64,000 nucleotides of DNA from Microbacterium hydrocarbonoxydans (lineage in GTDB: Bacteria > Actinomycetota > Actinomycetes > Actinomycetales > Microbacteriaceae): positions 62,001-126,000 of the forward strand of contig NZ_JAMBOY010000001.1 of NCBI RefSeq assembly GCF_023715885.1, in the 5' to 3' direction. Below the pieces are notes generated by a model that saw nothing but the letters and a program-made list of their open reading frames with translations, was not told where the DNA came from and ran no database searches. The position numbers and the translations under genes are program-made. This document shows positions 1-64,000 of the stretch, in pieces (position 1 is the first letter of the stretch; every line of letters begins with the position of its first letter).

Positions 1-854
1 GGCGTTTCACGCTCTCGGTGCCGCTCGGCGTATTCGTGCTCGCGCTGTGCTCGCTCACCGATCGATTGATGCTCACGCTCGGCGTGATCGCCGGCCTTGC
101 TGTGATCGGTCTTCTGAACGACTCGCGATCGAACTCCGCATTCCTTCTCCTCACGGGCGTTGTGCTGATCTGGCAGCGCCTATCGGTTGTCGGTTCGAAA
201 CGGACACGTGGGTGGGGTGGCGTGCTCTCGATCGCGGCAGCGGGCGGGCTGATCGCGATGCTGCTCCAGAGCGCGATCCTCGAAGGCTACTTCGGTGAGG
301 TGACACAGGCGCGCACGGCCGAGCAGATCCAGCGGGGTGGTAGCGTCGTGGTGGGCGGTCGGCCCGAGCTCGCGGCGAGTCTCGCCCTGATCGCCCGCTA
401 TCCGTTCGGGCTCGGCTCGGGAATCAAAGCGAGCTACGACGACATCCAGGCCGCCAAGTCAGCGATGGCCGGCATCGGCTACGACCCCAACAACGGCTAC
501 GTCGAGCGTTTCATGTTCGGTAGCGGGATCGAGGTGCATTCCGTCATCGGCGACTACTGGATCTGGTACGGACTCGCGGGAGTCGCCGTCGTGTTGGCCG
601 TGCTCATCCTGCTCGTCTCGGCCATCAAACGCGGCTACGTCGCCGGCGCACTGACCCCTCTGCTCGTGTACCTCGCAGCGCGCGCCTTCTGGGACCTCGC
701 ATTCAGCCCGTTCGACTCGGCGCTGCGCTTGTGGCCCCTCACCATTTCGATCGCGATCGCTTACGCGACCTACTCTTTCAGTCACCAGCGCGCCGACCTC
801 GACGTGATCGCCCCGACGAGAGGGGTCCGGTCACAAGCGGTGATGAGCCCGTGA
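1..854 (+). CDS. O-antigen polymerase/ligase-like membrane protein, C-terminal part
   Basis: The reading frame is open from the first bases of the window, so the N-terminus lies outside it. A GTG at 18 is only an internal codon or a weak alternative start. The visible part has hydrophobic segments around residues 12-33, 45-55, 70-85, 180-202 and 210-255, with a long polar loop at about residues 90-180. That loop holds the PFGLGSG and VHSVIGDYWIWYG motifs typical of the Wzy/O-antigen ligase family, which polymerises or ligates lipid-linked repeat units on the outer face of the membrane. The neighbours (acyltransferase, flippase, glycosyltransferases) support polysaccharide polymerisation. The stop overlaps the GTG start of the next gene. 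Confidence 0.75.
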   Translation, partial: RFTLSVPLGVFVLALCSLTDRLMLTLGVIAGLAVIGLLNDSRSNSAFLLLTGVVLIWQRLSVVGSKRTRGWGGVLSIAAAGGLIAMLLQSAILEGYFGEVTQARTAEQIQRGGSVVVGGRPELAASLALIARYPFGLGSGIKASYDDIQAAKSAMAGIGYDPNNGYVERFMFGSGIEVHSVIGDYWIWYGLAGVAVVLAVLILLVSAIKRGYVAGALTPLLVYLAARAFWDLAFSPFDSALRLWPLTISIAIAYATYSFSHQRADLDVIAPTRGVRSQAVMSP

Positions 855-1894
855 ACGCGCAAGCCAAGCCGCGAATCGACTGGGTCGACGCAGGCCGCGG
901 ATCAGCCATCGCGCTGGTGGTGCTCTTCCACTCCACGAACTGGCTCGGCGAGGCAGGATTCGGCGTAGCCGGCTGGGAATTCTTCGACGAGACAATCGCG
1001 TCGATCCGTCTGCCGCTCTTCTTCACGATGTCCGGGCTGTTCGCCGTGAAGTGGATGCGTGCGAGCTGGGCCGATCTGTGGCGCTCGAAAGTCTCCCTCT
1101 TCGTGTGGGTCTTCGCGGTGTGGAGCGTGATCGCGACATTCTCGTTCATGCTGGGGCTCAATGTGCAGGGGGCCGAGGGCAATTATCTGGGCCAGCTGAA
1201 GAATTTGCTGTGGGCCCCGTTCCTCCCGCGATTCGAACTATGGTTCATCTGGGCTCTGGCGCTGTTCTTCGTCGTGGCCAAGCTCATGACCCGGCTCCCT
1301 CTTGCGATACAGCTAAGCCTCACGGGTGTGCTCTCGATCGTGGCACTCTCGGACGCGTTCGTCGGTAACGCCGGCGTGACGGGGAGTGCGAAGTACTTCT
1401 TCTTTTTCCTCTGCGGGATCCTGCTTCGCGATCGCATCATCCGCTGGAGCAACTCGTCTGGGCCGATACCGCTGACAGCAGTGTTCGCCCTCTGGGTCGC
1501 CCTGGCGCTCGGCGGTACGGCCCTTGGCCTGCGCGCGTTTCCCGGCTACTACTTCGTGTGCTGCGTCGTAGGCGTCTTCGCCGGTGTCGCGGTCAGCCGG
1601 ATGCTCGCGCGAATCCCGGGACCGCGGTACCTGGGCACCCGCACGCTGCCGGTGTATCTCACACACACGACGATCATTCTCGTCGTAGTGTGGATCCTGG
1701 CGCGCACGCTTCCGATGCCCGAATTGGCGCTCCTCGGCGCGGTCCTGCCACCGATCCTCGCCGCGGTCGCAATCGCGGCCTCGCTGGGACTCAGTCGCCT
1801 GGTCTCGCGTGATCGCGTGCTGCGGTACATGTACGTGCAGCCGGCGTGGTTCGCGCGGCGGCCGAGCGACGCGGAGTCGACCGCGCGTCACTGA
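851..1894 (+). CDS. Acyltransferase family 3 membrane protein (polysaccharide acyl-modification)
   Basis: This is a 347-residue protein with about ten membrane segments. The N-terminal motif RIDWVDAGRGSAIALVVLFH matches the R-x10-H signature of acyltransferase-3 (OafA-type) enzymes, which transfer acetyl or succinyl groups to surface polysaccharides across the membrane. A second typical segment, YLGTRTLPVYLTH, lies near residue 265. The frame is open further upstream to 731, but the GTG at 851 forms a four-base GTGA overlap with the preceding stop and places the conserved motif about ten residues from the start. The 3' end overlaps the convergent flippase gene by seven bases. Confidence 0.82.
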   Translation: MNAQAKPRIDWVDAGRGSAIALVVLFHSTNWLGEAGFGVAGWEFFDETIASIRLPLFFTMSGLFAVKWMRASWADLWRSKVSLFVWVFAVWSVIATFSFMLGLNVQGAEGNYLGQLKNLLWAPFLPRFELWFIWALALFFVVAKLMTRLPLAIQLSLTGVLSIVALSDAFVGNAGVTGSAKYFFFFLCGILLRDRIIRWSNSSGPIPLTAVFALWVALALGGTALGLRAFPGYYFVCCVVGVFAGVAVSRMLARIPGPRYLGTRTLPVYLTHTTIILVVVWILARTLPMPELALLGAVLPPILAAVAIAASLGLSRLVSRDRVLRYMYVQPAWFARRPSDAESTARH

Positions 1895-3213
1895 ACGACG
1901 GGCTCAGAATCAGCCATGTCGAGGCGACGGCGACGTACGTCGAGTCGCACGTAGACCAGGTTCGGCACCACCTGGCAGATCGCAACCGCGAACGAGACCG
2001 CGATGAGGTTGCCGGCCGCCCCGAGCACGGGGATGAGCAACCATGAGCCGCCCAGAGCGATCGGGATCATGACGATCGTCGGAAGCACCTGGAAGCGCAG
2101 ACCCGCCAGATCCGTCATGTACATGCCGACGGGGTATTTGGCGGACTGCAGAGCCACGAACACGACGAAGGCGGTGATCAACGCCCAGGGCAGATCGATC
2201 TGGCCGTCGGAGATGACCGAGGCGAGCCAGGGGGAGATGACGGCCATGCCGCCGGCGATGACGAGTCCTCCTCCGAGGAACCAGAATGTGGGCACCCACG
2301 GGCTCTCGACTCGCCCCGCCGCCCGGGCTCGGGCGAAGATCGGCCACAGGGCGACACCTGCAGCCGAGATGGTCTGCAGAGCGATGCCGAAGATCTGGTA
2401 GCCGAGGTTGTACGCCGCGAGCTCGGACACCCCGCCGAGATGACTGACGAGGATGCGCCCCGTCTGCATCGCCACGGGTAGGGCCAACAGCTGCACGAGC
2501 ATCGGCCACGCCATGTTCACCACGGGCACGCCGGGGGCCTTGCGCGGCTGCACGACCTCACGGACCAGGATTCCGAGCTGCGGCGAGATGAGTCGAGCGG
2601 CGATGGCCAGAGCGATCGCAGCCACGACCGTGGAGGCCAGGTAGGCACTGACGGCGAGGTACTGATCGGCCGGCACCCCAAACAGCACGCAGGCGCCGAT
2701 GAGGACGAAGATCAGGGGGGCCGTGATGACCTGAGTCGCGATCTGAGTGGTGTTCCGCCCTAGTCCGATCAGGATCCTCGGCCCAAGCGTGAGGGGGAGA
2801 CTGATTCCGAAGAGGGCCAGACAGATCCCGGCGACCACATTGCCGCCTGGGAGTAGGCCATCGCCGAGTATCACCGGCCAGGCATCGAGCAGCGTCAGGA
2901 GAAAAGCGACTGCGACGACCACCGCGCTGGCCGTCAGCAATAGCCGAACGGTGCTCACTAGCGCGCGCCGCATCTTGGGATCCCGCCGAGGATCATCCGA
3001 CTCAGCCACCGCGTTGATGACGACAGCCGCGAGACCGAGGTCGGCGAACGGGAGGAGCGTCGGCAGACTGGCGAGCAGACCGTACTGCGCGTAGGCCTCG
3101 ATGCCATAGCTCTGAATGATCATGCGGCTGGTCACGAGTCCGATGAGCCCGGTGATGCCCATCACGGCGACCTTCACGACCGCCGCCGACCCGACGTTGC
3201 GCCACATGCTCAC
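1888..3213 (-). CDS. Polysaccharide flippase, Wzx/MATE-like
   Basis: The protein has 441 residues and about twelve hydrophobic helices spread over its whole length, with few charged loops. The N-terminus (SAAVVKVAVMGITGLIGLVTSRMII) has the layout of polysaccharide exporters of the MOP superfamily, which flip undecaprenyl-linked repeat units across the membrane. The GTG start at 3213 overlaps the stop of the upstream glycosyltransferase as GTGA, so the two are translationally coupled. Together with the polymerase at the left edge it suggests a Wzx/Wzy-dependent pathway. The substrate cannot be read from sequence. Confidence 0.82.
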   Translation of the reverse strand: MSMWRNVGSAAVVKVAVMGITGLIGLVTSRMIIQSYGIEAYAQYGLLASLPTLLPFADLGLAAVVINAVAESDDPRRDPKMRRALVSTVRLLLTASAVVVAVAFLLTLLDAWPVILGDGLLPGGNVVAGICLALFGISLPLTLGPRILIGLGRNTTQIATQVITAPLIFVLIGACVLFGVPADQYLAVSAYLASTVVAAIALAIAARLISPQLGILVREVVQPRKAPGVPVVNMAWPMLVQLLALPVAMQTGRILVSHLGGVSELAAYNLGYQIFGIALQTISAAGVALWPIFARARAAGRVESPWVPTFWFLGGGLVIAGGMAVISPWLASVISDGQIDLPWALITAFVVFVALQSAKYPVGMYMTDLAGLRFQVLPTIVMIPIALGGSWLLIPVLGAAGNLIAVSFAVAICQVVPNLVYVRLDVRRRRLDMADSEPVVQ

Positions 3214-4298
3214 GCGGGCGTCCCCGGACGAACGATCCAGCGTTCTGCCTCAGCTCTGCCATCGTCCTTCGGCAGATCGGCGAGCACCTGCGACGGCGAG
3301 CGGTCGCTGTGCAACGCCCTCACCATCGCGGCGGCGAGGTCATTCACGTCAGCCGACGCAGGAACGACATGGTGTCCGTGCTCGCCGAGCCACTCGGCGA
3401 GGCCTGTCTCGTCCGAGGTCACGATGAGGCATCCGTTCCCCAGTGCCTCGACGATCGGGAGCCCGACCTGCTCGCGCCAGCGCGGACGAGGTCGCGAGGG
3501 GAGGGTGACGACTTTGCTCTCCCGCAGAGTCTCGAAGATGGTCGAACGCGGCGGGTCGATCTCTACCCGCACCCTGCAGTCGCTCGCCCCGAGTGCTCGT
3601 GCGACTTCGGCGCCCTCGCCCTTTCCGATCAGCACCAGACGCGCCTCCGGCACGGCCCTTGCGACGACGGGCCACGCCTCGACGACGAGCGGGAACCCTT
3701 TGCGTTCCGAGAACTCGCCGAGAAAAGTCAGCACAGGGTTGCGGGGCATGGAGCCGAAGGCGGTGTTCTCAGCCACCGGTAGGGCAGGAATGAGGCGTTG
3801 GACGGCACGCGTCTCACCGAGTAGCCGTCGATAGAGCGCCTGCGCCTGCGACGTGCCGAACGCGACGCGATCCAGCCGCGTCCACACGCCGCGTATGAAC
3901 AACCGTTGAGCCGAGAGCTTCAGCTGTGCCCTGAGCGGCAGGCGCAAGAGGCCTTCGCGCGGGTCCTTGTTCTCGATCGCATACGAGACGACGGCCGTCT
4001 TGGTGCGACGGAAGCGGGCACGGATCCTGGCTCCGACGATTGCCGCGAATGATCGCGGAGCCGCTCTCACGAGCAGGGGCTCCGCGATCTCGAGAACATC
4101 AATGTCGTGCGTCAGCGCGTACCAGAATGCGCCGACCGTCCCCACCTTGCGGGCTCCGACCTCGGACGCCAGCGCCGCGTCGAAGTCGTAGCGGTGCTGA
4201 GAATACAGGATGATGGTGCTCTCGCCCGATCGGACTATCCGTTCGAAGTGGGCCGTGCGTGCCACGTCGTACAGTTGCACATGTCTGACGCGACGCAT
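3210..4298 (-). CDS. Glycosyltransferase, GT4 family (GT-B fold)
   Basis: The 362-residue product has a weakly conserved acceptor-binding half and a clear group 1 nucleotide-sugar domain: FLGEFSERKGFPLVVEAWP near residue 215, VLIGKGEG near 245, and the glutamate of GLPIVEALGNGCLIVTSD near 305. It should act on the cytoplasmic side, adding a sugar to a lipid-linked polysaccharide precursor. ATG at 4298 is preceded by GAGAAG. The alternative GTG at 4328 overlaps the stop of the upstream LamG/PKD gene as GTGA and would add ten residues; either start is possible. It is coupled to the downstream flippase gene by a four-base overlap. Confidence 0.82.
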   Translation of the reverse strand: MRRVRHVQLYDVARTAHFERIVRSGESTIILYSQHRYDFDAALASEVGARKVGTVGAFWYALTHDIDVLEIAEPLLVRAAPRSFAAIVGARIRARFRRTKTAVVSYAIENKDPREGLLRLPLRAQLKLSAQRLFIRGVWTRLDRVAFGTSQAQALYRRLLGETRAVQRLIPALPVAENTAFGSMPRNPVLTFLGEFSERKGFPLVVEAWPVVARAVPEARLVLIGKGEGAEVARALGASDCRVRVEIDPPRSTIFETLRESKVVTLPSRPRPRWREQVGLPIVEALGNGCLIVTSDETGLAEWLGEHGHHVVPASADVNDLAAAMVRALHSDRSPSQVLADLPKDDGRAEAERWIVRPGTPA

Positions 4299-4324
4299 GG
4301 CCTGCTTCTCGAGTCCTTCCCCCG

Positions 4325-7300
4325 TCACTGTCCGGCGGTCGGGTCCTTGACGGTGATTGAATCGAACGATACCCCACCTCCGGCAGTGGTGCTGGGCACG
4401 TAGGTGAACACCGAGATCGCACCGGGGGCCTGCAGCGCGGCGAGCGAGTTCGTTCCTTCGCGCTGCCACGTCGCAGGTTCTGCGTCAGACTGCTTCCACA
4501 GCTTCGCCTTCACTGTCGTCGGGTTGGTGCCTGTGACTTCCATGCTCAAGACGTACTTCTCGCCGGGCACGATCGTCACGGGAACCTGCAGCGCCGGTGC
4601 GATCGAAGTCGCTCCGTCTTGTAGGAGATAGAGCTTGACCCCGCCGTCGGCCTGCATGCGCAGGCGAGCGATGTAGTTGGTCGTGCCAACGCGACGACCA
4701 ACGAGCGCGACGTACTGTCCCTCGACGAGCGAGTCGACGCTGAAGACCGAATCGATGCGCGTGTTGGTACTCGACACTCCGTTCAAGTCGGCGTACACCG
4801 TGTTCGCCGCGGACGCCGGCAGAGCGATCTTGCCGAGTCCTCCGTTCACCGAGAAGCGGCTCGCGGTTCCCCGAAGCGTCCACGCGCCGCCGAGGTCCGC
4901 CGTTCCCCAGCCGTTCGCGACCGTGCGGTCGAAGGCGTCGGAAGCGATGAGGCCCACCACGGTCTGCGCCACCGTCACCTGGGCGTTCTTCGTCGCCGTC
5001 GCACCGTCATCATCGGTCACCGTCAGCTTCACCGTGTAGGTCCCTGGCGCACCGTACGTATGCGTCGCCGCAGCCGTCGTGGCAGTGCCGCCGTCGCCGA
5101 ACTCCCATGCGTACGATGCGACGGTGCCGTCAGGGTCGGTCGACGCGGAGCCATCGACCGACACGGTCAGACCCTGCGACGCGGGAGCGGCGAACTGCGC
5201 GGTCGGAGCCTGATTCGGAATAGGCGCCACTGTGACCTGGGCCGTGGTGGACCCCGTCGCTCCGTCGTCGTCGGTCACGGTCAGGGTCACCGTGTAGGTG
5301 CCGGCCGCGGTGTACGACTTCGACACCGAAGCGCCCGAACCGGTCGTGCCGTCCCCGAAGTCCCACGCGTAGGAACCGATCGTGCCGTCGCTGTCTGCGC
5401 CCGTTCCCGCAAACGCGACGTCGAGTCCGTTGACGCTCGGAGCACCGATGCTCGCCGTCGGCGCGACATTCGGCATGGCGCCGGTCGTGCCCACGTCGTA
5501 GTGCGAGCTCACACGTTGCGCCGAGAGAGCCTCGTTGTACACGGCGACCTCGTCGATCGACCCTTCGAACTGCACGCTCGATGGACCGTTCGGCCAGCCC
5601 CCGAGGTTGTCGTTCCCGATCCGCCAGTAGCCTTGGTAACCCTGAGCGGTCGTCGTGTCGGTGCGCTGCGCCTTCAGGTCGCCATCGACATACAACTTCA
5701 TCCCGTCAGCCCCCAGCGTCGCGACGACGTGGTGCCATTGCCCATCACGGTAGGACTGCGATGTGTTGATCGTGCGCACCTCGCCGGGGTACACGCCGAA
5801 GTAGATCTGCCCCGAGTTGGACATGTACACCTGACGGTCGTACGATCCGGAGTTTCCGGTCTGCGAACTGCCGAAGCCGATGATCTTGCCGCCGCTAGTC
5901 GTGGTGGTCTTGATCCAGCTCTCCACCGTGAAGGTGTTGGCACCCTGCTCCCGCACCGTGGAGTAGCCATTGCCGTCGTTCTGGCTCGCGTTGCTGCTGG
6001 TGTTGAAAGTGATCGCCTTGTCCGCGTCGTTGGCGACCGCACCGGACTGCCCCCGAGTCATGCGTCCATCGAGGTTCAGATTGGAGCCGCCGATGAGATC
6101 GGCGGATGCGCCGGATGCCTCGCCGAGACGCCAGAGGTGGGCGATGTCGTCCGTGGCGACGTTCTGCAGATAGGGCGACGCCGTCCCGCTCGCCACGGTC
6201 GCACTGACCCAGTCCGACTTGAACGTGTTGCCGTACGGGTCACTCACTACGGCTCTGACCTGATGGGACGATCCTGCGGCGAGGCCCGTGATCGTCGCGG
6301 ACAATGTCTTGTATTGCCAGAACGGCGTGTCGAGCTTGAACTCCTTCACGAGCCCCGAAGCGTTCTCGGTGTCGAGGTACAGGCGGTACGTGAGGTCGGT
6401 GTCGTCCCGATCGAACACCGTGGGGAAGGACGCGCGAAGAGCGCCAGGGAGGGCAGCACTCACCTTCGGCGCCCACCATGCACTGAACGACAGGTTCGCG
6501 TCGTGCGCCTCTCGTTCCTGCTCCTGAGAGGGGCGAGGGCCCTGTTTGTTCGGCGCGTTGGACTTGACCGTGTAGCGGACGAGTCCCTGCTGATTCCCGC
6601 CGTTCACCGACGTGAACTCGCCGCCGTAGACCACATACTGCTCATTGCCGTCCACCGTCCAGACAGCCTGGTTCTTGCCGGTGTAGGTGCCGGACGGTGT
6701 GTACGGGAACCAATACGTCAGCTGCGGGTGAGGGGTACCGGGGTGGTCCGGGTAGCCGTACGGATCGGAGGTGTTGGTGCCGGATACCGCCTTGGTCCAG
6801 GCCGTGGAGTGATAGAACGTCCAGCCCCCTTGATCGACCTGAGAGAATCCGCCGGAATTGCCGCAGTAGTGGTGGTGGGACGCCGAGTACACGAGATTGC
6901 CGACGGACGCGATGTCGTAGTTGTCACCGTGGCAGTCCTCGATCCAGTTGAGATTGCCGCTCGTCCAGTCGATGGAGAAGGCGCCCTCGATCGTGCCGTT
7001 GCTGCCCCAGTGCCCACCCGTGCCGTAGGCGGAGGTGCTGTCGGAGGTCAGGGAGAAAATCCACGCGTTGCCGCCGGCGTTGCGCACGGCGCTGTTCGCA
7101 GGGAGAGTGATCGCACGGGAGCCGTCGGCCGCGTCGAACATCGCGATGCCGTAGCCCTGTGAATTGCCGTCACGACCATTAGCGACGCTGTATGCGGTGC
7201 CGGTTCCGCTCGCGAACGCGGCGCGGGTGAAGTTGCCGGCGGCCATAACCTTCGTACCGTCGTTGTTCACCGTGAGAGCGAGCACCTGGTTGTCGGGGAT

Positions 7301-7984
7301 GGTCGGCTGGCGGACGCCGTCGGCGTCGTTGAATCGGGTGCGGAAGGCTGCGACGATGTTTCCGTTCGTGAGACGGATCGCCCCGAGCCGGGCGCTGCTC
7401 TCACCGTTCACGGCACTGAAGTAGCCGCCGACGTACGCAACCGTGTTCGTGAGCGCGACGGTACTCGCAGGGCCGTTGAGCTCCGGTGTCTTGGAAAGGC
7501 TGGCGAGTTGCCCCGTCGCCAGATCGAACACCGCGATGCGGTTGCGGGTCTGGCCGTTGACCTGCGTGAAGTTGCCCACGGCGACGAGCTTCGTGCCGTC
7601 GGGAGTAACAGCGACGTCTTTGACGACCGCATTGAAGGTCGGTGCGAACGGCAGCAACTCGCCGGTCGTGACGTCGAAGGTCAGGAAGTTGCTGCGGGGC
7701 ACCTCGTTGACGCCGGGAGCGGCACCGGCGGGCCGGGCGGTGCTGAACTCGCCGACCGCGTACGCGACGTTACCTGAGACCTTGACGCCCCAGATCACGC
7801 CGTTGCCGATCTGGACAGTGGGCAGCGCGTCAGCGGAGACCGGCTCCGGCCAGTCCTCCCGGGGGAGCTGATCCACCCAGGTCGCGGCATTCGCGGTGAC
7901 CGGCACGACTGCAAGCAGCGTTCCGACGAATGTCGCGACGACGACGGTTGCCAATGACTTCCAGAACGGCTTGTTCGCGCGCAT
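4325..7984 (-). CDS. Large secreted surface protein with LamG and two PKD domains
   Basis: About 1219 residues. ATG at 7984 is chosen because GGGGAT lies just upstream and a clean signal peptide follows (charged MRANK, hydrophobic core, ending near TANA-ATW); an ATG at 8005 would add seven residues. In numbering from 8005, residues 50-500 form repeated propeller-like units with VGNFTQVNG-type motifs, 520-605 a fibronectin-III-like stretch, 612-838 a LamG/concanavalin-like domain ending VAVYNEALSAQRV, 847-928 and 928-1010 two PKD domains (YAWDFGDG, YAWEFGDG), and 1023-1222 a lectin-like C-terminal domain. No sortase motif or C-terminal helix is visible, so it is probably released or held non-covalently. 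A role in glycan binding or modification is inferred from domains and position. Confidence 0.85.
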   Translation of the reverse strand: MRANKPFWKSLATVVVATFVGTLLAVVPVTANAATWVDQLPREDWPEPVSADALPTVQIGNGVIWGVKVSGNVAYAVGEFSTARPAGAAPGVNEVPRSNFLTFDVTTGELLPFAPTFNAVVKDVAVTPDGTKLVAVGNFTQVNGQTRNRIAVFDLATGQLASLSKTPELNGPASTVALTNTVAYVGGYFSAVNGESSARLGAIRLTNGNIVAAFRTRFNDADGVRQPTIPDNQVLALTVNNDGTKVMAAGNFTRAAFASGTGTAYSVANGRDGNSQGYGIAMFDAADGSRAITLPANSAVRNAGGNAWIFSLTSDSTSAYGTGGHWGSNGTIEGAFSIDWTSGNLNWIEDCHGDNYDIASVGNLVYSASHHHYCGNSGGFSQVDQGGWTFYHSTAWTKAVSGTNTSDPYGYPDHPGTPHPQLTYWFPYTPSGTYTGKNQAVWTVDGNEQYVVYGGEFTSVNGGNQQGLVRYTVKSNAPNKQGPRPSQEQEREAHDANLSFSAWWAPKVSAALPGALRASFPTVFDRDDTDLTYRLYLDTENASGLVKEFKLDTPFWQYKTLSATITGLAAGSSHQVRAVVSDPYGNTFKSDWVSATVASGTASPYLQNVATDDIAHLWRLGEASGASADLIGGSNLNLDGRMTRGQSGAVANDADKAITFNTSSNASQNDGNGYSTVREQGANTFTVESWIKTTTTSGGKIIGFGSSQTGNSGSYDRQVYMSNSGQIYFGVYPGEVRTINTSQSYRDGQWHHVVATLGADGMKLYVDGDLKAQRTDTTTAQGYQGYWRIGNDNLGGWPNGPSSVQFEGSIDEVAVYNEALSAQRVSSHYDVGTTGAMPNVAPTASIGAPSVNGLDVAFAGTGADSDGTIGSYAWDFGDGTTGSGASVSKSYTAAGTYTVTLTVTDDDGATGSTTAQVTVAPIPNQAPTAQFAAPASQGLTVSVDGSASTDPDGTVASYAWEFGDGGTATTAAATHTYGAPGTYTVKLTVTDDDGATATKNAQVTVAQTVVGLIASDAFDRTVANGWGTADLGGAWTLRGTASRFSVNGGLGKIALPASAANTVYADLNGVSSTNTRIDSVFSVDSLVEGQYVALVGRRVGTTNYIARLRMQADGGVKLYLLQDGATSIAPALQVPVTIVPGEKYVLSMEVTGTNPTTVKAKLWKQSDAEPATWQREGTNSLAALQAPGAISVFTYVPSTTAGGGVSFDSITVKDPTAGQ

Positions 7985-7991
7985 GGACGTA

Positions 7992-8051
7992 TCCCCAAAT
8001 GCCATATAGCCGCTGAGCGGCCAATCCCCAGTAAGAATGCACCATTCCCCA
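7992..8051 (-). promoter_or_regulatory. Three TGGGGA repeats upstream of the LamG/PKD gene
   Basis: On the coding strand TGGGGA occurs at 8051-8046, 8030-8025 and 7997-7992, all in the same orientation. Spacings are 21 and 33 bases, about two and three helical turns. The middle and last copies lie between the two possible start codons and the upstream region. The arrangement looks like direct-repeat half-sites for a regulator; the factor is unknown. The last copy could also serve as part of the ribosome binding site of ATG 7984. Confidence 0.35.
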
Positions 8052-8129
8052 ACGGTGCAGGACTGACTCTAGAGCCAGAACTTCCTCTTGTAAAGCTCGG
8101 GTTCGCGTGCCAGGACTCCGAGGTTCGGA

Positions 8130-8786
8130 TCAGGCGACGGCACCCTCGAACAGGATCACCGGGAGATCGAGGGACAAGTCGAGTTCGACGAGGATCTGAC
8201 CGTGAGCATCCGCTGGAACACTGAAGGCGTACACGCCCTCCGCCGTCTCGCGGGGAGCGACGGACAACGGAAGGTCTCTACGCGGTTTGACGAGGATGTT
8301 CGCGGGGGTCCGATCGGGACCGTAGTACACGTTCACGATGAGAGTGTCGGTCAGCGCATCCTCGTGGTTGGTGTTCTCGACGTTCACGGTGACCTGCAGG
8401 GCTGGCCCGTCGACTTCGCCAGGAACGGACGCCTGTCCTTCGATCGCGGTGATCGACGCGAGTGTCACCCGGATACCCGCTGCAGGCTCGGCGGTCCCGT
8501 CCAAGGGCACAGGCGCAGAGGTCTGCCGGGGTTCTGAGGGGGCTGGTGCCCCGTCCTCGGAGTTCGACGCCTCACTCTCGGAGGGGTCAGGAGTTGCAGC
8601 GCTCGAATCGCTCGCAAGCGGCGTCGGGCGACCGCCTCGCTCGGAGTCCCCGTCGGAGTTCGCGCCCCAACCCGTGGCCAGGCCGATCGCCACGACGAGG
8701 GCGACGACCACTATCACAGCGCCGACGAGCCACCACACCTTCCGGTTCTTCGAAGGATCCCCACCGGTCGTCTCTTCGCTCGTCAC
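8130..8786 (-). CDS. Membrane-anchored protein with extracellular DUF4352-like beta domain
   Basis: The protein has 218 residues. A short cytoplasmic N-terminus is followed by one membrane helix (residues 17-40, WWLVGAVIVVVALVVAIGL), a Ser/Pro/Glu-rich linker to about residue 100, and an outside domain of about 115 residues with alternating beta strands (ITAIEGQ, LQVTVNVENTN, VYYGPD). The strand pattern and the asparagine-rich NVENTN turn resemble DUF4352/telomeric-repeat-like extracytoplasmic domains. GTG at 8786 has a good AGGGAGAG ribosome site. The function is unknown. It sits between the LamG/PKD gene and a glycosyltransferase gene on the same strand. Confidence 0.6.
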   Translation of the reverse strand: MTSEETTGGDPSKNRKVWWLVGAVIVVVALVVAIGLATGWGANSDGDSERGGRPTPLASDSSAATPDPSESEASNSEDGAPAPSEPRQTSAPVPLDGTAEPAAGIRVTLASITAIEGQASVPGEVDGPALQVTVNVENTNHEDALTDTLIVNVYYGPDRTPANILVKPRRDLPLSVAPRETAEGVYAFSVPADAHGQILVELDLSLDLPVILFEGAVA

Positions 8787-8854
8787 GTCTCTCCCTGCCG
8801 GTCATCCCACGCGGGACGTCCCTTCCGGAACCTTACCGTCGCCCGAACGGTTCG

Positions 8855-9778
8855 TCACTGAGGCTGTCGCCTACGCCCCCGCGTCGCTAACGACAAGCGA
8901 CGACCGTCGCGGACGCCGCGGTAGGCGGCTACAAGCGCCGCCCACGGGCGAAGGAACTGGCGACGCCCTCCGCGCAGGAGAACCTCCCTTGCGGATCTCC
9001 ATGCTCCGCGCCGCCACCGGCGGACGCCTTCGTCGTCGAGCTGCTTGGCAGCGAACAGTAACCGATTACGGATGTTGAAATAGTAGTAGCCGAACGATTT
9101 CGCGCGATCGGAGGGATCGCGTCCCTGAGTCCCTCCCTCGTCGTGCACCGCCGTCGCCTCATGGGCGACGACCAGCGTCCCTCCCGCCGCCACCACTCGA
9201 CGTGAGAAATCGACGTCTTCCCAGTAGAGGAAGTACTCGTCGTCGAAACCTCCTGTCCGGCGCCAGATCTCGGCCGGGATCAGAAGGCATGCGCCCGACA
9301 ACCATTCCCAGCGCTCCTCGTCCGGGCGCCGGTCACGTTTGCTCGCGCCCATGGTCCGGCCGTCGGAGAGGTACAGGTCCGCGCCGTCGAACCAAACGTC
9401 GCCGGCGCTGTCGACGATGCGCGGAGCCACCACCGTGAACCGCGACTCGGCGACGATGTCCTGGAGTGCGCGAACGGCATCGTGGGTGATCGTCGCATCG
9501 GGGTTCAGCAGGAGCAGGTCCTGCGCCCCGAGATCCAGCGCGCGCTCGACACCCGCATTCATCCCGCCGCCGAACCCGAGGTTCGTGGACGGCTCGACCA
9601 GGTGCCAGCGCGCTGACTCGGCGAGTAGTCGAACCGATGAGCGCTCTTCGTCAGAGGAGAGGTTGTCGACGACCACGACGATATCGGGATCAACGGAGGC
9701 GCAGGTGCGCACGAGATTCTGGCGCAACAGCGCGGACGAGGCGTAGTTGACGACGACGACGGCGAGACGCATCCGCAC
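8855..9778 (-). CDS. Glycosyltransferase family 2 (rhamnosyltransferase-like)
   Basis: This 307-residue GT-A enzyme opens with LAVVVVNYASSALLRQNL, has VVVVDNLSSDEERS near residue 35, NPDATIT near 95 for the metal-binding aspartates, and YFLYWEDVDFSRRVVAAG near 190. The WEDVDF motif is typical of RfbF-like rhamnosyltransferases. It is predicted to transfer a sugar from a nucleotide donor to the growing repeat unit in the cytoplasm. GTG at 9778 lies one base after the stop of the CDP-alcohol phosphatidyltransferase gene; ATG at 9772 would shorten it by two residues. Confidence 0.85.
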   Translation of the reverse strand: MRMRLAVVVVNYASSALLRQNLVRTCASVDPDIVVVVDNLSSDEERSSVRLLAESARWHLVEPSTNLGFGGGMNAGVERALDLGAQDLLLLNPDATITHDAVRALQDIVAESRFTVVAPRIVDSAGDVWFDGADLYLSDGRTMGASKRDRRPDEERWEWLSGACLLIPAEIWRRTGGFDDEYFLYWEDVDFSRRVVAAGGTLVVAHEATAVHDEGGTQGRDPSDRAKSFGYYYFNIRNRLLFAAKQLDDEGVRRWRRGAWRSAREVLLRGGRRQFLRPWAALVAAYRGVRDGRRLSLATRGRRRQPQ

Positions 9779-9779
9779 G

Positions 9780-10508
9780 TCAGAGACTCTTCATCTCGCG
9801 GAACCACTTCACCGACGCGAGCGCGAGGAACGCGAGCGCCGCGAACGCCAGCAGCGCGTACAGGACGATGAAGCCCTCGGTCCAGCCCCAGAGCAGGAAG
9901 ATCAGACACACCACGCCGAAATCCGTCGGCAGCAGGACTGTCGACCTGAGCAGCGTGCCGCCACCGCGCGAGTGCGTGGATGCCACGCTCCGCGACGCCT
10001 TGAGAAGGTCGTTCAAGAGCATCCCGAAGAAGGTGACCGTCGAGGTGGCTGAGAACACCAGCGGAACCAGAAGCCATGCGTTGTCCCGCAACGGCGTGTG
10101 CAGCCAGAGCCCCACGAGAACCGCGAGGTGCAGAAGAGAGAGCTTGGCGGCGTCGACGAAGTGATCGAGCCATTCGCCGGCGACGCTGCCGCCTCCACGG
10201 AGCCGCGCGACTTGGCCGTCGGCGGAGTCCCAGGCGTAACCGAGGGCGAGGAGCACACCGATCAGCAGGCCGGACCACCACGACGGCGGTAGCGCGACGA
10301 TGAGCGCGATCCCGACGAACGTGTGCGCCGCGCTGATCGCCGTGACCTGATTCGGGCTCCACCCGCGCGTATGCGCGAACGCGGCGAGCACCCGCCCGAT
10401 GCGCCGATTGACGTACACCGAGTAAGCCGGTGCGCCTCGCGCATGCCCCTTCTGCGCCGCCTTGAGGCTCGCGAAAGCCTCGCGGAAACTCGTCGACTGC
10501 CCCTGCAT
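9780..10508 (-). CDS. CDP-alcohol phosphatidyltransferase family protein
   Basis: The 242-residue integral membrane protein contains the full family signature D-x2-D-G-x2-A-R-x8-G-x3-D-x3-D (WDSADGQVAR, then GEWLDHFVDA) near residues 85-110, so the catalytic residues look intact. Such enzymes move a phospho-alcohol or phospho-polyol from a CDP donor to an acceptor. Within this polysaccharide cluster it may decorate a glycan or make a lipid anchor rather than a bulk phospholipid. The start at 10508 is chosen because sequence upstream of it does not look like protein. The stop lies one base from the next start. Confidence 0.82.
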   Translation of the reverse strand: MQGQSTSFREAFASLKAAQKGHARGAPAYSVYVNRRIGRVLAAFAHTRGWSPNQVTAISAAHTFVGIALIVALPPSWWSGLLIGVLLALGYAWDSADGQVARLRGGGSVAGEWLDHFVDAAKLSLLHLAVLVGLWLHTPLRDNAWLLVPLVFSATSTVTFFGMLLNDLLKASRSVASTHSRGGGTLLRSTVLLPTDFGVVCLIFLLWGWTEGFIVLYALLAFAALAFLALASVKWFREMKSL

Positions 10509-10567
10509 CCGCCCCACACTCCCTCTGTCCGCGGACTTGTCCACGCCCACCCCCGCGCCGCAGACGG

Positions 10568-11548
10568 CTAACGGATCCCGCCACCACCGTATAGCTCCCG
10601 GGTACGGTTGCCCGCCCCGGCGATACTTCCGCGTCCCCGTGCGCGGGCCTTGGCACCTGTCGCCCTCAGGCCGTCGGCTCGCAAGATCTCCCCCGCGAGA
10701 CCGCGGACCGCTCCGGCGAGCCAGTGCGCCGCACCGGCAGCGAAGCCCCTGGCACGAACGATCAGTCGTCCCGCGGAGGTATCGGCGAGCGCGAGCTCGA
10801 CCCTGACCCCGGCGTTCGCCATGCCTGCCGTGCGCTCCACGGCGTGAAGACGCGTGCGCCGCTCGACGGGGAGGTGGTCGAGCACGGTAGCCTCTGCGCA
10901 CCACACCATGCGTGCTCCTCGACTGTGCAACTGCGAGGTGAAGAGCGAGTCCTCTCCGCCGGTGCGAGCGAACCGCGGGTCGAAGCGGACGCCCGACATC
11001 TCGACGAACCGACGGTCGAGGAGGAGATTGTTGGTGGCCGCGCGAGTCACGGACGACCCCGTCGACAGTCCCGCGCGGTGAGCGCGGTCGAAGAAGCCGC
11101 CCGCCACCACCCAGGGATCCAGCGGCTCATCCGTGATGGTGCGCACCGGGCCCGCGACGACGTCGGCATCGAATTCAGAGCGCGCAGCGAGTAGCCGTGC
11201 CAGCCATCGAGGCTCGGCCGGGGTCTCGTCGTCGTCGATGAAGACGATGACATCGCTGCCCGATGCCTCGTCGAGAGCGCGGTTGCGCACCGCGACGACC
11301 CCGCGCTCGCGCTCCACGACGTAGCGGATGTCTAGCCCCGACGCCGCGACGACGGCGCGGGCGCTCTCTGCATCGTCGTTGTCGATCACGATGATCGCGA
11401 CCTCATCCGCCCGCTCCTCGAGCCGAGCGGATGCGACGACCTCAGGCAGCGTCGCCAGCAGCCTCGAGAGGTCGCCCGGCCTGCGGAACGTCGGTATGCA
11501 GATCGCGACAGACACGGCATCCATCGCCCTCTCGCGGCGCGTCGGCAT
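10568..11548 (-). CDS. Glycosyltransferase family 2
   Basis: The 326-residue protein has the GT-A start VSVAICIPTFRRPGDLSRLL, VIVFIDDDETP (DxD metal site) near residue 105, NNLLLDRRF near 180 and GGEDSLFTSQL near 205. The C-terminal 80 residues are amphipathic, arginine-rich and alanine-rich (HWLAGAVRGLAGEILRA), which suggests membrane association. ATG at 11548 is preceded by GGAGGG at good spacing; a second ATG at 11524 is possible. It is divergent from the next gene across about 130 bp. Confidence 0.83.
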   Translation of the reverse strand: MPTRRERAMDAVSVAICIPTFRRPGDLSRLLATLPEVVASARLEERADEVAIIVIDNDDAESARAVVAASGLDIRYVVERERGVVAVRNRALDEASGSDVIVFIDDDETPAEPRWLARLLAARSEFDADVVAGPVRTITDEPLDPWVVAGGFFDRAHRAGLSTGSSVTRAATNNLLLDRRFVEMSGVRFDPRFARTGGEDSLFTSQLHSRGARMVWCAEATVLDHLPVERRTRLHAVERTAGMANAGVRVELALADTSAGRLIVRARGFAAGAAHWLAGAVRGLAGEILRADGLRATGAKARARGRGSIAGAGNRTRELYGGGGIR

Positions 11549-11636
11549 CCGTTTCCCTCCGGCTGTGACCGGGAGAGCCGAAAGCTCTTCCGCGTCGACG
11601 GGTATGACTTAGTAGTATTCAACAGGTTCAGGTGCC

Positions 11637-11676
11637 TGGGGAGGCCGCGAGCCATGGGGACCAACAAGGTAGGGGA
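11637..11676 (+). promoter_or_regulatory. TGGGGA repeats upstream of a glycosyltransferase gene
   Basis: TGGGGA occurs at 11637-11642 and 11655-11660, followed by AGGGGA at 11671-11676, all in the same orientation and 16-18 bases apart. The last copy is also the ribosome binding site of the ATG at 11682. The same hexamer is repeated upstream of two other genes of the polysaccharide cluster. It may be a regulator half-site; this is inference. Confidence 0.3.
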
Positions 11677-11681
11677 GCTTG

Positions 11682-12893
11682 ATGGATTCGGGAGTCCGTC
11701 CTGAGGGGCCGAGACGCAGACGTGTGCTGATCGGCGGATATGCGTGCGGGCCCGTCGCCGAGCCGGAGGCGCGAGCGGGATGGGAACTCGCGGTCGCCGC
11801 GACCCGCGACCACGACGTCCGGGTCATCACGCGCCACCGCTTCCGCGATGCGATCGACGCGGCACTCGCGGCCGATCCTATCCTCGCCTCACGGTTGCAC
11901 GTGCATTACCTCGACCTGGCACCGCGACTTCTCAACCGGAAGCGTCACTCCTGGGACCTCTACTGGTACTACGCGCTGTGGCAGCGCGCACTCGGCCGCC
12001 GGGCCACTGAGCTCCACGCGAAGCACCACTTCGATGTGCTGCACCACGTGTCCTTCGCCAACGACTGGATGCCGTGCGGTCTCACCGCACTCGCCGACGC
12101 CCCCCTCGTGTGGGGTCCTGTCGGCGGCGCCAGCACGCCTCCCGTCTTCAAGATGTCGCGCTGGCTCGGCGTCCGCGGCACCCTCACCGAGATGCTGAGG
12201 GGCTCGCTCACCGCTTTGGTGCGATCCGCCGTAGGTGACCGCATCGCCCGTCGCGCCGCACTCGTCGTCGCGCAGAATCAGCAGGGGGCCGACCACTTCA
12301 GTCGCAAGAACGCCGCAGTGGTCGTCGAACCGAATGCGACGCTAGACAGGCTGCCGGCACGGTCAGACGAGATCATCCCCCGCCGCGCAGTGTTCGCGGG
12401 GCGGCTCATCGCGCTCAAGGGCGCCTCCCTCGCCATCGACGCGATCGCGCGCACCGACGACTGGACTCTCGACCTCTACGGTGCAGGCTATGAGGAGAGA
12501 CGCCTACAGTCCAGGGTCCGCAGGCTCGGACTCGACGGCCGCGTGCGGTTCCTCGGCCATCAGCCGCGCGACCGTGTGCTGTCGGCGATCGCGAGCGCCG
12601 AGGTGTTCCTGTTCCCCTCGATGCGGGACCAGGCGGGCTGGGTCGTGGCAGAGGCCAGCACGATCGGCTGCCCGGTGGTGTGCCTGCCGCTCGGAGGTCC
12701 GCCCGCCCTTGCCGGCTCGAACGGGCACGTCGCAGCCCTCGACGGCGACATCGTCGCCAGCCTCGTGGAGAAGCTTCACGAGGCCGCCGAAATCGGCGGA
12801 CACCCGACCGACCGCTGGTCGATCGCACGCCTCCCGGGCCTGGTGTCCGCATGGTACGACCGCGCGATCCAGACGCAGGGGACGCATCCATGA
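11682..12893 (+). CDS. Glycosyltransferase, GT4 family
   Basis: This 403-residue GT-B enzyme begins RRRVLIGGYACGP. The acceptor half has VWGPVGGASTPP near residue 145. The donor half has VFAGRLIALKGASLAIDAI near 235, LDLYGAGYEE, VRFLGHQPRDRVL, and the glutamate motif QAGWVVAEASTIGCPVVCL near 315. The ATG follows AGGGGAG at four to five bases; a TTG immediately before it is an alternative. The stop overlaps the next ATG as ATGA, and the following three genes (12890-15312) form a plus-strand operon. Confidence 0.86.
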   Translation: MDSGVRPEGPRRRRVLIGGYACGPVAEPEARAGWELAVAATRDHDVRVITRHRFRDAIDAALAADPILASRLHVHYLDLAPRLLNRKRHSWDLYWYYALWQRALGRRATELHAKHHFDVLHHVSFANDWMPCGLTALADAPLVWGPVGGASTPPVFKMSRWLGVRGTLTEMLRGSLTALVRSAVGDRIARRAALVVAQNQQGADHFSRKNAAVVVEPNATLDRLPARSDEIIPRRAVFAGRLIALKGASLAIDAIARTDDWTLDLYGAGYEERRLQSRVRRLGLDGRVRFLGHQPRDRVLSAIASAEVFLFPSMRDQAGWVVAEASTIGCPVVCLPLGGPPALAGSNGHVAALDGDIVASLVEKLHEAAEIGGHPTDRWSIARLPGLVSAWYDRAIQTQGTHP

Positions 12894-14005
12894 CCGCTCG
12901 GGCCGCGCGCCGTCTGCGCATCCTAGAGTCCTTCCGGCAACCCAAGAGCACGACGAACCCGTACATCACGCAGTTGTTCGACTCGCTGAACGAGGTTGCC
13001 GATGTGATCGCCTACCGGCCGGCGGCCGCCCTTTTCGGCAGGTACGACGCGGTGCACTTGCACTGGCCGGAGCTTCTCGTCGGCGGTCATAACTGGCGAG
13101 GACGCTCCGTGCGGAGAGCCGTCACGTCACTTCTCGTCCTGCGCTGGCGCCTCACCCGAGTGCCGATCGTTCGGACCGTGCACAATCTCGAACGCCCCAC
13201 GAACATCAACGCTTTCGACAACCGCGTCCTGGATCGGATCGATCGGATGACAACACTCGACATCCGGCTCAACGATCAGACGCCGCCACGTGCCGGCATC
13301 GACGGGGTCACGATCCCGCACGGCCACTACCGTGACTGGTTCGCTCCGCACGCGGGAGGGTCAGCGGTGTCGGGACGGCTCGGCTACGTCGGCCTCATCC
13401 GGCGGTACAAGGGCGTGGAGGACCTCGTCGCTGCATTCGTGCGCCTCGATGACCCGACGGCGTCGCTGCACATCTCGGGCAAACCGTCGACATCCGAGCT
13501 CGTCGCTGTGCTCCACGACGCGTCGAACGGCGACCCTAGAGTCACCATCGACCCCCGCTTCCTCGATGACGAGGAGCTCGTGCACGCGATGACCGAGGCG
13601 GAGCTCATCGTGCTGCCCTACCGGCACATGCACAATAGCGGCACTGCGCTCGCGGCTCTGTCGGTGGACCGTCCGGTGCTCGTGCCGGACAACGAAGTGA
13701 ACCGAGCGCTCGCCGAGGAGGTCGGCCGCGGCTGGGTGCTGCTGTTCGACGGCGACCTGACAGCTGACACGTTGCGGCGAGCGCTCGACGAATCGGCAGC
13801 GCGCGCGGGTCGGCCCGACCTCTCAGAGCGCGAATGGTCGGTATCGCGCGACAGGCACCTCGCTGCATTCCAGCGCGCTATCGCGATCGCGCGCCCATCC
13901 GGTCGCCGAACCCGTCGCGCAAACAAGACCGTCCTCCGCATCGCCGGCGAGGGCACGACCTCGGCCCCCGCAGAGACGGCGGCCCAACACCAAGGAGCAT
14001 CGTGA
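12890..14005 (+). CDS. Glycosyltransferase, GT-B type
   Basis: The protein has 371 residues. The N-terminal half has DAVHLHWPELLV and PIVRTVHNLERPTN; the C-terminal half has LGYVGLIRRYKGVEDLVAAF and a late segment ELIVLPYRHMHNSGTALAAL that fits the donor-phosphate-binding region of group 1 transferases. Conservation is weaker than in the preceding gene, so sugar and linkage cannot be given. The frame is open from 12680, but the ATGA overlap at 12890 marks the start. It ends in a GTGA overlap with the UDP-glucose dehydrogenase gene. Confidence 0.78.
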   Translation: MTARAARRLRILESFRQPKSTTNPYITQLFDSLNEVADVIAYRPAAALFGRYDAVHLHWPELLVGGHNWRGRSVRRAVTSLLVLRWRLTRVPIVRTVHNLERPTNINAFDNRVLDRIDRMTTLDIRLNDQTPPRAGIDGVTIPHGHYRDWFAPHAGGSAVSGRLGYVGLIRRYKGVEDLVAAFVRLDDPTASLHISGKPSTSELVAVLHDASNGDPRVTIDPRFLDDEELVHAMTEAELIVLPYRHMHNSGTALAALSVDRPVLVPDNEVNRALAEEVGRGWVLLFDGDLTADTLRRALDESAARAGRPDLSEREWSVSRDRHLAAFQRAIAIARPSGRRTRRANKTVLRIAGEGTTSAPAETAAQHQGAS

Positions 14006-15312
14006 AGCTTTCCGTCATCGGCTGCGGCTATCTGGGAGCGGTTCATGCCGCGGCCATGGCGTCGATCGGCCACGAGGTCGTGGGCATCGACGTCGACGAA
14101 CGAAAGATCGCCGCGCTCTCGGTCGGCGAGGCGCCGTTCTTCGAACCGGGCCTTCCTGAGATCCTCCAGCAGGGCATCGCCTCGGGAAACCTCCGATTCA
14201 CCACGGACATGTCCGAGGCACGCGGCGCCAAGGTTCACTTCGTCGGCGTCGGCACCCCGCAGCAGAAGGACGGCTACGCGGCCGATCTCACCTACGTGAA
14301 CGGCGCATTCGAAGCGCTAGCGCCCTATCTGTCCCCCGGTGATGTGGTGGCCGGGAAGTCCACCGTTCCCGTGGGCACTGCCGCCGACCTCGCCCCGCTC
14401 GTCGAGCGCACGGGGGCGACACTCGTGTGGAACCCGGAGTTCCTGCGCGAGGGATTCGCGGTGAAGGACACGATCGACCCCGACCGTTTGGTCGTCGGGG
14501 TCCCCCAGGACGAGTCGGGCGAGATCGCAGCAGACGTGCTCCGGGAGGTCTACCACCCCGCGGTGGCGAAGGGCACGCCGTTCCTCGTGACGGACCTCGC
14601 CACCGCGGAGCTCGTGAAGGTCGCGGCGAATGCTTTCCTCGCGACGAAGATCTCGTTCATCAACGCGATGGCCGAGATCGCCGAGGCAACGGGAGCGGAC
14701 GTCACCCAGCTCGCCGACGCGATCGGACACGACGTGCGCATCGGACGCCGATTTCTGGGTGCCGGAATCGGGTTCGGCGGCGGCTGTCTGCCCAAAGACA
14801 TCCGGGCGTTCGCCGCCCGCGCCGAGGAGCTCGGACGAGGAGAATCCGTCGGATTCCTGCGTGAAGTCGACGCGATCAACCTGCGGCGTCGCGAACGCGC
14901 GGTGACCCTCGTTCTCGACGCGCTCGATCACGACATCGTGGGGAAACGGGTCACTGTGCTGGGAGCTGCCTTCAAGCCGCACAGTGACGACATCAGGGAC
15001 TCGCCGGCACTCGATGTCGCCGTGCGCCTGCGCGGGCTCGGCGCCGAGGTCACAGTGACCGATCCGCAAGCCATCGAGAACGCGCGCAGACAGCATCCGC
15101 AACTCACCTACGTCGCGGACCGTGACGAGGCGCTGCGCAACGCAGACGCGGTGATCCTCGTCACGGAATGGGACGAGTACCGCCGCAACCTGTCACCCGA
15201 GCACGCGGCGACACTCACCACGGGCAGGATTATGATCGACGGCCGCAACGGCCTCGACGCCGCGGCGTGGCGCGCCGCAGGGTGGACCTACGTCGGGATG
15301 GGACGCCCGTGA
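14002..15312 (+). CDS. ugd: UDP-glucose 6-dehydrogenase
   Basis: This 436-residue enzyme oxidises UDP-glucose twice with NAD to give UDP-glucuronate. It starts with the Rossmann motif VIGCGYLG, has NPEFLREGFAV near residue 145, the catalytic cysteine in FGGGCLPKD near residue 257, and AFKPHSDDIRDSPAL in the C-terminal UDP-binding domain. GTG at 14002 has AAGGAG four bases upstream and overlaps the previous stop as GTGA. Its presence implies that the polysaccharide made by this locus contains glucuronic acid or a sugar derived from it. Confidence 0.93.
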   Translation: MKLSVIGCGYLGAVHAAAMASIGHEVVGIDVDERKIAALSVGEAPFFEPGLPEILQQGIASGNLRFTTDMSEARGAKVHFVGVGTPQQKDGYAADLTYVNGAFEALAPYLSPGDVVAGKSTVPVGTAADLAPLVERTGATLVWNPEFLREGFAVKDTIDPDRLVVGVPQDESGEIAADVLREVYHPAVAKGTPFLVTDLATAELVKVAANAFLATKISFINAMAEIAEATGADVTQLADAIGHDVRIGRRFLGAGIGFGGGCLPKDIRAFAARAEELGRGESVGFLREVDAINLRRRERAVTLVLDALDHDIVGKRVTVLGAAFKPHSDDIRDSPALDVAVRLRGLGAEVTVTDPQAIENARRQHPQLTYVADRDEALRNADAVILVTEWDEYRRNLSPEHAATLTTGRIMIDGRNGLDAAAWRAAGWTYVGMGRP

Positions 15313-15316
15313 ACGC

Positions 15317-16492
15317 TTAGAGCTCGCCCGGCTTCATCGCCTCCGCGTCGATCGCCCTGATCACCCGCAGCGTTGCGGTATCCGGCTTCGGCTCGGATGC
15401 CGCGTCGGCACCCCTCGCCCGCCTCGGCGCGTAGACGACGAGCGAGTGGAACAGGAACCGCGCGAAGAAGGCGACGATGAGCGAGAGCCCCGTCGCGAGC
15501 ACGCTCGAGATGTGCCAGGTCTCCACCATGAGCGCCATGAGCGGGATGCGCAGCGCCGCTTCGACGTTGTTGAATCCGAACGACGCGGCGAACCGGAGTC
15601 CGAGCGCCCGGGCGTCGGTGCGCATGTCGGCGAAGACGAAGCGCTCCTGCAGCAGGAAGTTGCCGATGATGGTCGCCTCGGCCCCGATGATCGCGGCCCA
15701 GATGTAGGGCACGCCGAGGATGGTCAGCAGCCACATGATCCCGAGGTTCGCGACGGCTCCGATAGCGCCGATCAGGGCGAACAGCGACATCTTGCCGAAC
15801 CGCAGCCGGGCGAGGTGCGCGATGAAGGTGGTGCCCTGGCGCAGGCTGGCCTTGGACGTGCCGTGCCGACGCTCGCCGAACTCCATCGGCACCTCGGCGA
15901 TGCGCAGGTCCGTGCGAGCGAGGATCTCCAGCAGGATCTTGAACCCCTGCGGCTTCAGCGTCGAGAGGTCGAGGCGGCTGCGGTCGACGAGGAAGAACCC
16001 GGTCATCGGGTCGGTGCTGCGCGAGAGACGGATCGGGAACATCGCGCGCGTGAGCCAGGTCGCGGCACGCGAGACGCCGAAGCGCACCGCGGTCCCCAGC
16101 CCGCTCGTATCGCCGCCGCCGACGTATCGTGACGCCGCGACGACGTCCGCCCCGCCCTCCGCATGCCGCGCCAGGAGCACCGGGAGCAGCTCGGGCGGAT
16201 GCTGCAGGTCGCCGTCCATCACGATGCACAGGTCGTGTGCCGCGGCCCCGAGCCCCACGACCACGGCCCCGCCCAGACCACCGGTGTTGTCGTCGCGGTG
16301 GATGACCCGCACCGGCAGAGGGGCGTCGGCGGCGACCCGGGCGACCTCGGCGGCGGTGTCGTCGGAGCTGTCGTCGACGAACACGATCTCGGCGTCGCAC
16401 CCGGCGAGCGCGCCAGCGGTGCGTGCCACGAGCTCCGCGACGTTGTCGCGCTCGTTGAACGTCGGCACGATCACTGTGACCGCTGTATGCAC
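15317..16492 (-). CDS. Polyprenol-phosphate glycosyltransferase fused to a GtrA-like membrane domain
   Basis: The 391-residue protein has an N-terminal GT2/DPM1-type domain (VTVIVPTFNERDN, VFVDDSSDDT, CIVMDGDLQHPPELLP, GFKILLEIL) over about residues 1-225. A GtrA-like domain with four helices follows, starting FALIGAIGAVANLGIMWLL. Such proteins load a hexose onto polyprenyl phosphate and present it to the outer face for glycan or protein glycosylation. The frame is open to 16585, but GTG at 16492 has AGGGGGAG four bases upstream and sits directly before the catalytic domain, so it is preferred. It converges with ugd with a four-base gap. Confidence 0.88.
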   Translation of the reverse strand: MHTAVTVIVPTFNERDNVAELVARTAGALAGCDAEIVFVDDSSDDTAAEVARVAADAPLPVRVIHRDDNTGGLGGAVVVGLGAAAHDLCIVMDGDLQHPPELLPVLLARHAEGGADVVAASRYVGGGDTSGLGTAVRFGVSRAATWLTRAMFPIRLSRSTDPMTGFFLVDRSRLDLSTLKPQGFKILLEILARTDLRIAEVPMEFGERRHGTSKASLRQGTTFIAHLARLRFGKMSLFALIGAIGAVANLGIMWLLTILGVPYIWAAIIGAEATIIGNFLLQERFVFADMRTDARALGLRFAASFGFNNVEAALRIPLMALMVETWHISSVLATGLSLIVAFFARFLFHSLVVYAPRRARGADAASEPKPDTATLRVIRAIDAEAMKPGEL

Positions 16493-16614
16493 CGGCTCCC
16501 CCTTCGACGCGACGGCGTCGCTCTGCGGCATCCATCGTTCCACGGCTTCCTGTGCACAGTGAAACGGCCACCTGCTACACTGCACGAATGCGGCTGTGGG
16601 AGTCGCTGGGCGGA

Positions 16615-16652
16615 TGGGGATCCGCCCTCTGGGGAACTACTTGATCTGGGGA
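16615..16652 (+). promoter_or_regulatory. Three TGGGGA direct repeats before the cytidylyltransferase gene
   Basis: TGGGGA occurs at 16615-16620, 16630-16635 and 16647-16652, spaced 15 and 17 bases. The third copy overlaps the ribosome binding site of ATG 16657. Three copies of this hexamer in under 40 bases is unlikely by chance even in GC-rich DNA. It may bind the same regulator as the similar repeats at 7992-8051 and 11637-11676. Confidence 0.35.
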
Positions 16653-16656
16653 GATC

Positions 16657-17115
16657 ATGCAGACGCGCATCGGCTATGCCGTTGGTGCCTTCGACCTGTT
16701 TCACGTCGGGCATCTGAACCTTCTTCGTCACGCCAAGCAGCACTGCGACATCCTGATCGCGGGGGTGGTCAGCGACGAGATGCTGCGTCAGGTGAAGGGC
16801 ATCGAGCCCGTCATCCCGACCGCGGAGCGCGCCGAGATCGTCAAGCACATCTCGTTCGTCGACGACGTGTACGTCGAGACCAGCCCGTCGAAGATGGACT
16901 CTTGGCGCGACGTGCACTTCACGCACTTCTTCAAGGGCGACGACTGGCGGGGCACCGACAAGGGCCTGCGCCTCGAGCGGGAGTTCGCCGAGGTCGGCGT
17001 CGAGGTCGTGTACTTCCCGTACACCGCGCACACGTCAAGCTCGTCGCTGCGCCGGGCACTCGACGCGATCACGGCCGGCGCCTCCGCGCTGGCCCCGGCG
17101 CTCGCGACCGTCTGA
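16657..17115 (+). CDS. tagD: Glycerol-3-phosphate cytidylyltransferase-like nucleotidyltransferase
   Basis: The protein has 152 residues. GAFDLFHVGHLNLL holds the HxGH nucleotide-binding motif, and the late YTAHTSSSSLR stands where family members have RTxGISTT. The family couples CTP to glycerol-3-phosphate or a related phospho-alcohol, giving the CDP-alcohol donor for teichoic acids or glycan decoration. The CDP-alcohol phosphatidyltransferase at 9780-10508 could use such a donor. The altered RTxGISTT region means that the exact substrate is uncertain. Confidence 0.78.
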   Translation: MQTRIGYAVGAFDLFHVGHLNLLRHAKQHCDILIAGVVSDEMLRQVKGIEPVIPTAERAEIVKHISFVDDVYVETSPSKMDSWRDVHFTHFFKGDDWRGTDKGLRLEREFAEVGVEVVYFPYTAHTSSSSLRRALDAITAGASALAPALATV

Positions 17116-17128
17116 GCGCCGCGCTCCC

Positions 17129-17521
17129 CTAGTTCGCGACGCCGAGCAGGCTTCGCGCCATGCGCGCGACGTGCGGTGGGGTGTGCGGTCCCAGCCAGAC
17201 GGTCCACTGCGCCGGCGGCTCGGAGCACGTCCACTCCACGCACCAGGAGTGCACCGCATTCGCAAGGCGCTCGCCCTTCGCGTGCTGCCGGATGCCGTCG
17301 CCACGCAGCAGCCACCGCACGGAGACCCCTTCGGGGACGTCGATATGGCGGTACTGGATGCGGGCGGCTGCTTCGATGAGGATCACACCCTCGGCGTGCC
17401 AGGGCATGCGTGCAGCGATCGCTGCGATAAGTCCTGCATCGGCGGCATCTCCCGCGATGAGCACCGCTCCGTCGATGCGCTCCCAGTCCGGATCCTCGAG
17501 GTGCTCGCTCGCTGTCGTCAT
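17129..17521 (-). CDS. Small SIP-domain (siderophore-interacting protein C-terminal-like) protein
   Basis: The 130-residue protein resembles only the C-terminal NAD(P)-binding half of siderophore-interacting ferric reductases: GAVLIAGDAADAGLIAAIAARMP at the start, then VRWLLRGDG, and W-rich VHSWCVEWTCSEPPAQWTVW. The FAD-binding half is absent, so it is unlikely to act as a stand-alone reductase. An iron-box-like sequence lies 15-33 bases upstream of the start, which supports an iron-related role. It converges with the cytidylyltransferase gene. Confidence 0.68.
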   Translation of the reverse strand: MTTASEHLEDPDWERIDGAVLIAGDAADAGLIAAIAARMPWHAEGVILIEAAARIQYRHIDVPEGVSVRWLLRGDGIRQHAKGERLANAVHSWCVEWTCSEPPAQWTVWLGPHTPPHVARMARSLLGVAN

Positions 17522-17535
17522 GCAATCATTCTAAG

Positions 17536-17554
17536 TAAGGCTTGCCTAACCTCA
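17536..17554 (-). promoter_or_regulatory. Probable DtxR/IdeR iron box
   Basis: On the minus strand the 19 bases read TGAGGTTAGGCAAGCCTTA, which matches 14 of 19 positions of the known DtxR/IdeR consensus TTAGGTTAGGCTAACCTAA, including the AGGTTAGGC half. It lies just upstream of the SIP-domain gene at 17521. Iron-dependent repression of that gene is inferred. Confidence 0.7.
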
Positions 17555-17624
17555 CAAGGACGGCTTCCGTCGCCCTGCGTACACCAGCGGCGCCCGCTCC
17601 CCCACGCGGACGTACGCTTGATGC

Positions 17625-17888
17625 ATGACCTCTCCTGCAGCATCCACGATCACGATGTTCGGTGCCGACTGGTGCCGCGACTGCATCCGCACCAAGAAGC
17701 AGCTCGACGAGCTGGGTGTCGAGTACACCTACGTCGATCTCGTGGCCGACCCCTCCGCCGCCGACGTCGCGAAGGATATCTCGGGTCGCACGAACATCCC
17801 GGTGGTGCTCTACCCCGATTCCTCTCACCAGGTCGAGCCCTCGAACGCCGATGTCGAGACGAAGCTCCGCGAGCTCTCGCTGATCTGA
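17625..17888 (+). CDS. Mycoredoxin/glutaredoxin-like protein
   Basis: This is an 87-residue thioredoxin-fold protein. The redox motif CRDC follows FGADW at residues 17-20, and the cis-proline loop TNIPVVLYPD is near residue 57. The family includes actinobacterial mycoredoxins, which reduce mixed disulfides with mycothiol in the cytoplasm. The usual mycoredoxin active site is Cys-Pro/Gly-x-Cys; the Arg-Asp pair here is a variant, so the exact reductant is uncertain. It is a single gene with its own start region. Confidence 0.85.
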   Translation: MTSPAASTITMFGADWCRDCIRTKKQLDELGVEYTYVDLVADPSAADVAKDISGRTNIPVVLYPDSSHQVEPSNADVETKLRELSLI

Positions 17889-17956
17889 TCGCGACGTGAC
17901 CACTCGCGCGGCGGGTGCGGCGGCTTAGGCTGGAGTCCCGTCCGAAGGAGACGCCG

Positions 17957-19720
17957 ATGACTTCTGCGACCACGTCCGCCTCGCCCGGCGCCGACGCGAA
18001 GGCCCCCGACCTCGACGACACCGACCGCGCCCGCCTCGACACCGCGATCGGCGAGCTGCACACGGGTGCCGCCACGTGGTCGGCGCTCACCCTGTCGCAG
18101 CGGGTCACCCTGCTGCGCCAGGTGCGGACGAGCGTCGCCGCAGCGGCGGAGGACTGGGCCGTCACGGCGGCCGCGTCGAAGCGCCTCGACGGACGCCATC
18201 CGCTGCGTGGCGAGGAGTGGTTGAGCGGCCCATACAGCGTGCTGGGAGCGCTCGATGCGTACATCGATACACTCACCCGCCTCGCTGAGGGTCGCAACGC
18301 TCTCGACGGCGTGCGCATGAGCCGCGCGCCGGGCGGTCGCACGCGCGTGCACGCCTTCCCCCTCACCGGCATCGATCGGTTCCTGCTGTCGGGCTTCGCC
18401 GGCGAGGTGTGGCTCGAGCCGGGCATCACGCCGAACGGCGCGCGGGCCGGAGCCGGGCTCGCGCAGCGCACGCCCGCGGCATCCGGGGGTGTGGGTCTGG
18501 TGCTCGGCGCCGGCAATGTCACGTCGATTCCGGTTCTCGACGTGCTGTACGAGCTGCTGGCCCACAACCGCACCGCGCTGCTCAAGGTGAATCCCACCCA
18601 GGATGCCCTGGTGCCAGTGTTCAAGCGCGCGCTCGCTCCCCTGATCGGCCCGGGGTTCCTGCGGGTCGTCCGAGGGGGCCCCGCCGTCGGCGCCTACCTC
18701 ACCGGTCACCGCGACCTCGCGCACGTGCACATCACCGGGTCCGCCGCGACCTTCGACGCGATCGTCTGGGGAACCGGACCGGCTGCAGCGCGTCGCCGCC
18801 GCGAGAACCGCCCGCAGCTGAAGAAGCCGATCACCGCGGAGCTCGGCGGGGTCTCGCCCATCATCGTCGTCCCGGGCGAGTGGACCGACGCCGATCTCGC
18901 GTACCAGGCAGAGCACATCGCGACGATGCGCCTGCAGAACGGCGGGCACAACTGCATCGCCGGACAGGTCGTGATCCTCTCGGCTGACTGGGCTCAGGCA
19001 GACGCCTTCCGGGCGGCGCTGCGCCGCGCATACGCCAAGGCGCCCGAGCGGCCGATCTGGTACCCCGGATCCGACTCCCGCATGGACGTCGCGACGGCGG
19101 ACTACCCCGACGCGCTCGTCCTCGGCGATCGACTGCTCGTCGAGATCGACGAGCACCAGGATGCCGCAGCTCTGCAGACCACCGAGTATTTCGCCCCGGT
19201 GCTCGGCGTCGTCGCGCTGCCCGGCTCCGGGCAGACGTTCCTCGACGCCGCCGTCGCATACGCGAACGAGAGTCTGCAGGGCACGCTCGGCGCGAACCTG
19301 CTCATCGACCCGGTGACGGAGAAGTCGCTCGGCGCCGGTTTCGAGCGAGCGATCGCCGCGCTGCGCTACGGCTCGATCGCGATCAACGGCTGGACGGCGT
19401 TCGGATTCATCATCCCGACGCTGACCTGGGGAGCCTTCCCCGGCAACACGATCGACGACGTGGGCAGCGGCCTCGGCATCGTGCACAACGCGCTGCTGCT
19501 CGACGGCGTCGAGCGCTCCGTCATCCGCGGCCCGTTCCGTCCCTTCCCGCGCTCCCTGCCGGTGGTCAACGGCGGCGGCCGCTTCACGATCCTCCCGACG
19601 CCGCCGTGGTTCGTCTCCGCGCGCACGGGCGCGCGGGTGAGCGAGGGCCTCACGCGGTTCCGCGCCGGCGGCGGCCTGCTCGGACTTCTGAAGACGCTGA
19701 CGGCGGCGCTGCGCGCCTGA
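17957..19720 (+). CDS. Aldehyde dehydrogenase family protein
   Basis: The 587-residue protein is longer than the usual 480-500. The glutamate motif ITAELGGVSPIIVV is near residue 296 and the catalytic cysteine in GGHNCIAGQ near 333; LVLGAGNVTSIPVLDVL is the cofactor loop. ATG at 17957 follows GAAGGAG at six bases; the frame is open to 17915 but lacks coding signs there. The C-terminal 90 residues hold an oligomerisation region rich in arginine and glycine. The substrate is unknown. It converges with the metallopeptidase gene. Confidence 0.86.
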   Translation: MTSATTSASPGADAKAPDLDDTDRARLDTAIGELHTGAATWSALTLSQRVTLLRQVRTSVAAAAEDWAVTAAASKRLDGRHPLRGEEWLSGPYSVLGALDAYIDTLTRLAEGRNALDGVRMSRAPGGRTRVHAFPLTGIDRFLLSGFAGEVWLEPGITPNGARAGAGLAQRTPAASGGVGLVLGAGNVTSIPVLDVLYELLAHNRTALLKVNPTQDALVPVFKRALAPLIGPGFLRVVRGGPAVGAYLTGHRDLAHVHITGSAATFDAIVWGTGPAAARRRRENRPQLKKPITAELGGVSPIIVVPGEWTDADLAYQAEHIATMRLQNGGHNCIAGQVVILSADWAQADAFRAALRRAYAKAPERPIWYPGSDSRMDVATADYPDALVLGDRLLVEIDEHQDAAALQTTEYFAPVLGVVALPGSGQTFLDAAVAYANESLQGTLGANLLIDPVTEKSLGAGFERAIAALRYGSIAINGWTAFGFIIPTLTWGAFPGNTIDDVGSGLGIVHNALLLDGVERSVIRGPFRPFPRSLPVVNGGGRFTILPTPPWFVSARTGARVSEGLTRFRAGGGLLGLLKTLTAALRA

Positions 19721-19756
19721 CCGCGATAGCGCGCGATTTGTCGTGACGCCCGAGGA

Positions 19757-20638
19757 TCAGAGCTGGTCGCCGGGGATCGTGAGGGGGTCGGCGCAGCTGT
19801 CGAGGCCGTTCCGGTAGCCGCTCGCGAACCAGTACTGGCGCTGGTCGCCCGTGCCGTGCGTGAAGCTCTCCGGGTTCACCGTGCCGCTCGACTGCTCCTG
19901 GATGTTGTCATCGCCGACCGTGAACGCCGCGTTCAGAGCATCCTCGCGCTCCGCCTCGGTGCTGGGCTGCAGGTAGGGCACGCCGTTCTTGTCCTTCTCC
20001 CCCTCCATCTGCCCGATCCACGCACCGGCGTAGCAGTCCGCCTGCAGCTCGATGCGCACGCCGTTGCTGTCGGGACCTGTGCCGTTGTTCGGGTAGCGCT
20101 CCATGTCGCCGGTGATGTACTGGATGTGGTGGCCCCACTCGTGCCCCACGATGTACAGCTGAGCGAGGTTGCCCGCCGACGCGCCGAACTGCTGCTGCAG
20201 GAGCTGGAAGAACGTCGGATCGATGTACACCGTCTCGTCGGGCGGGCAGTAGAACGGCCCTACCGCGTTCGACGCCGTTCCGCACGAGCTGGCCGTCGCC
20301 CCGTCGACGATGATCAGCTGCGGCGGCCGGTAGTTCTCGACGTGGTCCTCCCAGTAGCCGTCGAGGGCGAGCTGCGAGCTGGCGACCCGGCAGTCGACGT
20401 TCTCGTTCGCATCCTGCCCGGTCTCGCAGTTCTCGATCACGCTGCCCTCGGAGGGCTCGGCACCGGTGCCGCCTCCGGACCCGCCGAGGAGTCCGGTGAG
20501 GTCGATTCCGAGCAGCGGACCGGCGATGAGCGCGATGATGCCGAGCAGGCCCACACCTCCCGCACCGGCCACGACCGCGCCGCGGCCCTTGCGACGGGCG
20601 GTGTTGCCGGAGACGTCGGCCTCGGGGTTGAAGGTCAT
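19757..20638 (-). CDS. Neutral zinc metallopeptidase (YpfJ family)
   Basis: The 293-residue protein has a cytoplasmic N-terminus (MTFNPEADVSG), one membrane helix at about residues 23-47, a glycine-rich linker, and an outside domain with the zinc site HEWGHH near residue 165 and the third-ligand region ELQADCYAGAW near 198. The family is a predicted membrane-tethered zinc protease of unknown substrate. A very long upstream extension of this frame (to 22216) is antisense to the malate dehydrogenase and resolvase-like genes and is rejected. The ATG at 20638 gives the family-typical N-terminus. Confidence 0.9.
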   Translation of the reverse strand: MTFNPEADVSGNTARRKGRGAVVAGAGGVGLLGIIALIAGPLLGIDLTGLLGGSGGGTGAEPSEGSVIENCETGQDANENVDCRVASSQLALDGYWEDHVENYRPPQLIIVDGATASSCGTASNAVGPFYCPPDETVYIDPTFFQLLQQQFGASAGNLAQLYIVGHEWGHHIQYITGDMERYPNNGTGPDSNGVRIELQADCYAGAWIGQMEGEKDKNGVPYLQPSTEAEREDALNAAFTVGDDNIQEQSSGTVNPESFTHGTGDQRQYWFASGYRNGLDSCADPLTIPGDQL

Positions 20639-20704
20639 GCCACGAGGGTACTCCGCCCGACCGGCGCCCTCCCGCATCACCGGCGCCCGTCGTAGGCTCG
20701 GGAC

Positions 20705-21694
20705 ATGAGCACCACGATCACGATCACGGGCGCGGGCGGGCAGATCGGCTACGCGCTGCTGTTCCGCATCGCCGCCGGAGACCTGCTCGGCCCCGACGAG
20801 AAGGTGCGGCTGCGGCTGCTGGAGATCCCGCAGGGGATCGGCGCGGCCGAAGGCGCGGCACTCGAGCTGCAGGACGGTGCCTTCGGGCTGCTCGAGCACG
20901 TCGAGGTCAGCGACGACGCGGCGGTCGGGTTCGACGGGTGCGACCTCGCGCTGCTCGTCGGCGCGCGCCCCCGGGGACCGGGCATGGAGCGCGGTGACCT
21001 GCTCGCGGCCAACGGCGGCATCTTCGGTCCGCAGGGCGCGGCGATCGCCGCGAACGCCTCCCCGGACGTCCGTGTCACGGTGGTCGGCAACCCGGCGAAC
21101 ACCAACGCGCTCATCGCCGCGGCATCCGCCGACGGCGTGCCTTCGAGCCGCTTCACGGCTCTCACCCGCCTTGACGAGAACCGCGCCCGCGCTCAGCTCG
21201 CCCAGACCCTCGCGGTGCCCGTCGACACCGTGCGTCGCGTGCCCATCTGGGGCAACCACTCGGCCACGCAGTTCCCCGACGTCTCGCACGCGACCGTGGC
21301 CGGCAGGCCGGCGAGCGAGGCACTCGAGGCCATCGTCGGCGACGTGCCCGCCTGGCTCGACTCGACGTTCATCCCGCGCGTCGCCAAGCGCGGCGCCGAG
21401 ATCATCGAGGTGCGGGGGTCGTCGTCGGTCGCTTCGGCCGCCAGCGCGACGCTCGACCACGTTCGCGACTGGGTGCACGGCACCGACGACTGGACGTCGG
21501 CGGGGGTCGTCTCGCAGGGCCAGTACGGCGTACCCGAGGGCCTCGTCTGCTCGTTCCCGGTGCAGTCGATCGACGGAGAATGGCAGGTCGTGGAGGGACT
21601 CGAGGTGAGCGACTGGGCGCGGCAGCGCATCGAGGCATCGGTCGCCGAGCTCGTCGAGGAACGCGACGCGGTGACGGCGCTCGGACTGCTCTGA
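20705..21694 (+). CDS. mdh: Malate dehydrogenase
   Basis: The 329-residue enzyme interconverts malate and oxaloacetate with NAD. Visible are the NAD-binding [16 protein letters not shown], the substrate arginines in [35 protein letters not shown] and the catalytic histidine in [11 protein letters not shown]. Length and motifs match the actinobacterial homodimeric type. It is divergent from the metallopeptidase gene across 66 bp. Confidence 0.95.
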
Positions 21695-21746
21695 CGGGTC
21701 ACCGTTCGCGTCGCATTCAGGGCAGAATGGATGCCGGAGGTGCGCG

Positions 21747-22223
21747 ATGAGCGAGACGATCGATCCCACGAGGGCGGCGGCATCCGTCGAGGAGCCGCTG
21801 ACCAGCCCGCTGCACCTGCCGCATGCCGCGGCCGAGTGCCCGAAGTGCTTCACAGAGCTCCAGCAGAACCGGAATTTCTGGCTCGCGCGTCCCGACGGCT
21901 CGCGCCTGGTCGGGCTCGTCGTCTCGCGCGACGACATGCCGTCGGTGGTCGAGCAGCGCGACGATCTCACCCGCTTCGGTGTGCCGATCGAGGGCTTCCG
22001 CCACCCCGCGCCCGACATCCTGGAGAGCTGGAACGACCGGCTCACGCGTCTCATCGCGACGCTCAACAAGGGCGACGTGCTGGTCGTCGCGAACATCCGA
22101 GCGCTCGGTCGTGATGCCGACGAGGGAGCCCGCACGGTCGCCGAGCTGCGCCGCCACGGCATCATCGTCAAGGTGCTCAGCCACAACGCGCGGCATCTGG
22201 CCGACGCCGCCGCCACCCGCTGA
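21747..22223 (+). CDS. Degenerate serine-recombinase-like protein without DNA-binding domain
   Basis: The 158-residue protein aligns with the resolvase catalytic domain: GLVVSRDDMPSVVEQRDDL corresponds to YARVSTxxQSLxxQxxAL, and NKGDVLVVANIRALGRDADE to the GDxLVVxxLDRLGR region. The serine position is kept, but the arginine two residues before it is valine, and the first arginine of DRLGR is lost. The C-terminal helix-turn-helix is missing, and the N-terminus carries an extra CPKC-type segment (AAECPKCF). It is therefore unlikely to recombine DNA. GGAGGTG precedes the ATG. No repeats or partner transposase are nearby. The function is unknown. Confidence 0.65.
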   Translation: MSETIDPTRAAASVEEPLTSPLHLPHAAAECPKCFTELQQNRNFWLARPDGSRLVGLVVSRDDMPSVVEQRDDLTRFGVPIEGFRHPAPDILESWNDRLTRLIATLNKGDVLVVANIRALGRDADEGARTVAELRRHGIIVKVLSHNARHLADAAATR

Positions 22224-22246
22224 GTCGGGGCGCGCCGGCACGAGAA

Positions 22247-22278
22247 AGCCGGCCGCCACCCGAGGGTGACAGCCGGCT
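22247..22278. terminator. Bidirectional terminator-like hairpin
   Basis: AGCCGGC at 22247-22253 pairs with GCCGGCT at 22272-22278, and within the loop CACCC pairs with GGGTG to extend the structure. It sits between the convergent resolvase-like gene and WXG100 gene, the usual place for a shared terminator. There is no strong T-run. Confidence 0.55.
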
Positions 22279-22308
22279 GAGGAACTCACCGCGAAGGTGG
22301 CGACATCG

Positions 22309-22599
22309 TCACCAGCGGTTCATGTTCCGGTTCTCGTTGGCCTGGCCGTCGGCCGAGTCCTGCGAGACCTGGCGTCCGATGTCGGTCAGAAGCGCCTTCA
22401 TCTCGCTCAGCGCCGAGTTCCACTGCGCCTTCGCCTGGAGGTAGGCCTCCGAGGCCGAACCCGTCCAGTTGGCCTGGAGCGGCTTCAGCGCGTCTTCCAT
22501 GTCGTTGAGCTTGCTCTCGATGTTGTTGGCGCCGCGGACCAGGTCGGTACCCGCCGTGTCGACAGCGCCGAACTGCATCTTGTAACCGTCGTTACCCAT
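22309..22599 (-). CDS. WXG100 family T7SS protein (ESAT-6-like), first of pair
   Basis: This is a 96-residue all-helical protein with the turn motif WTG near residue 46 (QANWTGSASEAYLQ) between two predicted helices, as expected for WXG100 proteins secreted as helical-hairpin dimers by EccC-dependent machines. The ATG at 22599 is preceded by GGAGGGGAAG; the longer open frame upstream overlaps the second WXG100 gene and is rejected. It follows its partner by 19 bases in one operon. The C-terminus lacks an obvious YxxxD/E, so the export signal may be on the partner or on a third protein. Confidence 0.88.
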   Translation of the reverse strand: MGNDGYKMQFGAVDTAGTDLVRGANNIESKLNDMEDALKPLQANWTGSASEAYLQAKAQWNSALSEMKALLTDIGRQVSQDSADGQANENRNMNRW

Positions 22600-22618
22600 A
22601 GTGTCTTCCCCTCCGATC

Positions 22619-22930
22619 TCAGCCGAGACGGCCCATGAACTTGTTCTGAGCCTGCGCCGACGCGTCGTCGGTCTGGGTGTAGGCAGACTGCGAGTCGCGC
22701 AGGTTCTGCTCGAACGTGTCGAGCGCGTTCGTGATCTTCCGCGACTTCTCCTGCCACGCCTGGAAGGTCTGCTGGAACGCAGCGGCGCCCGAGCCGGCCC
22801 AAGACGCACCGATGCCGGAGAGCTGGCTCTGAATCGAGTTCAGCTCACCGATGATGTCCGTTTTCGAACTGCTGACGATGCTGGCACCTTGCTGCAGGGC
22901 ACCATCCGCTGCAGAGACTTCTCCTGCCAC
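22619..22930 (-). CDS. WXG100 family T7SS protein, second of pair
   Basis: The 103-residue helical hairpin protein has the turn motif WAG (IGASWAGSGAAAFQQ) near residue 45 and a long amphipathic second helix. Two GTG codons compete: 22936 is inside the AGGAGGTG ribosome site, whereas 22930 sits five bases after it, so 22930 is chosen. With the 96-residue neighbour it should form the heterodimeric substrate of the EccC machine encoded next door. A conserved palindrome lies 116 bases upstream. Confidence 0.88.
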   Translation of the reverse strand: MAGEVSAADGALQQGASIVSSSKTDIIGELNSIQSQLSGIGASWAGSGAAAFQQTFQAWQEKSRKITNALDTFEQNLRDSQSAYTQTDDASAQAQNKFMGRLG

Positions 22931-23045
22931 GGTCACCTCCTGGTCATAAGGGCTCTTGGGCCCCGATTGGTCGGCCCCGGTTGGGGCCGTGACGCCGATG
23001 CCCGGCGACAGATATCACCTTACGGGTCCGGTGCGGCGCTGCCCA

Positions 23046-23061
23046 TGGGTAGCTCTGCCCA
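23046..23061. promoter_or_regulatory. Palindromic operator candidate upstream of the WXG100 pair (site 1)
   Basis: TGGGTA-GCTC-TGCCCA, or TGGGCA-GAGC-TACCCA on the coding strand, gives arms related by inverted repeat with a four-base spacer. The same TGGGGA-N4-TCCCCA pattern with identical spacing occurs at 31821, 36761 and 57920. It lies 116 bases upstream of the WXG100 start in a 159-base gap after eccC. A regulator binding site is inferred. Confidence 0.5.
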
Positions 23062-23089
23062 CCTGACGTCCGAACGTCGGAACACCCGC

Positions 23090-26000
23090 TCAGACGTGGG
23101 ACGAGGGCGCGTACGCGAGCTGCATCGTCTGCACCCCGCGGTCGCGCGTGATCACCTTCGCCCGTCCCGGCACGGCCGGCGTCGCCTTGACGTTGCCGAT
23201 GAGCGGCCCTTCGTCGGGGCTGCCCGACAGCAGGATGCCGGGGGACGCCAGGTCGCGCAGCGTCTGCATCACGGGTTCGAACGTCGCACGGGACGCACCG
23301 CCGGAGCGGCGCGCGAGGATGAGATGCAGGCCCACGTCGGTCGCCTGCGCGAGCAGCGGCTGCAGGACCGCGATCGGATTCCCCGACTGCGTGTTCACGA
23401 GATCGTAGTCGTCGACCAGCACGTAGACCTCCGCCCCCGACCACCAGGAGCGGTCGCGCAGCTGCTGCGGCGTCACGTCCGGGCCCGGCAGCCGACCGCG
23501 CAGATACTCCGCGAGCCCAGCGAGCTCCTCAGACGCCTGCTGAGCGGTCGTGTAGTACCCCGCGAGGTACTCGTCCGGGATCTCCGAGAGCAGCGCCCGG
23601 CGATAGTCGACGACGAACAGCTGCGCGGTCTTCGGAGTGGTCGTGCGCATGACCTCGCGTGCGAAAGCGCGCAGGAAGCTCGATTTGCCGGACTGGCTGT
23701 CGCCGAACAGGTACAGGTGCGGGTTGCGACGGACATCGAACGCCGTCGGTGCCAGCTCCGCCTCGTCGACGCCCAGGAGGACCTGGTTCTCGAGGGGTGT
23801 GCCGGCGGCGAGCTGCTGCAGTCGCGGCAGTTCGAGCATCTCGGGCAGCAGACGCAGCTTGGGCGCCTGCGGTCCCTTCCACGCCGCGTTCACGCGCGCG
23901 ATCAGGTGCTCCACGCCCTCGCCGAGGGTCTCCGGGTCGCCGGATCCGTCTACGCGAGGCAGGGCCGTCAGCATGTGGTGCTTCGAGGGTGCGAGGCCGC
24001 GCCCGGGTCGTCCGAGCGGCACGTTGGCGGCCACCTTGCGATCGATCTCGGAGTCGGTGGTGTCACCGAGGCGCAGCTCGAGCTTCGACCCGAACGTGTC
24101 GCGGATCGCGGTGCGGAAGTCCATCCAGCGTGTCGTCGTCACGATCAGGTGGACGCCGAAGGTCAGGGCCCGACCGGCGAGCGCCTGGATCGCGAACTCC
24201 ATCTCGTCGAACTCCGCGCGGATCGTCGGCCAGCCGTCGATGACGAGGAACACGTCGCCGTACCCGTCGTCCGCCTGGCCCCGGGCACGCAGGCGCCGGT
24301 AGGTCTCGATGGAGTCGATCGAGTTGGCGGTGAAGTAGCGCTCGCGGGCGTTGACGATGCCCACGACCTCCTGGAACATGCGCCGCAGCACGTCCGGCTG
24401 GTTCCTCCCTGCGACGCCCGCGACGTGCGCCATCTTGGCGAACGGCACGAACGTGCCGCCGCCGAAGTCCATGACGTAGAACTGCACCTCCTGCGGGGTG
24501 TGGGTCAGAGCGATACCGGTGACCACACTGCGTGCGAGCGTGCTCTTGCCGCTGCGCGCACCGCCCACGATGGCGAGGTGCCCGCCTGCGCCCGTCAGGT
24601 TCATGACGAGGCTGTCGCGACGCTGCTCGAGCGGGCGGTCGACGATGCCCAGTGGAATGGTCAGCGGCCCCTGCTGGCGCCAGCGCGGCGAGATCAGACC
24701 GAGCTGCGGATCCTCGACCAGATCGCCGAGCATCTCGTCGAACGTGGGCGGCACATCCAGCGGAGGCAGCCACACCTGGTGAGCCGGCACGCTCCGCCCC
24801 TTCATGAGCGACACGGCGATGTCGAAGGTCACGCGCTTCTCAGGGGCCTCGACGCTCGCCGCACCGAGAGCGAGCTGCGGCTCTTCGGCGTCCTCCTGCA
24901 CCACGACGGGGGCGGCGGTGAAGGAACGGGCCTCGATCGCGCGAACCGGGAGGTCGCTCCCCGGGGCGTCCGCGGCGCCCGGTCTGCGCCGCCGCGTCTT
25001 CGGCGGCGCGGAGACGTACGCCGCGCGGAACTGGGTGAGGGTCTCGGCATCCGACTTCAGGATCCCGTGCCCACCGCCGCCGGGGAGGGTGAAGGCGTCG
25101 GGCACCCCGATCACTGCGCGCGAGTCCGCGCCGGAGAAGGTCTTCAGGCCGATCCGGTAGGACAGGTGCGAGTCGAGACCCCGCAGCTTGCCCTCCTCGA
25201 GTCGCTGCGTCGACAGCAGCAGGTGCACCTGCAACGACCGGCCGAGGCGGCCGATCGCGACGAACAGCTCGGTGAAGTCCGGCTTCGCCGCGAGCAGCTC
25301 GGAGAACTCGTCCGCGACGATGAGCAGCGCCGGCAGGGGCTTGAGATCGGTGCGACCGCCCTTGCGCGCGGTCTCGTAGTCGGTGACGTTCGCGAAGTTG
25401 CCGGCGTCGCGGAGCAGCTCCTGCCGACGCGTCATCTCACCCTGAATGGCATCCTGCATGCGGTCGACGAGCGTGAGGTCATCGCCGAGGTTCGTGATGA
25501 CCGCGGACACGTGCGGCATGTCGGCCATGCCTGCGAACGTCGCTCCACCCTTGAAGTCGATGAGGACGAAGTTGAGCGCCTCGGACGAATGCGTCATCGC
25601 CAGCGACAGCACCAGCGTGCGCAGCACTTCGGACTTCCCCGATCCGGTCGCGCCGATGAGCATGCCGTGCGGGCCCATGCCCTGCTGGGCCGATTCCTTG
25701 AGGTCGAGCACCATCGGCTGACCCGTGGAGGTGAGTCCGATCGGCACCCTCAGTCGGTCCCGAGCAGAGCGCGGCTTCCAGGCCACCTCGGGATCGAAGT
25801 CGCGCACGTCGGGCAGCGCCAGGAGGTCGGTCAGCTCGGCGCTGATCGTGCGGGCGCCTCCCGCATCCTCGTCCTGCGCTGCCTCACCGAGGCCCGTGAG
25901 GCGACGGGCGACGGCCTCCGCCGAAGCGATGCCGAGGAAGTCAGCGGATGCCGCGACCGCGCCGACACCGCGCCGCGCGACCGTCAGCGCCGTGCCCGTC

Positions 26001-27076
26001 TCGCCCTCGAGGATGAGTCGGATCGTCAGCGGATCGGTCAGCTGATCCCACTCCCGAGGGATGTCCAGGACGGTCACGCCGTCGACACCGCCCTCCTCGT
26101 TCAGCAGGTTGCCCGGGGGCAGCTCGACGCCGTCGGTGACCACCAGGACGTGCGGCACGGCTCCGCCACCTCGACCGCTCACCGGGCCGCGAGCGCGGAT
26201 GTCGGCGATCAGGGGCTCGATGTCCGCCCAGGAGGAGCCGATCCGGCGAGCGCCGCCGACGGCATCCGTCCTGCTCTCGGACTGGGCGTGCGGCAGCCAC
26301 TTGACCCACTCCCAGTAGGGCAGGTCGACGCCGGACGCGATGACCGCGACCTGCAGGTCTTCGGGAGCGGCGAAGGTCACCAGCTGCGCGATCATCGCTC
26401 TCGCGAGTCCTCGACCGCGCACGGTGTCGCCGACCAGCTCGATGCGCGCGCAGGTGGCGATGTTCAGGCCGAACGGCAGGTCGGGAACCTGGTCGTGGGT
26501 GAGGACGAAGCGGTGGGCGGCCGAGGCGCTCACCGGGTCGAGCTGGGCGAGCGGCGGGATAGGGGCCTCGTCGAGGGTCATGACGAGCGGCTGCGTCGCC
26601 GTGCCCACTCGCGTGACCAGGAACTGCGGGTCACCGACCGGCCGTTCCCACACGCGGGATCCCTCCTCCACGATGAAGGGCAGCGTGTCGGGGGCCGGCA
26701 GCATCCATTCCTCGTACCGTCGCTGCCGTGACGCCACTTCGCGAACGGCGTCGCGCGTCTCGGCGAGGTAGGCGAGGTACTCGCGACGGGTGTTCTCGAC
26801 ATTCGTGGAGTGCTGCGCCTTCTGCCGCCACATCTGACCGCCCACCATCGACAGCGCCATGAAGAGGAACAGGCCGCCCATGATGTAGGTGCGTGTGGCG
26901 TCGCCGCCCTGAGTCAGCGAGAGCACCGCGACCGACCCCAGACTGCCCACCATCGGCAGCGCCATCATGAGGGTGTTCGAGGCGCCTTCGGGCTTGGGGA
27001 GCTCCGGCGCCTGCTGCAGGGTGAGTTGCCCGCCGGCCGGGGGTTTCGGCGCACGGCGATTGCTGGTGGTGCTCAC
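23090..27076 (-). CDS. eccC: Type VII secretion ATPase EccC (FtsK/SpoIIIE, three ATPase domains)
   Basis: The 1328-residue single-chain EccC has two membrane helices at about residues 35-95 (LMMALPMVGSLGSVAVLSL, YIMGGLFLFMALSMVGGQM). Three P-loops follow: GATGSGKSEVLR near 470, GGARSGKSTLAR near 830 and GDSQSGKSSFLR near 1125. Walker B strands are VLIDFKGG, YVMDFGGG and FVVDYRR. All P-loops keep GKS; the third Walker B lacks a glutamate. It should drive export of the WXG100 pair and recognise substrates through the last domain. GTG at 27076 follows GAGGAGGG; the 27097 start lies across that site. It is divergent from the EccD-like gene by 82 bases. Confidence 0.95.
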   Translation of the reverse strand: MSTTSNRRAPKPPAGGQLTLQQAPELPKPEGASNTLMMALPMVGSLGSVAVLSLTQGGDATRTYIMGGLFLFMALSMVGGQMWRQKAQHSTNVENTRREYLAYLAETRDAVREVASRQRRYEEWMLPAPDTLPFIVEEGSRVWERPVGDPQFLVTRVGTATQPLVMTLDEAPIPPLAQLDPVSASAAHRFVLTHDQVPDLPFGLNIATCARIELVGDTVRGRGLARAMIAQLVTFAAPEDLQVAVIASGVDLPYWEWVKWLPHAQSESRTDAVGGARRIGSSWADIEPLIADIRARGPVSGRGGGAVPHVLVVTDGVELPPGNLLNEEGGVDGVTVLDIPREWDQLTDPLTIRLILEGETGTALTVARRGVGAVAASADFLGIASAEAVARRLTGLGEAAQDEDAGGARTISAELTDLLALPDVRDFDPEVAWKPRSARDRLRVPIGLTSTGQPMVLDLKESAQQGMGPHGMLIGATGSGKSEVLRTLVLSLAMTHSSEALNFVLIDFKGGATFAGMADMPHVSAVITNLGDDLTLVDRMQDAIQGEMTRRQELLRDAGNFANVTDYETARKGGRTDLKPLPALLIVADEFSELLAAKPDFTELFVAIGRLGRSLQVHLLLSTQRLEEGKLRGLDSHLSYRIGLKTFSGADSRAVIGVPDAFTLPGGGGHGILKSDAETLTQFRAAYVSAPPKTRRRRPGAADAPGSDLPVRAIEARSFTAAPVVVQEDAEEPQLALGAASVEAPEKRVTFDIAVSLMKGRSVPAHQVWLPPLDVPPTFDEMLGDLVEDPQLGLISPRWRQQGPLTIPLGIVDRPLEQRRDSLVMNLTGAGGHLAIVGGARSGKSTLARSVVTGIALTHTPQEVQFYVMDFGGGTFVPFAKMAHVAGVAGRNQPDVLRRMFQEVVGIVNARERYFTANSIDSIETYRRLRARGQADDGYGDVFLVIDGWPTIRAEFDEMEFAIQALAGRALTFGVHLIVTTTRWMDFRTAIRDTFGSKLELRLGDTTDSEIDRKVAANVPLGRPGRGLAPSKHHMLTALPRVDGSGDPETLGEGVEHLIARVNAAWKGPQAPKLRLLPEMLELPRLQQLAAGTPLENQVLLGVDEAELAPTAFDVRRNPHLYLFGDSQSGKSSFLRAFAREVMRTTTPKTAQLFVVDYRRALLSEIPDEYLAGYYTTAQQASEELAGLAEYLRGRLPGPDVTPQQLRDRSWWSGAEVYVLVDDYDLVNTQSGNPIAVLQPLLAQATDVGLHLILARRSGGASRATFEPVMQTLRDLASPGILLSGSPDEGPLIGNVKATPAVPGRAKVITRDRGVQTMQLAYAPSSHV

Positions 27077-27158
27077 GACTGGCCCTCCTCGCGTCACCTA
27101 CTATTGTGGCAGGACGCCGAGATGGACCGGTATCGCGCGAGAACTTCGAGGGGCGGGG

Positions 27159-28496
27159 ATGTCAGCGAAGACGATTCGCCTCACCGTCGCCGACGCGAAC
27201 GGTCGACACGACCTCGTCGTCGCCGCTGACTCCACGGTGTCCGAGCTGCTCGCCGTCGGCGGGGTCGATCTCCGCCGCTATGTCGGCACCACCACCTCCG
27301 GAGCGGCGATCGATCTCGACAGCACCGTCTCGGTGACGCCCGGCGACGGCGGGGTGATCTGGCTGTTCGACCGGACGCAGACCGAGGTCGGCCCGACGTC
27401 GGGTCGCACCGCGCGGAAGGACGCTCCGCTCGCGCGCTCCCATCGAGACCCGTTGCTGCTCGCACTGCTGCTCCTCATCACCGCCGTTCTGCTGCTCTGC
27501 GCGGTGCTCACCCCGACGCCGCTGGTCGTGGGGCTCTCCGCCGTCACGCTGCTGGGCAGCGCCGTGGGCATGCTTGCCCGGCCGGTGAGCGACTCCACGC
27601 TGTCGGCGGCGTACATCGCCCCGCTGCTCGGCGGTGCAGCGGGTGCGGTCCTGCTCGCCGGGTTCCACGACCCGGGGGCGATGATCGCGGCGGGGCTGGT
27701 GGCCGGTGCCACGATCGCCTGCATCCGCCACGCCCAGGCGCAGGTGGCGGGGACCGTCCCCCGTGCGACGACGGCGGTCATCGCCGTGATCTGGTCGGTG
27801 TTCGCGGTCGTCGACACGGCAGCCTTCCTCGCCGAGATCCCGGCGGCGGCGATGACGGCCGTGCACATCGCGTGCGCGATCCCGATCGTCCACTACATGC
27901 GCGCGGCGGCGCTCGACGTCGATCCGAACGAGCTGATCGATACCCCGTTCGTGATCCGAGACGCGCAGGGATTGAGATCCGGAACCCCGGTTCCCCCGTC
28001 CCCTGTGCACGCCGAAGCGGCCGCACGACAGTACTTCATCGCTCGTCGCCGCTCGGAGGCTGGCATCGTGGCGGCCTGCACGCTGGCGCTGCTGTCGACC
28101 CTCTTCGCCGTGCCGACGGCCGTCGACCGTTCGATCGAGTCGTGGTGCGTCCTGGGCGGGTCGCTCGGGGCCGGGTTCTACTTCCTGCTGACGTCGCGAA
28201 CGGTGCGCAACGGGCTCTCCCGCGCGGCCACCCTCGTCACCGGAGCGATCGTCTCGGCGGTCTCCGCGGCGGCACTCATCCTCTCCCTGCAGCCCAGCGG
28301 ACTGCTGGTCGCGCTCGGGCTTCTGCTCGCAGGAGTCGTGGTCGGCTGCCTCACCGTGCCGCTCGCACGCGACTGGCGGTCGCTGGGATGGTCGCGCACC
28401 GGGGACATCGTCGAGGGCCTGCTGCTCGCGCTCGCTCCGGCTGCCCTGCTGTACGGCTCCGGGATAGCCGGACAGATTCTGGAGGTCTTCTCGTGA
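27159..28496 (+). CDS. EccD-like T7SS membrane protein (first of two EccD paralogues)
   Basis: The 445-residue protein has an N-terminal ubiquitin/YukD-like domain of about 85 residues (KTIRLTVADANGRHDLVV, then VIWLFDRT), a short linker and about eleven membrane helices with a large cytoplasmic loop near residues 250-300. This is the layout of EccD, the pore-like component of the ESX membrane complex. A second, clearly different EccD is encoded at 39385-40737. It is divergent from eccC, and its stop overlaps the RDD/FHA gene as GTGA. GGGGCGGGG precedes the ATG. Confidence 0.8.
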   Translation: MSAKTIRLTVADANGRHDLVVAADSTVSELLAVGGVDLRRYVGTTTSGAAIDLDSTVSVTPGDGGVIWLFDRTQTEVGPTSGRTARKDAPLARSHRDPLLLALLLLITAVLLLCAVLTPTPLVVGLSAVTLLGSAVGMLARPVSDSTLSAAYIAPLLGGAAGAVLLAGFHDPGAMIAAGLVAGATIACIRHAQAQVAGTVPRATTAVIAVIWSVFAVVDTAAFLAEIPAAAMTAVHIACAIPIVHYMRAAALDVDPNELIDTPFVIRDAQGLRSGTPVPPSPVHAEAAARQYFIARRRSEAGIVAACTLALLSTLFAVPTAVDRSIESWCVLGGSLGAGFYFLLTSRTVRNGLSRAATLVTGAIVSAVSAAALILSLQPSGLLVALGLLLAGVVVGCLTVPLARDWRSLGWSRTGDIVEGLLLALAPAALLYGSGIAGQILEVFS

Positions 28497-30001
28497 CAGT
28501 CTCCCCTCCCGCCGCGCCGCTGCGATCACGGACGCGGACACAGACGACCCAGGCACCCGTGACGAAGACGCTCGCGACCCCCGCCACGGCCGGCCAGCGC
28601 GCTGGTGCGTACCTGATCGACATCGCGATCGTGGCAGCCGCGGCGACCGCGATCTGGTTCACCACGGGATCGCTCGCCCTGGTGGCGGTCACCGTGATCG
28701 AGCTGTGGGCCATCGGATGGATCTGGGAGGGGCACACCGGAGCGACACCGGGCAACCTCGTCTGCGGCATCCGGAGCGTGCAGCGCGACACGGACGTCAG
28801 CGTCGGAGCGCTTCGGCTGCTCCCCCGCAGTCTCGTGATGGGTCTCGCGCACATCGTCCCCGTTCTGCTCCCCGTCGGTCTGAGCGCCTCCGGTCTGCTC
28901 GACGGTCTCGCCGGCGCGCGGGTCATCGACATCCGCAGGACCAGGGTGAGCGCGGCGAGCGGCGCGGGGCGCACGCTGGATCTGACGGCGCGGGTGACCG
29001 GTGCCGACTCGTCCACCGCCACCATCGCCGATCAGCCGGGTGTCATCACCCAGACCCCTCTCACGGCGGCACCGGCCGCCATCGTCGCCCCGACGCCCAC
29101 GGCCGCGCCCGCACCGCACAGCGACGCGGGAACCGTCCCCGCTTTCGTCCTCTCGGACGGCACGGTCATCCAGGCGACCGGTCTGGGATTCATCGGCCGC
29201 GCGCCGCGCGCCCCGGAGTCGATCCCCGACGCGATTCTCATCCGGGTGCCCGACAGCACTCGATCGCTGTCTCGCACCCATGCCGCGTTCGGCATCGAAG
29301 ACGGTCAGCTGTGGGTGCAGGATCTCGGTTCGGCCAACGGCGCATCCGTGCGCCGGCCCGATGGGACGGTCGCCGCGCTCGCTCCCCACGTTCCCAGCTT
29401 CCTCGCGCCCGGAGATGTCCTCGTGCTCGACAGCGACGCCGAGCTGGCATTCCGCCGCGTTGCGGCGCGCGGGGGCAGAGCCACCGGGGGCGCACCCGAC
29501 GCGTCACCGGGACGGGTCGCCGATCCGCAGCCCTCGGCGGGCCAGGCTCTGTCCGACCGGCTCGCAGAGGGAGCGCCGCCCGCACCGCCAGCGCCGGCCC
29601 CGACGCCGCCCGCGGCACCGGTGGCACAGGCAGCAGCGGCGTCAGCACCCGCACCGGCGTCAGCGCCAGCGGTCATCGCTCTGCAGTTCCAGGACGGAAC
29701 CACGGTGCCCATCCATGGCCTCGGCTACATCGGACGTGCGCCTCGTCTGCCCGATGGCGAGCGTACGGATGCCGCTCTGGTCGCCGTGCCGGACGGGGAT
29801 CGCTCCGTCTCGCGCACGCACGGACGTTTCGGCATCGTCGACGGGCAGACGTGGTTCGAGGATCTGGGCTCGGGAAACGGCTCATCGCTGCGCACGGAAG
29901 ACGGCCGCACCGGGCCGATGACCCCCCATCAGCGGTTCGGCCTGACTCCGGGCACCGTGCTGCAGCTCGGCGAATGCGTCATCCGGGTCATCGCCGTGTG
30001 A
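28493..30001 (+). CDS. RDD membrane domain protein with two FHA domains
   Basis: In this 502-residue protein, residues about 35-155 form an RDD domain with hydrophobic helices (AGAYLIDIAIVAAAATAIWF, GLAHIVPVLLPVGL). Two FHA domains, at about 219-329 and 399-502, each have GFIGRAPR or GYIGRAPR, the phosphopeptide-binding SLSRTH or SVSRTH, and SANGAS or SGNGSS. The domains look like an internal duplication joined by an Ala/Pro linker. FHA domains bind phosphothreonine, so the protein probably links the kinase at 41563-43194 to the secretion membrane complex. GTG at 28493 overlaps the EccD-like stop and follows GGAGG. Confidence 0.85.
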   Translation: MTVSPPAAPLRSRTRTQTTQAPVTKTLATPATAGQRAGAYLIDIAIVAAAATAIWFTTGSLALVAVTVIELWAIGWIWEGHTGATPGNLVCGIRSVQRDTDVSVGALRLLPRSLVMGLAHIVPVLLPVGLSASGLLDGLAGARVIDIRRTRVSAASGAGRTLDLTARVTGADSSTATIADQPGVITQTPLTAAPAAIVAPTPTAAPAPHSDAGTVPAFVLSDGTVIQATGLGFIGRAPRAPESIPDAILIRVPDSTRSLSRTHAAFGIEDGQLWVQDLGSANGASVRRPDGTVAALAPHVPSFLAPGDVLVLDSDAELAFRRVAARGGRATGGAPDASPGRVADPQPSAGQALSDRLAEGAPPAPPAPAPTPPAAPVAQAAAASAPAPASAPAVIALQFQDGTTVPIHGLGYIGRAPRLPDGERTDAALVAVPDGDRSVSRTHGRFGIVDGQTWFEDLGSGNGSSLRTEDGRTGPMTPHQRFGLTPGTVLQLGECVIRVIAV

Positions 30002-30034
30002 CGGCGGACCACGGCATCCGACCGGAGGACAGCG

Positions 30035-30071
30035 AGAAGCCGCTCACCCGCACGGCGGGTGAGCGGCTTCT
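30035..30071. terminator. Perfect 16-bp hairpin between convergent genes
   Basis: Bases 30035-30050 (AGAAGCCGCTCACCCG) pair exactly with 30056-30071, leaving a five-base CACGG loop. It lies between the RDD/FHA gene and the convergent glycine-rich gene, so it can stop transcription from both sides. No long T-run follows on either strand, common for actinobacterial terminators. Confidence 0.8.
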
Positions 30072-30084
30072 GCGTCTGGACGGG

Positions 30085-31380
30085 TTACCAGCCGAGCTCT
30101 TCGCGTCCCTCTGAGGTCGACCGCCCCGCGGCTCCGGCCGAGCCGATGTCGGGCAGCGCCTCGTCATCGTCCTGCTCGACCTCGAACGCCATCAGATCCT
30201 GTCCACGACGACGCTTGCGCTTCTCCGCACCGCCCGCTCCGCCGGCCATGGCTCCGCCGGCCATGGCGCCACCGCGCCCGCCGGCCGCGGCACCGGACTG
30301 CGCGACGACGCCGGTCGCTCCCGGGCCTCCGGCGGCACCGACACCGCCGACACCTCCTACACCGCCGGCGAGAAGACCCGCGCCACCACTGAGGCGGTTC
30401 GCGAGAGCCGCACCCCCGGCAAGGCCCGCTCCGCCGACGACACCGCCGACACCCGCGCCGACCGAACCCGTGCCGCCACCGGTGACGCCACCGGGGAATG
30501 CACCGCTGCCGCCGGGACCCGCGCCGGGGATCTCACCGCCGATACCGCCGTCGATGCGGGGGTCCTCGTCCCTCGGTCGGGGGAAAGGCGGCTCCTCGAT
30601 GACAGGCGGGTCGACCGGCGGCTCCCGAATGATCGGCGGACGCACGATGTGGTCCTTGCCACCGCCGTCGTCGTCCCGTCCGCCGGTGCCATTGCCGCCG
30701 CCGTCGATCCCCGCACCGCCGTCGACGCCGCCGGTGCCGCCTCCGCCGGCGCCACCACCGCCGTTCACACCGGGGTAATCGATCGGAGCTCGCCCACCGG
30801 GACCGTCGCCGTCCTCGGGCTCGTCGGTCGGCTTGTGCTCGTCGTAGTCGCTCGTCGGCATTCCGTCGATGATCTCCTGCAGACGCTGGTCGAGGGCGTC
30901 GGCGAGCTTCCGCGCTTCCTCCTCCTGGGCCGCGGCCGCCTGATCCAGGTAGTACTGCTGGGCCTGGGCGGGCGTCATCGTCACCCCGGGAGAGACCTGC
31001 ACCGGGCTGTCGGTCTTGGCTGCCATGTCGATCGTGTTCTGCTGCTCCGCCGACAGGCTCCCCGGCGGAAGGCCGTGCGACCCGCTCGCCGTCTGCTGAA
31101 GAGCCTCGTCGGCTTCCGCGATGGCATTGTTGAGGGCCGCCTGATATTCACCGAAGCTGACCAGATCCTTGCGGATCTTGGTGAGGGCCTCGGCGACGGT
31201 CATCCCGAACTTGCCCTCGAAGGCCTCCGTCCTCGCGGCCTTCTGCACGTTCGCTGCCACCGTGTCGACGGCCTCGGTGGCAGCGGCGCGCTGCACGGAC
31301 TGAGTGCTCCGCGTGACCACGACGGCGAAGTCCGCTCGATTGTTCTGCAGACGGTCGAGTCGCTCGACGTTCTTTCCCAT
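30085..31380 (-). CDS. Glycine-rich putative T7SS substrate with helical N-terminal domain
   Basis: In the 431-residue protein, residues 1-190 are helical (MGKNVERLDRLQNNRADF, a long Gln/Ala/Glu-rich coiled stretch ending LQEIIDGMP). Residues 195-400 are almost entirely Gly, Ala and Pro with few strong hydrophobics, and the end is acidic (EQDDDEALPDIGS). There is no signal peptide or membrane helix. A helical domain followed by a low-complexity tail, next to T7SS genes, recalls PPE- or Esp-like substrates, but no known family is recognised. ATG at 31380 lies 11 bases after the preceding gene's stop. Confidence 0.65.
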   Translation of the reverse strand: MGKNVERLDRLQNNRADFAVVVTRSTQSVQRAAATEAVDTVAANVQKAARTEAFEGKFGMTVAEALTKIRKDLVSFGEYQAALNNAIAEADEALQQTASGSHGLPPGSLSAEQQNTIDMAAKTDSPVQVSPGVTMTPAQAQQYYLDQAAAAQEEEARKLADALDQRLQEIIDGMPTSDYDEHKPTDEPEDGDGPGGRAPIDYPGVNGGGGAGGGGTGGVDGGAGIDGGGNGTGGRDDDGGGKDHIVRPPIIREPPVDPPVIEEPPFPRPRDEDPRIDGGIGGEIPGAGPGGSGAFPGGVTGGGTGSVGAGVGGVVGGAGLAGGAALANRLSGGAGLLAGGVGGVGGVGAAGGPGATGVVAQSGAAAGGRGGAMAGGAMAGGAGGAEKRKRRRGQDLMAFEVEQDDDEALPDIGSAGAAGRSTSEGREELGW

Positions 31381-31391
31381 GATCTCTCCCC

Positions 31392-31757
31392 TCAGACCGC
31401 GATCGGCTTGTTCGGCCCGCCCACGGCCTTGTGGAGCAGCGTCTGATACGCGACCTTCTGATCGGCATCGAGCTGATTCGTCTCCTGGATCGCCTTGTCG
31501 AGGTTCACGAAGGCGTCGTTCAGCTCCAGCTGGATCGCGTCGAGCCACTTGAGCGCGGACTGATACCTCTCGCCCAGTGCGGCGACGAGGTCGACCGATT
31601 TGCCGTCTGCGGTCCAGAGGGACGTCGTCTGACCTTCCGAGAGGTGCTCGAGGGTGGAGCGTGACTGCACCAGCACATCCCAAGCCTCTTTGATGAGGTC
31701 GATCTGAGTCTGGGCCGTCTCCTCGTCCATACCGAAGTCTGGAACCATCATGATCAT
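31392..31757 (-). CDS. WXG100-like small helical protein
   Basis: This 121-residue protein is predicted to be two long helices joined at SLWTADGKS, where W-T-A stands in the place of W-x-G. There is no signal peptide. Its size, helical-hairpin layout and position just upstream of the glycine-rich candidate suggest that the two act as a pair in the T7SS. Three ATG codons lie together; 31757 is chosen because GGAGGGGGAG precedes it. A perfect palindrome lies 64 bases upstream. Confidence 0.62.
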   Translation of the reverse strand: MIMMVPDFGMDEETAQTQIDLIKEAWDVLVQSRSTLEHLSEGQTTSLWTADGKSVDLVAALGERYQSALKWLDAIQLELNDAFVNLDKAIQETNQLDADQKVAYQTLLHKAVGGPNKPIAV

Positions 31758-31811
31758 TGCGCTCCCCCTCCGACGATCCTGAGCATCACGATGATAGCCC
31801 GGGTCGTCGCT

Positions 31812-31845
31812 CGTTCTCCATGGGGAGAGCTCCCCATGGAGAACG
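31812..31845. promoter_or_regulatory. Perfect 15-bp inverted repeat containing operator candidate (site 2)
   Basis: Two exact 15-base arms flank a four-base GAGC spacer, the core being TGGGGA-GAGC-TCCCCA at 31821-31836. It lies in the 135-base gap between the DUF2510 gene and the WXG100-like gene, 64 bases upstream of the latter. Sites with the same core occur upstream of three other units. It could instead be a terminator of the upstream operon; the shared core argues for a regulator site. Confidence 0.6.
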
Positions 31846-31892
31846 CGCATCAGCGCTGGGCAATCATGCCCTCAGCGGCCGAAGGCCGCACT

Positions 31893-32615
31893 CTACGGCT
31901 GAGGGTCGCACGTGAGCACCGAATCGGCGATCGCCTTCTCCGCAGCCGCGCGCTCGGACTCGGGCGGGTCATCGCCGACGATGACGAGCCGCAGAGCCTC
32001 GTCCGACAGGTCGGAGTCGTACAGGAACTGTCCCACGCACGGATAGAACTCGGGCATGTCGTCGTATGTCGTGATACCACCGGCCCTCAGCGTCGCGGCG
32101 AATTCCTCGGCGATCTCCTCCGGCGACGGACGGCTGTCGCTCGCATCGGCCGACGGCGTGGCGGAGGGCGACGGGGCGCTCGTGGCCGGAGCCGTATCGA
32201 TCGGCGCCGGCGCGTTCGCCAGCAGAGTCACGACGAGGACGACGACCCCGATCACGCCACCGACGACGGACAGGATCATGCCGACGATCGACGGCCACTT
32301 CGCCGCGCCCTTCGTGAACAGACCGATCAGCGACACCACGAAGCCGGCGAGCAGAAGGACCACGCCGATCCCGAACACGACAGGGATGCACGCCAGGATC
32401 GTGCCGAGCGCGGCCAGACCCAATCCGACGAACCCGAGGACCGGCGATCGGCGCGCTCCGGCGACCGGAGCCGAGGGAGCGTGCGCCTGCGCGCTCGCAC
32501 CGGGCTGCGGGGAGCCTGCGTCGTGAACGGGCGCGTAGTCGTCGGTCCACCGTGTGCCGTCCCACCAGCGCTGTCGCCCGGAACCGTCGTCGTACCACCC
32601 AGCCGGCATGCTCAT
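31893..32615 (-). CDS. DUF2510 membrane protein
   Basis: The 240-residue protein has the N-terminal DUF2510 motif PAGWYDDGSGRQRWWDGTRW, a linker, then three hydrophobic segments at about residues 58-78, 80-100 and 108-132. A Pro/Ser-rich stretch and an extracellular acidic helical domain of about 80 residues (EEIAEEFAATL, FYPCVGQFL, ALRLVIVGDD) with two cysteines follow. DUF2510 proteins are common in actinobacterial surface and secretion loci; their role is unknown. ATG at 32615 follows AGGAGGGTGAG; ATG at 32609 is also possible. Confidence 0.75.
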   Translation of the reverse strand: MSMPAGWYDDGSGRQRWWDGTRWTDDYAPVHDAGSPQPGASAQAHAPSAPVAGARRSPVLGFVGLGLAALGTILACIPVVFGIGVVLLLAGFVVSLIGLFTKGAAKWPSIVGMILSVVGGVIGVVVLVVTLLANAPAPIDTAPATSAPSPSATPSADASDSRPSPEEIAEEFAATLRAGGITTYDDMPEFYPCVGQFLYDSDLSDEALRLVIVGDDPPESERAAAEKAIADSVLTCDPQP

Positions 32616-32676
32616 GCGCTCACCCTCCTCGTCGCTGCGGTCCGCATCACGCGAACACCCATCCTACGGCGGAGCG

Positions 32677-33435
32677 TCAGCTGACGACGGCACCCTGGGG
32701 ATCGAACGCCTCGAGCAGTTCGAGATCATCCGGCGTCACGATGCGTGCACCGACGGCGTGCTCGACGAGGCGCGAGCGCACGGCATCCGGCATCCGCCCC
32801 TCGGCATCGCGATGCAGGCCGCGGACACCGTGCCGCGCGAACTTGTCGCACAGGCTTCCGGCCCTGCGCTCGAGTTTGGCCAGCGGCCAGCCGAGCCGAA
32901 TCGCCACATCGTCCATCGGAGGAAGGCGCACTGCCCCCTGCGCTGCCTGTCGGAGCATCGGCTCGGAGAGCGCGGTCAGCACGATCTTCTGCACCGGCGA
33001 GAGCAGGCCGATGACATCGGCCTCGTCGGACGCAGATGCCCAGGGGGTCGACACCTGATAGAACGGCGACTCCGTCGACAGCTCGATCTCGTATGTCGTC
33101 GGGCCTGCCGTGAACATCACCGTGGTCGCCGGGAACACCAGCGGCGTCGACTCCCCCGGAGCGAGGAGGGACTGCGCCATCCCGTCGGCCGACGCAACCG
33201 AGGCCGTCAGCCGCGATCCGACGTTCGACAGCCACCAGACGCCCTCGCGCTGCTCGAGCTCGAGAAAGCGCCGATGCACGTACTGGTTGTCGTCCATCGC
33301 GAGATCCGCGCCGCGCCCGATGACGAACGTCGATCCGGCCGGGATGCGCTGCCGCCGACCTCCGAAGTCGAGGTCGATCGCCGCGCCGACCGGGCCCGTC
33401 CCGCTCTCCGCGCGTCCGAGGTCCTCCATGGTCAC
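32677..33435 (-). CDS. FHA-like plus winged-helix protein, copy A
   Basis: In this 252-residue protein, residues 20-120 form an FHA-like beta domain (STFVIGRGADLAMDDNQYVH, HRRFLEL, WWLSNVGSRLTA) in which the usual S-x2-H is V-H-R-R. Residues 140-250 resemble a DNA-binding or adaptor helix domain (LLSPVQKIVLTALSEP, AIRLGWPLAKLERR, SRLVEHAVGARIVTPDDL). It is a clear paralogue of the protein at 40817-41566. GTG at 33435 overlaps the previous stop as GTGA; ATG at 33429 is an alternative. It is probably cytoplasmic and may link phospho-signalling to transcription or to the secretion complex. Confidence 0.7.
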   Translation of the reverse strand: MTMEDLGRAESGTGPVGAAIDLDFGGRRQRIPAGSTFVIGRGADLAMDDNQYVHRRFLELEQREGVWWLSNVGSRLTASVASADGMAQSLLAPGESTPLVFPATTVMFTAGPTTYEIELSTESPFYQVSTPWASASDEADVIGLLSPVQKIVLTALSEPMLRQAAQGAVRLPPMDDVAIRLGWPLAKLERRAGSLCDKFARHGVRGLHRDAEGRMPDAVRSRLVEHAVGARIVTPDDLELLEAFDPQGAVVS

Positions 33436-34283
33436 GCCGTGTGCCGGGGCCACGCCCCGCCAGGGAAGGCGCTGACCGCACCGAGCTCGTTCGTGACCTG
33501 GGTCATGAAGTCCGCCGCGGCCTGGTTGGCGGTCAGGATGATGTTGACGAGGTTCACCACGTCGGCGATGAACGACACGACCTCCAGGATGATCGTGGCC
33601 ACACCGCCCGGCGCACCCCAGACCGAGACGATCTCCGCGATGCCGAGTCCGACACCGACCGCGGTGGTCAGCGCCGCGATCGAGAACGCGACCCAGAAGT
33701 CCACGATCGCATCCGCGAACGTGTTCAGCTGCTCGTCGATCATCGTGCACTTGGCGTAGATGCTGTCGGATGCCGGCTGCTGCAGCTCCACCCGGGCCGA
33801 GTAGGCGTTGTACGCCGCACCGGACCAGTGACCGGTGCTCGGAAGCGACGACAGGACGACCGAGGAGGTCGCGACGGTCGCCGGCGTGCCGACGTTCTGG
33901 ACCCAGCTGATCCCCGCCTGACGGAGCGTGGTCGGGCTGCCGACGTACGCGAAGATCTCCGCGGTCTTCGAGATCGCCTCGTTGACCTTCTCGAACATCC
34001 GGCGGATCAGGTCGTTGATCCGATCGATCAGGTCGCCGATGAGCGGGATGTGACCGGCGAGTTCGAGGATGCCGTTGATGAGATCGACGACCGAGCTCGC
34101 ACCGTCGACGAATTCGTTGAACTTGGATCGCGAGCGGTCGACGTCTCCGGCGTTGTCACCACCGCCGTGCGGGGTGCTGCGGCCGGAGGGTGCGTCAGGA
34201 CCGTCCCCGTGCGGGGTGGTGCGCCCGACCGGCGCATCGGGACCGTCCGGACGCGGACGCGGAGGCGAAGGGATTCTAACCAT
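33432..34283 (-). CDS. WXG-like protein with hydrophobic C-terminal helices, putative T7SS partner
   Basis: In the 283-residue protein, residues 1-45 are a Pro/Gly/Asp linker with a repeated PDGPDAP-type element. The body is helical with GHWSGAAYNAYSARVEL near residue 155, a WXG-like turn. Two hydrophobic stretches follow at about 195-220 (WVAFSIAALTTAVGVGLGI) and 228-255. It has no signal peptide. The arrangement resembles WXG100-containing larger proteins seen beside T7SS genes. There is no toxin domain. The stop is coupled to copy A of the FHA-like gene. Confidence 0.6.
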   Translation of the reverse strand: MVRIPSPPRPRPDGPDAPVGRTTPHGDGPDAPSGRSTPHGGGDNAGDVDRSRSKFNEFVDGASSVVDLINGILELAGHIPLIGDLIDRINDLIRRMFEKVNEAISKTAEIFAYVGSPTTLRQAGISWVQNVGTPATVATSSVVLSSLPSTGHWSGAAYNAYSARVELQQPASDSIYAKCTMIDEQLNTFADAIVDFWVAFSIAALTTAVGVGLGIAEIVSVWGAPGGVATIILEVVSFIADVVNLVNIILTANQAAADFMTQVTNELGAVSAFPGGAWPRHTA

Positions 34284-34317
34284 GATGACGTCTTCTTCCA
34301 GTCGTGAAAGTCTGCGA

Positions 34318-35940
34318 TCAGCTGTTCAGGCGGGCTTGCCAGGCGGTCGCCGCGGGTTGCGGCTGGGGTGACAGCGGTGTGCCGAGCAGGTCGTCGGGCG
34401 TGGGGTCAACGGTGCCGGCGCCGTCGTCATTCGAAGTCCGGTCGTCGCCCTCCGTGCCGGCAGCGCCGTCCGCGCCGCCCTCGACATCCGTGCCGTCGTC
34501 GGCAACGGGGTCGGGTGCCTCGCCGGCCGCACCGTCGGTCGCGTCCGCCGGGACGTCTGACGGGTTCTCCGCCGGCTCGTCAGCGATGACGCCGGCGTCA
34601 CCGGAGTCATGATCGCCGTCGACGCCGCCGTCGACCGCTCCGTCGATGTTCGCCTCGTCGCGGATCTCTGCGACACCGCCACGGTCTCCGTGGTCGAGGC
34701 CGGTTGCCTCGTGATGCAGATCGGCCGCCTTGTCGCGCAGTTCGGCCGCCTTGTCACGCAGCTCCGCAGCATCCTCCCTGGCGTCCGTCATCTCTTCGGC
34801 GGCGTCGTCACGACTCTCCGTCAGCTGCTCGATCCGCTCGCGGATCTCCGCGGCCTCCGCACGCTGGGCGGAGGCGTCCGCGCGCAGCGCGGCCGATTCC
34901 GTGCGGGTCTGCAGCGCACCGGCGTCGTCGCCCGCCGCCTCCTGCTGGGTCGCCTTCAGGTCGAGTTCGGTCGCGCGGCGCTCACCGTCCGTCGCGCTGC
35001 GGTCGAGTGCGGCCGCCTGCTCCTCCAGCTCGTCGATCTGCTTGTCGAGCGCCTCGACCTGCTCCTGGGCCTTGTCGGCGTGCTGGTCGGCCTGATCGGC
35101 CTGCCTGTCGAGCGCATCCGCTCGCGCATCGAGCCGGTCGGCTTTCGCGTCGGCCTCGGCACGCGCCTCGTCGTCGCCGGTCTCGCCGTCGAGCGAGCCG
35201 TCGACGCGAGGGTCGTCGACCGAGGGGGTGCCGCCGCCCGCGCCACCGCCGACGGACCCGCCGCCGCCCGACGAACCTCCGCCGCTGCCGCCGCCGCTTC
35301 CACCGCCACTCCCGCCACCGGGCTCGTTGTAGTCCGAATCGACGTCGCGCGTCTGGTTGCCGGCCGACTCGACGTCGGTCGCGTCGTACGCGTCGGCGGT
35401 CAGTCGGAGCGAATCCGCGAAGCCCGTGAGAGCGGCGGGGGCGGTGCCCAGGAGCGCGACCATGGTCGCCTGGAACGTGTTGTACGCGCTCGCAGCCTGT
35501 CCTCCGATGAACGAGAAGGCCGCCGCGTCGATCGTCAGGCCCTGGGCCGCCGAGGTGATGTCTCCGTATGAGCCTGCGGCGGCGTCGAATGCGGACGCGT
35601 CCTTGCGCAGGTACTGGGTCTCGACGTCAACCTCGCCCTCGGGTCCGAAGGTCGAGGCGGAGGGCTGCGGCGTCGGATCAGGCAGGACCGACTCGCCGGG
35701 TGCGACGTTCATCGGGGCCGGGTTCGCCGGCTGGATGCCGCCCGAGCTGCTCACCCCTCCCCCACCGCCGAGCAGATGACTGCCCGCGCTCACGACCTCG
35801 TCCAGCGGGGTGGCCGCGTCGAGCACGTTGCCCGCTGCGCCGAGGAGGTCCCCCTGCGCGACGTTCTGACCGAAGTCGACGATCTCGTCGATCGGGTTCA
35901 CGGCGTCGACGACATCGCCGAACGCATCTCCAAGTCCCAT
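34318..35940 (-). CDS. Large helical/coiled-coil putative T7SS substrate
   Basis: The 540-residue protein has an N-terminal region of about 190 residues that is helical and rich in Ala/Gly (DVVDAVNPIDEIVDFGQNVA, later SAYNTFQATMVALLG), then a Gly/Ser linker (residues 208-240), a highly charged heptad-type coiled coil (about 245-425, rich in ARADALDR, QADQADQHADKAQEQ and AAELRDKA units), and an acidic Asp/Gly tail. No signal peptide or membrane segment. The layout resembles secreted T7SS effectors with a WXG-like head, but no catalytic domain is visible. It follows the YbaB-like gene by 16 bases. Confidence 0.62.
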   Translation of the reverse strand: MGLGDAFGDVVDAVNPIDEIVDFGQNVAQGDLLGAAGNVLDAATPLDEVVSAGSHLLGGGGGVSSSGGIQPANPAPMNVAPGESVLPDPTPQPSASTFGPEGEVDVETQYLRKDASAFDAAAGSYGDITSAAQGLTIDAAAFSFIGGQAASAYNTFQATMVALLGTAPAALTGFADSLRLTADAYDATDVESAGNQTRDVDSDYNEPGGGSGGGSGGGSGGGSSGGGGSVGGGAGGGTPSVDDPRVDGSLDGETGDDEARAEADAKADRLDARADALDRQADQADQHADKAQEQVEALDKQIDELEEQAAALDRSATDGERRATELDLKATQQEAAGDDAGALQTRTESAALRADASAQRAEAAEIRERIEQLTESRDDAAEEMTDAREDAAELRDKAAELRDKAADLHHEATGLDHGDRGGVAEIRDEANIDGAVDGGVDGDHDSGDAGVIADEPAENPSDVPADATDGAAGEAPDPVADDGTDVEGGADGAAGTEGDDRTSNDDGAGTVDPTPDDLLGTPLSPQPQPAATAWQARLNS

Positions 35941-35956
35941 TGCGTCTCTCCCTGGC

Positions 35957-36700
35957 TCAGCGGATGGCGCCCATGCGGCGCATCAGCTCGTTCGGGTTGT
36001 GGGCGATCTTGCGCAGCTGCTCGATCGCGGGAAAACCCTCGTACTTGTTCTCTCGCTCGCGGGCCGACATCGCCATCACGTTGTTCAGCGCTCGCACGAT
36101 CTCCTTCTCGATCACACCGTCATTGGTGTTCCTGACCCAGCGCTCGTCGAGCTTCACCGCGGTGATCGTGTCGCCCTCGCGCGTGACGGTGATGGTCCTG
36201 GCGGAATTCACACCGTCGCGAGGCTCACGAGCACGCTGCGCGCGGTGTGCGAGGAAGTCCGCCTGCTCGGCGTCGGCGGCCGCATACATCTCGCGCAGCC
36301 GCTCGCGTCCTTCGATGCCCCAGGTCGAGCTCGGGTCGCCCAGCTCCACCGGCTCCGGCGCCGCCACCGGCGATGCGCCCTCGTGGTCGGTCGTCTCGGA
36401 GTACGCCTTCAGCCACTGCGCGGCGCGCTGCTCGATGGCGGACTGGTAGCACGCGCTCACGGCGAGACCGAGCGACTCCTCACCGATGGTGTCGCGCCAG
36501 TCCTCGTCGAGGGCGAGCGACTGCACGGCGCCGTTGGCGGCGAGGGTGAGCTCGACTGCGCCCTCCTCGTCCTTCACGCTGATGGGCGCCAGCTGCTCCG
36601 ACGCGTAGGCGAGCGCACGCAGTTCGCGCTGCAGCTCCCCTGCCGTCTGCTGCAGCTCTGCCATCAGACGGTTCGCGTCCGCCATATCCAAGCTGACCAT
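35957..36700 (-). CDS. Tandem YbaB/EbfC-like protein (EspL-type)
   Basis: In this 247-residue protein a helical N-terminus (LMAELQQTAGELQRELRAL) precedes a YbaB/EbfC-type strand unit (VELTLAANGAVQSLALDEDW). A second similar unit appears near residue 170 (ITVTREGDTITAVKLDERW), then a helix with ALNNVMAMSARE. Such folds are known for nucleoid proteins and for the ESX-1 protein EspL, so a cytoplasmic T7SS chaperone or regulator role is more likely here. ATG follows GAAGAGGGAG. An operator candidate lies 61 bases upstream, so this may be the first gene of the group running down to 31893. Confidence 0.72.
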   Translation of the reverse strand: MVSLDMADANRLMAELQQTAGELQRELRALAYASEQLAPISVKDEEGAVELTLAANGAVQSLALDEDWRDTIGEESLGLAVSACYQSAIEQRAAQWLKAYSETTDHEGASPVAAPEPVELGDPSSTWGIEGRERLREMYAAADAEQADFLAHRAQRAREPRDGVNSARTITVTREGDTITAVKLDERWVRNTNDGVIEKEIVRALNNVMAMSARERENKYEGFPAIEQLRKIAHNPNELMRRMGAIR

Positions 36701-36760
36701 GGGCTCCCTCTTCCGTAGACCGTTGACGCAATCCTACGAAGTGCCGTCCGAGGGCCATAG

Positions 36761-36776
36761 GGGGAGAAGTGCCCAT
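36761..36776. promoter_or_regulatory. Palindromic operator candidate (site 3)
   Basis: GGGGGA-GAAG-TGCCCA has the same four-base spacing as sites 1, 2 and 4. It lies 61 bases upstream of the YbaB-like gene, almost the same distance as site 2 from its gene. Two of six arm positions break the symmetry. Confidence 0.45.
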
Positions 36777-36784
36777 CCGTCCCG

Positions 36785-38062
36785 TCAGGCGCGCAGGCGC
36801 CGCGTCCGCCCGCGCGCCAGGAGCAGCACGACGACGGAGATCGTCGCGGCCGCGCCGAATCCCCACCCGACGATCTCCCTCGCCGGGCCGAGCGGGTCGG
36901 CACCGGGTTCGACGGAGACCGTTCTGGGTTCCTCCGGCTTCGGTTCCGGCGCCGCGAACGCCGGCGACGGAGGGCCGGGAAGCGTTCCGTCGTCGACGAG
37001 CGCGAGCGCCTCGGCGGGGCGCACCTCGCCCCACCCGACGGTGTCGGACGCTTCCGACGGAGCGACCCGCATCGCCGACTGCGTGAGGCGGAACGCCCAC
37101 TGGTCGGGCGTCTCGTCGGGGTAGCGCGCTGCGACGAGCGCCGCGGCACCCGAGACGACTGCGGTCGCGTAGCTCGACGACGCGGAGTCGCCGTTGAAGA
37201 CGCAGTCGCCGCCGGAGATGTACGCCGACGGCATGGACTGGCCGGGCGCCGCGATGTCGACGTGCGCTCCGGCATACGACGAGTCAGCGCTCCAGCTGCC
37301 GTCCTTCAGCACCGCTGCGACCGCGAGCGCACCCGCCAGCTCGCCCGGGTAGAAGTTCACGGGGTCCGGGAGGTTGGAATCGGCGGTGTTGCGGTTGCCC
37401 GCACTCGCGATCACCAGCGAGCCGCGCGCATGCGCGTAATTCACGGCATCCGCGTAGAGATCGACGGATCCGTCGTCCGACAGCGAGACGTTGATGATCT
37501 GGGCGCCGTTGTCGGCGGCGAACCGGATGCCGGCCGCGACCGACTGCGCGCTCGGGCCGACGACGTCCCTCGAGGACTGTCCATCCTCCGGCGCTGACTC
37601 GAAGGCGCGCACCGGCATGATCTTCGCGGCCGGTGCGATCCCGACGACGCCGGATCCGTCGACCATCCGCGCTGCGATGATGCCGGCCACCGCGGTTCCG
37701 TGACCGAAGAGATCGTCGTCGGGTCGCGCGGATCCGTCGCCGAACGTGCTGCCGCCCGACACCAGCGCGTCGGCGAAGTGCACGTTGTCCGCGTCGATGC
37801 CCGAGTCCACGACGGCGACGGTCACGCCCTGCCCCCGGCTGAACTCCCAGGCCGCCTCGAGGCCGAGCCGCTCGACGAGATAGCTCGACGACGACACGAA
37901 CGCCCTGTCGTCCGGGGTGCACTGCTGGCGCGCATCCACGACAGGACTCGACGCCGACGCTCCACCTTCCGCGGCAGCGGAGGGTACGGCGAGACCCGCA
38001 GCGCCCAGCAGCGCGGCGCTCCCGAGAGCGGCCGCGACCGTGCGCGCGATGCGCATCCGCAT
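36785..38062 (-). CDS. mycP: Mycosin-type subtilisin protease of the T7SS
   Basis: The 425-residue protein has a signal peptide (residues 1-31, ending SAAAEG). The catalytic aspartate is in VAVVDSGID near 88, the histidine in FGHGTAVAGIIA near 120 and the oxyanion asparagine in SAGNRN. The serine lies in ASSSYATAVVSG near 295; compared with the usual GTSMAxP the glycine, threonine and proline are changed but the serine aligns. A C-terminal helix (about 395-418) and an Arg-rich tail anchor it with the protease outside. Mycosins stabilise the ESX membrane complex. The ATG shares a base with the eccB stop (TGATG), and GGGGGAGGA precedes it. Confidence 0.9.
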   Translation of the reverse strand: MRMRIARTVAAALGSAALLGAAGLAVPSAAAEGGASASSPVVDARQQCTPDDRAFVSSSSYLVERLGLEAAWEFSRGQGVTVAVVDSGIDADNVHFADALVSGGSTFGDGSARPDDDLFGHGTAVAGIIAARMVDGSGVVGIAPAAKIMPVRAFESAPEDGQSSRDVVGPSAQSVAAGIRFAADNGAQIINVSLSDDGSVDLYADAVNYAHARGSLVIASAGNRNTADSNLPDPVNFYPGELAGALAVAAVLKDGSWSADSSYAGAHVDIAAPGQSMPSAYISGGDCVFNGDSASSSYATAVVSGAAALVAARYPDETPDQWAFRLTQSAMRVAPSEASDTVGWGEVRPAEALALVDDGTLPGPPSPAFAAPEPKPEEPRTVSVEPGADPLGPAREIVGWGFGAAATISVVVLLLARGRTRRLRA

Positions 38063-39381
38063 CAGTCCTCCCCCTGCCCCGATGCGGTGGTGCGGGCGAT
38101 CGAACGACTGAGGGTCGGACCCTGCTCGAGCAGCTGCGTCCAGGTGGCAGGAACGGTCACCGACTGCTCGGTGGTGTACCCGAGCAGCGCGAGGTCATCG
38201 GCGGACTCCACCGGGAAGTAGACCCCCGCCTCGGAGACGAAGCCGTAGGTGGAGCCCTGACCGGTCGACCGCGACGTGATCGACGCCCCGGCACCGGGAG
38301 TGACCCGCGTCCCCGGTTCCAGGTCGTCCGGAGCGGCTGCCACCGAGACCACGGGTCCGTCGGCGGTGGGCGTCATCTGCAGGCAGGCTGCGGCCGGATC
38401 CGTCGAGCCGGTCGGCACGTTCTCCGGCCAGTCAGCGGGGATGGCCTCCGAGTTGACGTCGACCAGATCGGTCGCCTCGGCCACGGTCATGACGACGGGA
38501 TCCACGCCGACGTACGCCGTGAACAGCTGGCGCGCGAAAGGCGTGGCCGGCACGAGCCGTCCGTCTCCGTCCACGACGTACTCCGCCACGACGTTCCCGT
38601 CGGACTGCGTCTGCACGACCTGGCCGATCCGGAGGCCGGCGGTGTCGGCATCCTCCCCCAGTTCGCCGCCCAGGTCGACCGCCAGGGGCGAGCCGGGCGA
38701 GACGAGGTTCAGCCACAGCCCCGAGACCGTCGGGACCGACTCCACGTCGTCGATCCCGAGGAAGACGCTGGCCACGACCGCGACGTTGTCGTCGCCGACC
38801 GCGTACCGCCGATCGCCCTGGACGAACCAGTACCGATCGCTGTCGTCGCGCACGAGAGCGCCCTGGTCGGCAGCCCCGATCTCGTCGTCCAGCAGACGGG
38901 TCGAGATCTCGAGAGGGTTCTCGGCGACCACGCAGCTGAGCCAGGGGTCCTCGTACTGGCGATCGGGAGACGGAAGGTAGTCGGGCGCCCCGTCGATGCC
39001 GACCGGCGAGGGATCACGGCTGATGCCGTCGAGCTTGCTCGCAGGTACCGAGGTGATCTTGACCGAGCCGACCAGCAGCCGGGCGCTGGCGAGGTTCTTG
39101 ACCGGGTACAGCGTGCCGTCGAGGGCCACGTAGCGCGATCCCTCTCCCTGAACGACGATGATCGCGCCGTCGCGCCAGTCCTTCGGCAGGCTCCCGGTGA
39201 ACGTGCCGATCAGCAGCGAGACGATGACGGTCAGCACGCCCAGCGCAACGCTCACCACTACGCCTCGCAGCGGCTTTCCCGGAGGCAGTTCGCGTCCACC
39301 GGGGGCGCCGCTGACGAAGGCGCGCTGAAGGCGGCGGCGATTGAAGGCCTGCGCCTGCAGGAGCTCGGATTTGGACGCCAT
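38062..39381 (-). CDS. eccB: Type VII secretion protein EccB
   Basis: The 439-residue protein has the EccB-type cytoplasmic start KSELLQAQAFNRRRLQRAFV, a membrane helix at about residues 40-64 (VVSVALGVLTVIVSLLIGTF), and a long extracellular part with the family motifs IIVVQGEGSRYVALDGTLYPVKN, DGISRDPSP and two early and late cysteines (SCVV, AACLQM) likely to form a disulfide. EccB is a core subunit of the ESX membrane complex. It lies three bases after the eccD stop and overlaps mycP by one base, giving an eccD-eccB-mycP operon. Confidence 0.93.
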   Translation of the reverse strand: MASKSELLQAQAFNRRRLQRAFVSGAPGGRELPPGKPLRGVVVSVALGVLTVIVSLLIGTFTGSLPKDWRDGAIIVVQGEGSRYVALDGTLYPVKNLASARLLVGSVKITSVPASKLDGISRDPSPVGIDGAPDYLPSPDRQYEDPWLSCVVAENPLEISTRLLDDEIGAADQGALVRDDSDRYWFVQGDRRYAVGDDNVAVVASVFLGIDDVESVPTVSGLWLNLVSPGSPLAVDLGGELGEDADTAGLRIGQVVQTQSDGNVVAEYVVDGDGRLVPATPFARQLFTAYVGVDPVVMTVAEATDLVDVNSEAIPADWPENVPTGSTDPAAACLQMTPTADGPVVSVAAAPDDLEPGTRVTPGAGASITSRSTGQGSTYGFVSEAGVYFPVESADDLALLGYTTEQSVTVPATWTQLLEQGPTLSRSIARTTASGQGED

Positions 39382-39384
39382 GGA

Positions 39385-40737
39385 TCAGAACCAGCCGCCC
39401 GCGATGATGGCCAGGGGCAGCAGCAGAGCGATCGTCGCCCACTCGGCGAAGTCGGCGAGACGCGTGAGGCCCAGTCTCGTCCGCGGGTTCAACAGCACCA
39501 CGACGATGATGCAGACGGCTGCGGCGGCGAGGCCGATCACCAGACCCGCGATCCAATCGGGGTGGGTGAGGATGGCGGTGACGACGCCCAGGGCGACGCC
39601 GGAGAGCACGCCGGCGGCGACCGCCACGATGTCATAGCGGGAGTACACCTGACGGGTTCCGAGGAACATGCCGAGGTACGCGACCGTGCACAGCAGCAGA
39701 CCCCAGAAGCCGGAGGCCACCACCGGCACCGTCGCGACCAGGACGATCACGCAGAGCGAGATGCGCAGCGACACCTGATAGCGGTGAGCGCGGCTGTAGA
39801 GCTTCGCGACCTCCTCCGGGGAGATGTGGGAGGGCGCGTCGTACACCTCGGACTCCTCGCGCGCGGAGACGACGCGCAGAGGCACGGATGCGAGCGCCAC
39901 CCACGGCGCACCGAGTCCGGCGATGCCGGCGATCGCCATGGCGGCCGCGAGCGTTCCCGCGACCGGAGCATCGATGAGGGCGACGATGGCCCCGATCACC
40001 AAAAGGGCTCCGCCGACGGCGATCGGGATGACACCGTACTCGCGCAGTGCCCGCAGGGCGAGGAGGGAGACCACTCCGAACACGAGCGTGGCCGCGCCGC
40101 CGATGACCAGAGGCAGACCCCATGCCGGCCCGCCGGGGAGGAACGTGTACCCGGCGACGCCGGCGTACACCGACGACACGAGCGCCAGAGCCATGGTCGC
40201 CTGCGAAGGAGCACCGGTGCGGGCCATCACGAGTGCGCAGATCAGAAGCACCACCGCTGCCGCGCCCGTACCCGCGGCGGTGACGATCGTCCCGCTGCCG
40301 ACCCAGGCCCACACGGCCGGGACGATCGCGAGCAGCAGCAGCACGGCGGCCACCACCGTCGCCGTCGTGACCGAGCTCTGCGTCGACCACCTAGGTGCGT
40401 TCGTCTCGACCGCGTCGGCGACCGCTTCGACCAGATCGTCGTAGCGCTTGGCCAGCGCCGCGGAAGCGCCCTGCTCCAGCACGAGGAAGTCGCCGTCCTG
40501 CACCCCTTGCGCAGCGAGGGTGCGATCACCGTCGAGGGGCGTGCCGTCGGCGTGGACGAGGCGGAAGCCGGAGGACGCGGAGTGGCTGTCGAGCATCCGC
40601 AGGCGGCGTGTGAGCGACGGGAGCACCTCGGCGACCGGCACACCTCCGGGGACGCCGACGTCGATCCGCTCCGACTCCCACTGCACCGAGAGGCGTATCA
40701 GTTGCGATGATGCGACGGCTGTCGTCTGAGGCGACAT
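39385..40737 (-). CDS. eccD: Type VII secretion protein EccD (second paralogue)
   Basis: The 450-residue protein has an N-terminal ubiquitin-like domain (residues 10-90, RLSVQWESERIDVGVPGGV to LVLEQGAS) followed by eleven membrane helices and a cytoplasmic loop near 285-320 (VVSAREESEVYDAPSHISPEE). It is the canonical operon partner of EccB and mycosin here. It differs strongly from the EccD-like protein at 27159, which is next to eccC. The start at 40737 lies 79 bases downstream of the FHA-like gene, so transcription may continue from the fibronectin/kinase cluster. Confidence 0.9.
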   Translation of the reverse strand: MSPQTTAVASSQLIRLSVQWESERIDVGVPGGVPVAEVLPSLTRRLRMLDSHSASSGFRLVHADGTPLDGDRTLAAQGVQDGDFLVLEQGASAALAKRYDDLVEAVADAVETNAPRWSTQSSVTTATVVAAVLLLLAIVPAVWAWVGSGTIVTAAGTGAAAVVLLICALVMARTGAPSQATMALALVSSVYAGVAGYTFLPGGPAWGLPLVIGGAATLVFGVVSLLALRALREYGVIPIAVGGALLVIGAIVALIDAPVAGTLAAAMAIAGIAGLGAPWVALASVPLRVVSAREESEVYDAPSHISPEEVAKLYSRAHRYQVSLRISLCVIVLVATVPVVASGFWGLLLCTVAYLGMFLGTRQVYSRYDIVAVAAGVLSGVALGVVTAILTHPDWIAGLVIGLAAAAVCIIVVVLLNPRTRLGLTRLADFAEWATIALLLPLAIIAGGWF

Positions 40738-40816
40738 GGAACCCCCTGCTTTCGATGAATACGCGCGTTCACACTATCGCGCGGGCCACCGGATCTCGGT
40801 GCCGCGCAGCGGGGCG

Positions 40817-41566
40817 CTACACCTCGTCGTCGTCTTCCGCATCCCCCTGCGGCGCGTCGAGCAGGGCGAGGTCGTCCTTCGTCACCAGGCGGCTCGACAC
40901 GGCGTACTCGACCAGGCGCGCCTTGCGATTGACGGCGTTCCGCCCCTGCCCTCCGCGCATGCCCTGCACCCCGATGCGGTCGAACTTCTCGCACACGTTG
41001 TCGAGCTTGCGGTTGAAGCGCGTGCTCGTCCACCCGAGTCGCGCAGCGGCCTCGGACGAACTGGGAATCTCACTGATGCCGGCGCCCTCGCGCCGGAGGG
41101 CCGGCTCGGCGAGCGCGAGGATGAGGAGCTTCTGCCGCGAGGTCAGCGGCACGTGCCCGATCGTCGACTGCCCACCGTCCGCACCGCCTGTCGAATCGAT
41201 GCGGAGGGCAGGGCCCTGCGAGTGGATCGTGAACTCGTACGTCGTCGGCCCCGCGGTGAACACCACGGTGGTCATCTCGAAGACGAGCGGCAGCCGCGCG
41301 CCCGGCGCCAGCCAGGCGTTGACGCCGCCGGTGGAGTCGGTCACCGTCGCCGTCAGCCGCGCCCCGATGTTCGAGAGCCACCACAGCCCGTCGATGCGCG
41401 AGATCTCGAGGAAGTGCCGGTGGAGGAAGAGGTTGTCGTCGTCCAGCTCCAGATCGCCCTGACGCCCGACATAGAACGGCTCGTCCGGTTTCGGCGTGAA
41501 GTACTCTCCTGCGAACTCGACCGTGATGTCCATCGATCCCACTTCCCCCCTGATCGGATCGCTCAT
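40817..41566 (-). CDS. FHA-like plus winged-helix protein, copy B
   Basis: In this 249-residue protein a short leader is followed by an FHA-like domain (FYVGRQGDLELDDDNLF, HRHFLEI, LWWLSNIGARLTATV) and a C-terminal helical domain (LTSRQKLLILALAEPAL, AARLGWTSTRFNRKLDN, ARLVEYAVSSRLVTKDDL). It is a paralogue of 32677-33435 over its whole length. ATG at 41566 overlaps the kinase stop as ATGA. Placed directly after the kinase, it may be a target or reader of phosphorylation; DNA binding by the C-terminal part is a guess from its shape. Confidence 0.72.
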   Translation of the reverse strand: MSDPIRGEVGSMDITVEFAGEYFTPKPDEPFYVGRQGDLELDDDNLFLHRHFLEISRIDGLWWLSNIGARLTATVTDSTGGVNAWLAPGARLPLVFEMTTVVFTAGPTTYEFTIHSQGPALRIDSTGGADGGQSTIGHVPLTSRQKLLILALAEPALRREGAGISEIPSSSEAAARLGWTSTRFNRKLDNVCEKFDRIGVQGMRGGQGRNAVNRKARLVEYAVSSRLVTKDDLALLDAPQGDAEDDDEV

Positions 41567-43190
41567 TCGACGCACCCTCGCACCGGCTCCGAGGCCCGAC
41601 CGTCGTCGCGACGCAGCATCACGTCGATGCAGACCGCGCCCGGATCGGCGGCGAACTGCGCGCTGGTCTGATCGGTCTGCTGCGGATCCACCTCTCCCGA
41701 CACCTTGACCACGTTCCAGATGTAGGAGTCGCCCTCGAGAGGATCCGCGTTGGTCCAGGTGAACGAGACCTGATCGCCGTTCCGCGTGCCTGTGAGATCG
41801 CCGACCTTCGGCACGACGTCCGACAGGACGTCCTGCGGGCTCGGGGTGTCCGTCGTCTCCGGCGTCGTCTCGACGCCGGAGACGAACAGGTTCAGGAGCA
41901 CGATCCCCCCGACCACCACGACCGCGGCCGCGGCGGAGAGGACGATCCACAGACCACGGCGACTGCGCGGCTTCCCCGGCGTCTCGACGGGGGATGCCAC
42001 GCCCGGCGCGAAGGCGGGTGCCGGCGACGGGGCGGATGCGGGGGCGTCGGGCGTCACCACCCGGGGCCCTCGCACGATCGTCCGGTCGTCGTCGGCTCCC
42101 GGATCGGGAGCGGATGCCGGCGAGGAGGGAACGCGGATCTGAGTCTGCTCGACTGACGAGGGCGGCGGGGAATCGAAGCGCGGCACGTCGGGGACGGGAA
42201 CGGCTGGACCCTTGCGCTCGGTCGTCGCCGACGGACGGGTGAACGCCGCGACATCCGGATCGATGCTGACGATCTCGCGGACCCTCGTCAGGCCGTCGCC
42301 GTCGTCGTCGAGCTCTTCCGCCGGGGCGTGGTCGTCGACGATGTCGATGGGTGTCACCGAGTGCGACAGCTCGATCTGCACCTTCTGCAGCGCGCGTGCG
42401 AACGCGACCGCACTCGGGAAGCGGTCGTCGGGGTTCTTGGCCATCGCCCGCTCGAGCAGCCGCTGCAGGCTCTCCGGGGAGTCGGGTCGACCGAGCGGCG
42501 GCAGCGCCGCGCGCTCGATGCGCTCGATGAGATCCGCACTCGAGTTGCGTTGGCCGGCCCGCTCGAACGGCGAGCGTCCGGCGAGCAGCGTGTACAGCGT
42601 CGCTCCGAGGGCCCACACATCCGTCCGCGGGCCGCTGCGCGGTGGGTCGGCGAACGACTCCGGCGGCGACCACGGGACCGACATACCGCTGGCCTCGCTG
42701 GTCGCGCCCGTGGTCGAGGCGATGCCGAAGTCGGTGAGAGCCGGCCGGTTGTATTCGGTGACGAGGATGTTCGCGGGCTTGATGTCGCGATGCAGGACAC
42801 CCGCGCGATGCGCGGTCTCCACGGCTCCGGCGACCTGGATGCCGACGCGCAGCGCCTCGGCGACCGAGAACTGCTCCTTGCGCGTGCGCACCTGCAGATT
42901 CGGCCTCGGGCAGTACTCCATGACGAGGTACGGACGCCCGTCGCCCGCGACCCCCGCCTGATAGATGGTGACGATCGCGGGATGGGTCGAGAGCATGGCC
43001 ATGACGTTCGCCTCGTCGGCGAACTCCTGAGCCGCGTTGCTCGACAGCCGGTCGGCGAGCAGGACCTTCACCGCGACGCGACGCCGAGGCATCTGCTGCT
43101 CGTAGAGGAACACGTCGGCGAAGCCGCCGGTCCCGAGGGGCTCGACGTAGGTGAACCCCGGCAGCTGAGGAGGCGGCGAAGGTCGACGAC

Positions 43191-43194
<4 letters not shown>
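41563..43194 (-). CDS. Transmembrane Ser/Thr protein kinase with extracellular beta domain
   Basis: The 543-residue protein has a kinase domain at about residues 14-285: glycine loop LGTGGFADV, lysine in VAVKVLLAD, catalytic [10 protein letters not shown] near 135, DFG near 155 and PWSPPESF in the activation segment. All key residues are present. A disordered Pro/Ala/Thr linker (about 290-410), one membrane helix (about 414-440) and an outside fibronectin-like domain ([17 protein letters not shown]) follow. There are no PASTA repeats, unlike PknB-type sensors. GTG overlaps the FHA gene stop. With PP2C and three FHA proteins in the same gene chain it forms a complete phospho-signalling set. 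Confidence 0.92.
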
Positions 43195-44656
<1,462 letters not shown>

Positions 44657-44657
<1 letters not shown>

Positions 44658-45463
44658 CAGCGAACCCCTCCTGCTGTCTCGCGTGGGCGAGTGTCCATGT
44701 CGATATCGGTCTCGAGCAGAGTGCCGGGGCGCGACGCCACCGATACCGCATCCGCGATGACGACCGTGATGTTGTCGCGCCCGCCGGCCTGGAGCGCCTC
44801 GGCGACGAGGGCCTCGGCGGCCTCTTGAGGATCGCTCGTCGTCAAGAGGATCTCTCGGATCCGCCAGTCGGACAGCTCGGAGGTCAGTCCGTCCGAGCAC
44901 ACGACGATGCGGTCGCCGAGCTCTGCGGGGAACAGCCAATAGTCGGCGTCCCCGGTGCTGCTCGCGCCGATCGCCCTGGTGATGATGTTGCGCCGTCGAT
45001 CGGTCGACGCGTCCTCGGGGGTGAGCTCCCCCGCCTCGATGAGCTCCTGCACGACAGAGTGGTCGACTGTGATCTGCTCGAGTTCGGCGTCGGCGAACCG
45101 GTAGGTGCGCGAGTCGCCGATGTTCACCGCGAGCCAGTACCCCATGCCGTCGACCGAGGCGATCACGACACCGCTCAGCGTGGTTCCCGCACGACCGTTG
45201 CCAGACGTCGACAGGTGCTCGACACCCTCGCGTGCTCGCTCCAGCGCGAAGCGGACGTCGTCCAACGCGAGCGAGGTGCGGCCGATGAACAGCGCGAACT
45301 CGTCGATGACGGTGGCGCTCGCGCGTTCGCCGGCCTCGTGGCCGCCCATGCCGTCGGCGACGACGAACACCGGCGAGCTCGCGAGGTAGGAGTCTTCGTT
45401 CAGGGCCCGACGCAGCCCGGGATGCGTCGCGGAACCGGTGTGGACGACAAGACCCGGCCTCAT
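44657..45463 (-). CDS. PP2C-type protein phosphatase
   Basis: The 268-residue cytoplasmic enzyme carries the metal-binding motifs of the PPM/PP2C family: [47 protein letters not shown] and [10 protein letters not shown], all intact. It should reverse threonine phosphorylation by the kinase encoded two genes downstream. ATG at 45463 overlaps the RDD-FHA stop as ATGA and its own stop overlaps the FHA gene as TGATG. No membrane helix is present. Confidence 0.93.
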
Positions 45464-47043
45464 GCGTATCCGCCCACGGTGACGATGCGGTCGCCGATCT
45501 CGATCGCGTCGCCGAGTCGCACCGGAACCCGCTGGCCCGCCGGGCACGCGAACCGCTGCCCGTCGCGCACGATCGTCATGCCGTTCGTGGAGTGACGGTC
45601 GAGCACCCAGCCGCCGGACGCTTCGGATGCCGCCTCGAAATGCGTCTTCGACAGCGAGAGCGTCTCATCGCGCACCGGAACGAGGACCGCACCGTCCTCG
45701 GGGGCGGGATTGCGGCCGAAGATCGTGCGGCGGGAGACGGGGACCCTGGTGCCGTCGTCCCACGTGAAGATCAGGCGGTGGCCGGGCACGCTGATGCGGG
45801 TCTGCTCGAGCTCGGCCTCCTCGTCGTAGTCGGCGTCGAACGCGGGTGTCGTCGTGGGCTGGCGGGCGTCCGGCCCGGGCCCGGCGGATGTGGAAGCGGC
45901 GGACGAGGGCGCCTCCGGTGCAGACGCGGCGGGCGGAGGCACCGCCGGAGCCGAGACGGGCAGCGCGGGAACGGGCGGCATCGCGGGAACCGGCGGGATC
46001 GACGATGCGAGCGGATCCGCCGGCGCAGAGGGCGTGACGGGGTCAGGCGCGATGGGACCGGATGCGGAGGTGTCGGACGCGGCGGGCTCGGGAGCGCTCG
46101 GGCGCTGGACGATGGTCTCGTCGAGTCCGGGGTCGAGATCGGAGACCGGTTCCGGCGCGGGACTCGGCGGCGTCGGATCGACCCTGGAGGGCGGACCGGG
46201 CTGGGTGACCCCGGGGACGAAGGCGATCAGCGATGACTCCCCGGCCTCGGGCACGGGGGGCTCGAACGGCACCGGCGGCCGGGGCGGCGCCGCGGGAGTG
46301 CCGAACGCGGTCGGAGCAGCAGACGCCGCCGGAGCAGCAGGCGCCGGGGCGGGCGCCGCCGGGGCAGCGGGCGCCGGAGCGGGCGCCGACTCCCCGGGCA
46401 CCGTGAATGCACTCCGCGCGGGCGCGGGGAACGGTTCCGGCGCGGAAGGCGCGGGCGGCGGGGTGAAGCCGCCCGAGGCCTGCGCTGCGGGCAGACCGGG
46501 GATCGCGGGCGCGATCCCGCCGGCGGAACCGTGGAGGGCACCGCCGGCGATCGTGACCTCCGGATCCGTCGTCGTGGGAACGGACGCGGGCGATACCCGG
46601 GCGTCGAGGATGAGCGCGTTCGCGACCTTGTCGTGCCAGCCCTGGAAGCGCCCTGATCCGTCGAACAGCGGCGTGAAGTATCCGACGACGATCCCCGCGG
46701 CCAGACCGAAGATCACGTTGCGCAACAGCGCTCGGCCGAACCCGAGGTTCGAGCCGTCGACCGCCGACACGAGGCGCAGACCCTGAGCCCGCATCCCGAT
46801 CGATCCCTTGCCCGCCTGCATCAGCGTGTAGACGACGAACCAGCCGAGCAACAGGAGCGATACGATCGGGCCGCCGATGAGGAGGGTGGTGAGTCCGGCC
46901 TCGATGCCGCCCGAAAGGCTGACGGCTGCGATGAGCACACCGTAGAGGACCACGGCGATACCGGCGGCGATGGCCGCATCGATGAGGTAGCCGATCGCGC
47001 GGCGGTTGATCGGCGCGATCGGCGCGAACGCGGGCTGCGTCAT
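45460..47043 (-). CDS. RDD membrane domain protein with C-terminal FHA domain
   Basis: In this 527-residue protein, residues 10-150 form an RDD domain with three to four membrane helices ([36 protein letters not shown]). Residues 155-410 are a disordered Ala/Pro linker, and 430-527 an FHA domain ([32 protein letters not shown]). It recalls the RDD/double-FHA protein at 28493, so this gene type is present in both modules. It is coupled to the transglutaminase gene upstream and the phosphatase gene downstream by ATGA overlaps. Confidence 0.88.
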
Positions 47044-49451
47044 GAGGTCTCGCTCTCGGGTGCGGACGGTGTCGATGTGCTGCTCTCGATAGTGCCAGGT
47101 TCACGCCGGACCCGCGCGACGGCGGCGTCGCGGAGCCCCTGCAGGCCGTTCGAGATCGCCGACCCTCCCAGCAGTGAGCGCAGGCTGAGTCGGGCTTTGA
47201 TCCGCTTCCAGAAGCCCGCCTCGGCGCCGAGACCTCCCACGATCGTGTCGACCTCGCTCCAGAAGGCCTCGACGTCCTCCGGGGTCGGATCGGTCGGCCC
47301 GAACACCTCGGCATCGGCCCGCCGTGCCAGCGTCGTGACCTGCGGGAGCGTCAGAGTCGCGGCCACGGTCGCGGCTTCCTCCGACCGGGTTCCGCCCGGC
47401 GGGATCCGCGCGCCATAGTCGACCGCTCTGTCGGTGAGCTCGTCCCATCCGCCGCTGATGCGGTCGGAGGTTCGGGCGGCGGAGCGCCGCGACCGGCGCT
47501 TCGCGGCCTTCCACGCGCCGATCACGATGAACGGGGAGGCGACCAGCGCGAGGATCGACAGCGAGATTCCGCCGATCACGAGGATCGTGCCGATGATGCC
47601 GAGGAGATTGAGCGACTCGTCGTCGCCCTTGCGGTCGTCAGGCAGGGTCGGCGGCAGGTCGACCGGCTCCTGCGGCGGCGGCGGCGGCTGCAGCACCTGC
47701 GGCTTGGGGTCGACCTTCGGCTTCGTGTTCTGGTCGTTGGGGACCTTGTCCTCGGGAGGCGTCGGGTTGAAGGTGAGCCACCCGAGCCCCTCGAAGTTCA
47801 CCTCGACCCACGCGTGCACGTTGTCGCCGGTCGCCTCGAAGACCGCGTCGCCGGCATTCTCCTCGTCCGGATAGAACCCCATGACGACGCGGGCGGGGAT
47901 GCCGACCTCGCGGGCGAGCAGAGCCATGGCGACCGAGTACTGCTCGTCATCGCCGATCATCTGGTCGCCGCCGATGAGCGTCGTGATGCGCTCGGCGGTG
48001 TGACCGGCCCGCGACAGCACCTCGCCCTCAAGGCCATGGCTGAAGAATCCTCCATCGGCGAGGAAGGTCTCGAGCGCCCTGACCTGCTCGATGGGAGACT
48101 CGGCGCCGGATACCGTCTCGGCGGCGAGCGAGGTCAACTCCTCCGGCACGTTGCTCTGCTTCGGCAGCGGCACCTTTCCGAAGCCGACGTCGGCGAGCTG
48201 CGTGTCGTCGAACTCGTTCGGGATGACGGTGTCGACGGTGTAGCTGTCACCCTCCGTGAGCCTCGACGTCGCTACGGCGGTGCCGGTCCCGGTGTTGTAG
48301 TAGGTCGACCGGCGCAGCTCATCGGCGCGCGCGCCCGCGAAGTCGATCTGCGACACCTGACCGGCGTCGGGCACCCACACCCCGCGATACTCCTCTATCT
48401 CGACCTGCAGCGTCACAGGGATGCCCTCGGCGTCCGGCGACATGTTCGCGCGGACCGGGGTGAACGCGCTCGACGAGTCTGCGCCGCCGTCGGTGACGTT
48501 GTAGACCATGCCGTCGTACTGATCCATGACCGCGATGCGCATCCGAGCGCCCTTCGGCAGGCCGTTGACGGTGAAGAGCGTGTCGCCGGCCTCGTCGCGG
48601 ACGTTCTTGCGAAACGCCTGCAGCGGGCTCGGATAGTCGCGGATGTTGAAGGGAGGGATGATCACGTCACGGAACACGTGCCGCGGCTGCACGGGGGCGG
48701 CGATCGCGCTCGTCGCGACGCCAGCACCCCCGGCGACGGCGAGCACCGCCACCCCCGCGAGCAGGCGGCGCAGCCGCATGTGCGCGGCCCTCGACGGATC
48801 GACCTCGCTCACCGAGACGGCAGCGTTCTGCGGCGCCCACAGCTGGCGGAGCGCGAGCCACGCGGTCGCGAGCACCGCGAACACGAGACCCTGCACCACC
48901 GGGAAGGCCGGCTCCGGGGTGCCGAGCGCGATCACCAGCATGAGCATGACACCGGCGGGCAGCAGCGCCCACGCCACGTTCGGCAATCGCAGCGCGAACG
49001 ACGTCGTCAGCACCGTGATGACGAGGGTCAGCAGGAACGGCACGAGAAAGTGCCCGTCGGTCCCCGACACCGGGGCGACCGTCGTGAGCAGCTGCTTCCA
49101 CGCCGTGACGGTGCCGACCGCGAGCTTCTCCAGCGTCTCCAGCGACGGGATCACGCCCAGGATGGTCGTGTGCGGCAGCGCGAGCGCACCGCCGAAGACG
49201 AAGTACACGGCGACCGTGAGCCCGGCGACGATGAGGATGCCCCAGCGCTGCCACGTCGAAACGACCGCGATCGCGAGGCCGAGGAGCAGCGCGCCGACCG
49301 CAGCGGGGAGGTACGACGGTCCGGCGAACGTGGGCCAGAAACCGACGATCGACACCGCGATCAGCAGCGCTGAGGCGGCGAGGTCCAGAATCCAGCGGCG
49401 CACCGGCATCCCGGCGAACTCCTTCGCGAGAGCGGTCGACACGGCGGTCAT
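47040..49451 (-). CDS. Transglutaminase-fold membrane protein, probably inactive
   Basis: The 803-residue protein has about seven membrane helices in residues 20-260 (LDLAASALLIAVSIVGFWP onward) and an extracellular transglutaminase-like domain to about 560. A Pro-rich linker (QVLQPPPPPQEP), a further helix near 605-630 and a cytoplasmic tail with a DUF4129-like region follow. In the core motif the expected cysteine of GxCEQY is aspartate (GDDEQYSVAMALLARE) and the aspartate of DPTP is asparagine (FNPTP); the histidine (HAWVEV) remains. The enzyme is therefore probably not catalytic and may bind peptide or protein. It is coupled to the DUF58 gene by ATGA. Confidence 0.88.
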   Translation of the reverse strand: MTAVSTALAKEFAGMPVRRWILDLAASALLIAVSIVGFWPTFAGPSYLPAAVGALLLGLAIAVVSTWQRWGILIVAGLTVAVYFVFGGALALPHTTILGVIPSLETLEKLAVGTVTAWKQLLTTVAPVSGTDGHFLVPFLLTLVITVLTTSFALRLPNVAWALLPAGVMLMLVIALGTPEPAFPVVQGLVFAVLATAWLALRQLWAPQNAAVSVSEVDPSRAAHMRLRRLLAGVAVLAVAGGAGVATSAIAAPVQPRHVFRDVIIPPFNIRDYPSPLQAFRKNVRDEAGDTLFTVNGLPKGARMRIAVMDQYDGMVYNVTDGGADSSSAFTPVRANMSPDAEGIPVTLQVEIEEYRGVWVPDAGQVSQIDFAGARADELRRSTYYNTGTGTAVATSRLTEGDSYTVDTVIPNEFDDTQLADVGFGKVPLPKQSNVPEELTSLAAETVSGAESPIEQVRALETFLADGGFFSHGLEGEVLSRAGHTAERITTLIGGDQMIGDDEQYSVAMALLAREVGIPARVVMGFYPDEENAGDAVFEATGDNVHAWVEVNFEGLGWLTFNPTPPEDKVPNDQNTKPKVDPKPQVLQPPPPPQEPVDLPPTLPDDRKGDDESLNLLGIIGTILVIGGISLSILALVASPFIVIGAWKAAKRRSRRSAARTSDRISGGWDELTDRAVDYGARIPPGGTRSEEAATVAATLTLPQVTTLARRADAEVFGPTDPTPEDVEAFWSEVDTIVGGLGAEAGFWKRIKARLSLRSLLGGSAISNGLQGLRDAAVARVRREPGTIESSTSTPSAPESETS

Positions 49452-50710
49452 GCGAGTACCTTCTGCAGCGCGAGGGGGACCTGTTCGAGGGCGCCGATCG
49501 TCACGACGTCGGCCTCGCCGATGCGGCGGAGAGCGGGCGCGGCCACGCTGCGATCGGCGACGACCGCGAGGACCTTGGCGCCGAACGGGAGCCGAGCGCA
49601 CGCGACGCGCAGGTCGTCGGTGTCGACCTTCGAACCGCACACGAGCACCACGACGCTCGCGAGCGGCATGGTGCGCGAGAGCACACCGGCGAGCTGGTCG
49701 ATGCCGCCGTCTCGGGGCTTGGAGTACTCGACGCCCGACAGCGAGTCGAGCAGCTGCTTGCCGGTGCCTGCGGCGAGCTCGCGCCCCTGCACGCGCACGT
49801 CGACGCGCTGCGAGTCGCGGATCGCGCGGAGCCCGATGGATCCGGCGGCCGAGATCGCCAGCTCGAAATCGTCGTCCGTGGCGTAGTCCCCGGCCGAGCG
49901 GGAGAGGCCGATCACGAAGTGCGACCGACGGGTCTCCTCGTACTGGCGGACCATCATCGTGCCGGTGCGGGCGGTCGAGCGCCAGTGCACGTGGCGCAGG
50001 TCGTCGCCGGGCTGGTACTCGAGCAGGGCGTGGAACGAGACGTCGTCGCGCGAGAGATCGGCCGCCGGGAGACCCTCCAGGTCGCGGAGGTAACCCAGCG
50101 ACTGGCCGTCGAAGAGCACGGTGCGCGGGTGCACGTACAGATCGACGGGCTCGTCGCGACGGTGCGCGCGCTCGAACAGGCCGAGCGGATCGCCGCGCAC
50201 CACGCTGACGGGGCCGACCTTCACGACCGCGCGCTTCTGCGTCGGGATCGCGAACAGCTCCTCCGCCTCCTCGCCGGGAGCGAGTCGCTGGATGCTGAAC
50301 TCGCCGCGACCCGATCCGACGGGCAGCACGACCCGGGAGGGCAGGATCGCCCTGGCGCCGCGGTTCGCAAGGGTGAGGGCGCCCACTGCTCGCTCCCCGA
50401 CGACGACGCGGGTGCGCGCGAGGTCGAGTGAGACGTCGTAGGCGGTGCGACCGATGAGGAACAGCGCGCACAGTCCGACAGTGATGGCGATCACTACGGC
50501 GGCGACCGTGAACTCGGCCCACCCCGCGATCTGACCGACGATCCAGAACCCGACCGCGAGCGCCATCAGCACCCACGCCAGCGGACGGATCGCGCCGGCG
50601 ACGAGGCGGAGGCGACTCAGGATGCGCGCGCCGATGACCGCCGCGACGTCGCGCCAGCCGGCGTCTCGGTCGGTCGGCGCGGTCGCAGCCGGGAGTGCCT
50701 CCGTCGTCAT
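49448..50710 (-). CDS. DUF58 membrane protein
   Basis: The 420-residue protein has two membrane helices at about residues 43-90 (LAWVLMALAVGFWIVGQIA, FTVAAVVIAITVGLCALFLI). An extracytoplasmic beta region (LTLANRGARAILPSRVVLP) and the DUF58 core LLEYQPGDDLRHVHWRSTAR near residue 225 follow, then a von Willebrand-A-like fold. DUF58 proteins pair with MoxR ATPases. The ATG shares a base with the MoxR stop (TGATG). A much longer open frame upstream is a shadow of the giant gene and is rejected. Confidence 0.9.
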   Translation of the reverse strand: MTTEALPAATAPTDRDAGWRDVAAVIGARILSRLRLVAGAIRPLAWVLMALAVGFWIVGQIAGWAEFTVAAVVIAITVGLCALFLIGRTAYDVSLDLARTRVVVGERAVGALTLANRGARAILPSRVVLPVGSGRGEFSIQRLAPGEEAEELFAIPTQKRAVVKVGPVSVVRGDPLGLFERAHRRDEPVDLYVHPRTVLFDGQSLGYLRDLEGLPAADLSRDDVSFHALLEYQPGDDLRHVHWRSTARTGTMMVRQYEETRRSHFVIGLSRSAGDYATDDDFELAISAAGSIGLRAIRDSQRVDVRVQGRELAAGTGKQLLDSLSGVEYSKPRDGGIDQLAGVLSRTMPLASVVVLVCGSKVDTDDLRVACARLPFGAKVLAVVADRSVAAPALRRIGEADVVTIGALEQVPLALQKVLA

Positions 50711-51681
50711 CAGGCCGCCGCTCGTGCCTGCGGTGCCGCGACGGCATCCAGGACGCGCGCGATCACGGCGTCGCTGGAGGTTCCCGCGAACTCCGCCTCG
50801 GCATCCAGCAGCAGGCGGTGCTGCCACACGGGACGGGCGAGCGCCTTGATGTCGTCGGGGAGCACGAAGTGCCGGCCCTGCGATGCCGCCCACACCTTCG
50901 CGATGCGGATCATCGCGATCGCGCCTCGTACCGAGACGCCGAGACGGATCGCCGAGTCCTCGCGGGTGGCCTCCGCGATCTCGGCGACGTACCGCAGCAC
51001 GGCGGGCTCGACATGCACGGAGGCGCCGAGGTCGGCCATGTCGGCGACGGCGCTGGTCGTGATGATCGCCGAGAGGCCGGCCGACGGGTTGCGGTCCGAG
51101 GCACCCGCGAGGATGCTCTCGGTCACCGAGATGTCGGGGTATCCGATCGAGGTCTTGATGAGGAACCGGTCGAGCTGCGCCTCGGGGAGCTTGTAGGTTC
51201 CCGCCTGCTCGATGGGGTTCTGCGTCGCGATCACGAGGAACGGGCGGCCGGTCTCGTGCGTGACGCCGTCGACCGTCACGCGAGACTCCTCCATGACCTC
51301 GAGGAGGGCGGACTGCGTCTTCGGCGAGGCGCGGTTGATCTCGTCGGCGAGCACGATCGACGCGAAGATCGGACCCTTGTGGAACTCGAACCGGTGCTGC
51401 TGCTGGTCGTAGATCGTCACACCCGTCACGTCGGAGGGCAGCAGATCGGGCGTGAACTGGATGCGCGTGCTCGTGCCCTGCACGGTCGCGGCGAGCGCCT
51501 TCGCGAGGCTCGTCTTGCCCGTGCCCGGTGCGTCTTCGAGAAGCACGTGGCCCTCGGCGAGCATCGACGCGAGCACGAGGCTGACGATCTCGCGCTTGCC
51601 CTGCACGGCCCGGTCCACGTTGTCGACGAGGCGCTGGAAGGTGCCCTGGAACCAGGCGGCCTGTTCGGGGGTCATGGTCAT
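50710..51681 (-). CDS. moxR: MoxR-family AAA ATPase
   Basis: The 323-residue AAA+ protein has Walker A in LLEDAPGTGKTSLAKAL near residue 53, Walker B LADEINRASPKTQSALLEVME near 110, sensor 1 IATQNPIEQAGTYKLPEAQL, and the C-terminal lid domain. MoxR ATPases act as chaperones that mature partner proteins, here most likely DUF58 and the transglutaminase-fold protein. It lies 59 bases downstream of the giant surface protein gene and is the first of the overlapping set. Confidence 0.94.
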   Translation of the reverse strand: MTMTPEQAAWFQGTFQRLVDNVDRAVQGKREIVSLVLASMLAEGHVLLEDAPGTGKTSLAKALAATVQGTSTRIQFTPDLLPSDVTGVTIYDQQQHRFEFHKGPIFASIVLADEINRASPKTQSALLEVMEESRVTVDGVTHETGRPFLVIATQNPIEQAGTYKLPEAQLDRFLIKTSIGYPDISVTESILAGASDRNPSAGLSAIITTSAVADMADLGASVHVEPAVLRYVAEIAEATREDSAIRLGVSVRGAIAMIRIAKVWAASQGRHFVLPDDIKALARPVWQHRLLLDAEAEFAGTSSDAVIARVLDAVAAPQARAAA

Positions 51682-51740
51682 GAGTGTGTCGGTTCCTCGT
51701 TCTGTGAAGGGTCGTGCGGCGCGACTCGGGGCGGGTCGCG

Positions 51741-54700
51741 CTAGTACCAGCTGATCGCGTCGGCGTAGCGGTTGAGCTCGACGATGTAGACGCGGATGGA
51801 GCGGCCGGGGTTTCCGTAGAAGCAGCCGAGCTGCACGGTGCCGTTCTCGGGCACGTAACGCGCCGAGTTGCCGAACTGGCCGCCGTCATCGCACCGCAGG
51901 GTGTAGTTGCCCGGGCTCCGGAAGTTCTGCACCGTGAGGGTGACGTACGCGCACGACGAGTGCGTGCACTCGCCCGGCCAGTTGCCCGAGGCGCCCTTGC
52001 CGGTCTTGAGGACCTCGGCCGGACGGTCGTTCGTGCGCGCGGAGTCGGACGCCTCCGGCGACCATCCGCCCTCTGATGCGTGAGCGCGCACCTTGATGCT
52101 GTGCGTCTGCTCGTAGCCGTTTCCGACGGTCTCGGACCCGTTCGCCGAGACGTTACGCCACCCTCCACCGTCGATGCTGATCTGGACCTGGTCGATCGGT
52201 CTGCCGTTGTCGGAGTTCCTCGCGTCCCACGACACTCTCACCGACTGACCGAGATTCTCGGCTCTGGCCACGGGTGGCTTGGGCTGTCCGAAAGGCACGA
52301 CCTGTGCAACGTTCGACGCGGCACCCGCATAGGTCGTCCCGTCGACGGTCGCGACCGCACGAATCTGCAGGTTGTAAGTCTGGCCGTTCGTCAGCCCGCC
52401 GATCGAGTTGCCGTTCAGCGCCTGCCAGCTGCCGCCGCCGTTGAAGGTGTACTGGTAGCTGAGCTCGCTCGACTTCGCACCGTTGCGGGCGCCCTCGTTG
52501 TACGAGATGTTCACGATCGACCGGTCGGCCGCCTGGCCGCGCAGCCCGGTGGGCGCACCGGGCGCGTTCACGCCGCGGCGCGGCGCCGACAGATCGGACC
52601 ACTCTCCCCACCCGGCCTTGTTCTGCGCGCGGATGCGGTAGGTGTAGGGCGTCTCCGACGTCGGGACCTTGACGGCCTGCGAGGTCGCCCCGGCGCCGGG
52701 AGTGAGCGTGTTGACGACCGTGCCGCCGTTGCGCACCTCGAGCTGGTAGCTGGCGATGGCATCGCCGTTCGAGTTCGGCGCACTCCAGTTGACCTGCATC
52801 TGCGCTTCGGTGCCGACCGATGCGAGCTGTGTCGTCGTCGGCGCGCCGGGCTTCAGCGGGGGTCCCGCCGGAACCTCGGATGCCGACCAGTTGCTCCAGC
52901 TCGACGGATCCGGCGCCTTGTTGTGCGCCTGCACCCGCACCTGGTAGTTGCCGCCGTTCTCGAGGCCCTCCCAGGTGAGCGAGTTGCCGGTGACCTGCTT
53001 CTGCGCGACGCCCGATGGCGGGGCGGGCGAGATCTCGAGCGTGTAGCTCTCGACCGGCGAACCGGGGGTCGAGGGGGTCGTCCAGCTGACGGCGAGCGAC
53101 TTGTCGCCGAACTTCAGCGTGGGCGGGTTCGGGGTGTCGGGGCGCGCGTCGGGCCGGGCGACGGCCGACGTGCCGGAGGGCTTGCCCTCGCCGACGCGGT
53201 TCGTCGCAGTGACTTGGAACGTGTACTCGACGTTGTTGGTGAGTCCGTCGAGCGTGCACGTGGTCGAGCGGCACTCCTTCGAGTAGGCGCCGCCGCTCAC
53301 CGACTTCACGGTGTACTTGGTGATCTCGGCGCCGTTGTTCGACGGAGCGCCATACGACACGACGACCGTGCGGTCCTGCACGCTCGTGACGATCGGCGCG
53401 CCGGGAGCCTCGGGCACGCCCTGCACGGTCACCACGACCTGGCCGTTGACCTCGCGGTCGGGGTCCTCGGTCGCATCCTGGATCCGGTAGCGCACGACGA
53501 GCGTGCCGACGAACGTCGCCGCCGGCGTGACCGTCAGCTGATCGCCCTTCTGCGAGACACTGCCCATTCCGGCCTCGACCACGGCCGAGACGACCTTGAG
53601 CGGCGTCTCCGGGAACGGGTTGAAGTCGTTCGCGAGCACGTCGACCGTGACCGGCTTGCCCTGATCGGCCTCCGACACCGTGTCGGTGTTGGCGGCCGGC
53701 ATCGCCCGGGTGGATGCCGCGACGAGCACCGTCACGGTACCTTCGACCGGTTCCGTCTGCCCGTCGGTGATGCGGATCTTGAGCGTGAGGGCCGTGCCCT
53801 TCTTCGCGCTCGACGACGCCTGCACGAGCAGCTGCGGGCCGTCGACCTTCGCGGTGACGCCCTTGCCGTCGCCGCCGACGAACGTGTACTTGTGCTTGCC
53901 CTCGTCCTCGGGGTCGGGGTCGGTGGTGAGCGCGGCGAGATCGAGTGCTGTCGCGTCCTCGCCGGGTGCGACCTGCATCTGGCTGTTCACGAACACGGGC
54001 TGCTGATTGTCGGGAGGCAGCACGTCGATCGGGATGGTCAGAGTCGCCTTGCGCCCCTCGGGGTCGTCGGGGCCGTCGCCGTCGGTGACCTCGAACGTGA
54101 TCGCGTCCGGGCCGAAGTAGCCGGCGGCCGAGGTGTAGACGAGCGACGTCTCGTCCTTGACGAGGTCGGAGCCGTCCGCGTGCACGGCGGTCACCTTGGC
54201 GTGCTCGGTGATGCGGGCGGTGCCTCCACCCGCCACCGTCACGTACTCCGACAGAGGCAGCGCCTTGGTCTCGCCGCTGATGACCTCGACGGGCTTGGTG
54301 ACGTCGACCGTCGGGCGGAGGCCCGATTCTCCGGGAACGAAGATGAAGGCGGAGGCCTCGAGGCCGTCTCGGTCGGTGAGCGTGTAGCGGATGAGCTGCT
54401 GCTCCTCCTGCACCGTCACCCGCACGAGACCGTTGTCGAGCTGTGTCGCACCGGCGCCGAGCGTGACGTCGAGCGCATCGGTCGTTCCGTCGGGGTCCTC
54501 GTCGTTCTTGAGGATGTCGACCTCGGCGGTGAGGCTGTCGTCCTTGAGGTCCTCGGGGCGCACGCGGTCGTCACGCGCGACGGGTGCCTGCAGCGGCACG
54601 TCCTCGTCGACCGTGATCTGCAGCACGGCCGAGGCGGTCGCGCCGCGGGAGTCGCGGATCGTGTACTGCAGCGACGTCTCGAGCGACCGGTTCGGCGCCT

Positions 54701-57700
54701 GCACGAGCACGCGGTCGCCGGAGACCCGAGCGGAGAGTCCCTCGATCTTCGGGACCTCGAGGCCGCCGTTCTTCTCGCTGACGAGGGTGATCTTGTCGCC
54801 CTCGGGGTCGGAGTCGTTCGCCAGCACCGGCACGGCGATCTCACGGCCTGGGCGCACGACGACGGCATCCTTCACCGCGTACGGAGACTGATTGACGTCC
54901 TCGGCGGGGGCGATGCCGACGCGGATGGTGGCGACACCCTCTTTGCCGAGGCGGTCGCGCACGCGGTACTTGAAGGTGTCGACGCCTGCTGAGTCGTCGA
55001 AGGCCTCGTAGGTGAAGTAGTTCGCACCCGTCTCGACGATGCGGCCCTTGGTGGGGCTCGAGGTGATGTCGAGCAGCTCGACGGAGTCGCCGTCGGCGTC
55101 GATGCCGTCGAGCGGCACCGCGATGCTGACCTCGGTGCCGGCGAGCGCGCGCGACACGATGTCCTGCGGACGGGGCGCCGCGTTGGTCTCCTCGTCGATC
55201 GGCAGGATCTGGATCGTCACGAGCGCGGCGGCCTTCTGCTGTCGCGAGTCGACGGCCTCGTACGTGAGGTAGACCGTCTTCGCCTCCGGGCCTGCCTTGA
55301 ACCGCACGGCGTCCTGCGAGACGAACGCCTCACCGTCCTCCGGCTCGGGCGACTCGATGAGCTCGGGCGAGACATGCATGACGTCGTCGTTCGGGTGGGT
55401 GTCGTTGTCGAGCACGGGGATCGTGACGACGTCGCCCGCGCGCACGGTCGCGGTGTCGGGGTTGGCGACCGGCTGCAGGATCTCGTCCGGGGCCGGGATC
55501 GGGATGACGACGACTTCACCCTCCGCGGACTTCGAACCGTTCGAGATGCGGTACTTGACGCGCACCTGGTCGGTCAGCGCGCCCTGGTCGGTGATACGCA
55601 GCGTCTCGTGGTTGATGACGGACACCGAGATGCCGGAGCTCGGCTCGACCGACACGGACTGCACGACGAGGATGCCGCCGGCGGGGTCCATATCGTTCGC
55701 CAGCACGCCGACGAGCACGTCGCCGCCGCTGGGGAGGAGGGCGACGTCGCGCACCGCGATGGGCGGCAGGTCGTTGTCGCTCTCGTCCTGCACATCGACG
55801 CGGACCAGTCCCTGCGCGTTCTTCGGGCCGGCGGTCGCAAGGTATTGCACGTAGTACGTGCCCGGAGCCGCGGCGGAGAACGTGAAGGTCTTGTTGGGGT
55901 AATCGGGCAGGATCGTCGCGCCCGGAGACTCGTCGACCCGGCCGAGCCTCAACGGCTCTCGTCCCGAGCTCGTGTCGTTCGCGAGCGGCGCGACGGCGAC
56001 CTGCTCTCCCACGCGGGTGACGACGTGGTCGGCATTCGTCTTGGGGTCGGTGGATCCTTCGGGGCGCACGTCGAGCGAGATCGTACCGACGTAGGTCTCG
56101 CCGAATCCGTCGGCGACCGTGACCTGCACCTCCTTGCGACCCTGCAGGCTCGCGGTGGCCTTGTAGGTGATCTGGCCGTCGGTGGTGAAGTCGACCTCGT
56201 CGCCGGGAGCCGGCTCGACGCCCTTGAGGTAGATGTCGTCGCCGTCGGGGTCGATGAAGTCCGGGAGGATGTTGTACGACACCGTTCCCCCGGACTCGAC
56301 GACCAGGGAGGTCTTGCGCTTCGGGGTCGGGGCGGCGTTCTGGTCCCAGGGGTGCACCGTGAGGGTGACGTTCGCGGTGTCCTTGCCGTTGCGGCCGTCG
56401 TTCGCCTCATAGACGAAGGTCGTCGAACCCGTCGCCTCTTCATCGACGGCGATCTGGAGCGACCCGCCGTTCTGCACGGGCTGCACGGTTCCGAGCGACG
56501 GCTGTGCTTCGGCGAGCGTTGCGACGAGCACGTCGCCGTCGGGATCGTTGTCGTTGTCGAGCACCGGGAGCAGGGTGGTGGCACCGGGGCGGACACCGAA
56601 GTCGTCGTCCTCGGCGACCGGAGGCGTGTTCTCCTCCTTGCGATCGGGGAGCGTCGTCTCGACCGTCTCCTCCGTGGTGTTGTCCTCGTCCTGCGTCTCC
56701 CCCTCGGGCGGGGTGAGGTCGTTCCAGTTGTCGACGCGCTGCAGCGACTCGTTCGCCATCCAGGCGGCACCGCCGACGGCGTCGTTGAGGATGATGACGT
56801 CGCGGTTCACGCGGAATGTGAGGGTCTTCGACTGCTCGGCGCCTTCGATGCGCTCGTTGACGTCGTTGGCGTCGCCGGGGCATTCGCGCAGGAACTTCGC
56901 GGAGCCCGCCCATGCGGCGTACGTGCAGCCGCGCAGCGAGATGGGCGCGGCGGGCGTGCCGTTGCCGCCGACGTCGGTGACGACGGGCTCGCTGCCGTCG
57001 AGGGGGACGCTGACGAGTGCGGATTTGGTGGCGAGCGCGACGGACGTCGTCTCGGCGGAGGCGGGCTGCAGCACGGCATCCGCGACGTCGGCGACCTCGG
57101 TGCGGAAGCCACCGGGTGTGGTGACGACGCCGGCGGCCGCGTCGAGTACGACGGGGGTGCGGCCGACGGCGGTGATGCTCGGCGCTCCTGTGTCGTCGAT
57201 CTCTCCGAGCGACGCCGCGGACGGTTCGAGGGGCTCGCCCTCGTTGTCGACGGGGATCGTGACGACCTCGCCGCGGTCGGCGGAGAGGCCGAACACCGTG
57301 CCGTCATCGGCGACGACGACGTCGGCGTTGGCTCCGAGTTTGGCGGCGGGCTCAGCGCCGTCCATCTTGAACGTCGGGATGCCCCGCACGGGGACGACGA
57401 AGAGGTTGCCGGACTTCTTGTCGAGGATGGCGGTGGTCTGGTGACCGAGCGCGACCTTCGACGACGAGGGGATGCGGGCGGAGTCGCCGAGCGAGACGCG
57501 GGCGGGGTCGACCGCCGTGACGGTGGCGGCGCTCTCGTCGACGACGAGGATCGTGGTCTCATCCTGCAGGATGTCGAAGTTCTCGCCGGTGGTGCGGAGC
57601 CCGCCGTCGAGCACGGTGGACTCGTGGTTGAAGTGGCCGACGAGCAGGCTCGAGGCCTTGGTGATCCAGACGCCGCCGTCGTTGAGATCGACCTTCGTGG

Positions 57701-57815
57701 TCGGGAAGCCCTGATAGTTGATCGCCATCGTGGTCAGGGCGATCACGCCCACCGTCACTCCGGCGGCGGACGCCAATGTCTTCGGTCGTGACCGCATCCA
57801 CGACAACGCCTTCAT
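51741..57815 (-). CDS. Giant surface protein with tandem cadherin/Ig-like and fibronectin-III domains
   Basis: The 2024-residue protein has an N-terminal membrane anchor at about residues 14-34 (TLASAAGVTVGVIALTTMAI) and a propeller-like region at about 40-360. At least ten cadherin/Ig-like repeats span about 400-1460, marked by repeated VLxND and DPDGD turns (VLDNDNDPDGD, VLANDMDPAGG, VLDNDTHPND, LANDSDPEGD, LKNDEDPDG). Five to six fibronectin-III domains (about 1465-1920, e.g. PEAPGAPIVTSVQDRTVVV) and an 80-residue C-terminal domain with four cysteines follow. It should extend far from the membrane. It leads the MoxR-DUF58 chain, with operator candidate site 4 upstream. Confidence 0.92.
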   Translation of the reverse strand: MKALSWMRSRPKTLASAAGVTVGVIALTTMAINYQGFPTTKVDLNDGGVWITKASSLLVGHFNHESTVLDGGLRTTGENFDILQDETTILVVDESAATVTAVDPARVSLGDSARIPSSSKVALGHQTTAILDKKSGNLFVVPVRGIPTFKMDGAEPAAKLGANADVVVADDGTVFGLSADRGEVVTIPVDNEGEPLEPSAASLGEIDDTGAPSITAVGRTPVVLDAAAGVVTTPGGFRTEVADVADAVLQPASAETTSVALATKSALVSVPLDGSEPVVTDVGGNGTPAAPISLRGCTYAAWAGSAKFLRECPGDANDVNERIEGAEQSKTLTFRVNRDVIILNDAVGGAAWMANESLQRVDNWNDLTPPEGETQDEDNTTEETVETTLPDRKEENTPPVAEDDDFGVRPGATTLLPVLDNDNDPDGDVLVATLAEAQPSLGTVQPVQNGGSLQIAVDEEATGSTTFVYEANDGRNGKDTANVTLTVHPWDQNAAPTPKRKTSLVVESGGTVSYNILPDFIDPDGDDIYLKGVEPAPGDEVDFTTDGQITYKATASLQGRKEVQVTVADGFGETYVGTISLDVRPEGSTDPKTNADHVVTRVGEQVAVAPLANDTSSGREPLRLGRVDESPGATILPDYPNKTFTFSAAAPGTYYVQYLATAGPKNAQGLVRVDVQDESDNDLPPIAVRDVALLPSGGDVLVGVLANDMDPAGGILVVQSVSVEPSSGISVSVINHETLRITDQGALTDQVRVKYRISNGSKSAEGEVVVIPIPAPDEILQPVANPDTATVRAGDVVTIPVLDNDTHPNDDVMHVSPELIESPEPEDGEAFVSQDAVRFKAGPEAKTVYLTYEAVDSRQQKAAALVTIQILPIDEETNAAPRPQDIVSRALAGTEVSIAVPLDGIDADGDSVELLDITSSPTKGRIVETGANYFTYEAFDDSAGVDTFKYRVRDRLGKEGVATIRVGIAPAEDVNQSPYAVKDAVVVRPGREIAVPVLANDSDPEGDKITLVSEKNGGLEVPKIEGLSARVSGDRVLVQAPNRSLETSLQYTIRDSRGATASAVLQITVDEDVPLQAPVARDDRVRPEDLKDDSLTAEVDILKNDEDPDGTTDALDVTLGAGATQLDNGLVRVTVQEEQQLIRYTLTDRDGLEASAFIFVPGESGLRPTVDVTKPVEVISGETKALPLSEYVTVAGGGTARITEHAKVTAVHADGSDLVKDETSLVYTSAAGYFGPDAITFEVTDGDGPDDPEGRKATLTIPIDVLPPDNQQPVFVNSQMQVAPGEDATALDLAALTTDPDPEDEGKHKYTFVGGDGKGVTAKVDGPQLLVQASSSAKKGTALTLKIRITDGQTEPVEGTVTVLVAASTRAMPAANTDTVSEADQGKPVTVDVLANDFNPFPETPLKVVSAVVEAGMGSVSQKGDQLTVTPAATFVGTLVVRYRIQDATEDPDREVNGQVVVTVQGVPEAPGAPIVTSVQDRTVVVSYGAPSNNGAEITKYTVKSVSGGAYSKECRSTTCTLDGLTNNVEYTFQVTATNRVGEGKPSGTSAVARPDARPDTPNPPTLKFGDKSLAVSWTTPSTPGSPVESYTLEISPAPPSGVAQKQVTGNSLTWEGLENGGNYQVRVQAHNKAPDPSSWSNWSASEVPAGPPLKPGAPTTTQLASVGTEAQMQVNWSAPNSNGDAIASYQLEVRNGGTVVNTLTPGAGATSQAVKVPTSETPYTYRIRAQNKAGWGEWSDLSAPRRGVNAPGAPTGLRGQAADRSIVNISYNEGARNGAKSSELSYQYTFNGGGSWQALNGNSIGGLTNGQTYNLQIRAVATVDGTTYAGAASNVAQVVPFGQPKPPVARAENLGQSVRVSWDARNSDNGRPIDQVQISIDGGGWRNVSANGSETVGNGYEQTHSIKVRAHASEGGWSPEASDSARTNDRPAEVLKTGKGASGNWPGECTHSSCAYVTLTVQNFRSPGNYTLRCDDGGQFGNSARYVPENGTVQLGCFYGNPGRSIRVYIVELNRYADAISWY

Positions 57816-57919
57816 ACCCGGTTCCCCCCAGGGTCTCGCTGAACAAGACTCTCCCTATCGCGCACCTGGCCGGGCACGATACACCCGATCATCCTAACCG
57901 GCCGGAATACCGCGCACGA

Positions 57920-57935
57920 TGGGGAGAATTGTCCA
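57920..57935. promoter_or_regulatory. Palindromic operator candidate (site 4)
   Basis: TGGGGA-GAAT-TGTCCA has the same four-base spacing as sites 1-3. It lies 105 bases upstream of the giant fibronectin-III gene in the 140-base gap after the glycosylase gene. The left arm is exact to the consensus, the right arm differs at two positions. Confidence 0.5.
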
Positions 57936-57955
57936 GATCCGGACGGGTGATCAAT

Positions 57956-58537
57956 TCACCGCAGATCGGCGGCGCGCCAGCAGCCCTCGATGTGGTCGTC
58001 GACCATGCCTGCGGACTGCATGAGGGCGTACATCGTGGTGGCTCCGACGAAGCGGAATCCGCGGCGCCGAAGCTCCTTGCTGAGGGCGGTGGATTCGGGG
58101 GTGACGGCGGGGACGTCAGCGAAGCTCGCCGGGCGGGCATCGGTGGCAGGAGGGGCGAACGACCACATGAGCTCGTCGAGCTCGCCCTCGGCCATCGTTC
58201 TGACGATGCGGGCGTTGCCGATGGTCGCCTCGATCTTGGCCCGGTTGCGGATGATGCCCGCGTCGCCCATGAGACGCTCGACGTCGGTCTCATCGAACGC
58301 AGCGACCGCGTCGGGGTCGAATCCGGCGAACACCTCGCGGAAGCGAGGGCGCTTGCGGAGGATCGTGATCCACGACAGGCCGGCCTGGAATCCCTCGAGT
58401 GCCATCTTCTCGAACAGCGCCCGGTTGCCGTGCAGCGGGGTGCCCCACTCCTCGTCGTGATAGCGGCGGTACTCGGCGTCGTCTCCGACCCAGGCGCAGC
58501 GCGCACGTTCGTCGGGACCGATGAGGAGGGAGGACAT
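57956..58537 (-). CDS. tag: DNA-3-methyladenine glycosylase I
   Basis: The 193-residue protein removes 3-methyladenine from alkylated DNA. Family motifs are RCAWVGDD near residue 13, YHDEEWGTPLHG near 25, LFEKMALEGFQAGLSWITIL near 41, GIIRNRAKIEATIGNA near 93 and the C-terminal zinc ligands in HIEGCW. The zinc-site cysteines and histidines (first Cys, YHDEEWG His, and HxxxC at the end) are all present. It is a single gene with 110 bases upstream. Confidence 0.93.
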   Translation of the reverse strand: MSSLLIGPDERARCAWVGDDAEYRRYHDEEWGTPLHGNRALFEKMALEGFQAGLSWITILRKRPRFREVFAGFDPDAVAAFDETDVERLMGDAGIIRNRAKIEATIGNARIVRTMAEGELDELMWSFAPPATDARPASFADVPAVTPESTALSKELRRRGFRFVGATTMYALMQSAGMVDDHIEGCWRAADLR

Positions 58538-58647
58538 GGGATGACGCTATCGCCCGGCACCGACACTCTGCTCACTGCACACTGCTCATGCGATCTCTGT
58601 CCTGCGCACCGGAGCAGAGCTCCGACGCACGCCGAGCGAGCCCGCGC

Positions 58648-59694
58648 TCAGTCCGCGAAGGTCGATCCGTCGATCACGAACCGGTAGCGCACGTCCGACG
58701 CGAGTACGCGCTCATAGGCCTCGTTGATCTGCGACGCCGGGATGACCTCGACCTCCGCCGCGATGCCGTGCTCGGCACCGAAGTCGAGCATCTCCTGGGT
58801 CTCCTGGATGCCGCCGATGTTCGATCCGGCGAGCGACCGGCGCCCGCCGATCAGCGACATCACCTGCACCGGCAGGGGCTCCGCCGGAGCACCAACGCAC
58901 ACCATCGATCCGCCCACGTCGAGCAGGCTCAGGTACGACCGCAGGTCCACGACCGCGCTCACGGTGTTGAGGATCACGTCGAACGACGAACGGAGGTTGC
59001 GGAACGTCTCGCGGTCGCTCGTCGCGTAGTAGTGGTCGGCCCCGAGGCGCAGCCCGTCGTCCCTCTTGGTGAGCGTCTGCGACAGCACCGTGACCTCGGC
59101 ACCGAGCGCGTGCGCGATCTGCACGGCCATGTGGCCGAGCCCGCCGAGTCCGACGACGGCGACCCGGCTGCCCGGTCCGACGTTCCAGTGCCGCAGCGGC
59201 GAGTACGTCGTGATGCCGGCGCAGAGCAGCGGGGCCGCGGCATCCAGTTCGATGCCCTCGGGGATGCGAACGACGAACGACTCCGTCACGACGACCTGCT
59301 CGGAGTACCCGCCCTGCGTGACCGAGCCGTCCCTGTCGACGCTCCCATAGGTCAGAATCGTCCCGTTCGTGCAGAACTGCTCGTCGCCTCGCTGACAGTT
59401 GCGGCACTCGCCGCACGAGTTCACCATGCATCCCACGCCGACCCGGTCGCCGACGGAGTGACGCGTGACGTCCGATCCGACGGCCGAGACGGTTCCGGCG
59501 ATCTCGTGGCCGGGTGCGAGCGGGTACTTCTGCGGACCCCAGTCTCCCCGCACCGTGTGGATGTCGGAGTGGCAGATGCCGGCGAACGCGATGTCGATCA
59601 GGACGTCGTGCGGACCGAGCTCGCGTCGGTCGATGACGGTCTTCTCAAGAGGAGCGGCTTCGCTGGGGGCGGCGTAGGCGTGGACGCGGGTCAT
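58648..59694 (-). CDS. Zinc-dependent NAD(P) alcohol dehydrogenase
   Basis: This 348-residue medium-chain dehydrogenase/reductase of the cinnamyl-alcohol/YahK type has the catalytic zinc site GHEIAGTV near residue 61 and GICHSDIHT near 37, structural zinc cysteines in [15 protein letters not shown] near 95, and cofactor motif [15 protein letters not shown] near 175. It interconverts an aldehyde and an alcohol. The substrate cannot be set. ATG at 59694 follows GAGGAG. Confidence 0.92.
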
Positions 59695-59763
59695 CGGGAC
59701 TCCTCGAATAGAACGGCCCCTTGAGAATACCCATGCGCGGCCCCGCCTACGCCGCCCGCCGCG

Positions 59764-60003
59764 CTACATGACCACGGTGGTGAACGGCGTGCAGGACCAG
59801 AGGACCCACCCACCGCCACCGGCTCCCATCCATCGGAAGATACCGATCCTGTCGGTCCCCTCGATGTTCGAGTACGTCTCGTGCCCGATGTAGTCACCGT
59901 CTCCCAAAGGATCGGCACTGGCCGGTGCGGCGAGCGCGATGCTGCCCACTGTCATGGCCCCGATAACCGCGGCGGTCGCGACGATGCGATGCATTCGCTT
60001 CAC
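59764..60003 (-). CDS. Small secreted protein with signal peptide
   Basis: The 79-residue product has a clear signal peptide (KRMHRIVATAAVIGAMTVG, cleavage near APASA-D), leaving a mature part of about 50 residues rich in Gly, Tyr and Trp (FRWMGAGGGGWVLWSC) with one cysteine. No known family is recognised; the composition resembles small secreted peptides such as bacteriocin-like or surface-active peptides. GTG at 60003 follows AAGGGAA; ATG 59994 is an alternative. The open frame further upstream is not preferred. Confidence 0.6.
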   Translation of the reverse strand: MKRMHRIVATAAVIGAMTVGSIALAAPASADPLGDGDYIGHETYSNIEGTDRIGIFRWMGAGGGGWVLWSCTPFTTVVM

Positions 60004-60101
60004 GATGATTCCCTTCTTTGGCGCCCCAGCGCGTTGATTGAACGCGGCCACGGTACCGCCGCGGTGTTCGCACCTCGGAGGGCATCGGTGAACAGCGGTG
60101 C

Positions 60102-62168
60102 TCAGCGCTTCTTCGCCTTGAGCGCCTTCTCCTGAACGGGCGCCTCACCGGATGCCGCGAGCGCAGCGTAGTACGCACGGGCCTCGTCTTGACGCTCCTT
60201 CTCCGCGCCTGACGCGATGGGGGCGCGCACATGCTCCGCCTCGTAGCCGAACGCGTCGACGAGGTCGAGCGCGTGCGGACGAAGCCGGGCACACAGGCGA
60301 TCGATGTAGCTCGAGACCGCCGCGGCACGCTGCATCGACAGCCGACCGTTGATGAGGTGCCAGGCGAGGTGCTTCTCGATGAGCTGCAGTCCGAACAGGT
60401 CGCGCAGCCAGGTCAGCACCTTCTTGGTGTCGGCGTCCTCAACCCGGTGCACGGCGTCGGTGAACGCCTCCCATTGCAGCAGCTCGCCATGCGCGCGGGC
60501 CGCCTCGATGAGCTCGGCCTGGTTCTCGTTGAACAGCCGCGAGCCGAGCGCCTTGTCCTTCGCACCGGGGCGCAGACGAGCCGCGATGTCGGCGACCATC
60601 TGCTGCACGCGCTCCGCGAGCAGGAGGTGCTGCTGCTCCTCGCGCAGGCCGTTCTCGACTGACCGCGCGACCTGGCCGAAGTCCGCGACCGACTGGCCGA
60701 ACTGCCGCAGGCCGGCGCCGTGGAACAGCTTGCCCGCGGTCTGGCCGACGGCGAACTTGGCGAGGGCCGCGGCATCCTTGCCTGTGAACTGCTTGGCGTA
60801 GTCCGTGAGCAGGCGCTTGCCGACGAGCTGCAGCAGCACGTTGTTGTCGCCCTCGAACGTGACGTAGATGTCGAGATCGGCACGGAGTCCTACGAGACGG
60901 TTCTCGAACATGAAACCGGCGCCGCCGCACGCTTCGCGAGCCTCCTGCAGCGTGTCGAGCGCGTGCCAGGTCGACAGCGGCTTGAGTGCGGCCGCGAGGG
61001 TCTCGAGGTCTTCGCGGTCGGCCGGAGTGTCGGTGCGGCCCGAGAAGACGCCGTCGAACTTCTGCAGGAACTCGTCGTGCGCGAAGATCTGCGCGTACGT
61101 CGTCGCGAGACGGGGCAGCAGGCGACGCTGGTGCTTGCCATAGTCGAGAAGCACGACCTCCTGGCCGTCGATGCCGTCGAACTGACGGCGCTGCGTGGCG
61201 TACGTGATCGCGATCTTGAGCCCGAGGGCCGACGCCCACGACGCCGCTCCGTCGAGAGAGACGCGCCCCTGCACCAGGGTGCCGAGCATCGTGAAGAAGC
61301 GGCGCCCGGGGCTGTCGATAGCGCTCGAGTAGGTGCCGTCGGGGGCGACGTCGCCGTAGCGGTTCAGCAGGTTCGTGCGTGGGATCCGCACGTGATCGAA
61401 TGACAGGCGACCGTTGTCGATGCCGTTGAGTCCGCCCTTGAGTCCGTCGTCCTCGCGGCCGATGCCGGGAAGGTCGACGCCGTCCTCGCCGCGCAGCGGC
61501 ACGTAGAAGCAATGCACGCCGTGGTTCACGCCGTTCGTGATCAGCTGCGCGAAGACGGTGGCGGCGATGCCGTGCAGGGCCGCATTTCCGAGGTACTCCT
61601 TCGTCGCCCCGCGGAACGGGGTGTTGATGACGAACTCCTCGGTGTCCGGGTCGTAGGTGGCGGTCGTGCCGACGGCGGCGACGTCGGATCCGTGACCGAT
61701 CTCGGTCATCGCGAACGCGCCGGGGATCTCGAGGCTCATGATGCCGGGCAGCCACCTGTCGTGGTGCTCGGCGGTGCCGAGCTGCAGCACGGCGGAGCCG
61801 AAGAGCCCCCACTGCACGCCCGACTTGATCTGCAGGCTCGGATCGGCGGTGACGAGCTCCTCGAACCCGGCGATGTTCGCCCCGTTGTTCTCCTCGCCGC
61901 CGAGGCGCTTCGGGAACGCGCGGTGCACCGCCTTGTTGTCGACGAGCAGGTGCAGCTGGCTGAGCACGCGCTCCCGGTGCTCGTCCTTGCCGAGCTCGTC
62001 CTTGCGCCAGAACGCCGAGTCCTTGATCATCTCGCGGGCCTCGCGCCGGGTGTCGGCCCAGGTCCCTAGCAGCAGCTCGGTGACCGCGTCGACGTCGAGC
62101 CGCACGTTCGCGGAGGACTCGTTCGACTCGGCGGGGGTCGTGTTCGGACGGACGGCGGCGTCGACCAT
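60102..62168 (-). CDS. Acyl-CoA oxidase/dehydrogenase
   Basis: The 688-residue protein is long, as in acyl-CoA oxidases. It has FAD and substrate motifs AFAMTEIGHGSDVAAVGT near residue 145 and GRVSLDGAASWASALGLKIAI near 295, ACGGAGFMFENRLVGLRAD near 415, and a TFEGDNNVLLQLVGKRLL segment near 440 carrying the catalytic-type glutamate. It should oxidise acyl-CoA to enoyl-CoA in fatty acid breakdown, passing electrons to oxygen if it is a true oxidase. The lysine-rich C-terminus (KALKAKKR) is unusual. A possible TetR-type operator lies 31-54 bases upstream. Confidence 0.9.
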   Translation of the reverse strand: MVDAAVRPNTTPAESNESSANVRLDVDAVTELLLGTWADTRREAREMIKDSAFWRKDELGKDEHRERVLSQLHLLVDNKAVHRAFPKRLGGEENNGANIAGFEELVTADPSLQIKSGVQWGLFGSAVLQLGTAEHHDRWLPGIMSLEIPGAFAMTEIGHGSDVAAVGTTATYDPDTEEFVINTPFRGATKEYLGNAALHGIAATVFAQLITNGVNHGVHCFYVPLRGEDGVDLPGIGREDDGLKGGLNGIDNGRLSFDHVRIPRTNLLNRYGDVAPDGTYSSAIDSPGRRFFTMLGTLVQGRVSLDGAASWASALGLKIAITYATQRRQFDGIDGQEVVLLDYGKHQRRLLPRLATTYAQIFAHDEFLQKFDGVFSGRTDTPADREDLETLAAALKPLSTWHALDTLQEAREACGGAGFMFENRLVGLRADLDIYVTFEGDNNVLLQLVGKRLLTDYAKQFTGKDAAALAKFAVGQTAGKLFHGAGLRQFGQSVADFGQVARSVENGLREEQQHLLLAERVQQMVADIAARLRPGAKDKALGSRLFNENQAELIEAARAHGELLQWEAFTDAVHRVEDADTKKVLTWLRDLFGLQLIEKHLAWHLINGRLSMQRAAAVSSYIDRLCARLRPHALDLVDAFGYEAEHVRAPIASGAEKERQDEARAYYAALAASGEAPVQEKALKAKKR

Positions 62169-62198
62169 GGCGCGTTCCTCTCAGGAGAAGATCGGGAA

Positions 62199-62222
62199 TG
62201 TGTCAATGGTAGGTGTGCCACA
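62199..62222. promoter_or_regulatory. Inverted repeat upstream of the acyl-CoA oxidase gene
   Basis: TGTGTCA and TGCCACA, ten bases apart, form an imperfect inverted repeat starting 31 bases upstream of the ATG at 62168. The form resembles TetR-family operators that control fatty acid genes. It is a weak call because of its length and one mismatch per arm. Confidence 0.3.
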
Positions 62223-62349
62223 ACCCACCACGAAGTCGCCTGTATGGTTTCGCCAACCTGTCTCGACCTCGTCGCCGGAGCGGATTGTCGTCAAGCCACA
62301 GTCAGACCGTAGTCAGGCGAGGCCGGCCGGGCTCGCGGCACCCTTCCGG

Positions 62350-63564
62350 TCACGCCGCGGCCGGCGTGCGCGGAGGCGGTGCAGACTTCGCGTCGTTCCA
62401 CCGGCGCATCACGCCGGCGCTCATCCGCGACCAGGTGCGGTCTCGGATGAAGATGGAGTCGATCGCGATCATCGTGAGGGAGAACCAGGGCAGCCCCATC
62501 AGCACCGCGATTCCGATGTGGAACGACAGGATGCCGATGAGTCCGATCAACCGCGTGGGCCGGGTGAGCAGCATGAGCGGGAAGGCCACCTGCAGGATGA
62601 TCGATCCCCAGCTCGCGGCGACGACCATCGGACCCCAGGTCGTGACGAGATCGCTCAGCACCGGCCACGTGCCGAACCTCGCGGTCTGCAGCGGGTTGTA
62701 GACCGCGTACCCCTCTTTCCACGGATCGCCGCCGGCCTTGAACAGCGCACCGGACGCGTAGACGAAGCACACCTGCGCGGTGAGCGCCACCAGCGCGAGG
62801 TTGTGGAAGACCGTGCCCAGCAGCGCCGGTTGGCTGCCCGGCGGGAACCACTCCCCACTCTTCGCCCGCCGACGCGCATCGAGCGACCACCGCGCAGCGG
62901 GGTCGGCGAAGAACAGCAGCAGCAGCGCGATGCGGAACATGTTGTCGCCCTGGTCGCCCACCATGTCGTTGGCTTCGATGAATCCGACCCACAGGCAGAA
63001 GAAGACGGGCAGCACGATGCGGAAGCGCCAGCCGAGCACGAACAGCACGGCGAGCACACCGAGGAAGAGGTACAGCGCCGTGTACAGCGCGTCATTGCCC
63101 ATCGCCGTGTGGAACGCGCTGAAGACCCAGATGGTCGGGAAGTCGCTGACCGGCTGCGCGAGCTCACCGTTCCACGCCGACCCCGATCCGAACGTGTAGA
63201 GGCGGGTGCTGAAGTTCGAGGCGAGGAGTCCGATCGCCGTGACTCCGAACAGGATGCGAGTGACCGCCAGCCCGTACAGCGCCTTCTTGCCGTGGAAGAG
63301 CCAGTCGCCGACGAACGCCGAGATGCGGTCGATCGCCGACACGACCATGGCCCAGAACCCCGCGACCATCGACGACGCGAACGTCAAGAGCCGCACCGGG
63401 AACGACACCTGTGTCTCCCCTGATCGCGGCCCGGGCGTGAACGGCGGAGCGGATGCCGGAGCGGATGACGGCGCAGGCTTCGGCGGTGCCGGCGATTTGA
63501 CCGGTGCGGGAGCGGTGGCCGTCGCGGCCGGGCGCCGTCCGCGGGTCTTCGCGGGGGCGCTCAC
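62350..63564 (-). CDS. HTTM-domain membrane protein (vitamin K carboxylase-like)
   Basis: The 404-residue protein has a Pro/Ala-rich cytoplasmic start and about eight membrane helices (ALYGLAVTRILFGVTAIGLL, ALYLFLGVLAVLFVLGW, MFRIALLLLFFADP onward). The horizontally transferred transmembrane (HTTM) domain is typical of SdpB-type and related proteins. A DUF5819-like gene precedes it, overlapping by GTGA at 63564. In Bacillus, the HTTM protein SdpB and SdpA mature a secreted peptide; a similar role here is only a hypothesis. Confidence 0.82.
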   Translation of the reverse strand: MSAPAKTRGRRPAATATAPAPVKSPAPPKPAPSSAPASAPPFTPGPRSGETQVSFPVRLLTFASSMVAGFWAMVVSAIDRISAFVGDWLFHGKKALYGLAVTRILFGVTAIGLLASNFSTRLYTFGSGSAWNGELAQPVSDFPTIWVFSAFHTAMGNDALYTALYLFLGVLAVLFVLGWRFRIVLPVFFCLWVGFIEANDMVGDQGDNMFRIALLLLFFADPAARWSLDARRRAKSGEWFPPGSQPALLGTVFHNLALVALTAQVCFVYASGALFKAGGDPWKEGYAVYNPLQTARFGTWPVLSDLVTTWGPMVVAASWGSIILQVAFPLMLLTRPTRLIGLIGILSFHIGIAVLMGLPWFSLTMIAIDSIFIRDRTWSRMSAGVMRRWNDAKSAPPPRTPAAA

Positions 63565-64000
63565 TTCTGGGTCCTCTCGAACTGGCTGCGGAAGGTGTTC
63601 GCGAAGTTCTCGCGACTCTGCCCTTCCTCTTCTATAGGGAGACGCCATCCCGTCGTCGAGAACGTGGGATCCGGACGCTGGGCGCCGGGATCGTTCCGCT
63701 CGGCGTAGGGCACGACGTTCTGCCTGCTCACCCGGTACTGCACCTCGACGACGGCATCCGCTCCCCAGATCGCGTAGGCGACCTGGGTGGCGTACGCGGT
63801 CGACAAATGCTCCTCGGCCATGTATGCGGCGGTCGACGGATTGTCGCCTTCGAGCTCGTCGAAGGAGCGCACCATCCACTCCTCCCACCCGTCCTCGGTG
63901 TAGTCGAGAGCCACGACCGCCTGCTGCTGCTCGTTCAGCTTGTTGTAGGCATTCATCTGACCGCTCGCGACCTCGCTCGACTGGATGCCGGCGCGCGGCG
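63561..64000 (-). CDS. DUF5819-like protein, C-terminal part
   Basis: The frame is open to the right edge, so the N-terminus lies outside the window; the ATG at 63956 is internal (upstream codons read into similar polar sequence). The visible 146 residues are mostly helical and charged (AYNKLNEQQQAVVALDY, VRSFDELEGD, TAYATQVAYAIWGADAVVEVQYRVSR). The beta strand of AVVEVQYRV and the pairing with an HTTM gene match the DUF5819 family. It overlaps the HTTM start by four bases. The function is unknown. Confidence 0.65.
   Translation of the reverse strand, partial: PRAGIQSSEVASGQMNAYNKLNEQQQAVVALDYTEDGWEEWMVRSFDELEGDNPSTAAYMAEEHLSTAYATQVAYAIWGADAVVEVQYRVSRQNVVPYAERNDPGAQRPDPTFSTTGWRLPIEEEGQSRENFANTFRSQFERTQK

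Follow-up and report, generated by a model that had tools for sequence, protein, structure and literature searches.

What does a short palindrome of G- and C-runs do upstream of type VII secretion system (T7SS) genes, and does it join them into one regulon? The question is raised by the stretch of DNA analyzed here (the window; 64,000 nucleotides), which holds an actinobacterial type VII (ESX) cluster, with EccC, EccB, EccD, and WXG100 proteins that all exceed their NCBIfam cut-offs. On the reverse strand, which carries all of the genes listed here, the EccC secretion ATPase (EccCa/EccCb; 23090-27076) is accompanied by a WXG100 protein (TIGR03930; 22619-22930), and EccD (39385-40737), EccB (38062-39381), and a mycosin-like subtilase (36785-38062) together span 36785-40737; the last of these is a subtilase by Pfam and scores below the cut-off of the mycosin model (237.9 vs. 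278.75 bits). The same strand encodes a YbaB/EbfC-like protein (35957-36700), a Ser/Thr protein kinase (41563-43194), a PP2C-type phosphatase (44657-45547), a MoxR AAA ATPase (50710-51681), and a 2024-residue protein containing Big_9, cadherin-like, and fn3 domains (51741-57815). A 121-residue protein (31392-31757), whose orthologues occur in five relatives that share the cluster, had been labeled WXG100-like, but it has no Pfam or NCBIfam match, and used alone as a query against 27 other genomes it retrieved no relative, the five cluster-bearing relatives not being part of that set. Activation of T7SS genes in non-mycobacterial actinobacteria appears to be little studied, with no paper found in the open-licence literature, and searches of the same literature for the motif itself and for T7SS with Microbacterium, Micrococcales, or flagella returned no published description of the motif or regulon.

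An earlier note on this DNA had placed the pattern TGGGGA-N4-TCCCCA at four sites, all read on the reverse strand. The site at 31821-31836, upstream of the gene starting at 31757, is exact and is the single exact copy in the whole window, but the other three carry two mismatches each: TGGGTAGCTCTGCCCA (gene strand TGGGCAGAGCTACCCA) at 23046-23061, between eccC and the WXG100 gene; GGGGGAGAAGTGCCCA (gene strand TGGGCACTTCTCCCCC) at 36760-36775, previously given one base off as 36761-36776, upstream of the YbaB-like gene; and TGGGGAGAATTGTCCA (gene strand TGGACAATTCTCCCCA) at 57920-57935, upstream of the giant fn3/Ig protein. By coordinates, the gaps from site to start codon are 115 nt (22930), 63 nt (31757), 59 nt (36700), and 104 nt (57815). 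A relaxed pattern, TGGGNA-N4-TNCCCA, is fitted by two of the four. Two further sites within two mismatches, at 19427 (one mismatch) and 62842, had gone unclaimed, and the resulting six sites compare with 2.25 expected; because one of 100 shuffles also reaches six, the four-site claim is weak on the window's sequence alone. The exact site lies inside a perfect inverted repeat, as had been noted, with arms that measure 16 rather than 15 bases around a two-base centre (31812-31845). When perfect repeats whose centre has at most 12 bases are compared, it ranks second in the window, after the one at 30035-30071 (17-base arms, three-base centre), which sits just beyond the 3' end of a reverse-strand open reading frame at 30085-31683 and is terminator-like in appearance. 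Another perfect inverted repeat, with 15-base arms, lies within the Ser/Thr kinase gene (41853-41885).

Comparison with a reversed control shows that the motif is more common than expected at random. In the whole genome from which the window comes, the exact pattern occurs four times against none for the control, the relaxed pattern six times against one, and matches within two mismatches 106 times against 67. Across 99 genomes of the same genus, Microbacterium, there are 147 exact sites against eight in the control, with a site present in 53 genomes and absent from 46, and across 249 genomes of the family there are 222 against 16, distributed over 97 genomes and 44 of 85 genera. Genomes outside the order in a sample of the class show little excess (36 vs. 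22, with ten of the 36 from two genomes). Since one relative, G053, has no exact site yet carries degenerate ones, these exact-pattern counts are lower bounds; in another EccB-positive genome, G007, one of the few in which degenerate sites were sought, none was found within the stretch read. EccB was rejected as a marker of the regulon, an exact site being present in eight of 25 EccB-positive genomes of the genus (17 lack one) vs. 45 of 74 EccB-negative ones. The EccB scores in the genus form two groups, a lower one of seven that includes the window type and another of 18 that is mostly site-free, with an exact site in three.

The sites are also kept at orthologous promoters, so that the shared-regulon idea passes both of the checks that the earlier note had set for it: all four window promoters retain a site in relatives. 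Five relatives with the window's cluster (G044, G103, G037, G094, and G053) were chosen by EccB matches scoring near that of the window's own genome, the broken EccB gene of G053 scoring lower; G090, in the same score band, has a different cluster. At the 31757-type promoter the site is found in all five (four exact, one with a single mismatch), always with a −10-like TANNNT starting 23 or 24 nt after it. The gap between eccC and the WXG100 gene starting at 22930 contains the relaxed pattern in all five as well, again with TANNNT at 23 or 24 in every case. At the YbaB promoter (36700), four of the five have a site within two mismatches and TANNNT at 23, and by alignment the fifth, G037, has three mismatches. 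The fn3 promoter has a site within one mismatch of the relaxed pattern in all three of the starts fetched, with the −10 at offset 23 in G094 and at 34, about one turn apart, in G044 and G053; the G103 gene extends past its contig end and is absent from this comparison, and the G037 stretch examined gave no fn3 match. The long arms of the 31812-31845 repeat are lost in most orthologues, and the core alone is kept.

What sets the four sites apart from chance matches is their distance from a putative −10 element. On the gene strand, TANNNT begins 23 or 24 nt after each of the four claimed sites, namely TATCAT (31791-31796) 24 nt after the 31821 palindrome, TAAGGT (23017-23022) 23 nt after the 23046 site, and TAGGAT 23 nt after both the 36760 site (36731-36736) and the 57920 site (57891-57896), and after neither of the two unclaimed ones. 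At the frequency with which TANNNT occurs in the four intergenic regions, at least four of six sites would be so spaced by chance with a probability of about 2e-6, a post hoc figure; the offset was first noticed on these four sites, and the independent test lies in other genomes. All exact sites in loci L001-L266 with 90 nt on both sides were collected and repeats dropped. Of the resulting 170, 69 have a TANNNT that begins at offset 23 and 47 one that begins at offset 24, vs. a mean of 0.48 for other offsets. At least one side has it at 23 or 24 in 115 sites, and neither side in 55, a count in which sites from related species are not independent. A separate count of 165 sites, taken on sides with a called gene, gave 60 and 38 for the two offsets. 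There is a minor second peak one helical turn off (offset 33 in six and 34 in two of the 170), eight matches against about one expected, which are small numbers. In two genomes a second, unlinked MoxR gene (C11:497718 of the window's own genome, locus L002; also L030) is preceded by an exact site whose TANNNT lies at offset 33, one helical turn beyond the usual position.

Oriented by their promoters, the 69 offset-23 sites give the consensus A TGGGGA G T T C TCCCCA T c G, and directly behind the palindrome they show a TYGMCR-like −35 of low information; in the four window promoters the −35 hexamers are non-consensus and unlike one another (TGGGCA, TGGAGA, TATGGC, and TCGTGC). If the −10 occupies −12 to −7, the palindrome would be centred near −43.5, which is the position of a class II activator. 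In class II promoters, such as those of Crp or of lambda cI at PRM, a palindrome centred near −42 accompanies a poor −35, with fixed spacing and dependence on the face of the helix. The present promoters share with them a palindromic site at a fixed distance upstream of the −35/−10 and an adjoining weak −35, and differ in that the centre is derived here from the −10 rather than from a mapped start.

The genes behind the sites were sampled by taking one tool-returned locus per genome from the genus and family scans, with the window's own genome excluded. The 23/24 spacing is present in 35 of these 59 loci and absent from 24, and 33 of the 35 have a called gene behind the site. Most of these 33 proteins are secretion proteins of the WXG100 type, 21 of them having a WXG100 match (Pfam, E up to 0.01); further matches are to WXG100_2 (six), LXG (two), EspC (two), T7SS_signal (one), PP2C (one), and a calpain-type peptidase (one), in a tally where one protein may match several families and coiled-coil families such as BLOC1_2 are also listed. 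Two proteins of G244 behind well-spaced sites, WXG/LXG-like by eye, have no Pfam match. Other sites precede giant fn3 proteins, the second MoxR gene (L002, L030), DUF2510-like proteins, lipoproteins, and AIM24-like proteins, assigned by Pfam for the L002 MoxR and by eye for the rest. In G086, G002, G186, G135, and G040, genes for giant fn3, MoxR, membrane, PP2C-type, kinase, FHA-type, and EccC proteins form one run, as read from gene start sequences with not all members called in every stretch, and in relatives read further the site and a WXG100 gene come after it. The regulon shared by secretion and surface/phospho-signalling genes that the earlier note had proposed is supported, but its description as linking two modules is overstated, because the fn3, MoxR, kinase, and phosphatase genes share one cluster with the secretion ATPase in relatives.

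These results point to something real, namely a type VII secretion regulon with a promoter architecture found family-wide, which would be activator-type by its geometry. We consider it highly probable, judging from the sequence comparisons, that a single dimeric transcription activator binds the palindrome and controls the T7SS and the fn3/MoxR/kinase/phosphatase genes. The activator dimer would occupy the predicted site, with the extended consensus rATGGGGA-GTTC-TCCCCATcG and the half-site TGGGNA; centred near −43.5, in the class II position, it would recruit sigma-A RNA polymerase, presumably by contacting sigma region 4. Where the earlier note suggested an undescribed operator, the fixed spacing to the −10 indicates an activator site. 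Such a promoter could be read from sequence in many genera and would point, in each genome, to the genes and substrates likely to belong to the T7SS, among them WXG/LXG genes distant from the core cluster.

A repressor operator that blocks the −35 region would also adjoin it, as the site does, and palindromes are typical of repressors. A repressor, however, does not require a distance that is constant to within 1 bp, nor a second set of sites shifted by 10 bp, and the weak, varied −35 hexamers of the four window promoters suggest dependence on an activator, so that we regard this explanation as unlikely. That four unrelated, degenerate matches were simply grouped together is suggested by the window itself, where six sites at two mismatches stand against 2.25 expected and three of the four claimed are degenerate; the enrichment, the spacing, and the conservation at all four orthologous promoters leave chance with next to no probability.

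The inverted repeats might instead belong to the preceding gene, either as its transcription terminators or as hairpins in its RNA. The 31812-31845 repeat would indeed be very stable as RNA (−74.6 kcal/mol for a 123-nt stretch, z −6.87), and one site in Jonesia (L418, at 1507) reads GTGGGGAC-TG-GTCCCCAC between A- and T-runs; it matches the motif, is terminator-like, and is accepted as a terminator. Yet the long arms are mostly lost in orthologues while the core is kept, the upstream gene has its own separate GC hairpin after it, no Rfam match was found in 22500-58200, and the constant distance to a −10 would be left unexplained. For the 31821 site an intrinsic terminator was rejected, since there is no T-run and the arms are not conserved, and as a general explanation this one is very improbable. 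A further alternative concerns the binder. Crp/Fnr sites are 16-bp palindromes, TGTGA-N6-TCACA, of the same layout, so that length and class II position would both suit a protein of that family, and a Crp-HTH match exceeds the cut-off in 32 of 41 searched genomes, with a true Crp carrying a cyclic-nucleotide domain in Agreia (G186). Against this, the best match reaches about 1e-12 or better in six of the 41 only and is weak in the rest, the match in the window's own genome lacks a cyclic-nucleotide domain, and G001 has no match over the cut-off, yet carries an exact site ahead of a WXG100 gene (L060; 23/24 spacing absent there). Since a Crp is not evident in every site-positive genome, in contrast to Crp class II promoters, a Crp/Fnr-family binder is hardly credible.

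The 23/24 spacing is not confined to the family and recurs in other Micrococcales families. With ATGGGGASWWSTCCCCAT as the pattern, a scan of named genomes matched at least 116 stretches, and among the matches listed TANNNT lies at 23 or 24 in 67 of 116 (66 of 104 actinobacterial, one of 12 from other phyla). Among the first 80 of the matches listed, once other phyla are set aside, 22 of 35 loci from Microbacteriaceae and 19 of 36 from other actinobacteria have the spacing; the 19 belong to Brachybacterium, Micrococcaceae (Psychromicrobium and others), Bifidobacteriaceae and Propionibacteriaceae bins, and Gordonia. Fourteen such genomes, selected for having a match, hold 90 exact sites vs. none for the control, and TANNNT lies at 22-24 in 18 of 36 distinct sites read from these fourteen, some of the sites being in the earlier count. 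WXG100 matches were obtained for the genes behind L392, L411 (these two below the Pfam cut-off), and L393, and a PP2C match for the one behind L414. In another family of the class, a 23-kb stretch (G423:C7 1737-24243; L435) has four TGGGGA-N4-TCCCCA sites with the centre ATTT or AAAT, one of them near the start of a PE-like protein (by eye), and the single site read there lacks a TANNNT within 20-35 nt.

Some sites lie near flagellar genes. Those next to flgN come from three Microbacterium genomes (L003, L059, L303) and one other genus (L245), those next to fliA from Sanguibacter (L317) and from Jonesia (L313, where flgN is on the opposite side), and those next to flgB from Georgenia (L282) and Jonesia (L418, the site accepted above as a terminator). 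Pfam recognizes FlgN at L003 and L313 and rod-protein domains at L397 (the L282 gene) and L418; it also recognizes sigma-70 regions in the L317 and L313 genes, which are named fliA by context. Because TANNNT is missing from offsets 23 and 24 at all eight of these sites, the flagellar link is weak and serves as a lead only.

As to the activator itself, our leading guess, held tentatively and by analogy, is a NarL/LuxR-type response regulator that would act as DegU does in the T7SS of Bacillus subtilis, since that system needs DegU, itself a NarL/LuxR-type response regulator, and G-run/C-run-like palindromes of this sort suit that fold. The mycobacterial DosR/DevR site, TTSGGGACTWWAGTCCCSAA, is likewise a G-run/C-run palindrome and is bound by a NarL-type regulator, but its half-site and spacing are unlike those found here. 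The motifs of RamA, a LuxR-type regulator of Corynebacterium glutamicum, include runs such as A/T/C-GGGG-N and A/T/C-CCCC-N, which resemble the palindrome but are, in the portion of the source available, separate runs rather than one palindrome (PMC4847777). According to the available part of a further source, the B. subtilis Yuk/Ess T7SS has a SigA promoter and needs the response regulator DegU of the DegS-DegU system, whose processes include cell motility (PMC3701619). On that partial account, the two cases share a T7SS under one regulator with a sigma-A-type promoter, predicted in ours; they differ in phylum, and here the palindrome precedes many WXG100 units. It is conceivable, if doubtful, that one undescribed master activator, conserved across Micrococcales, coordinates T7SS with its fn3/MoxR/kinase/phosphatase surface module and also with the flagellar genes of motile members, as an actinobacterial counterpart of DegU.

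No regulator gene was evident in the clusters themselves (17 stretches from ten genomes, start sequences judged by eye), regulator-like genes being found in outer flanks only (ArsR-like in L191, ROK-like in L194). Nor does any regulator family recur among the genes listed behind sites, as autoregulation might produce; single regulator-like genes there are, by eye, LysR-like (L023), MerR-like (L238), and GntR-like (L415), and an OmpR-type response regulator found by Pfam at L230 has no well-spaced −10. A RamA-like LuxR gene of the window's own genome (L187, C21 near 411520; resemblance by eye) is flanked, also by eye, by an lsr2-like gene on one side and a DUF485/acetate-type transporter-like pair on the other. 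Its product is not supported as the binder by a comparison with one genome, G244, where six of eight sites have the 23/24 spacing, yet the GerE proteins match L187 over 66-78 residues only and include no full-length relative. NarL-type candidates in G000 and G244, L177 and L174, are 65% identical. DNA carrying the palindrome would offer a bait for direct retrieval of the regulator. In G202, an ECF-sigma-like gene (L119, 1077-2030; by eye) lies just upstream of a site that precedes a giant fn3 gene.
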